Below are positions 1 through 28,746 of a stretch of 28,746 nt of DNA, piece by piece. Numbering within the stretch: position 1 is the stretch's first letter; each line of letters opens with the position of its first letter. The notes below the pieces were generated by a model that worked only from the letters and a program-made list of their open reading frames with translations, did no database searches and was not told where the DNA came from. Made by a program: the position numbers and the translations under genes. Source of the stretch: a virus; the IMG/VR virus record IMGVR_UViG_3300022853_000068, positions 1-28,746 of that record, one strand, 5' to 3'.

Positions 1-251
1 ACATGCCGTGAGACGCCATATAAGCTCGTTTGAGCCCGTTTTATGCCAACCCTTTACAATCATATTACCTGATTAAACTAGCCTTTATACCGTATCCTAC
101 AGCCTCGACTGACAATTTACGTCACCCTCTGACCATAATTGTCATAAAAGTGACCTATTGCGTCACATTGTGACCATCCAAGCAAGTATCATGCCAAGTC
201 TACAAACGGGAAAAACCCTTATAAATCAATGACTTACAGTTTTTGGCAAAG

Positions 252-268
252 TTGGCACGCAGTCTGCA
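252..268 (+). promoter_or_regulatory. Sigma54-like promoter motif
   Basis: TTGGCACGCAGTCTGCA matches the sigma54 (RpoN) consensus TTGGCACG-N4-TTGCA with one mismatch, and the GG and GC dinucleotides are separated by exactly 10 bases as the family requires. A sigma70 reading also exists (TTGGCA, 16 bases, TATCTT), but it is weaker. A TATATAT run follows at once. No enhancer site for a sigma54 activator was identified, so function is an inference from consensus match and location upstream of the first gene. Confidence 0.35.
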
Positions 269-490
269 TTATATATCTTGCCCCGGCAAGCCTTTGAGGC
301 AGTTGGTGGCCCTCGCAAGCATTGCGCTTGACAGGTTAACAGTTCGGACTAGTTACGTTGTAATGCGCCTAGTCTCGACGTGGATAGTACATACTGAGGG
401 TGTCGTCGTACACTCGGTCTATAGCATTGCCGCATGTAGTCAGTATAAAGCTACACACTAACAGTGAGCGGGTTATACTTGCGCGATTGT

Positions 491-502
491 TAGTCCGGAC
501 TA
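491..502. repeat. Palindromic repeat copy 1 (TAGTCCGGACTA)
   Basis: Perfect 12-bp palindrome 28 bases upstream of the gene at 531. A possible promoter (TACACA, 16 bases, TATACT) lies just upstream and would place the palindrome at the very start of the transcript. It could be a protein operator or an RNA hairpin with a CCGG loop. An imperfect relative (TTCGGACTAG) lies at about 343-352. Confidence 0.75.
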
Positions 503-530
503 CTTCTTCTAACTTATAGGGAGTGACACC

Positions 531-731
531 ATGCGTGTACATAAAGCACGGGGTGGAGCCTCGTATGATGTGGATCAAGAGCGACAGTATAACTGGTGGA
601 AGTCTAAGCCCGGGCGTAAGCTCAATGGCCCGACTCATCAGCTTACTAGGACTGAGCTTGAGGCTTTTGCTCAAGAACAAGGGCTAGAATTGTCTGCTAA
701 TGCCACGTTTGCGGTAGAGCGACACGCTTAG
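531..731 (+). CDS. Small early protein, unknown function
   Basis: This 66-residue basic protein starts at ATG after a good ribosome-binding site (GGGAG, 7 bases). It contains a QRQYNWWKSKPGRK segment and a C-terminal part that looks helical (RTELEAFAQEQGLE). It has no signal peptide or membrane segment. It is the first gene after the leader and follows palindrome copy 1, so it is probably expressed early. I do not recognise a family. Early phage proteins of this size often bind host factors, but nothing in the sequence shows that here. Confidence 0.7.
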   Translation: MRVHKARGGASYDVDQERQYNWWKSKPGRKLNGPTHQLTRTELEAFAQEQGLELSANATFAVERHA

Positions 732-764
732 AGTGAACAGGATACTTGTCAATGTGGTCCGGGA

Positions 765-776
765 TAGTCCGGACTA
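765..776. repeat. Palindromic repeat copy 2
   Basis: Perfect TAGTCCGGACTA in the gap between the genes at 531 and 875. The preceding GTCCGG (757-762) can pair with CCGGAC inside the palindrome, giving an alternative hairpin. Two further hairpins follow before the next gene: CTCTTG-ACAA-CAAGAG (788-803) and GACACT...AGTGTC (808-827). Confidence 0.75.
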
Positions 777-874
777 CATGAGCAAGCCTCTTGACAACAA
801 GAGCCGGGACACTAATGGACAAGTGTCTTGACATCCCCAGGACGGGACTAACTGAGTCTGAGAGAGGGTTCAAC

Positions 875-1222
875 GTGGCTAAGGGAAGACCTGTACGCGT
901 GAACCGTTCGAGACCATACAAGGTAGGGAATCGGATGCTATCCGACTATGACCTAGGATGGGACTTATGGTACACGCGTAAACCGTTGCCTCTCAATGCA
1001 CCCAGGGCTATGCAGCAAGGGTATGTGAAGGCTGCCAAGTCTAGCGATGCTAGTACTATGGCAAGCGCACGAACTCATGCTAGGAGAGGAATGTTTGTAT
1101 TCCTACCAGGGTATGAGCACCTTGCTGCAGATAGTGGTAAACCATTGTCTAGTGGATGCGAATCCCGCTATGCTGTGCGTGTTGCGAGAGCTGAGATAGA
1201 TAGAGTTAGGGAAATAGCTTGA
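875..1222 (+). CDS. Small basic early protein, unknown function
   Basis: I place the start at GTG 875, because GAGAGG sits 7 bases upstream and the protein then begins MAKGRPVRVNRSRP, a natural-looking basic N terminus. An in-frame ATG at 815 lacks a ribosome-binding site and lies inside a hairpin. The product is 115 residues, rich in Arg and Lys, with a WDLWYTRKPLPLN segment. There are no transmembrane segments and no known domain. The GAGAGGGTTCAA upstream is shared with the initiation region of the gene at 9753. Function is unknown. Confidence 0.6.
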   Translation: MAKGRPVRVNRSRPYKVGNRMLSDYDLGWDLWYTRKPLPLNAPRAMQQGYVKAAKSSDASTMASARTHARRGMFVFLPGYEHLAADSGKPLSSGCESRYAVRVARAEIDRVREIA

Positions 1223-1233
1223 CTGTAAAGGCA

Positions 1234-1245
1234 TAGTCCGGACTA
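1234..1245. repeat. Palindromic repeat copy 3
   Basis: Perfect TAGTCCGGACTA just after the gene ending at 1222 and 80 bases before the gene at 1326. Its right half (1242-1245) is also the outer end of a 12-bp stem-loop (1242-1269), so the two RNA structures would exclude each other. TTGACT lies 9 bases upstream. Confidence 0.75.
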
Positions 1246-1269
1246 CATTATCCGAAAGGATAGTGTAGT
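1242..1269 (+). promoter_or_regulatory. 12-bp hairpin with GAAA tetraloop in 5' leader
   Basis: The arms at 1242-1253 and 1258-1269 pair over 12 bp (11 Watson-Crick, one G-U) around a GAAA tetraloop. The hairpin lies in the leader of the gene at 1326 and overlaps palindrome copy 3. There is no U-run after it, so it is not an intrinsic terminator. It may be an mRNA stabiliser, a processing site or part of a switch with the palindrome. Confidence 0.6.
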
Positions 1270-1325
1270 GTAGACTGTCCCTTGAGATAGGGGTGGTGAC
1301 CATAACCAACTGAAGGAGTATCCGA

Positions 1326-1511
1326 ATGGATAACGTAGAGGTAAAGATTGTAGATGGTAAGTTACATCTGATCATTGACACGACACTGCCCATGCGTCCG
1401 CCAAAAGAGGGCAAGAAAATGTCCATGCTGGCGACTAGCAAGGGATTCCAGACCTTATTGCTGCCCAATGGTACGCAACTTAAGGTATCACTGAATGTAG
1501 GCGACTACTAG
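1326..1511 (+). CDS. Small conserved phage-type protein
   Basis: This 61-residue protein starts at ATG with a strong AAGGAG 7 bases upstream. The pattern VEVKIVDGKLHLIID ... PPKEGKKMSMLATSKG ... KVSLNVGDY resembles a short beta-rich family often seen in phage genomes, in which a K-x-GK-x-L-x-x-A-S-T-x-G segment is conserved. I recall the pattern but not a named function. It has no membrane segment. Its leader contains palindrome copy 3 and the GAAA hairpin. Confidence 0.75.
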   Translation: MDNVEVKIVDGKLHLIIDTTLPMRPPKEGKKMSMLATSKGFQTLLLPNGTQLKVSLNVGDY

Positions 1512-2088
1512 AGAGTGACAAAGCGAGAGCTAGGGTAGGACTAACACTACCCACATAGACGGGGCGGGCTGCCCTACTGTACACAGGTACTGCACCTTAT
1601 CGGGTGTCTAGCAAAGAGGTACAGGGGCAGTCCGTGCCGACCATAGCGTAGAGATACGCGAACCATGCCTACACATTAGGGATGGTAGACGGTTAGACTG
1701 TGCGCCAGTTTCTGACGGTGCGGCGAGCTAGGGACCCTATGCCTGAAGCTCAACATGCTAGACTAGATGCTGGTACAGGGTAGGCGATATGCCGTGGAAC
1801 AGGGAGAAATTCCAAACCGCGTGAGCCGAGGCTAGGTATAGGCAGAAACCCTAGCAACCTTGTGTACTCATCTTGCCCTTGGGAAAGGGACAGTCTAACC
1901 GTGTACTATTCTACTGTAAGTGGAGGCGTATCATGTGAGTGCCTGTGTAATGGCAGGCCAGGAAAGGAATGGTGTGCGAGTGACCCGAGAGGGAGGCACC
2001 CAAGCTGTGTCAGGAAGAGATACTAGTTAGACTGATGACAGGCAGCACACCATACCTCTTGCTCGTAGCAGTACCAGAGTGAGGGTTT
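1512..2088 (+). ncRNA. Gene-free, densely folded RNA region
   Basis: There is no plausible gene in this 577-base stretch, but there are many stem-loops. GGGTAG/CTACCC lies at 1533-1552. GCGTA-GAGA-TACGC with a GNRA loop lies at 1646-1659. A stem of 8 bp with one mismatch lies at 1662-1686. GCTAGG/CCTAGC lies at 1831-1855. CCCTT-GGGA-AAGGG lies at 1876-1889. CCC-GAGA-GGG inside GGTG/CACC lies at 1971-2000. A 9-bp stem with a 2-base bulge pairs 2004-2012 with 2036-2046. The density suggests a large structured RNA. Phages are known to carry large ornate RNAs such as GOLLD and ROOL, but I could not match either. Confidence 0.4.
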
Positions 2089-2250
2089 ATGATAGAGGCA
2101 GTGATGATACTGACAGGGATACTGGCCCTGTTGGTTGTGAATAGGAGAGATGCCAGTGGTAGAGGTAATGCGAGAGCTGGTAGACCTGGTGACAGGGCCA
2201 CTAGTGATGATAGGTATAGTGACAGTGTTGCCAATGAGCATACTGTTTAG
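2089..2250 (+). CDS. Possible small membrane protein
   Basis: This 53-residue frame begins MIEAVMILTGILALLVVNRRD, a single hydrophobic segment followed by positive charges, and ends in a polar Gly/Arg/Asp tail. GAGGG lies 3-4 bases before the ATG. It overlaps the next frame (2150) by about 100 bases, so one of the two may be spurious. If real it would be an inner-membrane protein with a cytoplasmic tail, like several neighbours. Function is unknown. Confidence 0.4.
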   Translation: MIEAVMILTGILALLVVNRRDASGRGNARAGRPGDRATSDDRYSDSVANEHTV

Positions 2251-2293
2251 TGTAGCAGGGGCAGGAGTTTGGATACTCCAATTGCTCCACTGA
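2150..2293 (+). CDS. Possible small membrane protein
   Basis: This 47-residue frame has a polar N terminus (MPVVEVMRELVDLVTG) followed by one or two hydrophobic stretches up to the end (LVMIGIVTVLPMSILFSVAG, then VWILQLLH). GGAG precedes the ATG, but only 2 bases away, so initiation may depend on coupling to the frame at 2089. Its stop lies just before the ribosome-binding site of the next gene, as expected in a compact operon. The membrane pattern favours a real gene; function is unknown. Confidence 0.45.
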   Translation: MPVVEVMRELVDLVTGPLVMIGIVTVLPMSILFSVAGAGVWILQLLH

Positions 2294-2310
2294 TACGGAG
2301 GAAAGGGACA

Positions 2311-2520
2311 GTGAAGACCCAATTGCATGGGTGTCTACTTGATGCCTGTAGGTGGGATGAGTACTACGAATTCTACCAGGTGAGATACCATGACTGCCGT
2401 CCGTATGCTCGGATAGGTAGGAGAACTGTGAAAACACGTTGGGTAGTCCGGACTACTGCCCAAGATGAGAGCGCACTACTGCCCACTATCGAGGAGGTAG
2501 CGGTAGTATCCAACAACTAG
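2311..2520 (+). CDS. Small early protein, unknown function
   Basis: I choose GTG 2311 because GGAGG lies 9 bases upstream; a longer in-frame version from TTG 2269 has no site. The 69-residue product is KTQLHGCLLDACRWDEYYEF..., with three cysteines and a basic middle (ARIGRRTVKTRW). Palindrome copy 4 lies inside the coding sequence and encodes VVRTT, so DNA or RNA function constrains these codons. No domain was recognised. Confidence 0.55.
   Translation: MKTQLHGCLLDACRWDEYYEFYQVRYHDCRPYARIGRRTVKTRWVVRTTAQDESALLPTIEEVAVVSNN
2444..2455. repeat. Palindromic repeat copy 4 (inside a gene)
   Basis: Perfect TAGTCCGGACTA, the only copy inside a coding sequence (gene 2311-2520). It lies 74 bases upstream of the next start at 2530, so its placement relative to a downstream gene is kept even here. 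GGG before and CCC after extend the symmetry partly. Confidence 0.75.
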
Positions 2521-2529
2521 GAGAATGAT

Positions 2530-2712
2530 ATGATCGTGACATTACTACTGATACTGTACACCAGTACAGGTATCATCGAACAGCAGGTACACGTAGTACC
2601 TGACAGCAGCATGACCACGTGTGAGCAGACCGGTGAGGGCTACGTTGAGTCCGGTTGGTATGGTGGAGCACGGGTAGCTGGTTACATATGCAAAGAGGAG
2701 GTAACACCATGA
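2530..2712 (+). CDS. Small protein with N-terminal hydrophobic segment
   Basis: This 60-residue protein begins MIVTLLLILYTSTGIIEQQ, a short hydrophobic stretch that could be a membrane anchor or poor signal peptide. A polar part follows with two cysteines (TTCEQ and YICKEE) that could form a disulfide outside the membrane. TAGGAG lies 6 bases before ATG. Its stop overlaps the next start (ATGA), indicating translational coupling with the gene at 2709. Function is unknown. Confidence 0.65.
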   Translation: MIVTLLLILYTSTGIIEQQVHVVPDSSMTTCEQTGEGYVESGWYGGARVAGYICKEEVTP

Positions 2713-3422
2713 GTCAGCAAGGTAGATTAGCGCACCTCACCCACAAGGGTGTACTGGGTGCATTCATTGTAGCTGAACGTAAGCAGCAGGGTGCAGCAAG
2801 TGACCTGTTCAAGCTAGCCAAGCGATGCAAAGATCAGGTGGAATTCATACGCCGATGTGAGGAGGCGGAAGACTTCTACTTGTCCGATGAAGCAGGACAG
2901 ATGAAGATCAAGGAGCTGCCCCGTAAGTATATCCAAGCCAAGTCGGATATCAAGGGCGGCTTCAAGGCCGGGTTAGACTTCACTCGGATCAAGTCGTACC
3001 ATGCCATGAAGAATGCTAAGGGTGAGGCCAACAAGCAGGCTGCTGCCCTAGAAGAATCGGAAGTTGTTGTTGTAGTCCCTGACCAGGATGAGGCAGCACC
3101 CACGATCAGTGATGAGGTCGTCACTGTTCAGAGCACCAAGGAGCAGCGTGATAGCACACGTCGTTATGCTGGCCCACGTAAGGACCGGGATGCTAGCCCG
3201 GAAATTACAATGGCCGAAGCCTTGGAGCAGGGTCTGGTGTTGGATGCAAAGACCAACGTCCTGATGCCTGAGGACATGCGTGCCCTAGTGGTTGCGCTGT
3301 CCAAGCTACCTGAGATGCCTCGTGCTCGGCTTATCAAGCAGTTCACGAAGGATGCACAGCGTGCTCTTAGCGAGCAGGGCCAGCGCCCACAGTCTGGAGT
3401 CATCCATGTCCAATCAGCGTAG
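2709..3422 (+). CDS. Unknown 237-residue early protein
   Basis: ATG 2709 follows GAGGAGG at 7-8 bases and overlaps the upstream stop. Residues 1-110 are charged and probably helical (AERKQQGAASDLFKLAKRCKD, RCEEAEDFYLSDEAG). An acidic, Val-rich linker follows at about 115-140. The last third carries LVLDAKTNVLMPEDMRALVVALSKLPEMPRARL and a helical segment. There are no membrane segments and no motif I can name. It is one of the larger early genes, with typical codon use for this half. Function is unknown. Confidence 0.75.
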   Translation: MSQQGRLAHLTHKGVLGAFIVAERKQQGAASDLFKLAKRCKDQVEFIRRCEEAEDFYLSDEAGQMKIKELPRKYIQAKSDIKGGFKAGLDFTRIKSYHAMKNAKGEANKQAAALEESEVVVVVPDQDEAAPTISDEVVTVQSTKEQRDSTRRYAGPRKDRDASPEITMAEALEQGLVLDAKTNVLMPEDMRALVVALSKLPEMPRARLIKQFTKDAQRALSEQGQRPQSGVIHVQSA

Positions 3423-3504
3423 TTCATGGTGGTACGTGCCAGTCCTTTGGGGAGCATTCCTCTTTGGGCTGGTAGGTGCTATCTATCTTCACTCAATCTT
3501 TTAG
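3406..3504 (+). CDS. Single-span membrane peptide
   Basis: A 32-residue protein starts at ATG 3406 (TGGAG, 6 bases) inside the last codons of the previous gene. The sequence is MSNQRSSWWYVPVLWGAF followed by LFGLVGAIYLHSIF, one transmembrane helix with a short polar N terminus. Its stop overlaps the ribosome-binding site of the gene at 3514. It starts a cluster of three tiny membrane genes. Function is unknown. Confidence 0.6.
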   Translation: MSNQRSSWWYVPVLWGAFLFGLVGAIYLHSIF

Positions 3505-3513
3505 GAGAAACCT

Positions 3514-3651
3514 ATGTTCTTTAGTTCATTCAGTGGTGGCGTTGGCAGAGTCGTTATCGGCACTGTCATTGGCTTACTATCAATGGCCGGAACAATGAAG
3601 GTAATCGAATGGGCACCCCAGGTGACGACCTTCGTAAGCGGCCTGTTGTAG
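3514..3651 (+). CDS. Small membrane protein
   Basis: A 45-residue protein with an excellent start (TTAGGAGAAACCT before ATG; the 14-base string AGGAGAAACCTATG recurs at the gene at 7435). It has a Gly-rich hydrophobic segment (RVVIGTVIGLLSMAGTMKVI) and a short tail. One membrane span is likely. Its 3' end overlaps the gene at 3609 in another frame. Function is unknown. Confidence 0.65.
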   Translation: MFFSSFSGGVGRVVIGTVIGLLSMAGTMKVIEWAPQVTTFVSGLL

Positions 3652-3776
3652 ATCAGCGCAAACCGAGCCGCACTCCCTTCCCAAAAGGCGGGGAGTGGAC
3701 GGCTTTGGTGCTGATGGTGGTTATCTTTGGCGGGCTGGCTGGTATCTTAGATGCCGTGGCTCGCATGGTAGGGTAA
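3609..3776 (+). CDS. Small membrane protein
   Basis: A 55-residue protein starting at ATG 3609 after AAGG at 7 bases, overlapping the previous gene by 43 bases. It has a basic polar N terminus (GDDLRKRPVVDQRKPSR) and one clear membrane segment (TALVLMVVIFGGLAGILDAV). The likely topology is a cytoplasmic N terminus. Together with 3406 and 3514 it forms a compact set of membrane peptides upstream of palindrome copy 5. Function is unknown. Confidence 0.65.
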   Translation: MGTPGDDLRKRPVVDQRKPSRTPFPKGGEWTALVLMVVIFGGLAGILDAVARMVG

Positions 3777-3794
3777 CTGTAATCTAAACTCAAG

Positions 3795-3806
3795 TAGTCC
3801 GGACTA
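3795..3806. repeat. Palindromic repeat copy 5
   Basis: TAGTCCGGACTA, here extended to a perfect 14-bp palindrome (GTAGTCCGGACTAC, 3794-3807). It lies 25 bases before the GTG start at 3832. TGTAAT, a fair -10 box, lies about 14 bases upstream. Confidence 0.75.
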
Positions 3807-3831
3807 CCTCAAGCCGGTACGGAGTGGCGTG

Positions 3832-4047
3832 GTGAATACATTTAAAGCATGGGAGCCGAAACAATTCTTGTTATCAGAGGACGAAGCCAAAGCCGAGTGC
3901 TGGTTAGCAGCTCAGATATACCTGGATACCAATCACTTCCTGTACGATGGAGACACCATACACTCCGTAGTAGTGGAGTCCACGTGGCACATCATGAGGA
4001 TGATGTATTGTGGACCGAACCCAACCCCCTTAATTACTCAGGAGTAA
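3832..4047 (+). CDS. Small early protein, unknown function
   Basis: Two tandem GTG codons (3829 and 3832) follow GGAG; 3832 has the better spacing of 7. The 71-residue product is NTFKAWEPKQFLLSEDEAKAECWLAAQIYL..., soluble and mildly acidic, with aromatic and Met-rich parts (WHIMRMMYCG). It follows palindrome copy 5 directly. The next gene starts 7 bases downstream of its stop. No family was recognised. Confidence 0.55.
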   Translation: MNTFKAWEPKQFLLSEDEAKAECWLAAQIYLDTNHFLYDGDTIHSVVVESTWHIMRMMYCGPNPTPLITQE

Positions 4048-4053
4048 TCATGT

Positions 4054-4521
4054 ATGTTCTCTCTAATCTTTCCCTTACGAATGGCTGTCATCATCATCGT
4101 TATTTGTGGTGCCCTCGTTGCGCCCCCACTTCGGGCGGACGAGCTTCATCACCCACCGTTAATCGACGTGTTGATCGTCCCGGAAACATCGCCAGTGTAT
4201 CCCGGAATGTACTGCGTAGCATCGTACTCAATCCTCCACGAACAGCTGATGTCTTTGGACCAGAGGGGTATACCCCCGATAGTGGCTGAGGATTTAAAGG
4301 CTCGTGGTAGTGGGCTGATGGTATTCCTATACCCTCTCGCCGAGGAGGTGGAGCAGCTAGGAGCTATCGACTTCACCGCTGAGGTGCTGGTACTCAAGGG
4401 TTACCTGATAGCCCATGTAGATGGTAGCTACTGGCTTGAGCAGGCCGAGGCTTACGACTGTCGTGCCATGACAGAACAGTGGGCTAAACTGAAACATCAG
4501 CACTATAGTACGCCCTTGTAG
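4054..4521 (+). CDS. Secreted protein with signal peptide, unknown function
   Basis: The 155-residue protein has a classic signal peptide: basic start, hydrophobic core (MAVIIIVICGALVAPP) and a probable cleavage site after LRA, before DELHH. The mature part has two cysteines (MYCVAS and YDCRAM) that may pair in the periplasm. ATG 4054 lies 9 bases after GGAG; an in-frame ATG at 4081 would still leave a signal peptide. It probably acts in the periplasm, for example in superinfection exclusion or envelope modification, but no motif shows which. Confidence 0.6.
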   Translation: MFSLIFPLRMAVIIIVICGALVAPPLRADELHHPPLIDVLIVPETSPVYPGMYCVASYSILHEQLMSLDQRGIPPIVAEDLKARGSGLMVFLYPLAEEVEQLGAIDFTAEVLVLKGYLIAHVDGSYWLEQAEAYDCRAMTEQWAKLKHQHYSTPL

Positions 4522-4736
4522 GGTGTACATAATGGACTGATCTTCATTGCTGTGCCCAGCTTCGGTTGGGTACATCAATGCAGAGCAGCACGAGATACAG
4601 TGCGCTAGACTCTAGCATGTCACCTCAATGTGACGTACCAACCTTGACATAAGGTGATAGGTTGGAATGTGTGAGCGTCCGACAGGGCCGCGTCCCTGTG
4701 CATTGAGATACACTCACCAACCCAAGGAGAAATAGC
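4522..4736 (+). promoter_or_regulatory. Structured 5' leader with competing helices
   Basis: This gene-free 215-base leader contains a six-pair stem with a C(UUCG)G tetraloop (4555-4570) and GTCAC/GTGAC (about 4619-4634). CCAACC (4638-4643) can pair with GGTTGG (4660-4665). A second CCAACC (4717-4722), directly before the AAGGAG ribosome-binding site of the gene at 4737, could pair with the same GGTTGG. ACAGGG/CCCTGT forms another stem at about 4682-4699. The arrangement resembles a translational switch. Confidence 0.4.
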
Positions 4737-4919
4737 ATGAATTTAATATCAGCTATGCTCGCATCAGCACCCCGGTATGTAGTAATACTGCTCGTGGTCG
4801 TGATGCTTGTGTTCGGCTCTCATGCCGGACTCGATTACTTGGTCGCCTTCTTAGGCGATGCTTGCGTCCCCGTGGATGCTACTACCAGCGTTTGTCTGGT
4901 AGCTGATACGGCACAGTAA
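4737..4919 (+). CDS. Small membrane protein
   Basis: A 60-residue protein with a strong start (AAGGAG, 7 bases, ATG). It has a long hydrophobic stretch (about residues 12-28, YVVILLVVVMLVFGSHAG) and a C-terminal part with two cysteines (DACVPV and TSVCLV) that could form a disulfide in the periplasm. It is preceded by the structured leader at 4522-4736, suggesting controlled translation. Function is unknown. Confidence 0.65.
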   Translation: MNLISAMLASAPRYVVILLVVVMLVFGSHAGLDYLVAFLGDACVPVDATTSVCLVADTAQ

Positions 4920-5095
4920 CCTGTGTCGGTGGCACGATCTGTAACATTGGTAGCTATGTATGTGTGAACATGCCAAGCCTGTCGATACCTAACTGCGGTA
5001 GCCTCTGGTGAACGTAGTTGTAGATAGGTGGGTTGCTCAGTAACCATGCGAGACACACCTCGTTACGATAAGGATTAATGTGTCAGTTCGATGAG

Positions 5096-5107
5096 TAGTC
5101 CGGACTA
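5096..5107. repeat. Palindromic repeat copy 6
   Basis: Perfect TAGTCCGGACTA, 37 bases before the start at 5145 and the last copy in the window. The following TCCGGG makes its reverse complement look like the extended context of copy 2, where CCGG also lies a few bases upstream. The rest of the gap (4920-5095) holds no gene. Confidence 0.75.
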
Positions 5108-5144
5108 TCCGGGCTTAATTTAAACCACAATGAAGGAGAAGCTT

Positions 5145-6392
5145 ATGATAGTCACTGACTTACATAAGACCTCAGTCAGTGGACGTCACCAGAAATCACA
5201 GCGTAAGCACGAGGACGTAAGGACTCCGACTGCACGTAATGCGATAGTACGGGATAGAGAGAGTGGGTTATACCACGCTAACTATGACACCACTAAACTG
5301 AGTGATGCCTTAAACAGCATCAACCTGCGATTGAATGCGCTTGAGTTAAATCAGCACGTTCTCCACCGTCAAGGTGTGATCGCAACCCCCGATAGTGTGA
5401 TAGCTCCAGCAGTACAGAGCAACGTGATACCTATGGCGGATGCACGTAAGGCTAAGGAGCAGAGTAAGGTAGTCCCTGTATCTCAGCCCGGCAATGAAGC
5501 CGAGCAACTTCCCTTCCCGGAGGTGCAAGATGAGGTCCAGGTCTTACCTGCTCCGAAGCCAGTTACTCAGGTCGTTAGGGCCAGTAACTACGAGCCAACA
5601 CGAATCGGGAAAGAAAGCACGCTCACTCCCAGTGAGATGGTGCCCGAAGCAACCTTGGATATACTAGCTGCTGTGATGCCCGACGAAGATGTCGGTATAG
5701 TTGAACAGCTCGCCGATGCATACGGGATGGACCTCGTAGAGGCTAGTGAAATCCTCTGTCGTGAGTACTTCCGACGGGAAGCAGAGTGCATGAAGCACCA
5801 CGACAAACCTCGCATTGATGTTAAGCTGGCTCGTTACGAGAGCAAGCGAGGCATGATCATCCCTGGCTTCGAGTACATGGAGTACTGTGGCCCACGGTCG
5901 GAGAACACACAGTTCAAGGCTTGGTCAAGGGAGATGCGAGCACGTGAGATAGAGTTGAAGGGAGCAGCAGCCGCACGGTTAGCCGACCCGCCTCTTACCT
6001 CGGCACCCTACACACAGGGTGAGATGGCCTATCGCAAGAAGGCTATCATTCATCGAGCAGCAGCTCGACCGAAGGCGCATACCCCAGGGTTTGCTCACGT
6101 GCAGAAGGTATCTAAGGAGCTCGCTGTACCGCCTGCTGTGACAACAGCATCGCAGATAGCAGCCATTGGTGCCTGGACATGGGATGTCTATCAGAAGGGC
6201 CGCAAGCTCGTCGGCATGAACCCGACCGTTCGTCACGCTGCAAAGCGTACACGATATGAACTGATGGATGCTGTCAATAACTTCGAGGGAAACAATATCA
6301 GCCCTCGGTCCAAGGTAGCGGTGCCTTGTGACGATACAATCCCCCAAGCCGAGTTGGTCCGGAGGTACCGACGTACAGGGATCGGATACTGA
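5145..6392 (+). CDS. Unknown 415-residue early protein
   Basis: ATG 5145 lies 6 bases after AAGGAG; an ATG at 5130 would put that site inside the coding sequence. The N-terminal 40 residues are basic (HKTSVSGRHQKSQRKHEDVR). A short helical segment follows at about 50-70. A Val/Pro-rich linker spans about 75-150. The rest is a charged, probably helical region with LLDILAAVMP-like and WDVYQKGRKLVGMNP segments and a very basic C terminus (RRYRRTGIGY). There are no membrane segments. Its length and charge would suit a nucleic-acid or host-protein binder, but no domain is recognised. Confidence 0.75.
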   Translation: MIVTDLHKTSVSGRHQKSQRKHEDVRTPTARNAIVRDRESGLYHANYDTTKLSDALNSINLRLNALELNQHVLHRQGVIATPDSVIAPAVQSNVIPMADARKAKEQSKVVPVSQPGNEAEQLPFPEVQDEVQVLPAPKPVTQVVRASNYEPTRIGKESTLTPSEMVPEATLDILAAVMPDEDVGIVEQLADAYGMDLVEASEILCREYFRREAECMKHHDKPRIDVKLARYESKRGMIIPGFEYMEYCGPRSENTQFKAWSREMRAREIELKGAAAARLADPPLTSAPYTQGEMAYRKKAIIHRAAARPKAHTPGFAHVQKVSKELAVPPAVTTASQIAAIGAWTWDVYQKGRKLVGMNPTVRHAAKRTRYELMDAVNNFEGNNISPRSKVAVPCDDTIPQAELVRRYRRTGIGY

Positions 6393-6744
6393 GCATCCGA
6401 CAATTGATTCTAGATACCTATGGTTTGAAACATTCGATTGATTGAGATTGATTGAGAGTTAACTCTGGATTGCAGCGACCGTAACAAATTCTACGGCGAC
6501 TGTAGCCCAGTACGTACCAAGCAGCGATTGTACATCAGTCTGCACCGACTGTAGTTGGCGTACTGTATGAGTAAATAACACCAGGCATAGCACGTAGTGC
6601 TCCCTGCGCTGGGTTGATCAATCAATAATAGTGACTGTCGCAGTCATAACTGATAGCTGGAATGTTATCACGTCGTCGTTGACAAAGAGTATGCACTAAG
6701 GTGTCCAAGCCTAGTGAGTACCGCTCTTGTACCAGAGTAGAAAT

Positions 6745-6824
6745 TTGTACACACAGTGGGAACAATCACACCCTGACAGGTGTGGGCGCTGGTTCAATTC
6801 CAGCCTACCTATTCAGTTGGGTAG
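6745..6824 (+). ncRNA. tRNA-like element 1, possibly permuted
   Basis: The T-arm is perfect: GCTGG-TTCAATT-CCAGC at 6788-6804. An anticodon-arm-like hairpin lies just upstream: CACAC/GTGTG, 6767-6784, with an 8-base loop CCTGACAG. A weak D-arm-like TTGT...ACAA with GGG in its loop lies at 6745-6765. The next 7 bases after the T-arm, CTACCTA, have their 7-bp partner TGGGTAG only 6 bases downstream (6818-6824) instead of upstream. That order is the signature of a circularly permuted tRNA. It could also be chance pairing beside a decayed gene. Confidence 0.35.
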
Positions 6825-6864
6825 CCTAGTTACACACAACACAACGAGAAGTTACTATCAACCT

Positions 6865-6938
6865 CAGGGTTCAATACCCTGCCGGATGACGTTCGGGTCA
6901 CGGTGACAGGTAGTGTCGTACACTGGCTCTCAACCAGG
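6865..6938 (+). ncRNA. tRNA-like element 2
   Basis: A perfect T-arm, CAGGG-TTCAATA-CCCTG, lies at 6865-6881. It is followed by CCGGATG, which can pair with CGTTCGG right after it (up to 5 pairs allowing a hairpin turn). About 40 bases on, CTGG-CTCTCAA-CCAG (6923-6937) looks like an anticodon arm with loop CTCTCAA: T33, anticodon CTC, A37. The order T-arm, acceptor-like strand, then anticodon arm is again rearranged. A normal variable loop and D-arm are not clear. Confidence 0.3.
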
Positions 6939-7178
6939 TGAGGCTAATGTTTCTTCCCTCCCTTGCTTATCTACAATGTGCATGTGGCACGGGTAAGCTG
7001 GCTATAAATTGTGGCGGGTTGTTTGCAGCGGAGATAGTGAGTACGTACCGTAGCACTAGGATTCAGAACACCATTGGAACTAGTAACCGAGCGTGTGAAT
7101 AGCGTAAGGTCGGGCGCGATACCTATGATTAGTGGTAAGTACAAGGTGTGGTACAGCGTGAGCAAAGTTTGTGCATGT

Positions 7179-7219
7179 CATGTTGGTAAGCCGTGTTGGT
7201 TCGAGTCCAACCCCTATCG
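7179..7219 (+). ncRNA. tRNA-like element 3 (D-arm and T-arm only)
   Basis: CATG-TTGGTAAGC-CGTG (7179-7195) is a good D-arm with the GGTA typical of D-loops. It is followed immediately by a perfect T-arm, GTTGG-TTCGAGT-CCAAC (7195-7211), sharing one G. No anticodon arm lies between them. GGTGTGG at 7145-7151 could pair at 6 of 7 positions with CCCTATC (7212-7218), giving an overall length of about 74 bases. It is either a decayed tRNA or a deliberate tRNA mimic. Confidence 0.3.
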
Positions 7220-7271
7220 TTATGGGACAGGCCGGTGAGAATCAGCTTCCACCGTGAACAAATAAAGAACT

Positions 7272-7343
7272 GTTACTTGGATGTGACTGCCCTGCAAAGC
7301 GGTCGTGGTTCGAACCCACAGTAATTGACAGAGTATAAGTAAC
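7272..7343 (+). ncRNA. tRNA-Cys-like element 4
   Basis: ACTGC/GCGGT (7286-7303) encloses CCTGCAAA, which contains CTGCAAA, the standard loop of tRNA-Cys (anticodon GCA), plus one extra base. A T-arm, GTGG-TTCGAAC-CCAC (7305-7319), follows after one base. GTTACTT (7272-7278) can pair with AAGTAAC (7337-7343) over 7 bp, or with the nearer AGTAAT (7320-7325). A D-arm is missing or shrunken. As a Cys tRNA it would be abnormal in having a large anticodon loop and no D-arm. Confidence 0.35.
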
Positions 7344-7434
7344 GCAATATTAACCCGCCTTAGATTGGTACTGCACACGTAGTACGGGGCACATGAATTA
7401 TCAATTAACTTGACGATCAATACAGGAGAAACCT

Positions 7435-7809
7435 ATGAGTCTATATCGTCTAGCCGTATCAAGCGGCTTATTAATACGGGAGAAGCGCAAGCTCCTCCGC
7501 TGGTGGATTTGGAGCTTCAATCGGAGTGAAGAAGACTACCTGAACAAGTTGAAGAACCGGTTGACTGCGCTTCGACAGGAGCAATCGCTGTTGACAGCAG
7601 CTATACCGGAAGAGGAGGAACGGATCAAGAAGATCAAGGAGTACCTCCTCGAACGTGGCGATGGAATTGGTCCCGCTCGACGGGACAAGTGGAGCCACCG
7701 CATCGAACCTGTGCGGCTGAAGAAGGATACTAAACTGCAAGGTAAGAAGAAAAAGGATAAGGATCCTCCGACACCACCCAAACCTTTGTTTAACATTACC
7801 CCTACCTAG
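7435..7809 (+). CDS. Coiled-coil protein with Lys-rich tail, unknown function
   Basis: A 124-residue protein with a strong start (AGGAGAAACCT, ATG). Residues 1-30 are basic and aromatic (KRKLLRWWIWSFNRS), perhaps membrane-associating. Residues 33-75 have a heptad-like pattern (YLNKLKNRLTALRQEQSLL, EEEERIKKIKEYLLERG) suggesting a coiled coil. The tail is Lys-rich then Pro-rich (GKKKKDKDPPTPPKP). It follows the gene-free region and may sit at the start of its own transcript. No family was recognised. Confidence 0.65.
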   Translation: MSLYRLAVSSGLLIREKRKLLRWWIWSFNRSEEDYLNKLKNRLTALRQEQSLLTAAIPEEEERIKKIKEYLLERGDGIGPARRDKWSHRIEPVRLKKDTKLQGKKKKDKDPPTPPKPLFNITPT

Positions 7810-7827
7810 TAGGAAGGAGGATCAATC

Positions 7828-7863
7828 ATGATAATATTACATGACGACGAAGACCCGATTTAA
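7828..7863 (+). CDS. Possible 11-residue leader peptide
   Basis: AAGGAGG lies 7 bases before an ATG that opens MIILHDDEDPI and stops at TAA. The next ATG (7865) starts one base after this stop (TAATATG). The best ribosome-binding site in the area therefore serves the 11-codon frame, and the following gene would be translated by re-initiation. Alternatively the ribosome uses ATG 7841, 20 bases from the site, which is poor spacing. Confidence 0.35.
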   Translation: MIILHDDEDPI

Positions 7864-7864
7864 T

Positions 7865-8032
7865 ATGGACGAGTACACCATCACTGAATTCGCAGGCTTA
7901 GTAATAGGCTTGTGTATATACATCATCGTTCGAGTGTGTATGAGTGGGCAACGGGCAGGAAAGGAGAGTTCAGTGTCCTCCTTACCCGAGTCTGAGACGA
8001 CACCTGATGACACACACGAGTCGCGTAGGTAG
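7865..8032 (+). CDS. Small membrane protein
   Basis: From ATG 7865 the product is 55 residues: MDEYTITEF, one membrane span (AGLVIGLCIYIIVRVCM), then a polar tail rich in Ser, Glu and Asp. A start at 7841 would add 8 residues (MTTKTRFN). One base separates this start from the stop of the 11-codon frame, suggesting coupling. Hairpins GTAGC/GCTAC and ACCCTA/TAGGGT follow its stop. Function is unknown. Confidence 0.55.
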   Translation: MDEYTITEFAGLVIGLCIYIIVRVCMSGQRAGKESSVSSLPESETTPDDTHESRR

Positions 8033-8074
8033 CTTCCTCGTGCTACACCCTACCGTAACTAGGGTACTTACCGC

Positions 8075-8119
8075 CACGTGCAAGATGGGACAGTATGTTG
8101 GTTCGAATCCAACCACGTG
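8075..8119 (+). ncRNA. tRNA-like minihelix (acceptor plus T-arm)
   Basis: CACGTG (8075-8080) pairs with CACGTG (8114-8119), and the T-arm GTTGG-TTCGAAT-CCAAC (8097-8113) abuts the 3' strand exactly as in a tRNA. Only 16 bases stand where the D and anticodon arms should be. An acceptor stem stacked on a T-arm is the known minimal substrate for RNase P and for several tRNA-reading enzymes. The element may therefore be a processing site upstream of the gene at 8191. Confidence 0.4.
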
Positions 8120-8190
8120 AGGCGCAGCCGGGATGCCGGTGGAACGATGATGAAAAAGAATTGTCTAATCACCACAACAAGGAGATGCTT

Positions 8191-8337
8191 ATGTTTGGAT
8201 TGGAGCCTGCACAACAGGCACATATCATCCAAGCTGCTTTGATCTCGTTGGTAATATTAGTTGGCATAGCTCCAGAGTGGATACGCCGACAGTACACCAT
8301 ACGAGGTTTATTCAAGCGAATACGTTGCCACCTATGA
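8191..8337 (+). CDS. Small membrane protein
   Basis: A 48-residue protein starting at ATG 8191, 6 bases after AAGGAG. It has a polar start (MFGLEPAQQAH), one membrane span (IIQAALISLVILVGIAP) and a strongly basic tail (WIRRQYTIRGLFKRIRCHL), placing the C terminus in the cytoplasm. It sits between the tRNA-like minihelix and the long-stem RNA. Size and layout are holin-like, but there is only one span and no other support. Confidence 0.6.
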   Translation: MFGLEPAQQAHIIQAALISLVILVGIAPEWIRRQYTIRGLFKRIRCHL

Positions 8338-8381
8338 CAATGTAGTAACGCTTGGCCTACGGCCTAGGTACTATGTAGTGC

Positions 8382-8485
8382 GACAGTGCATTGTACTCAG
8401 GGCCAACCTATGATGATGTCATAGGGCGCTTCCTTCTTTGAGGGGAGTAGGCAGTATGGGTTGGTTCTGAGTACAGTGCATTGTC
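8382..8485 (+). ncRNA. Long-stem RNA with two internal hairpins
   Basis: Bases 8382-8408 pair with 8459-8485 to form a 27-bp stem: 19 pairs in the outer part (two G-U), two G-U pairs, then CCAACC/GGTTGG. Inside lie TATGA-TGATG-TCATA (8409-8423) and CTTCC...GGGAG (8429-8447), making a three-way junction. It lies wholly between genes, ending 27 bases before the start at 8512. It could be a stable small RNA or an RNase III cleavage site like those between T7 genes. Confidence 0.6.
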
Positions 8486-8511
8486 ATTGTAACCACCAGC
8501 CGGAGAGTAGC

Positions 8512-8697
8512 ATGGTAGTAAGTGATCTAATCACTGAGCTTGAGAAGCTCCCTCAAGACGCATGGCTGGATGCTATGTTTGAAGGCGGCAGCGCTGATGC
8601 GTATGCTGTTGTTGGAGTAGACTCGATCACCCTCAATGATGGTCGAGTCATTGCTATCCTGGACATTACGTCAAGTAATGGACTGGCCCTAGCATGA
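8512..8697 (+). CDS. Small soluble protein, unknown function
   Basis: A 61-residue acidic protein starting at ATG 8512 after GGAG at 6 bases. The pattern MVVSDLITELEKLPQDAWLDAMFEG...VVGVDSITLNDGRVIAILDI has a predicted helix followed by beta strands. It resembles small phage proteins that begin with a helix reading LIxxLxxLPxDA. I recall no function. Its stop overlaps the start of the next gene (ATGA at 8694-8697). Confidence 0.65.
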   Translation: MVVSDLITELEKLPQDAWLDAMFEGGSADAYAVVGVDSITLNDGRVIAILDITSSNGLALA

Positions 8698-8807
8698 ACA
8701 CAACTAAGACAGATATTAAAGCCCTCGTTAATTCAGGGTACGATGTGGCTACTACTGTAGCCTTGCAATGGAGCTTCCTTATGCTGCTCGTAGCAGCTGG
8801 GATGTAA
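8694..8807 (+). CDS. Small membrane peptide
   Basis: A 37-residue protein coupled to the previous gene by an ATGA overlap. It has a polar start (MNTTKTDIKALVNSGYDV) and a hydrophobic end (TTVALQWSFLMLLVAAGM), so it is probably anchored by its C terminus. A hairpin resembling a terminator follows its stop. Function is unknown. Confidence 0.55.
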   Translation: MNTTKTDIKALVNSGYDVATTVALQWSFLMLLVAAGM

Positions 8808-8817
8808 CGCTCTAGGT

Positions 8818-8856
8818 GGGGTGCTCTCGCACGGGCACCCTTACTTTCCATTTTTC
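8818..8856 (+). terminator. Possible rho-independent terminator
   Basis: GGGTGC (8819-8824) pairs with GCACCC (8835-8840), and the next bases, TTACTTTCCATTTTTC, are T-rich. An inner GTGC-TCTC-GCAC hairpin competes. It stands after the gene ending at 8807 and before the strong ribosome-binding site of the gene at 8871. The T-run starts imperfectly, so termination may be partial. Confidence 0.45.
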
Positions 8857-8870
8857 TGGAGGAAATTTTT

Positions 8871-9644
8871 ATGGAGAAAACCATCGTAGTAGGTGACATC
8901 CACGGGCACATCCCGACAGTAGAGGCTGCACTAGCTAGCCCCTGCAACGTCGTGTTCGTAGGTGATTACCTAGATTCCTTTAGTCAAGGGCCTGAGAATC
9001 AGGTAGCCTGTCTAAGGATGGTGCTGGACGCTGTTGAAGCGGAACCCGACAGAGTGGTAGCCCTAAGGGGTAACCATGAGATGTCCTATATGGTGCTTGA
9101 GATGCGCTGTAGTGGGTACAATCAGCATACAGCAACACTAGTGACTCACCTCCAGCAACGGATGTGGGATACACTTAAGGCTTTTCATTGGGTAGGTGAG
9201 TACCTTATCACACACGCAGGTGTGGATCAGGAGCTACTTGATAGTGAGCAGATCACAGTTGAGGAGTACTTGGAGGGAGGTAACTTCCTACAGATCGGTA
9301 CGTCACGGGGTGGGTACGCCTACGCAGGTGGCTTGTACTGGAATGACTTCACAGCTGAGATGATCCCCGTACCTGGCCTTAAGCAGGTAGTTGGTCACTC
9401 TAATAGCAACCGCAACGAGCGGGATGTTGAGGGCGTACGTGTCAAGCGTATGAACGGAGGAGAGACCTGGTGTGTGGATAACCTTAACCGCACATGGGAG
9501 GTACTAATGATTGATGTAGATGGGGTGGCTAAGCCAGTACCACTACTTGATAAGTGTCGTAACTGTAGAGAGGCAGGTAACTATATTGATCTGCTGTCAC
9601 GAGAGGGACGATGCGAGACTTGTTACATACAACGGGAGATGTAA
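8871..9644 (+). CDS. PPP-type metallophosphoesterase with C-terminal Cys4 motif
   Basis: A 257-residue serine/threonine phosphatase-like metalloenzyme of the phage lambda phosphatase type. The metal-binding motifs are in order: GDIHGH (8-13), GDYLD (31-35), GNHE (67-70), THAG near 120 and GHSNS near 180. The C terminus adds CRNC...CETC, a likely zinc ribbon of about 25 residues that simple lambda-type enzymes lack. It would hydrolyse phosphoesters in the cytoplasm; the substrate is unknown. The start has GGAGG 8 bases upstream. The tiny gene at 9644 overlaps its stop. Confidence 0.9.
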   Translation: MEKTIVVGDIHGHIPTVEAALASPCNVVFVGDYLDSFSQGPENQVACLRMVLDAVEAEPDRVVALRGNHEMSYMVLEMRCSGYNQHTATLVTHLQQRMWDTLKAFHWVGEYLITHAGVDQELLDSEQITVEEYLEGGNFLQIGTSRGGYAYAGGLYWNDFTAEMIPVPGLKQVVGHSNSNRNERDVEGVRVKRMNGGETWCVDNLNRTWEVLMIDVDGVAKPVPLLDKCRNCREAGNYIDLLSREGRCETCYIQREM

Positions 9645-9736
9645 TGGAAGAATTTATTAATGCGGTATTCAGTTACCAATATTATTGGGAAGCCTTAGCT
9701 GCTCTAGCTCTATGGCTTTACCTACTAAAAGACTAA
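9644..9736 (+). CDS. 30-residue membrane peptide
   Basis: It starts by TAATG overlap with the phosphatase stop; GGGAG lies 5 bases upstream. The sequence is MEEFINAVFSYQYYWEALAA followed by LALWLYLLKD, one amphipathic to hydrophobic helix. It is too short for most gene finders, but the spacing and clean start suggest a real gene. Function is unknown. Confidence 0.5.
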   Translation: MEEFINAVFSYQYYWEALAALALWLYLLKD

Positions 9737-9751
9737 CCGGGGAGAGGGTTC
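9732..9751 (+). repeat. 20-base direct repeat, copy A (translation start region)
   Basis: ACTAACCGGGGAGAGGGTTC occurs here and, identically, at 10686-10705 inside the primase-helicase gene. Here it supplies the ribosome-binding site (GGGGAGAGG) of the phosphoesterase starting at 9753. A 20-base exact repeat is not expected by chance in a sequence of this length. Confidence 0.8.
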
Positions 9752-9752
9752 A

Positions 9753-10268
9753 ATGAGTAACGTCTACGTTACCTCTGACTGGCACCTAGGCCACAACGGA
9801 ATCAGTAATAGGTTCCGCACTAGGTTCGATAGTGACCACCACCATGACCATCACATCGTAGAGATGGCTCGATCTTACCTAACCAAGAGGGACACACTCA
9901 TCTGTGTAGGTGACATGTCCTTCACTGTTGAAGGGATGGAGATGATTGATTCACTACCAGGTACTAAGATCCTGGTACGTGGTAACCATGACATCCTCCA
10001 GGAGGACCAGTATCACGCTGTGTTCGACGCAGTTCAAGGGGCCTGGTCATACAAGGGCTTCTGGATTACGCACATGCCTGTGCATCCTATGGAGCTGTAC
10101 GGTAGGCCTAACATACACGGTCACTGCCACCGTGGTGGCCCATACGAACACCAGCAGGGTGAGCATTGGGATATGTACTACAATGCTATCCTTGAGTACA
10201 ACGACTATAAGCTGGTGAATCTTATGACTGTGAAAGAGATGATGGCAGCACGCCGGGAACTTTACTAA
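9753..10268 (+). CDS. Calcineurin-like metallophosphoesterase
   Basis: A 171-residue protein of the small phage and bacterial metallophosphoesterase type. Motifs are TSDWHLGH (8-15), GDMS near 53, GNHD near 76, THMPVHP near 110 and the final GHCH metal-binding pair near 128. The length fits the single-domain family. A His/Asp-rich stretch (DSDHHHDHH, about 27-35) follows the first motif. It is a second, different phosphoesterase next to the PPP-type one at 8871. Substrate is unknown; phage homologues are sometimes proposed to act on nucleotides or RNA ends. Confidence 0.9.
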   Translation: MSNVYVTSDWHLGHNGISNRFRTRFDSDHHHDHHIVEMARSYLTKRDTLICVGDMSFTVEGMEMIDSLPGTKILVRGNHDILQEDQYHAVFDAVQGAWSYKGFWITHMPVHPMELYGRPNIHGHCHRGGPYEHQQGEHWDMYYNAILEYNDYKLVNLMTVKEMMAARRELY

Positions 10269-10312
10269 GTTCTTGGTGTCTAATTTATTGTTTGTGAAAG
10301 GAAGGAAGAGAA

Positions 10313-10540
10313 ATGATTAATGATTACGATACTAACTATTCGATTAAACTACCATACTTTGTAATTGCTGATAAAGATACAGGGTACATCGGGAATGTAG
10401 AGTATGATACCCGGGACGGTGCTGTCAAAGCAGCGGTAGGTTTCAGTAAGAACTCTGATAAAAACTACGAAGTTCTTATGCTTTCAGCTAAGGTATCAGC
10501 TCCGATCTATCCGCCGCGGGTTGTAGTTACTAAGTACTAA
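10313..10540 (+). CDS. Small protein, unknown function
   Basis: A 75-residue soluble protein with a strong start (AAGGAAGGAAG before ATG). It reads KLPYFVIADKDTGYIGNVEYDTRDGAVKAAVGF... and is probably alpha/beta. Its stop overlaps the primase start (TAATG), so the two are translationally coupled. That suggests a replication-linked role, but no family is recognised. Confidence 0.7.
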   Translation: MINDYDTNYSIKLPYFVIADKDTGYIGNVEYDTRDGAVKAAVGFSKNSDKNYEVLMLSAKVSAPIYPPRVVVTKY

Positions 10541-12222
10541 TGGCTACTATCATAGGTGATGAAGCTTGTCCTCAGTGCCGGGAGAGGGGCGGGGATAAGA
10601 CAGGGAATCACCTGATACTATTCGATGACGGCAACAAGTATTGCAACCGTTGTCACTACTTCGTTACCGCAGATGGTAGCGAGACACTAACCGGGGAGAG
10701 GGTTCCAGAACCAATGACAGGCAAATTAACATTCAAAGAAGTGCAAGAGTTGCCGACGTTTGGTATCCCTCACAAAAAGATTACAGCTGCTACGTGTGAA
10801 CACTTCGGTGTAAGGACAGAGTTCAATGGGCAAGGCGAGCCAAGCGGGACATGGTACCCTCACTACACGGAAGGGAAACTTGATGGGTACAAGGGTAAAG
10901 ATTCCGATAAGAATTTTGCAGCAGTCGGATCTATTGGAGGTGGTGAACTTTTCGGCCAATCAGTTGCCAAAGGAAGCGGATCGTTTGCAGTTATCACGGA
11001 AGGTGAGGACGATGCTATGGCTGTATGGCAGGTGCTGGTGCAGCAGTCCGACCTTGACGGGTGGTCCCCTGATGTTTTCAGCGTGTACCACGGTGCTGCT
11101 GGAGCAGTCACAGATGTATCATCGAACCTCGAAGCACTTGATAGCTATGCTCGTATCATCCTCTGCCTCGATGATGACGCTGCCGGACACGCCGCTCTCG
11201 ATAAGCTCTGTCCGTTACTTGCTGGAAAGGTTTACATTGCCAAGCTACCATCTGGGTGTAAGGATGCCAACGACGCCCTCCTAAAGGGGCAAGAGAGTGA
11301 TCTCAAGTGGGGCATACTTAAGCACGCTAAGAAGTACCAGCCTGATGGCATCATCAATGGTACTGACACATGGGAGAGATACAAACATAGCTCAGCTATC
11401 GAGTGTGTCCCTTATCCTTATCACGAATTAAATGAGAAGACTTATGGATTCAGACCCGGTTCAATCGTTACGGTTACAGCTGGAACAGGCTTGGGCAAAA
11501 CCCAACTCTTACGAGAGTTCAAGTATCACATTTGGAAAACAACTGACTGGGGAATCGCTGACATCGCGCTTGAAGAGGATGTTGGAGACACTGTGTCGGG
11601 GCTCATGTCTGTACACATGGGACGACGACTGCATCTTCCAGACGTGGTTATCCCGGAGGAGCACGAACGTAAGATTCATGCGGAACTCTTCGATAGCGGA
11701 AGATGGAGTTTTTATGACCACTTCGGAGGAATGGACGACTCATCTTTACTCAACAAAATACGATACTTTGGTGTTACCGGACACCGCGCAATTTTCCTCG
11801 ACCACCTCTCTATTGTCGTATCTGAGTACGCAGCTGAAGGCGGGGAACGTGAAAGGATTGATACCGTAATGACAAAGCTAGCAAAGCTAGCAAAGGAGTT
11901 AGAAATTGTTATTTTCTTGGTTGTTCACCTTCGGAAAGAAGGATCGGGACGAAGCTTTGAGCAAGGCGCAATCCCAAGTCTCGATGATCTCAGAGGATCT
12001 GGATCACTTAAACAATTATCTTGGGATGTTCTCGCCCTCTCAAGAAACCAACAACATCATGACCCGGTGTGCAGAAACACGTCACGCCTTACGGTGCTTA
12101 AGTGTCGCTTTACAGGACGCACAGGAACCGCGGGGTATGTTAGGTTTGATGAAGAGACCGGACGAATGGTAGAGTGTGAGTGTCCACCAGGGTACGACGA
12201 AATAGAAGGGAGGAACTTCTGA
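10540..12222 (+). CDS. T7 gp4-like DNA primase-helicase
   Basis: A 560-residue bifunctional enzyme that unwinds DNA at the fork and makes RNA primers. In order: a zinc-binding domain with C10-x2-C13 and C35-x2-C38; a TOPRIM core with EGEDD near 152 and DDD near 210; and a DnaB/RecA-type helicase with Walker A GTGLGKT near 316, Walker B FLDHLS near 420 and an SGSLKQ...R segment near 490. The length matches T7 gp4 (566). An internal ribosome-binding site and Met59 may give a short helicase-only form as in T7. It is coupled to 10313 upstream and 12222 downstream. Confidence 0.95.
   Translation: MATIIGDEACPQCRERGGDKTGNHLILFDDGNKYCNRCHYFVTADGSETLTGERVPEPMTGKLTFKEVQELPTFGIPHKKITAATCEHFGVRTEFNGQGEPSGTWYPHYTEGKLDGYKGKDSDKNFAAVGSIGGGELFGQSVAKGSGSFAVITEGEDDAMAVWQVLVQQSDLDGWSPDVFSVYHGAAGAVTDVSSNLEALDSYARIILCLDDDAAGHAALDKLCPLLAGKVYIAKLPSGCKDANDALLKGQESDLKWGILKHAKKYQPDGIINGTDTWERYKHSSAIECVPYPYHELNEKTYGFRPGSIVTVTAGTGLGKTQLLREFKYHIWKTTDWGIADIALEEDVGDTVSGLMSVHMGRRLHLPDVVIPEEHERKIHAELFDSGRWSFYDHFGGMDDSSLLNKIRYFGVTGHRAIFLDHLSIVVSEYAAEGGERERIDTVMTKLAKLAKELEIVIFLVVHLRKEGSGRSFEQGAIPSLDDLRGSGSLKQLSWDVLALSRNQQHHDPVCRNTSRLTVLKCRFTGRTGTAGYVRFDEETGRMVECECPPGYDEIEGRNF
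10686..10716 (+). promoter_or_regulatory. Possible internal start for a short helicase form
   Basis: Copy B of the 20-base repeat (10686-10705) puts GGGGAGAGG 12 bases upstream of in-frame ATG 10714 (Met59), just after the zinc-binding domain. T7 gene 4 makes gp4B from an internal Met64 at the same place. The same string works as a ribosome-binding site at 9753. The spacing here is rather long. Confidence 0.5.
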
Positions 12223-12452
12223 TGAGTAACATACTATACCTAGTGGTGGGTAAAATTCCTTACGAGGGTACCGATCTTGAGATGGTTACTACCAATGAGA
12301 GGGAGGCGATCTCTTACATGAACAGCTACAGTTGGGGTGATGATGAGTGTGAGATAATCAGATACATCAAGGGAGATGACGATACTAAATACCAATGGGA
12401 TCGGAGCTACTCGAAGAGTGTCATGGCTGATGACAGAGGTAATGAGAAATGA
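12222..12452 (+). CDS. Small acidic protein, unknown function
   Basis: A 76-residue protein starting at ATG 12222, which overlaps the primase stop (TGATG) with GGGAGG 8 bases upstream. It reads MSNILYLVVGKIPYEGTDLEMVTTNEREAISYM..., probably a small alpha/beta fold with a late acidic and basic tail. Its stop overlaps the next start. It resembles small phage proteins that describe a value and its update frequency (AISYMN), but no function is known. Confidence 0.65.
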   Translation: MSNILYLVVGKIPYEGTDLEMVTTNEREAISYMNSYSWGDDECEIIRYIKGDDDTKYQWDRSYSKSVMADDRGNEK

Positions 12453-12679
12453 TCTATGAATGGAAATGTAAAGAGTGCGGCAAGGTGGTGGATATACGAC
12501 GACCCGTGTCCGACATGGACTTTGGCCCAGTCGTGGAGGATGGCGTTGAGGAGTGCGAGCATGGCTACGACACATACGTACGCATTATATCAAGGACCTC
12601 GACACCCTTTGAACATCTACGAGATGCTGGTATGCTCGACCGAACACACTGGCACAAATCAAACGACAACTGGAAGTAA
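12449..12679 (+). CDS. Zinc-ribbon protein, FmdB-like N terminus
   Basis: A 76-residue protein beginning MIYEWKCKECGKVVDIRRP, like the FmdB family zinc ribbon (YEYxCxxCG). A further Cys (EECEHGY) and His residues could complete a metal site, although the second CxxC pair of FmdB is not intact. It starts by ATGA overlap with the previous gene. It may be a small regulator or DNA-binding accessory, but function is unknown. Confidence 0.65.
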   Translation: MIYEWKCKECGKVVDIRRPVSDMDFGPVVEDGVEECEHGYDTYVRIISRTSTPFEHLRDAGMLDRTHWHKSNDNWK

Positions 12680-12684
12680 ACAAC

Positions 12685-12870
12685 ATGATTAACTACATAG
12701 CTATACTGACTAAGATGGTACCGTTTCATGCGGACGACGACGATGATGCACTGGCCATCATAGATGAGATGGAGTCTGAACTTAAGGATGATGGTATTAA
12801 TCTCACCTGCTATAAACTCCCCGTCCATGACCCGATGGGTGGCTTAGACTTCGGCGATCAGATACACTGA
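12685..12870 (+). CDS. Small acidic protein, unknown function
   Basis: A 61-residue protein of strong negative charge (FHADDDDDALAIIDEMESELKDDG), starting at ATG 12685 with a weak GGAAG upstream. Its stop overlaps the following ATG (TGATG). It is probably a single small domain without membrane segments. Acidic phage proteins of this size often mimic DNA, but that is only a thought here. Confidence 0.5.
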   Translation: MINYIAILTKMVPFHADDDDDALAIIDEMESELKDDGINLTCYKLPVHDPMGGLDFGDQIH

Positions 12871-13058
12871 TGCCTATAGATACTGAGAAGAAGAGACGTG
12901 AGGTTTTGGATAGCTTCACACAGTGGGAGCAACATTGGTTAATGAAATTTGGAGTAGACACTAATGACTATAACGACGATAGACAAAGACTCGATCATAA
13001 AAGAGACAGTTATTGGGTTCAAGGCCCGAGTGATGCAGAACTACGAAGAGCTATCTGA
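12870..13058 (+). CDS. Small charged protein, start by overlap
   Basis: A 62-residue protein (MPIDTEKKRREVLDSFTQWE...), helical and charged, coupled to the previous stop (TGATG) without a strong ribosome-binding site. The last 95 bases overlap the frame at 12964, which has a better ribosome-binding site. Either both are made or this one is a chance open frame. Confidence 0.4.
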   Translation: MPIDTEKKRREVLDSFTQWEQHWLMKFGVDTNDYNDDRQRLDHKRDSYWVQGPSDAELRRAI

Positions 13059-13176
13059 CGCTGATATGATCGACCTGATGGATGCATTGGATAAGATCCT
13101 TGCCCCTAAGGTGAGCGACGTATCTATACAGAACCGACAGTACAACCCTTCAACTGATCAAGTAGAGGATATCTAA
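12964..13176 (+). CDS. Small protein, unknown function
   Basis: A 70-residue protein starting at ATG 12964, 9 bases after GGAG. It reads MTITTIDKDSIIKETVIGFK..., with a helical middle (YEELSDADMIDLMDALDKIL). The next gene begins directly at its stop (TAAATG). It overlaps the end of 12870-13058 in another frame. No domain was recognised. Confidence 0.55.
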   Translation: MTITTIDKDSIIKETVIGFKARVMQNYEELSDADMIDLMDALDKILAPKVSDVSIQNRQYNPSTDQVEDI

Positions 13177-13539
13177 ATGAAAGCTGAGTTAGAATCATGG
13201 AGCTTTGGTGGTGAACACAACGATCTTGCTACGTCAGCAAGGCATCCTAACATGGAGAAGAAAGCAGCTACTCTACGTAAGTGGTACCGTGCAGGACAAG
13301 CAGCCTACCGTACCGCGGTCGATAAGATCACGGTACTGAATGACCAGCTACAAGACATACCCGGGGACAGAGAGAGAGAAGGCTTCCTCATGGGTTGGCA
13401 GTCAGATGCCTGGGCTTATGAGAACAACAAACCCTTTTCAGTAGAGGGTACATGCAACATTATACCGGAGGATTTCAATGAATTTACTTATGAAAATGAA
13501 GGACATTCAATTCTGGCTGAGACAAGTACAAGCCACTAG
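13177..13539 (+). CDS. Unknown 120-residue protein
   Basis: It starts at ATG 13177 right after the previous stop, with GAGG 8 bases upstream. A charged helical N-terminal half (MEKKAATLRKWYRAGQAAYRTAVDKI) is followed by REGFLMGWQSDAWAYENN, a Gly/Trp-rich stretch. The last 60 bases overlap the gene at 13478. There are no membrane segments. Function is unknown. Confidence 0.6.
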   Translation: MKAELESWSFGGEHNDLATSARHPNMEKKAATLRKWYRAGQAAYRTAVDKITVLNDQLQDIPGDREREGFLMGWQSDAWAYENNKPFSVEGTCNIIPEDFNEFTYENEGHSILAETSTSH

Positions 13540-13675
13540 TAAGACTGACTACTTCTTTAACAAGGCACAAAATGAATTACAACAACTCATTACTGACGGA
13601 GAACGAATCGAACACGACAAACTCCAGCAGAGTTATGCCGAAGCCGATGACAGACGAGGCGACCCCCTCGGGTGA
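13478..13675 (+). CDS. Small helical protein
   Basis: A 65-residue protein with a strong site (GGAGG, 6 bases, ATG). The sequence MNLLMKMKDIQFWLRQVQATSK...NELQQLITDGERIEHDKLQQS is charged and probably all helical. It overlaps genes on both sides in other frames, which is usual in this dense stretch. Function is unknown. Confidence 0.6.
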   Translation: MNLLMKMKDIQFWLRQVQATSKTDYFFNKAQNELQQLITDGERIEHDKLQQSYAEADDRRGDPLG

Positions 13676-14048
13676 CAACGTCATCATCGCAGGTGGTCGC
13701 GACTTCGATGATCCTGACTTCTTAGATGATTGTATGTGGGAACTGTTCGGGGATAGGGATTATGGATACGAAAACACTCTCAGCCACGGGGCCACAATCA
13801 TCACCGGTGGTGCGAAGGGAGCAGATACTATCGGCCACGAGTGGGCCAGAGCCAATGACTTCGCTACCCTGGTATTCCCCGCTGAGTGGGACAAGCATGG
13901 CAAGGCAGCAGGTTTTATACGGAACTCCGTCATGGCATCGGTGTCTAATATCTTAGTATCTTTCTGGGATGGCAAGTCCAAGGGTACTAAGCATATGATT
14001 AACACAGCATTGAGTAAGGGGTTAGAGGTTCATGTTTACAGATATTAG
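13635..14048 (+). CDS. SLOG-family (DUF2493, YspA-like) protein
   Basis: The Rossmann-like core is clear: NVIIAGGRDF, then TIITGGAKGADTIGHEWA, then FPAEWDKHGKAAGFIRN and VSFWDGKSKGTKHMI. These are the nucleotide-binding loops of the DUF2493/YspA branch of the SLOG superfamily, related to DprA and LOG. It probably binds a nucleotide or nucleotide-derived ligand. From ATG 13635 it is 137 residues. ATG 13647 is equally possible, and ATG 13572 would add a low-complexity Asn-rich start. Its phage role is not established. Confidence 0.8.
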   Translation: MPKPMTDEATPSGDNVIIAGGRDFDDPDFLDDCMWELFGDRDYGYENTLSHGATIITGGAKGADTIGHEWARANDFATLVFPAEWDKHGKAAGFIRNSVMASVSNILVSFWDGKSKGTKHMINTALSKGLEVHVYRY

Positions 14049-14229
14049 TTTATTTCTAGTTAAAGGTATGCAGCACTTCACTATCGGGTTCGTAACGATA
14101 GCCTTATTTGGTCTCGCAACTGCGGTGATCTACGTACTGCTAGAATTAAAAGAGTTCGCACTAGTGATGCTGACTATCATCCTGATCTCTGCCTTACTAG
14201 GCTTCACCATTACTGAGGCATCCCTGTGA
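14032..14229 (+). CDS. Small two-span membrane protein
   Basis: A 65-residue protein overlapping the previous gene by 17 bases; GAGG lies only 3 bases before ATG 14032. Two hydrophobic segments (FTIGFVTIALFGLATAVIYVL and ALVMLTIILISALLGFTI) are joined by a short charged turn (ELKEF), which is a class II holin-like layout. Its stop overlaps the polymerase GTG start. A holin role is possible but it is far from any lysis gene. Confidence 0.6.
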   Translation: MFTDISLFLVKGMQHFTIGFVTIALFGLATAVIYVLLELKEFALVMLTIILISALLGFTITEASL

Positions 14230-16112
14230 ACCGGGTAGTGTTCGATACCGAAGCCAATGGCTTTCTTGAAGAAGCTGATCGCATGTGGTGCATCTGCCTA
14301 CGCTATGTGGGCAGCAGGTTAGGTATGGACGTAGGCCCTGACCAGATAACACAAGGTCTTGACGAACTGTACCAAGCTGATGAACTCATCGGCCACAACA
14401 TCATCGGGTATGACCTGCCCTTAATGGAGAAGCTATATGGATGGAAACCAAACCCAAAGACCAAGATCACTGACACTGTTATCCTTAGTAGGTTACTACG
14501 CTCTGATCGTCCCTTGCCTTCTGGCTGCCCTGGTGGTATGGGGCCACACAGCTTGGGTGCTTGGGGCTATCGTGTTGGTAGGGGTAAGCCTGACCATACA
14601 GATTGGTCTCAGTTTAGCCCCGAGATGTTACACAGGTGTGCAGAAGATGTGGAAATCAATGTGCTTGTCTTGGCTGCTTTGGAGGCTGAAGCGTCAGCGA
14701 ATAAAAATATTGACTGGCGAAGGGCCAGAGGGATAGAGCATGATATTCAATACATTATCACAGATCAGGAACTCAACGGATGTCCTCTTGACCTACCACT
14801 GGTATGGGACACTCGGGTTAAACTTAAGAATCAGATACTACAAACTGATAGGGAAGTTGTGCCGTTGCTGCCAGAGCATCCCCTGCCTAAATCTAGGCAA
14901 GGAACCTGGCCATCCGTCCAGTATAAGAAGGATGGTACACCGACGGTTAATGCACTCCGATACTATGGTGATCGCTTTGGGCAGGAGAAAGAATACCGAA
15001 CAGACGTTATTGTTAAGACGGCTCCAATCAATCTCGGATCACCAGATCAAGTAAAGAAATACCTGATGACCATTGGTTGGATACCAACCGAGTGGAACTA
15101 TAAGAAAGGTAAGGACGGTAAGCCAATGCGTGATGAACGCGGCAACCGTATAAGAACATCACCGAAGCTAACCCTCGATTCTCTTGAGTCATGTAAGTTC
15201 CCAGAGGAACACGCTGACATAGGGGAGAGGATAGTAGAGCGATTGATGTTGGCACATAGAACATCTATATTGACCGGCCTCCTAAGGGACTGTAGAGGAG
15301 ACGGTAGGATTTCAGCAAGAGCAATACCGATGGGTACACCAACGGGGAGGATGACTCATAGACAGGTCGTCAACGTCCCTGGTGTCCGTAAGGACGACGA
15401 CAAGAGTATCCTAATGGGAAAGGCAGGGGGCTACGGCTTCGAGCTTAGATCCTGTTTTACGTCGGATCCAGGGTACACCCGGGTGGGTGTTGACTTGCAG
15501 TCATGTCAGATCTATGGGCTCAGTCATTACATGAGGGACGAGGAGTACAGGTACCAGGTAACTGAGGGTGATCACCACCAGTATGCTGCTGACCTAGCTG
15601 GCTTAGCTGACAGGCAAGACGGCAAGAAGCTTAACTACTCTATCCTATTCGGTGCTTCTGATGAGAAGCTTGCGACCGACCTGGGCATAACCAAGGCACA
15701 GGCTGCTGCTGTAAGGGCAGCATACTTCAAGGGATTACCTAAGCTAGACGCCCTCCTAAAGAAATTAGAACGGGAGTGGAAACAGTACGGGTACATCACT
15801 GGGTTAGACGGTCGAGCCGTATGGGTGCGAGCTAAGCACATGCTCCTCGTATACCTTTTACAAACCTTAGAGTCAGTGATAATGAAATCATTCATCATTG
15901 ATGTACACAAGGCAGCTGCTGAGGCTGGCCTTGATTATAAATTAGTTACCACAATGCACGACGAATGTCAATTCCTCGTAAAGGATGAACATGTATCCAT
16001 TTTCACTACGATTTGTGAGACAGCAATTGCAGCTATCAACTTACGATTCAATCTATGGTGCCCTCAAGCTATCGACATCAACCTCGGTACCACCTGGGCA
16101 GAATGTCACTAA
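14226..16112 (+). CDS. Family A DNA polymerase with 3'-5' exonuclease
   Basis: A 628-residue T7 gp5-like replicative polymerase starting at GTG 14226 (GAGG, 7 bases). The proofreading domain has FDTE (6-9), HNxxxYD near 59-65 and CAEDVE near 140. The polymerase domain has motif A VGVDLQSCQIYGL near 420, motif B R-QDG-K-KLNYSILFG near 462, and motif C MHDE near 577. Motif A lacks the usual Glu that acts as steric gate (Gln instead). Motif B keeps the Tyr that makes T7 enzyme accept dideoxynucleotides. No thioredoxin-binding insertion is obvious. Confidence 0.95.
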   Translation: MNRVVFDTEANGFLEEADRMWCICLRYVGSRLGMDVGPDQITQGLDELYQADELIGHNIIGYDLPLMEKLYGWKPNPKTKITDTVILSRLLRSDRPLPSGCPGGMGPHSLGAWGYRVGRGKPDHTDWSQFSPEMLHRCAEDVEINVLVLAALEAEASANKNIDWRRARGIEHDIQYIITDQELNGCPLDLPLVWDTRVKLKNQILQTDREVVPLLPEHPLPKSRQGTWPSVQYKKDGTPTVNALRYYGDRFGQEKEYRTDVIVKTAPINLGSPDQVKKYLMTIGWIPTEWNYKKGKDGKPMRDERGNRIRTSPKLTLDSLESCKFPEEHADIGERIVERLMLAHRTSILTGLLRDCRGDGRISARAIPMGTPTGRMTHRQVVNVPGVRKDDDKSILMGKAGGYGFELRSCFTSDPGYTRVGVDLQSCQIYGLSHYMRDEEYRYQVTEGDHHQYAADLAGLADRQDGKKLNYSILFGASDEKLATDLGITKAQAAAVRAAYFKGLPKLDALLKKLEREWKQYGYITGLDGRAVWVRAKHMLLVYLLQTLESVIMKSFIIDVHKAAAEAGLDYKLVTTMHDECQFLVKDEHVSIFTTICETAIAAINLRFNLWCPQAIDINLGTTWAECH

Positions 16113-16209
16113 GGTCTGCCTCATCTGCGGCAGTGAGGACTACCCCAGCTGCGAGGCCGAGGTATGCCCGTTAAATGGAAGATACTATGAAGAAGGAACA
16201 ACTAAATGA
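15985..16209 (+). CDS. Possible zinc-binding protein overlapping the polymerase end
   Basis: The part after the polymerase stop encodes VCLICGSEDYPSCEAEVCPLNG, a Cys-rich metal-binding segment that looks real. The start is uncertain: ATG 15985, GTG 16015 and TTG 16027 are in frame, and none has a good site (AAGG touches the first). The overlap with the polymerase would be 85-128 bases. Only the last third has convincing protein character. Confidence 0.4.
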   Translation: MNMYPFSLRFVRQQLQLSTYDSIYGALKLSTSTSVPPGQNVTKVCLICGSEDYPSCEAEVCPLNGRYYEEGTTK

Positions 16210-16813
16210 TAGAGCCAATCCAGACATCATGGTCGATGTGGAGACAGTGGGTACCGGAAAAGACGCAGCAATATACCGTCTTAGCGCGATACGTTTCAAT
16301 CTTAATTCTTGGGATGATGTCGAGAGCATCAACAGTGAAGGAAGACTCTTCGATGCATATCTGGATATTGCCGACCAACAAAGTAAGGGCCTCTGTACAT
16401 CAGTTGACGCACTTAAACGGTGGGGAGCCAAGCAAGCTAAAGATCGAGAGGTTCCTGAGGCAGTACCGGAGAATACAAGACATGCACTTGAGCGTCTCAT
16501 TAGATTCTGTAAGGGTGGAAGAAGTCTTTGGGGTCCGGGTAACAATCACGATAACTCCGCTCTGCGAAAGTTATGTGAGACCTATGACGTTGAATACTTC
16601 GTGGGTGACTGGAACAATCTTGATGTAAGACCTATGATGTGGAGACCGTGGAACTTTATCGAAGTTCTGGGGTCTAATAAGAAGAGCCCACAGTTTCTAG
16701 TGGGTAAGAAAGATAACCTCTTGGATAAGATCCGGAGGCAAATCCTCAAGGTACAGTATTTGTACCGACGAGATAACAATGGAATAAATGGATCAAAGTA
16801 TGAGCAAATTTAA
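16187..16813 (+). CDS. DexA-like 3'-5' exonuclease
   Basis: A 208-residue DnaQ-fold nuclease like phage T4 DexA. Exo I is PDIMVDVET near 12-20, with the following G and the R-LSAIRF strand. Exo II is WGPGNNHDNSALR near 115. Exo III is reduced to KDNLLDKIRRQ near 180, where the Asp is kept but the usual His five residues earlier is Lys. It would degrade nucleic acid from 3' ends during host DNA breakdown or repair. Start chosen at ATG 16187 (GGAAG, 6 bases). It overlaps the next gene. Confidence 0.8.
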   Translation: MKKEQLNDRANPDIMVDVETVGTGKDAAIYRLSAIRFNLNSWDDVESINSEGRLFDAYLDIADQQSKGLCTSVDALKRWGAKQAKDREVPEAVPENTRHALERLIRFCKGGRSLWGPGNNHDNSALRKLCETYDVEYFVGDWNNLDVRPMMWRPWNFIEVLGSNKKSPQFLVGKKDNLLDKIRRQILKVQYLYRRDNNGINGSKYEQI

Positions 16814-17399
16814 CCCGCAGAAGAAGACCAGTTCAGGTCCAATGATTGCACCACCTGCCGCTGGTGTAGTGCCTGCACGTGTCGCTCGGATTGTAGAGAT
16901 CGGAGAACACACTAACCATTACGGTCAGAAAGACCAAGTACATCTATGGTACTCACTACCAACACGCCTGATTGATAGCCCAGAGAGTGACTTCAATGGC
17001 AAGCAACACATGGTACGCACAGCGCCTTTACGGAAATCCAGCAACGAGAAAGCCTCGTTAATGAAAGACCATATCAACGTGCTCAAGCCGGACTGTGTAT
17101 CTCTTGACCAATTACTCACCCTACCGTGCTTCATCACGATACTCCACAATGAAGTAGAGTCCGGCGGCGAGACGCGAGTCTTTGCCAACATCGGCCAAGT
17201 GTCCGGTGTTCCTGAAGGTATTGATGTAGGTGCCCTAGATACGGATCCCTTCTACTTCTCTTGGGATGAACCTGACGAGGACATCTGGGAGAATCAGCTA
17301 TGGGATCGCATCCGTGAGACGATCATGTCCGCGGACAACTATGCTGGTAGCCCCGTTGAAGCGATGGTGTTACGCCTCGCTGCTATGAAGGCCTCCTAA
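16788..17399 (+). CDS. Probable single-stranded DNA-binding protein
   Basis: The 203-residue protein has a Lys/Ser/Pro N terminus, a beta-rich body (VVPARVARIVEIGEHTNHYG, VHLWYSLPTRL, TVRFANIG-like strands) and an acidic end to the fold (YFSWDEPDEDIWENQLWD). This pattern is shared by phage proteins annotated as ssDNA-binding. Its place between two exonucleases and downstream of the polymerase agrees. ATG 16800 (MSKFNPQKK) is an alternative start. No strongly acidic tail like T7 gp2.5 is present; the extreme C terminus is helical. Confidence 0.65.
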   Translation: MDQSMSKFNPQKKTSSGPMIAPPAAGVVPARVARIVEIGEHTNHYGQKDQVHLWYSLPTRLIDSPESDFNGKQHMVRTAPLRKSSNEKASLMKDHINVLKPDCVSLDQLLTLPCFITILHNEVESGGETRVFANIGQVSGVPEGIDVGALDTDPFYFSWDEPDEDIWENQLWDRIRETIMSADNYAGSPVEAMVLRLAAMKAS

Positions 17400-17483
17400 C
17401 AAGCTTGACTGTAGGCAGCTGTTACCCTCTGTATATATCAGGGCAATGCAGCGTAAGTCCTACCTTATTATTTGGAGAAAGAG
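17400..17483 (+). promoter_or_regulatory. Structured intergenic leader
   Basis: GTAGG (17411-17415) pairs with CCTAC (17459-17463). Inside it CTG/CAG and CCCT...AGGG stems nest around a TATATA loop. The string AGCTTGACTGTA at its start recurs at 1217-1228, also just after a stop codon and before palindrome copy 3. The next gene's site (GGAG) lies outside the fold. It may hold a promoter (TTGACT, but TATATA is 21 bases away) or stabilise mRNA. Confidence 0.35.
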
Positions 17484-17690
17484 ATGAAGACATATATTAT
17501 AGATGACACGACTAAGGTCATCGTTGGTGATGACGTTACCAGCTATCTGAGTGACCACCGTATCATATTCCAGCGTGAGATTGGCAAGTACGAGCAGGAA
17601 GTTATCGCAGCCTTCGCTTTCTATAACAGTGTTGTTATGGAGAAGACAGGTGTTGTGGTTGAAGACCTTCCGATAGATGAGACAGCGTAG
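17484..17690 (+). CDS. Small protein, unknown function
   Basis: A 68-residue protein starting at ATG 17484 after GGAGAAAGAG. It reads MKTYIIDDTTKVIVGDDVTSYL..., a beta-type start followed by a helix (EQEVIAAFAFYNSVVM) and an acidic end. Soluble. It follows the structured leader. No family was recognised. Confidence 0.65.
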   Translation: MKTYIIDDTTKVIVGDDVTSYLSDHRIIFQREIGKYEQEVIAAFAFYNSVVMEKTGVVVEDLPIDETA

Positions 17691-17746
17691 TAACGGATCA
17701 CCACAGATCCTACGTAAGTCACACTCACACCAGTCGGTAAAAGATT

Positions 17747-17971
17747 ATGGCAGGAAAGTTGAAGGCAAGATTATTCTTGAACAACTTAGAGAAGGAATCT
17801 CTGATGGAGCTGATAGATCACCTGATGGACGAGGACTTGGAGGACATCGAGGATGTCAAACAGAACGAAAAGTGGGCAGCAATGCTGACGCGCCTAGTAC
17901 TAGGGAAGCAGTGGGTGTTCCCCCTCTACCTAGTCAAGACGCCTGATAAACTAGAAGGACCAGAAGAATGA
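17747..17971 (+). CDS. Small acidic protein before the exonuclease
   Basis: A 74-residue protein with a weak ribosome-binding site (GTAAAAG). The sequence is helical and acidic (LEKESLMELIDHLMDEDLEDIED). Its stop overlaps the exonuclease start (ATGA), so they are coupled. The position suggests an accessory factor for the exonuclease, but no motif supports a specific role. Confidence 0.6.
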   Translation: MAGKLKARLFLNNLEKESLMELIDHLMDEDLEDIEDVKQNEKWAAMLTRLVLGKQWVFPLYLVKTPDKLEGPEE

Positions 17972-18864
17972 GAGTACTCGTAGACGCTGACATGATTGCC
18001 CACGAGGTGGGTCATCTACGTCACAATGTTAAAGATGAGAACGGGATAGACCTGATAGATGAAGAGACAGGAAGAGCAGTTAAGGGCGATCTATTTAACC
18101 CCGAGACGGTGGCTCAAATCGCAGTCGGACGGCTATTTTCTATTATCAGTGGATCTGAAGCAGGTGGATGGAAAGCCTTCCTCTCACGAGGAAAACACTA
18201 CCGACATAAGTTGGCTACCATCCTCCCTTATAAGGGTCACCGAGAAGACAGTCCAAGAAACAACGTGGATTATGTTAAAGAACATCTCCACCAAGAGATG
18301 GGCGCGGTATGGTGTTCCGACAACGAAGCCGATGATGAGATGGCTAAAGAACAGTGGTCAGATATTATCACTGTTGGATCAAAGTTCGGATATGACGATG
18401 ACATCCTACGAGATCATACATCAGTGGTCATTGCCTCACGTGACAAGGATCTTCGGACTGTTCCGGGGTGGAAGTTCACATGGTGGCTGAAGGGTGCTAA
18501 GGATGAAGACGGGGTAGAGATCCCCGAAGAGAAGAGGCAGGTTGAGAAGGGGAAGATCGAGTGGATATCAATCGCTCAAGCCTTCCGTAACTTCTATCAA
18601 CAACTCCTCACTGGAGACACAGCTGATAACATCAAGGGATTGTACGGAGTTGGGCTTAAGAGTGCTTGGGTCAAACAGTTAGCCGACCTGGATGAAGAGG
18701 AAGATATGTACGACCATGTAGAGGAGAAGTATTTTAAACACTACGGCCCTCACTATGGCGAGATCTTTCTTAAAGAGAACGCTATGCTCCTGCACATGCA
18801 ACGACGTGACGATGATCAGTGGTTACCACCAGCTGAACGTGACGAACACTACTGGTACCTATAA
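17968..18864 (+). CDS. T7 gp6-like 5'-3' exonuclease (FEN/PIN family)
   Basis: A 298-residue nuclease of the flap/5'-3' exonuclease family; T7 gp6 has 300 residues. Metal-binding acids are seen in VDAD (5-8), NEADDEMA near 115, SRDKDL near 155 and TGDTADN near 212. The helix-three-turn-helix DNA-binding segment NIKGLYGVGLKSA follows the last. It degrades host DNA and removes RNA primers in T7. It is coupled to genes on both sides by ATGA and TAATG overlaps. Confidence 0.9.
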   Translation: MRVLVDADMIAHEVGHLRHNVKDENGIDLIDEETGRAVKGDLFNPETVAQIAVGRLFSIISGSEAGGWKAFLSRGKHYRHKLATILPYKGHREDSPRNNVDYVKEHLHQEMGAVWCSDNEADDEMAKEQWSDIITVGSKFGYDDDILRDHTSVVIASRDKDLRTVPGWKFTWWLKGAKDEDGVEIPEEKRQVEKGKIEWISIAQAFRNFYQQLLTGDTADNIKGLYGVGLKSAWVKQLADLDEEEDMYDHVEEKYFKHYGPHYGEIFLKENAMLLHMQRRDDDQWLPPAERDEHYWYL

Positions 18865-18986
18865 TGGGCAATGATAATAAGAAGCGATTCATATTCAGTG
18901 AGATACAAACGATCCTCATACTGAGTATACTCGCAGGCTGTGTAGTTAATACAGCTTACGATCTCCTCATCTGGATATTAACATGA
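18864..18986 (+). CDS. Small membrane protein
   Basis: A 40-residue protein coupled to the exonuclease stop (TAATG) and to the next start (ATGA). A basic N terminus (MGNDNKKRFIFSEI) is followed by a membrane span (ILILSILAGCVVNTAYDLLI). The tight spacing on both sides supports a real gene. Function is unknown. Confidence 0.6.
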   Translation: MGNDNKKRFIFSEIQTILILSILAGCVVNTAYDLLIWILT

Positions 18987-19264
18987 GGCTACGAGTACGA
19001 CACATACATGCCATCGAAGCAATCTCCGATAACATTATCGGTTGGTTAATCAACTTCGGTCTGGTATTCCTAGTCTACAATATGTGGCTAGGTCAGGACA
19101 TCTCCATTAGTGAGAACGTCCTAGGTAGCACGGTGTTCTTTATCGTAGCTTTCGCAAGGAAGTATACGTTACGTCGATGGTTCAACCGGTTCATTGCGAA
19201 CCTAGTAGAAAAACGACAGGCTCAGGAAGATGCCGAATTACAAGAGCAAGCTGGAGCGCGTTAA
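18983..19264 (+). CDS. DUF7220-like two-span membrane protein
   Basis: A 93-residue protein with two membrane segments (IIGWLINFGLVFLVYNMWL and LGSTVFFIVAFARKY), then LRRWFNRF and a charged helical tail. The pattern of a second span ending in R-xY-xxRRxFN recalls the DUF7220 family common in phages. Its function is not established. It overlaps the endonuclease gene by 35 bases. Confidence 0.7.
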   Translation: MRLRVRHIHAIEAISDNIIGWLINFGLVFLVYNMWLGQDISISENVLGSTVFFIVAFARKYTLRRWFNRFIANLVEKRQAQEDAELQEQAGAR

Positions 19265-19637
19265 TGCCAACCACCTTGAAGACCACAAAGTCTCGTACCT
19301 CTACGAGCCGAGTGAAGGGAAGATCCAATACGTCCTCCCAGCCTCGAAACACACGTACACGCCAGACTTCTGGCTTGAAACGAAAAGAGGGCGGATCATC
19401 TGTGTCGAAACCAAAGGAATTTGGGATTACACCGATAGGTACAAGCACGTCTGGATTAAGAAACTCTATCCAGATCTTGATATCCGATTCGTTTTCACAC
19501 GAAGCGCTACGAAAACTAGCAAGGGAGCAAAGCAATGCTATGCAGACATTTGCGAAGGCCGCGGCCGGGGCGTTTTCAAAGGATTAACCTGGCAATACGC
19601 CGATAAGAAAATTCCACTGGAGTGGATGAATGAATGA
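19230..19637 (+). CDS. T7 gp3-like endonuclease I (Holliday-junction resolvase)
   Basis: A 135-residue enzyme with the PD-(D/E)xK core: YTPDFWL near 46, then CVETKG near 63, matching T7 catalytic Asp55, Glu65 and Lys67. In T7 it cuts branched DNA and helps break host DNA and mature concatemers. The length is close to T7 gp3 (149). ATG 19230 lies inside the previous gene, with AGGAAG directly upstream. Confidence 0.9.
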   Translation: MPNYKSKLERVNANHLEDHKVSYLYEPSEGKIQYVLPASKHTYTPDFWLETKRGRIICVETKGIWDYTDRYKHVWIKKLYPDLDIRFVFTRSATKTSKGAKQCYADICEGRGRGVFKGLTWQYADKKIPLEWMNE

Positions 19638-19666
19638 TGAACGAAGTAAGTTCAGCAGTATCATAG
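19637..19666 (+). CDS. Nine-codon frame repeating the next gene's start
   Basis: ATGAACGAAGTAA occurs here, overlapping the endonuclease stop, and again at 19718, where it opens the next gene. Here it gives MNEVSSAVS and stops. It may be a relic of a duplicated start region or a short leader peptide. There is no separate evidence that it is translated. Confidence 0.25.
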   Translation: MNEVSSAVS

Positions 19667-19717
19667 ACTCCGGGCTGAGAGAATATTTGAACGTAACAAA
19701 TTAAAAAGAGATATAAT

Positions 19718-19927
19718 ATGAACGAAGTAACACAAGCACCAATTGAAGTGCAAGAAGGAAGTGTAGATCTTACTAATGCTTCACCAGTAGTACTAGTAGA
19801 TGAGAACGGCGTAGCCGTAGTAACCCCAACAGAAGGAACACAAGAGAATGACAACCAAGAAACCGACGAAGTACGTGCTGACAGTGAAGCGACCGAATCT
19901 CCTGAAGTCTCCACTGAAGCGTCTTAA
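19718..19927 (+). CDS. Acidic low-complexity protein
   Basis: A 69-residue protein with AAGAGATATAAT before ATG. It begins MNEVTQAPIEVQEGSVDLTNAS and ends in a disordered, acidic tail rich in Glu, Thr, Ser and Asp. The last 80 bases are shared with a basic protein in another frame (19848). No domain was recognised. A TATAAT string lies directly before the ATG. Confidence 0.5.
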   Translation: MNEVTQAPIEVQEGSVDLTNASPVVLVDENGVAVVTPTEGTQENDNQETDEVRADSEATESPEVSTEAS

Positions 19928-20021
19928 AGGCGAAGTGGAAGTAACACTGAACGTATACAGCCCTAGCGCTAAGAAGTACCAGCCAGTGGATGTCAAACAA
20001 ATTAACATATTGGATATCTAA
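19848..20021 (+). CDS. Small basic protein, unknown function
   Basis: A 57-residue protein whose first half is strongly basic (KKPTKYVLTVKRPNLLKSP, LKRLKG), followed by beta-like VEVTLNVYSPSAKKYQPVDV. AAGGAA lies 8 bases upstream. It overlaps the acidic gene at 19718 by 80 bases in a different frame and ends just before the gene at 20023. The sensible C-terminal half, outside the overlap, supports it. Confidence 0.5.
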   Translation: MTTKKPTKYVLTVKRPNLLKSPLKRLKGEVEVTLNVYSPSAKKYQPVDVKQINILDI

Positions 20022-20022
20022 G

Positions 20023-20391
20023 ATGGACTATCAAGAGTTCTGGAATAAGTTTGAAGCGGAAGGTGCTGAAGCAGCTATCGCGTACGCTACTACCTTTGCC
20101 GCTGATAATGAGGGTTGGGATGAGGTAATGAATGAGCATGTACCTGGCCTGATCACCATAGCGAAGGTACGAGATATCAACATGATTGACTTCCTTGCTC
20201 AGCTGGATAAGCTGGAGTCTGATGCATTAGCGGAGGCTGATAATGCCGATGGAACTGATAACGATGCTGGGGGGATTTCTCCTGACGTCGATAGCCAAGA
20301 TCGTGGCGATGAAGATGCGGATGTCGCAGCAACGTCACAATCAGATGATGGAGAAGATCGGGGTTCGGACGAAGGCAGTTCGAGCAGCTAG
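20023..20391 (+). CDS. Small protein with acidic disordered tail
   Basis: A 122-residue protein: a folded helical N-terminal 75 residues (MDYQEFWNKFEAEGAEAAIAYATTFAAD...), then a tail very rich in Asp, Gly, Ser and Glu. The tail is encoded over the first 149 bases of the membrane-protein gene at 20243, so its composition may be set by the other frame. The ribosome-binding site is weak (TTGGATA). Function is unknown. Confidence 0.55.
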   Translation: MDYQEFWNKFEAEGAEAAIAYATTFAADNEGWDEVMNEHVPGLITIAKVRDINMIDFLAQLDKLESDALAEADNADGTDNDAGGISPDVDSQDRGDEDADVAATSQSDDGEDRGSDEGSSSS

Positions 20392-20665
20392 AGATGGAGG
20401 TACCGAGGGTTTCCGTTGGACTCGCAGGCTCATCGCCCTTGCATGTATTGGTGCGATCATTGTGGCTCCAATCCTTGCATCCATATTCATCCCTAACCTC
20501 CCAATCAGCTATGGTTTCGCCGAGTCAGTGGGAGGATTTATGTTCTTCACTGACCCACGCGAGGCGCTCGTCTGGACTACAGGGACAGGGGTGGTTATCG
20601 GTCCAATACATACCCACCTTACCTACGCCATCGCTGGAATGTACTTCGGTGCAACCGACTACTAG
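20243..20665 (+). CDS. Conserved phage membrane protein
   Basis: A 140-residue protein with a strong site (GGAGG, 6 bases, ATG). Its layout is an amphipathic start (MPMELITMLGGFLLTSIAKIV), a basic helix (RTKAVRAARDGG), FRWTRRLIALACIGAIIVAP as a membrane span and a C-terminal hydrophobic YAIAGMYFGA segment. I recall this layout from many podovirus and roseophage genomes as a conserved membrane protein near the lysis or structural genes. Role not established; a holin-like function is possible. Confidence 0.7.
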   Translation: MPMELITMLGGFLLTSIAKIVAMKMRMSQQRHNQMMEKIGVRTKAVRAARDGGTEGFRWTRRLIALACIGAIIVAPILASIFIPNLPISYGFAESVGGFMFFTDPREALVWTTGTGVVIGPIHTHLTYAIAGMYFGATDY

Positions 20666-20677
20666 GGGGAGAGTCAC

Positions 20678-20899
20678 ATGAAATTGCTATTAACTGCTAT
20701 CGTGGCTCTCGGCCTAGTTGCTTGCACCGTAGTACCTACCGATAAGCGTACGATTGAGCTACCTACACAGAAGTATAGGCTGACTGACGAGCAGCTGGCT
20801 GCAAAGCAAGCCATCTACAAGTTCAAGCAGGCCTGTACACAGAACGGTTGGCTAGTAATAGACGACCAGAGATTTATCTGCCACCCGGAGGCTTCATGA
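20678..20899 (+). CDS. Putative lipoprotein
   Basis: A 73-residue protein with a lipoprotein signal: MKLLLTAIVALGLVAC, lipobox LVAC with Cys16 as the lipid-bearing residue, followed by polar sequence with two more cysteines (QACTQNG and FICHPEAS) near the end. It would be exported and lipid-anchored. Rz1-type outer-membrane spanins are lipoproteins of this size, but the Pro-rich character and an Rz partner are missing. GGGGGAGAG lies upstream. It overlaps the next start (ATGA). Confidence 0.65.
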   Translation: MKLLLTAIVALGLVACTVVPTDKRTIELPTQKYRLTDEQLAAKQAIYKFKQACTQNGWLVIDDQRFICHPEAS

Positions 20900-21303
20900 A
20901 AGAAGAAGAGTTTAGCGTAGACCAGAAAGGGAACGCTATGAACACGTTTGATACTGGTGCCACCAGATCTGAAGACGTAGTGAGGGATGACCCGGACGGT
21001 TACCTCTCTCCCTTGTTCCTTGAGATGTACTTCAAGTATATGACCAAGCACAGGGTACAAGCCGATGGAGCGGTGAGGGATTCCGACAACTGGCAGAAGG
21101 GTATACCATTAAACCGGTATATGAAAGGACTGTGGAGACATTTCTTCCACCTTTGGCAGCGGCACCGCGGTTATACTGTAACTGACGACCTTGCAGCTGA
21201 CAGCATCGAAGAAGATATCGGTGCAATGTTCTTTAACCTTCAAGGATATGCTCATGAGCTATTGAAGGAACGAAACAATGCCGATAGGAAGACCGACAAC
21301 TAG
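20896..21303 (+). CDS. DUF5664-like (dATP/dGTP diphosphohydrolase N-terminal) protein
   Basis: A 135-residue protein starting at ATG 20896 (GGAGG, 4 bases). It contains MNTFDTGATRSEDVVRDDPDGYLSP...LEMYFKYM near 17-50, SDNWQKGIPLNRYMKGLWRHFFHLW near 72-96, and an acidic IEEDIGAMFFNLQGYAHEL helix. These match the order of motifs in DUF5664 proteins (FDTGA, DNWxKG, RHxxxW, HxxxAxxN-like). Family members are linked to nucleotide pools, including MazZ-type proteins. Activity here is not shown; the final motif is degenerate. Confidence 0.6.
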   Translation: MKEEEFSVDQKGNAMNTFDTGATRSEDVVRDDPDGYLSPLFLEMYFKYMTKHRVQADGAVRDSDNWQKGIPLNRYMKGLWRHFFHLWQRHRGYTVTDDLAADSIEEDIGAMFFNLQGYAHELLKERNNADRKTDN

Positions 21304-21661
21304 GTCTGAAGGCGACCTTTGCGAAGAATGTGGTATTGAGCCCGTTCGAGCTAAAGGTTACACATCAGCTGGTAACGCCAGGTTTGACAAGTATTGTGGA
21401 AGCTGCCATAAAGGTCAGTATTCCATGCCTTGGCTCAAGCACAGGGGAGACCAGTGTGAGATGTGCGACCATCGACCTTTCTTTAGATCGTCTTTAGACG
21501 TACATCACAGAGATGGGGATAAGAGTAACAACGAACCCTTCAATCTGATGACCCTGTGTCCGTCGTGCCACCGTGAACTCCACGGATTTGCATTCCAGAC
21601 CGGGGACTTAAGGAAGGCTGAACACCTTCTCAAGAAGTTTTTAAAGTCTATGTTTGGTTAA
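21278..21661 (+). CDS. HNH endonuclease
   Basis: A 127-residue protein with paired zinc-binding CxxC motifs (CEECG near 14, CGSCHKG near 43, CEMCDHRPFF near 63) and the HNH core DVHHRDGDKSNNEPFNLMTLCPSCHRELHG near 78-107. The order HH...N...H is intact, so it may be active. It may be a homing endonuclease or a recombination or packaging accessory. AAGGAAC lies 6 bases upstream of ATG 21278, which overlaps the previous gene by 26 bases. It is the last plus-strand gene. Confidence 0.85.
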   Translation: MPIGRPTTRSEGDLCEECGIEPVRAKGYTSAGNARFDKYCGSCHKGQYSMPWLKHRGDQCEMCDHRPFFRSSLDVHHRDGDKSNNEPFNLMTLCPSCHRELHGFAFQTGDLRKAEHLLKKFLKSMFG

Positions 21662-21703
21662 CGAATCGCTTCGCCGGTTACCGGCTAGCCAAATTTTAGA
21701 CAA

Positions 21704-21742
21704 AGAAAAAGGGCAGAACCTTGCGGAACTGCCCTTCTTTTT
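21704..21742. terminator. Bidirectional rho-independent terminator
   Basis: GGGCAG (21711-21716) pairs with CTGCCC (21729-21734), with a further CC/GG inside. An A-run (21704-21710) lies before and a T-run (21735-21742) after, so it can end transcription from both strands. It lies between the convergent gene sets. Other hairpins nearby are GCCGG-TTA-CCGGC (21672-21685), CCTCGG/CCGAGG and GTTAACC/GGTTAAC at about 21795-21815. Confidence 0.85.
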
Positions 21743-21810
21743 GCCTCGGATTTGACCCCGAGGACTTAAGCCTTGGAGGAGGAGGGATTGGCTTTGTTAA
21801 CCCGGTCAGG

Positions 21811-22029
21811 TTAACGGTTCTTTCGATCCTCGTAACGATCCCACATCTTCATGAGAGTCCAGGTCATGGCTAAAAGCCCTGCCCCTATCGCTACTATTCC
21901 CGCCATCACATCTATTACTGGCCCAAATTGCTCCGACACACTAACTGCCCACGATACTAGGCTACCACCTGCGGTTGCCATGATCTTGGGATCACTCGTC
22001 TGTACTATATCATGCACTATCTTTGACAT
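21811..22029 (-). CDS. Holin-like small membrane protein
   Basis: A 72-residue protein with a hydrophobic middle (MATAGGSLVSWAVSV, then FGPVIDVMAGIVAIGAGLLAMTWTLMKMW) and a strongly charged end (DRYEDRKNR). One or two spans with a basic C terminus is the usual layout of phage class II holins. It is the last gene of the minus-strand unit. The start ATG at 22029 overlaps the upstream gene by 20 bases; the ribosome-binding site is weak. No lysin is seen in the window. Confidence 0.6.
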   Translation of the reverse strand: MSKIVHDIVQTSDPKIMATAGGSLVSWAVSVSEQFGPVIDVMAGIVAIGAGLLAMTWTLMKMWDRYEDRKNR

Positions 22030-22189
22030 CTTCTTCGCTTACTTCCTGTTCTTCCGGTTGAACTAGCTTTGCACTACCGAGTGCTCGATTCATCAGATTA
22101 CCTACGTCTGCGTATGGTAACTGGGCTAGTGTATTAATCATTTCTTCGTAGATTACTCGATCTACTATTACTTTATCTAAGTTTTCCAT
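22010..22189 (-). CDS. 59-residue protein, unknown function
   Basis: A short gene with an excellent site (GAGGAGGGACA before ATG at 22189). The sequence is MENLDKVIVDRVIYEEMINTL...LPYADVGNLMNRAL, helical and acidic, ending in an acidic tail (PEEQEVSEEDVKDSA). It overlaps the holin-like gene by 20 bases, so the two are coupled. It could be a holin regulator by position, but nothing in the sequence shows this. Confidence 0.65.
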   Translation of the reverse strand: MENLDKVIVDRVIYEEMINTLAQLPYADVGNLMNRALGSAKLVQPEEQEVSEEDVKDSA

Positions 22190-22272
22190 TGTCCCTCCTC
22201 GGGGCTATTATGTAAATAAGCCATTGGCTTGTAAGTCCGCTACTGATGTAGGCTGGGCATGTTGTTCCTTGA

Positions 22273-24021
22273 TTATTTAGCAACCCAGCCCGTGTTGCCT
22301 GCGCCAGATTCTTTAACGTAGAAGCTTGTACTAGCTCCCCCGTCTGTTCGATGATAGATACTTCCAATTCCTGCTGTGACGGAAGACTCGGGGCTTCCCG
22401 TACCGGAGAAGGCACCCACTGTAGAGGAACCGTTTATGTAGTATCCTGTGGAATGGGTCGTGAGTTTTGCACTTCCTGTATAGTATAAACTTATACCAGC
22501 ATCCGGGTCACCAGCAAACAAGATTTGCTCTGTACCAGCCGTGTTCTCTCCGGTGAGATTTACGTTACCACCGTGAATGACACTTTTTATCTTGGTTATC
22601 GTCGTGTTAGCTTCGAACGAAGCCACGCGTGTACTAGAACTATTTCGTAGGTCAAGCCGAGGGGTAGTGCTTGTTGGGTGTTGTACTCCAGCGCCAACAG
22701 ATGTTGTTAGAAAAGCCAGGTTACCATCGTTATAAAGCTCTACATCCCCGTCAGGATCTCCCACAAAAAGCTGCCTAAGTGTACCTCCACTATCTTCCGA
22801 TTGGAGAGTAATAGGCAACCCGTGTACTTCTTGCTCAATGATTAGCCCGTTAAGATTGTTGAACTGTATGTAGCCAGATCTACTTGAAAATGCATCAGTG
22901 CTATAGAAGCCAATAAACGGATCGGCGTCAGACGTGCTTGACGCAATATATATGCCTTGCGGCTGGGTTCGTAAAACATTTGAACCATCGTAATACAAGT
23001 CGGTACTTGTATCAGGATCAATCTCAAATACCAAGCCAGCCACACCAGTATTATCAGCAGCATAGAATAGCATGTGCCCCGAAGTCTGCGATGAAAGAAA
23101 GGTCATATGGCTAGTGATGTTGTTAGTGTTTATGTAAGCAGTGCGGGTAGCAAACGTCGAATCACGATACCAAGAGATAATCGGGTCATCGCCGCTAGAA
23201 TCCGCAACATCAATGCCGCCCGCGCTAGTCCTAAAAACCACCGTGGCATCATAAAGCCCTTCACCAAATAGGCCATTGTCTTGGAATTGGGTTAACCCAC
23301 CACCACCGGCTTGCCAACTTGGCGCGGCGGCCGGGCCGTTTGACGTTAACACTTCGGTTGAAGCGCCCAACGCCAATTCCGTTAAAACGCCGGAACCATC
23401 AGTGTAAAATGTTTTCCAGTTTCCAAACGTCAACAAATCACTTGTGGTTAAAACCCGCTCGAATCCCGCGCCCGTTAGCGTGTTGTTTGCTTCAAGGCCA
23501 CCGGATGCCGCCGCCAATGTTCGCATCACTTCGGCGCCATCAAAGAACAACGCCACATCCGCGTCACCATCAATGGTTAGGCTTGTGACCTGGGCACCAA
23601 CTGAATCTTCGGAAAGGAATGTGGTTAGGCCACCGGAAAAGCTGATGGCCAATTCTTTGAATTCATCCCAATCACCGCTCACCGCGTCCCACGTTAAAAG
23701 TGAATTGGCAACGGTTCCATCCGTCAAACTGGATGCGGCCAAATCTATTTCATCAGCGCCTTGCGTAATCACCACCGAACCATCAGCGGAAACAAGCGTG
23801 CGGAATTCTAAGATACTTCCGTTTTTCTCTTGGAACACTTCGGCGCCGGTGCCAACGTTTGCGCCATCAGATACCGCGCCCGCAACAATTTCATCATTGA
23901 TGGCGTTTAAATCAGTAAGGATGTTGAACAAATAATCTTCAAGGTATGGCGTGGCCACCATCACATCAGACTCAACAAGCACCATGCCCGCGTTTAAATT
24001 GTCGGTGGTTATATTAGCCAT
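22273..24021 (-). CDS. Tail fibre or tail spike protein, composition break inside
   Basis: A 582-residue structural protein. I start at ATG 24021 (MANITTDNLNAG), which overlaps the previous stop by 8 bases; a frame open to 24069 lacks support. Residues 1-237 carry the virion-proximal part with codon use like the structural genes. A GGGG linker near 238-242 is followed by a part with early-half sequence texture (CTAG common). A repeat of about 18 residues (D-x-D-x4-LYYDG-S-x-VLRT type) occurs at least four times, on both sides of the linker. The C terminus ends YVKESGAGNTGWVAK. It probably forms host-recognition fibres. Confidence 0.8.
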   Translation of the reverse strand: MANITTDNLNAGMVLVESDVMVATPYLEDYLFNILTDLNAINDEIVAGAVSDGANVGTGAEVFQEKNGSILEFRTLVSADGSVVITQGADEIDLAASSLTDGTVANSLLTWDAVSGDWDEFKELAISFSGGLTTFLSEDSVGAQVTSLTIDGDADVALFFDGAEVMRTLAAASGGLEANNTLTGAGFERVLTTSDLLTFGNWKTFYTDGSGVLTELALGASTEVLTSNGPAAAPSWQAGGGGLTQFQDNGLFGEGLYDATVVFRTSAGGIDVADSSGDDPIISWYRDSTFATRTAYINTNNITSHMTFLSSQTSGHMLFYAADNTGVAGLVFEIDPDTSTDLYYDGSNVLRTQPQGIYIASSTSDADPFIGFYSTDAFSSRSGYIQFNNLNGLIIEQEVHGLPITLQSEDSGGTLRQLFVGDPDGDVELYNDGNLAFLTTSVGAGVQHPTSTTPRLDLRNSSSTRVASFEANTTITKIKSVIHGGNVNLTGENTAGTEQILFAGDPDAGISLYYTGSAKLTTHSTGYYINGSSTVGAFSGTGSPESSVTAGIGSIYHRTDGGASTSFYVKESGAGNTGWVAK

Positions 24022-25441
24022 CCAATTCAATATCCCCAAAGGCGTTGTATGCCTGAAATCGGGTTGCATCGGTAATGGTCAATCGCAAGATGAAATCCTT
24101 GTGCCGAACAATTCGCCCGAATTGGCGCAACACAACGCGCTTGGCATGCTCACCAAAATCACCCAATGAAATTGATGAATGCGCGCGGTATGTATAGCCA
24201 CCATCTTTTGAATATTCCACGATCATCACCGGGTTGGCCGTGGGATCAGTTGTTTGGCCCACTTCCATTTCAAATTCAATGTGCGGCAACGTCCAATCAA
24301 CCGGAAAAGATATTGATGGCAACGTTAAAACGCGCCGCATTATTTCGCCGTTTTCATCCTTGGCGCCTTGGTCAAGCTCATAAATCAAACCCTTCACGAT
24401 ATCCAGGCCATAAAGCTTGTTATTGAACAACGCCGCCGCACCAACACGCCAAAACCCCAACCCTTCGGATTGCCGCGTGTGCTCCAATTGCGTTGCAAAA
24501 TCATATGCCCACGTAAACCCCTCGGTTGGGAACGTTAAGCAATAGATTTTATGCGCCGGGCCATCAATGAAAAAACCGATGGCATCATCAGTTACGGAAA
24601 ATCCGGGGAAGTTTGGCGTACCATCACCGCGCACCTTCAATTCAAAATCAAGCCCGCTGATGGTGGTCATTTGCTGGCCATCAATCACACGCACGGTATT
24701 ATCATCAGCAAACCAGCAAAACACTTCACCGGCCTTGGCCAAGCTTGCATCGGCGGCAATGCCGCGTTCTTTGCTCGCACCAGTCACCACGCGCAAAGGC
24801 AATGTGGCCGAATCTACCGATTGCCAAAACTCTATTGATTCAGTGTTCAGGAACCACACGCCTGAATTCTTCTTGATGGCCGCCCGTAAGTTGTCCGGAT
24901 TCTGTTCGGCGCTACCAAATGAAAGCGGGTTGTACGCGGCAAAATCGGTCACATCAGATAGAAAAAACTCGTTTGTATCACGGCGCACAAATATGCCACG
25001 CTCATTCAATACGGTGCCGCTAACTGTTGCGAAAAAGTTGGGATCAGTAATTTGAACAAGCCCGGCGCCATTAGTGTAAACAAACCCCTGGCCAATGCCG
25101 TTCAAGATCATTATTTGGTTATCACCAGGCGCACCGTTGGCAAAGATTTGCGCCCGGCCTGAACCATTCACAACACCCAACGCGGTGGCCACACCAAATT
25201 CATCAACGCGGAAAAGGGTTGCCCCACTTACGCAATACATAAAGCCGGAATTCACAAACAGGTTCGAGCGGCCGGGGAAATCCGTAAGCGTTGAAAACAA
25301 GGTCAGCCCGAATGAATCTTTTACCGTGGCATATTGGCCATCTTTCGCAATTTCAGGCAAAAGGTTCACCGCACCTTGGCGGGCTTTTACGCTGTTAAAA
25401 TCGCGATCAGAGCCGCCCAATGATATCGGTTGTTTAGCCAT
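24014..25441 (-). CDS. P22 gp10-like packaged-DNA stabilisation protein
   Basis: A 475-residue protein that begins MAKQPISLGGSDRDFNSVKARQGAVNLLPE and continues in beta-propeller-like strands (NSGFMYCVSGATLFRVDEFG, NDNLRAAIKKNSGVWFLNTES, EFWQSVDSATLPLRVVTG). This matches the neck protein gp10 of P22-like phages, which closes the head-tail channel with gp4 and gp26. P22 gp10 has 472 residues, so length agrees. It follows the gp4-like gene with 8 bases of overlap. Confidence 0.8.
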   Translation of the reverse strand: MAKQPISLGGSDRDFNSVKARQGAVNLLPEIAKDGQYATVKDSFGLTLFSTLTDFPGRSNLFVNSGFMYCVSGATLFRVDEFGVATALGVVNGSGRAQIFANGAPGDNQIMILNGIGQGFVYTNGAGLVQITDPNFFATVSGTVLNERGIFVRRDTNEFFLSDVTDFAAYNPLSFGSAEQNPDNLRAAIKKNSGVWFLNTESIEFWQSVDSATLPLRVVTGASKERGIAADASLAKAGEVFCWFADDNTVRVIDGQQMTTISGLDFELKVRGDGTPNFPGFSVTDDAIGFFIDGPAHKIYCLTFPTEGFTWAYDFATQLEHTRQSEGLGFWRVGAAALFNNKLYGLDIVKGLIYELDQGAKDENGEIMRRVLTLPSISFPVDWTLPHIEFEMEVGQTTDPTANPVMIVEYSKDGGYTYRAHSSISLGDFGEHAKRVVLRQFGRIVRHKDFILRLTITDATRFQAYNAFGDIELDG

Positions 25442-26621
25442 GTTCGACGGGGTTTAACCTGATTGGATGAAATGATTGGTCAAACGCCAACGCTTCTTCA
25501 AGATACACTTGGGCATCTTCGCGAATCATCTGGCGCCTTTCCGGCGAACATCCAACCTTCGGGATCAGGCGTTTGGCCAATTGATATGTGAGCGCATCGA
25601 ACCATTCACTTGGTAAATCAAACGTTTCATTGCCATCGCCGCTCATAATCTGCATTTGGCGTTCAGCGGTAAAATTAATGTAATCAACCGCCGATGAAGG
25701 CGCGTTCCACAAGTACATCACCCCTTGGGGTTCTTGCCGTGAATAATACGATTGAATTGGCGTTCCGCTTTGATCCTTGTTTGGCAAATCAAAATAATCT
25801 GCACGCGAACCGTTCACAATCGGAATTTCATAGTCTGAATTTTCACCGGCATGGCGGCGCACGCTGGTGATGCGTGAAACTGGAATAAAGTTTTGCGTGC
25901 TTTTGTAGGTGATCACATCCACGCCAATTGATGAAGTGGCCGTGATGGCATCGTTTAACGTCACAATGTTTGTGTCGGTATCAATCGCTTGTATGGTTGT
26001 CCACAACACCGCGCCGGTATCATCAGTGATACCAATGATGTTATCCACAGACATACCCACAACCGTGGCCAATTCCACCGTGGTATCCGTTGCAACGGCG
26101 CCAGCGGCCAACGTGGTGTTCACTGGATCGGTTGGGCTGTAATGGCGCACAATCGCACCGCTTGCCGCTGCAACCGTTAGCGCATCTTTCAACGTCACGC
26201 TGGTTGCATCCGGTATGGCCTCAATAATTGACCAAAACAATTCATTGTTTTCATCAATCACGCCTATCGGCTGACCAAGCACCATGTTTGCCGAACTGGT
26301 GACGCCAAGAACCGTTTGGCCAATAGCTTCATCAGCGGAAAGCGCCGTTGATTGGAATTCATTAACCAGGCGCGTGGCCGCCAACCTGAAATCATAAACG
26401 GCTTGGCCTTTCACCAAGAACAACGTGTATTCTTCTTGCGTCCAAAGGTGAATCCCTTGGGCTTCCCACGCTTTCAATAGGCTGTTCAAGCTGTTCAACG
26501 CTTGTGTGGTCAACGTGCCGCTTAAATCTTCCCCGCTTCCCACCGCTTGCAGCAATTCATATGCTTCTTGCAGGATATCGTTAAAGGTCAGATCAAGATT
26601 ATAGGAACCGCTTGTGGCCAT
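25434..26621 (-). CDS. P22 gp4-like head-tail connector/neck protein
   Basis: A 395-residue protein. The N terminus, TFNDILQEAYELLQAV...TLTTQALNSLNSLLKAWEAQGIHLWTQEEYTLFLVKGQAVYDF, is the helical gp4-type motif that docks below the portal. P22 gp4 has 166 residues, so this is a longer form. Two repeated beta modules near 90-240 (AIGQTVLGVTSSANMVLGQPIG and VELATVVGMSVDNIIGITDD) account for the extra length. It would extend the portal channel. Confidence 0.8.
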   Translation of the reverse strand: MATSGSYNLDLTFNDILQEAYELLQAVGSGEDLSGTLTTQALNSLNSLLKAWEAQGIHLWTQEEYTLFLVKGQAVYDFRLAATRLVNEFQSTALSADEAIGQTVLGVTSSANMVLGQPIGVIDENNELFWSIIEAIPDATSVTLKDALTVAAASGAIVRHYSPTDPVNTTLAAGAVATDTTVELATVVGMSVDNIIGITDDTGAVLWTTIQAIDTDTNIVTLNDAITATSSIGVDVITYKSTQNFIPVSRITSVRRHAGENSDYEIPIVNGSRADYFDLPNKDQSGTPIQSYYSRQEPQGVMYLWNAPSSAVDYINFTAERQMQIMSGDGNETFDLPSEWFDALTYQLAKRLIPKVGCSPERRQMIREDAQVYLEEALAFDQSFHPIRLNPVEHG

Positions 26622-26624
26622 TGC

Positions 26625-26912
26625 TTATACCGGGTCAAAGTTGTTGGGTATCACGGTGATAACATCATCCGCGTTGCCTTTGCGCGCTTCCGGGTATGTT
26701 CTTTGTTTTGTAGGGATCACCGGGAAATCTTGCGGTTGGCGTGGATTCCAAGCGGCCGCAACCACCATGTAACCTTCCCACCGGCGTAGTAATTGCGTGC
26801 TTTTCATGCGGAAGCCAGTTACATCGCAAATGCTGTTTGATGCGTGTGGCTCAAACTGTTTATCAGGCAATCGAAGATATCCGCGCCCGCCCACCGTTTT
26901 CACTTTTGCCAT
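26625..26912 (-). CDS. Small head-region protein with degenerate zinc-finger pattern
   Basis: A 95-residue protein from ATG 26912 (AAGGGG, 7 bases); a GTG three bases earlier also fits. The sequence CDVTGFRMKSTQLLRRWEGYMVVAAAWNPRQPQDFP aligns by eye with small phage proteins reading CxxCGFxxxxSEL...WxGLxVCxxCxExRHPQD. Here the other cysteines are gone, so no metal site is expected. Position beside the neck genes agrees with a head-completion role. Function is unknown. Confidence 0.65.
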   Translation of the reverse strand: MAKVKTVGGRGYLRLPDKQFEPHASNSICDVTGFRMKSTQLLRRWEGYMVVAAAWNPRQPQDFPVIPTKQRTYPEARKGNADDVITVIPNNFDPV

Positions 26913-26951
26913 CACTCAACCCCTTCATTCCGCATTGATTCATTCTAGTGG

Positions 26952-26979
26952 ATTATAGAACCCACCGCGGCGGCATCAA
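26952..26979 (-). promoter_or_regulatory. Sigma70-type promoter for the neck/fibre unit
   Basis: On the minus strand TTGATG is followed by 16 bases and TATAAT, a perfect -10 box with a 4/6 -35 box. It lies in an 83-base gap between the genes at 26996 and 26912, pointing into the neck genes. The spacer is GC-rich (CCGCCGCGG). A chance perfect TATAAT is possible, but the gap is one of the few in this unit. Confidence 0.55.
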
Positions 26980-26995
26980 GTGGCCCCGGCTTGCC

Positions 26996-27292
26996 TCACC
27001 CGGCTTGCACCAATAACAGTTGTGCGCTGCCGTTGGTAAAAGCTGTCATGTTAAGGCGAACCGCCCTGCACGGTAACGCAAGACGTAACACGCCAGCAGC
27101 GGTTAAGCCCGTGGGGATTGCCACCCATGTGGCCCCACTTACATCGGGATCATCCAAGGTACATTGAACCGCCACCGTATTTGTGCCGGTTTTTTTCAGT
27201 TGCAACCCAACGTTGAATTCGGGTTGCTCCCAATCTGTTTTGATGATTGCCGTGGTTACTGATGCCAAAACCGGCGTGGCTTGCGGGCGCAT
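26996..27292 (-). CDS. Small structural-region protein, unknown function
   Basis: A 98-residue protein of beta-rich type (VTTAIIKTDWEQPEFNVGLQLKKTGTNTVAVQCTLDD...WVAIPTGLTAAGVLRL). Its start codon directly abuts the stop of the previous gene. Its position between the capsid and neck genes suggests a small virion component such as a decoration or head-completion protein. No family is recognised. Confidence 0.65.
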   Translation of the reverse strand: MRPQATPVLASVTTAIIKTDWEQPEFNVGLQLKKTGTNTVAVQCTLDDPDVSGATWVAIPTGLTAAGVLRLALPCRAVRLNMTAFTNGSAQLLLVQAG

Positions 27293-27712
27293 TTATACAT
27301 CACTCGCAAGAACCAACAAAACCAGCTCCGCACGTAAATCATCAAGATCGGCGGCCACCAGATCAAACAACACATTTTCACCAAGTAAAGACATACCCGG
27401 ATCAACAATAACGTTCTTGATGCCAACGGTGCCCACATCAACAGCGTTCAATATGCCGTTCGGGTCAGTTGTATTGCCAACAATCATGGTTTCAGCGCCA
27501 GCACCGGCGGAAGCCGTTGTGACATTCAGATAACCGCCCTGAACAACGCCATTTGCTGGCAATTCAACGCCGGTATCTTGTGAAGCAGTCGATGCAACCC
27601 CAACAATTGGGATCACAAACGTTTTTAGGTACGGATCAGCAACGGTGCCTTGTGCGTTTTGCGCGGTGCCCTTGCGGCCCGCCGTACCAATAGAATTAAA
27701 TCGTGTGGTCAT
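27293..27712 (-). CDS. Small structural-region protein, unknown function
   Basis: A 139-residue protein, rich in Gly, Ala, Thr and Val (KGTAQNAQGTVADPYLKTFVIPIVGVASTA..., GAGAETMIVGNTTDPNGIL) and probably beta-structured. It follows the capsid gene after a terminator-like hairpin, as decoration and head-fibre proteins often do. There is no motif to prove a role. Confidence 0.65.
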   Translation of the reverse strand: MTTRFNSIGTAGRKGTAQNAQGTVADPYLKTFVIPIVGVASTASQDTGVELPANGVVQGGYLNVTTASAGAGAETMIVGNTTDPNGILNAVDVGTVGIKNVIVDPGMSLLGENVLFDLVAADLDDLRAELVLLVLASDV

Positions 27713-27725
27713 TTACTCATTCCTT

Positions 27726-27756
27726 AAATAGAACAATGGCGGCCCGAAGGCCGCCA
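27726..27756 (-). terminator. UUCG-loop terminator after the capsid gene
   Basis: On the minus strand TGGCGGCC-TTCG-GGCCGCCA (27737-27756) forms an 8-bp GC-rich stem with a stable UUCG loop, followed by TTGTTCTATTT. It stands right after the major capsid gene. Leaky termination there would give more capsid mRNA than downstream mRNA, a known device in phages. Confidence 0.7.
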
Positions 27757-27774
27757 CCAAGTTCGACCGGGTTT

Positions 27775-28689
27775 TTACGCGCCGCTTCCGAAAGCGCAAC
27801 GTGGATCAGTTACACCATAGGATTTGTAGAACATACCCTTGTGGCGATAGTTCGACGTACCAAAATCGTTATCAGTATCGAACGTGTAACCCATGCGTTC
27901 AAATTCCTTGAAGCCATCTTCCACATCGGTTTTGATAAACCAATCAGTGGCCGAAGTGAATCGGTGATTCACGTGATAGCCTTCGGGGAATATTTGCGCA
28001 ACCGGGTTAATCGCGTTGTTGCCGGTGTCAGGTTCAAAGCGTGAAGCTAAGATTCTGTCAGCGGTGAAACGCAATTGGCGGGGAATGTGCAGTGATACGC
28101 CTTTGGCATCAATCAGCAAATCCGCACCATCACGGTAATCTTCAATCGCAATAAGCGCATCTTCAACCGCCGCTTGTGATAGCGCGGTGGCTACCGTGAA
28201 GCGGTTGGCGAAAGTGCCGCCCTTGCCAAGCAAGTGCGCGGTACTAAACAGCGGTAAGCCATCGCCAATCGGAAAAGAACCTGAATATGCATTGTTGATC
28301 ACATCGGCCGCAATCTGTTCATCAGTGTGAACCAATGAACGTTTCAGCATTTTGCCAGCTTTCGCAATCAGATCACGATAAAGGTTATTCATTTGCGCTT
28401 CCATCGTGATGATGGTGCCCAATGCATAAACAATGTGCGTGTACGTGGTCGCAAAATCTTGCTTTTCCGCATCATACTGAATGCTTGTGCCTTCGGGCTT
28501 TTCGGCTGCAAGGCCGGTGCCGCTCAAAGATACATCAAGCTCATAAGCTTTTTCGGATGTTTCCATGGTGAAGATTTTATCCTTCTCCATTGGGTAATCC
28601 TTGTATTCGATTGTTGCAATGGCGTTGATGCCTTCTTGCAATAGTCGCGCTTCGCTACCCTGGGTAACAATACTTGTTGGTGTGGGCAT
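27775..28689 (-). CDS. Major capsid protein (Mu gpT-like, HK97 fold)
   Basis: A 304-residue protein. It reads TSEKAYELDVSLSGTGLAAEKPEG..., then ETYTHIVYALGTIITMEAQMNNLYRDL-type strands, LPLFSTAHLLGKGGTFANRF near 150, and IPRQLRFTADRILASRFEPDTGNNAINP near 205, ending in the P-domain-like YKSYGVTDPRCAFGSGA. The FSTAHxL-GGTxxN segment is typical of Mu gpT-type capsid proteins. GGGAG lies 9 bases before ATG 28689. It builds the icosahedral head. Confidence 0.85.
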   Translation of the reverse strand: MPTPTSIVTQGSEARLLQEGINAIATIEYKDYPMEKDKIFTMETSEKAYELDVSLSGTGLAAEKPEGTSIQYDAEKQDFATTYTHIVYALGTIITMEAQMNNLYRDLIAKAGKMLKRSLVHTDEQIAADVINNAYSGSFPIGDGLPLFSTAHLLGKGGTFANRFTVATALSQAAVEDALIAIEDYRDGADLLIDAKGVSLHIPRQLRFTADRILASRFEPDTGNNAINPVAQIFPEGYHVNHRFTSATDWFIKTDVEDGFKEFERMGYTFDTDNDFGTSNYRHKGMFYKSYGVTDPRCAFGSGA

Positions 28690-28693
28690 AGTT

Positions 28694-28746
28694 TTATACT
28701 CCCGCTAAGGTGTTATCGGCACCAAGGTTAATGCGACAACGCCAGA
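28694..28746 (-). CDS. Partial upstream gene, C-terminal end
   Basis: The frame ending with stop at 28694-28696 reads CRINLGADNTLAGV at its end and runs off the window edge. Its stop lies just before the capsid ribosome-binding site, as expected in this unit. Only 17 cod­ons are visible, so the product cannot be named; in such operons the gene before the capsid is often a scaffold or a small unknown protein. Confidence 0.35.
   Translation of the reverse strand, partial: WRCRINLGADNTLAGV

What the first reader, a model, noticed from the sequence alone, without database searches (positions are those of the whole stretch)
491..5107. Six perfect copies of a 12-bp palindrome confined to the early region
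TAGTCCGGACTA occurs at 491, 765, 1234, 2444, 3795 and 5096, and I found no perfect copy elsewhere in the window. Each lies 25-100 bases before a gene start; one lies inside a gene but keeps this relation to the next gene. That suggests a shared operator, activator site or RNA element coordinating early genes, perhaps bound by a phage-encoded dimer. The last copies are spaced about 1.2-1.35 kb apart.
Basis: partly seen in the sequence, partly recalled or inferred. Interest (0 to 1): 0.7.

Follow-up and report, generated by a model that had tools for sequence, protein, structure and literature searches.

The report
Phage-specific palindromic operators in early region
Six identical 12-letter mirror-image DNA sites sit in front of early genes of this water-borne virus of bacteria; related viruses carry their own versions of the site, always together with one unknown virus protein, which is probably the switch that reads them.

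Summary
In detail: TAGTCCGGACTA occurs exactly six times, all in the first 5.1 kb, with none expected by chance. It is functional. The window comes from a podovirus near Zobellviridae without a detected RNA polymerase gene. Sister phages carry arrays in the same place. Some have the same 12-mer; others have their own palindrome (TAGTCTAGACTA, TAGTTCGAACTA, GTTGTCTAGACAAC, GTATCTTAAGATAC, TGTCTTGCAAGACA, GTAGT-N4-ACTAC). Copies within a genome change together. Over 12 genomes, 65 sites lie in the early region and one outside; 19 have a Shine-Dalgarno ATG 15-55 bp downstream (3.8 expected). Flanks show no conserved promoter or RNA hairpin, so a DNA-binding dimer is the likeliest reader. The best candidate is an uncharacterised phage protein, 'fam2' (window 2709-3422). 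It occurs in 11 of 11 array-bearing genomes tested and 0 of 6 without, with a site in front of its operon in every one. A blind search with fam2 found one new phage, which also had an array. I conclude: operators of an autoregulated phage regulator, probably repressing or road-blocking early transcription. Binding and the sign of regulation are inferred, not shown. In passing: sigma-54-type promoters flank the early/late junction.

The parts
491..502 (.). palindrome copy 1, TAGTCCGGACTA, 28 bp before ORF 531
   Evidence: exact match
765..776 (.). palindrome copy 2; no clear start codon follows
1234..1245 (.). palindrome copy 3, 80 bp before ORF 1326
2444..2455 (.). palindrome copy 4, 74 bp before the operon 2530-3422 that contains fam2
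   Evidence: a site precedes the fam2 operon in every fam2-bearing genome
3795..3806 (.). palindrome copy 5
5096..5107 (.). palindrome copy 6, 37 bp before ORF 5145
   Evidence: the orthologue has a site 31-41 bp before its ATG in G002, G003, G004 and G005, each with its own or the same palindrome
531..731 (+). small early ORF, 66 aa, first after copy 1
   Evidence: SD plus ATG; no family match
1326..1511 (+). small early ORF, 61 aa, after copy 3
   Evidence: match in G005
2530..2712 (+). 60-aa ORF, first gene of the fam2 operon
   Evidence: SD plus ATG; overlaps the fam2 start
2709..3422 (+). fam2, 237 aa, candidate cognate DNA-binding regulator: confident helical N-terminal 1-119 with a possible helix-turn-helix, a disordered middle, and a C-terminal helix
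   Evidence: co-occurrence with arrays 11/11 against 0/6; AlphaFold2 model; no Pfam family above its cut-off, no PHROG, no PDB match
5145..6392 (+). early gene, 415 aa, conserved in the window's clade and preceded by a site in all five intact copies
   Evidence: low-confidence model
252..268 (+). sigma-54-type promoter TTGGCACGCAGTCTGCA upstream of the early region (probable context of the array)
   Evidence: 0.03 expected at this score in shuffles
181..197 (-). divergent sigma-54-type promoter TTGGCATGATACTTGCT towards the late side

Best explanation
The six palindromes are operators: identical binding sites in duplex DNA for one symmetrical (dimeric) phage-encoded DNA-binding protein. They lie in the leaders of several early operons, including the operon of the protein itself. 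The most likely reader is the fam2 protein (window 2709-3422). It would be made early and bind all copies. Because no promoter element sits at a fixed distance from the sites, it would most likely act as a repressor or elongation road-block that caps or shuts off the early region and its own synthesis. The site and the protein change together between sister phages, which gives each phage its own address. SHOWN by sequence: the sites, their conservation, concerted change, positions before genes, and co-occurrence with fam2. INFERRED: that fam2 binds them, that it is a dimer, and that the effect is negative.
For: Six perfect copies, no near-misses. Relatives have the same or own palindrome, changed in all or nearly all copies together: G002 6 and G005 6+2 as in the window, G003 8+1 TAGTCTAGACTA, G004 4 TAGTTCGAACTA, H1 4 GTTGTCTAGACAAC. 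Across 12 genomes 65 sites are early and 1 outside; 19 have an SD-ATG 15-55 bp downstream against 3.8 expected; 51 are intergenic against 31.1. The orthologue of 5145-6392 keeps a site 31-41 bp upstream in five phages although the palindrome differs. fam2 is the only window family whose distribution follows the arrays: present in all array genomes tested, absent from G011, G012, G018, VpV262, RIO-1 and CVT22, which lack one. Predictions then tested: G016, G017 and G007 (fam2 found first, arrays then found, one copy 37-55 bp before fam2), and the new phage G021 found by fam2 protein search, with 11 GTAGT-N4-ACTAC sites and TGTAGTCTGACTACA just before fam2 although its helicase is only 26% identical. 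Palindromic centres in the main variants and use of asymmetric variants in both orientations fit duplex DNA. H1 and G017 share a palindrome and are 48% identical in fam2, but each only 33% to G016, although DNA polymerase is 67-73% for all three pairs.
Against: fam2 has no recognised DNA-binding domain, and Foldseek finds no PDB match. The structural match PPpW-3 gp59 comes from a phage without an array. The partial Mantel test of fam2 against site distance (r 0.64, p 0.001) is not specific, because a control gene gives r 0.66, p 0.002. The co-occurrence (Fisher 8e-5) is not corrected for phylogeny, and half of the genomes were used to form the idea. VpV262, counted as lacking an array, has six copies of a dispersed AAAGT-N-ACTTT repeat that I treat as unrelated. 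An unrelated 107-kb phage (G009) carries about 30 copies of TGTAGTCCGGACTACA but no fam2. No transcript data.
Confidence: 0.6

Rival explanations
1. Operators for a host-encoded dimeric regulator: the phage early region is wired to a host transcription factor, or titrates it, and the palindrome differs because hosts differ.
For: The junction just upstream carries sites typical of host proteins: three LexA-type boxes, two canonical parS sites and sigma-54-type promoters. An unrelated 107-kb phage uses the same 12-mer core.
Against: Array presence follows a phage gene family, which a host factor would not explain. Half-site sequence differs between close sisters. No host is known, so its regulon could not be searched; no relative was found in 84,980 bacterial and archaeal species genomes except one remote 21% match.
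Confidence: 0.17
2. An RNA element: a small hairpin in the leaders of early mRNAs, for processing, antitermination or translational control.
For: Sites lie 20-55 nt before start codons in a region that may be one long transcript; a few copies have locally stable structures. In G006 one copy sits in a tRNA-like sequence.
Against: No common fold: the six leaders fold differently and three are no better than shuffles. The stem would be only 4-6 bp, yet the putative loop is itself palindromic in the main variant of nearly every lineage. Asymmetric variants occur in both orientations in the same genome.
Confidence: 0.1
3. Activator sites or promoter parts: each palindrome marks an own early or middle promoter for a phage activator or an altered host polymerase.
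For: Position 20-55 bp before genes is where promoters lie; the window's phage has no detected RNA polymerase gene (weak control).
Against: No conserved -10/-35 or other column in 35 aligned sites; no excess of sigma-70 promoters. Activators usually need a fixed spacing.
Confidence: 0.1
4. Sites for a DNA-organising or DNA-processing protein (ParB/Noc-like clamp loading, nuclease, methylase) with no direct role in transcription.
For: The unrelated phage G009 has about 30 copies across its genome, some inside genes and between convergent genes.
Against: In the window's relatives the sites are confined to the early region and enriched just before start codons.
Confidence: 0.03

Closest known systems
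Stoperator/operator arrays of cluster A mycobacteriophages (L5, Bxb1; PMC6550527, PMC9283540)
   Same: Many copies of a short phage-specific site in intergenic spaces near gene starts; one cognate phage-encoded regulator; site and regulator diverge together between related phages.
   Different: Stoperators are 13-bp asymmetric sites bound by a monomer, oriented with transcription, spread over the genome, and serve lysogeny. Here the sites are palindromic, confined to the early region, no lysogen was found, and fam2 shows no similarity to a known family.
KorA and its OA operators in IncP-1 plasmid RK2 (PMC4889941)
   Same: A 12-bp palindromic operator with a handful of copies (seven in RK2) in front of several operons, bound by one homodimeric global regulator.
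   Different: Plasmid system; KorA is a 101-aa protein with a solved structure, whereas the fam2 model has no PDB fold match; KorA acts at core promoters, which were not found near these sites.
P1 C1 operators and SP-beta repressor sites (from memory, not tested)
   Same: Dispersed repeated operators read by one phage regulator.
   Different: Temperate phages; site sequence and symmetry differ; no related protein seen here.
T7 early-region RNase III sites (from memory)
   Same: An element before each early gene, confined to the early region.
   Different: Those are long RNA hairpins; these sites have no shared RNA fold.

Membership tests
Mycobacteriophage stoperators | short site repeated in intergenic regions, specific to the phage | tested here: met
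Mycobacteriophage stoperators | asymmetric 13-bp site oriented with transcription | tested here: not met
   sites are perfect palindromes; definition from PMC9283540
Mycobacteriophage stoperators | cognate immunity repressor of the L5 Rep family | tested here: not met
   no Pfam or PHROG match to a known repressor family among 125 early proteins; fam2 matches none
Mycobacteriophage stoperators | repressor blocks transcription elongation at the site | not testable with these tools
   needs transcription assays
KorA/OA-type operon | 12-bp palindromic operator in front of several operons | tested here: met
KorA/OA-type operon | regulator with KorA/TrbA-type helix-turn-helix fold | tested here: not met
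   no PDB fold match for the fam2 model and no sequence match
Autoregulated phage regulator with operator array | one candidate gene whose distribution equals that of the sites | tested here: met
   11/11 with, 0/6 without
Autoregulated phage regulator with operator array | site in front of the regulator's own operon | tested here: met
   window, G002, G003, G004, G005, G007, G008, G016, G017, G021, H1
Autoregulated phage regulator with operator array | regulator binds the site as a dimer | not testable with these tools
   needs protein
RNA leader element | conserved secondary structure around the site | tested here: not met
Zobellviridae (host phage) | T7-like replication genes, no RNA polymerase gene, structural genes on the opposite strand | tested here: met
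   PF00940 search gave no match but its controls also gave none, so the absence of a polymerase gene is only weakly tested
Zobellviridae (host phage) | Zobellvirid structural module | tested here: inconclusive
   present in near-identical contig G010, but the window's own right end carries another head module

The most novel reading that the evidence does not exclude
fam2 is the first member of a new family of phage DNA-binding regulators. It acts on a palindromic stoperator-like array inside a long sigma-54-driven early transcript of lytic podoviruses, and its binding specificity is re-tuned in concert with all sites in each phage lineage.
Probability: 0.3. Interest if true: 0.8.

Novelty: new variant of a known kind. 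Interest (0 to 1): 0.6.

Why it matters
How polymerase-less podoviruses of the Zobellviridae type control their genes is not known (PMC9960094 says only that it must be regulated differently from T7). This finding supplies both a cis element and a single candidate protein, with about eight natural site sequences and their matching proteins. That makes the question directly testable and gives a natural set for studying how a regulator and all its operators change together.

Tried and rejected
RNA hairpin: rejected on fold and symmetry. Sigma-70 promoters at the sites: none in excess. T7-type RNA polymerase promoters: no polymerase found and palindromes do not fit (control weak). Known regulators among 125 early proteins: none in Pfam or PHROGs. 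tRNA genes at the sites: none in the window. The 107-kb phage G009 as a relative: no shared protein but a phosphoesterase and no fam2, so treated as convergent. Mantel test: not specific. Lysogens in bacterial genomes: only one remote 21% match. Literature on such arrays in Zobellviridae: none in the library.
Full report
OBSERVATION. TAGTCCGGACTA occurs exactly six times in the window (491, 765, 1234, 2444, 3795, 5096), with none in 100 shuffles. There is no copy with a single mismatch, and no other 12-bp palindrome is repeated. A separate contig (G010, 34.4 kb) matches window 1-10238 at 99.7%, carries the same six copies, and has an 11/12 copy 150 bp before the window begins.

WHAT THE PHAGE IS. 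The window encodes a T7-like primase/helicase, DNA polymerase and exonuclease on the plus strand and virion genes on the minus strand. The closest annotated phage is PQ867844, Zobellviridae, 49% in the helicase (called H1 below). Published members lack an RNA polymerase gene (PMC9960094, PMC6775973). My own search for one found nothing, but its control genomes also gave nothing.

RELATIVES. Contigs found through the helicase carry arrays in the same region. G002 (72% helicase) has six and G005 (61%) six copies of the same 12-mer; G005 adds two TAGTCTGGACTA. G003 has eight TAGTCTAGACTA plus one variant, G004 four TAGTTCGAACTA, G006 two TAGTCCAGACTA. More distant ones have their own: H1 GTTGTCTAGACAAC, G008 TGTCTTGCAAGACA, G016 GTATCTTAAGATAC, G017 GTTGTCTAGACAAC, G007 ATGTAT-N6-ATACAT. 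Within a genome nearly all copies agree. That is concerted change, and it implies one trans-acting reader per phage.

POSITION. Over 12 genomes 65 sites lie between the early/late junction and the helicase and one lies just beyond. Nineteen have a Shine-Dalgarno ATG 15-55 bp downstream against 3.8 expected from random positions, and 51 are intergenic against 31.1. The gene orthologous to 5145-6392 has a site 31-41 bp before its ATG in five phages with three different palindromes. No flanking column is conserved in 35 aligned sites, and sigma-70-like promoters are not in excess. Spacing between sites is irregular in relatives.

DNA OR RNA. The six leaders fold differently as RNA and three are no better than shuffles. 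In the main site variant of nearly every lineage the central four bases, which would be the loop of a hairpin, are themselves palindromic. Asymmetric variants occur in both orientations within one genome (G021: GTAGTCTAAACTAC and GTAGTTTAGACTAC). Duplex DNA read by a symmetrical protein fits best.

THE CANDIDATE READER. I asked which window protein families follow the arrays over the genomes held. Only fam2 (2709-3422) does. It is in all array genomes whose early region is complete enough, and absent from G011, G012, G018, VpV262, RIO-1 and CVT22, which have no comparable early array. Three of the fam2 genomes (G016, G017, G007) had seemed array-free when they were first read; fam2 pointed to the right place, and each has an array with a copy 37-55 bp before fam2 (G007's is the weakest, three copies). 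A protein search with fam2 then found one new phage, G021. It has eleven GTAGT-N4-ACTAC sites and TGTAGTCTGACTACA right before fam2, although its helicase is only 26% identical. Counted simply this is 11/11 against 0/6 (8e-5), without correction for shared ancestry and with half the cases used to form the idea. fam2 similarity also seems to follow the palindrome: H1 and G017 share a site and are 48% identical in fam2, but each is 33% to G016, while polymerase identity is 67-73% for all three pairs. A formal partial Mantel test was significant for fam2 but equally so for a control gene, so I do not lean on it.

fam2 STRUCTURE. The model has a confident all-helical N-terminal part (residues 1-119, most blocks above 90 pLDDT), a disordered middle and a C-terminal helix. 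The best-conserved stretch reads LPxxWxQAKSDI, then a Gly, then SxSxMKxAK. It may be a helix-turn-helix, with the second helix varying between phages; that is my inference. There is no PDB match and no Pfam or PHROG family above cut-off. Foldseek against viral models gives a few uncharacterised phage proteins, among them one of Pseudomonas phage PPpW-3 (by length probably gp59), which has no array.

MECHANISM. Most likely: fam2 is made early, binds all sites as a dimer, and represses or road-blocks the early operons including its own. Shown: sites, conservation, positions, co-occurrence. Inferred: binding, dimer, negative sign. Rivals are a host regulator (0.17), an RNA element (0.1), activator or promoter sites (0.1) and a DNA-organising protein (0.03).

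COMPARISON WITH KNOWN SYSTEMS. It works like stoperator arrays (PMC6550527, PMC9283540) and like KorA operators (PMC4889941). It fails defining features of each: the sites are symmetric, confined and not linked to lysogeny, and the candidate protein belongs to no known family.

CONTEXT NOTED. The early/late junction has sigma-54-type promoters in both directions (window 252+, 181-), also in G010, G005, G007, H1 (one direction) and VpV262, with 0.02-0.08 expected per genome at that score for the IMG/VR genomes and H1, and a weaker pair at the same place in G008. RIO-1 and CVT22, which carry their own sigma factor genes, lack them. If real, the array lies inside a sigma-54-driven transcript.

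Noticed in passing
window 252-268 (+) and 181-197 (-); G010 23912, 24347, 24418; G005 202, 502; G007 34987-35748; G008 178, 252; H1 oriented 243; VpV262 (L093) 172-309: Near-consensus sigma-54 promoters (TTGGCACG-N4-TTGCA) at the divergent early/late junction, tandem at 41-bp steps in VpV262; absent from RIO-1 and CVT22, which encode their own sigma factor. This would mean Zobellvirid-type phages start transcription with host RpoN; I found no paper that says so.
   Followed up: partly
G010 oriented, window coordinates about -166 to -56: Three LexA-type boxes (CTGT-N8-ACAG) and two canonical chromosomal parS sites (TGTTTCACGTGGAACA) lie together with a seventh, 11/12 palindrome just upstream of the window start. 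G008 has a larger array of CTGTAT-like boxes at the same junction.
   Followed up: partly
window 6788, 7195, 8097; similar in G002, G003, G005, G006: Early regions are sparsely coding and hold many isolated tRNA T-arm motifs (GGTTCGANTCC with paired stems), plus strand only, without a tRNA that ARAGORN calls in the window. In G006 a palindrome copy takes the place of the anticodon arm (L067 about 2137).
   Followed up: partly
window 21811-28746: The structural genes here are of a different lineage (P22-like head closure) from the Zobellvirid module in G010 and G003; an independent contig supports the window only to 22041. Either a mosaic genome or a chimeric assembly.
   Followed up: partly
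IMGVR_UViG_3300033156_000775 (L051-L056): An unrelated 107-kb phage has 29 perfect copies of TGTAGTCCGGACTACA plus many near copies over its whole genome, some before genes, some inside genes or between convergent genes, and no fam2.
   Followed up: partly
L093 (VpV262) 1291, 7007, 22803, 30571, 39214, 44795: Six copies of AAAGT-N-ACTTT dispersed over the genome; meaning unknown.
   Followed up: no
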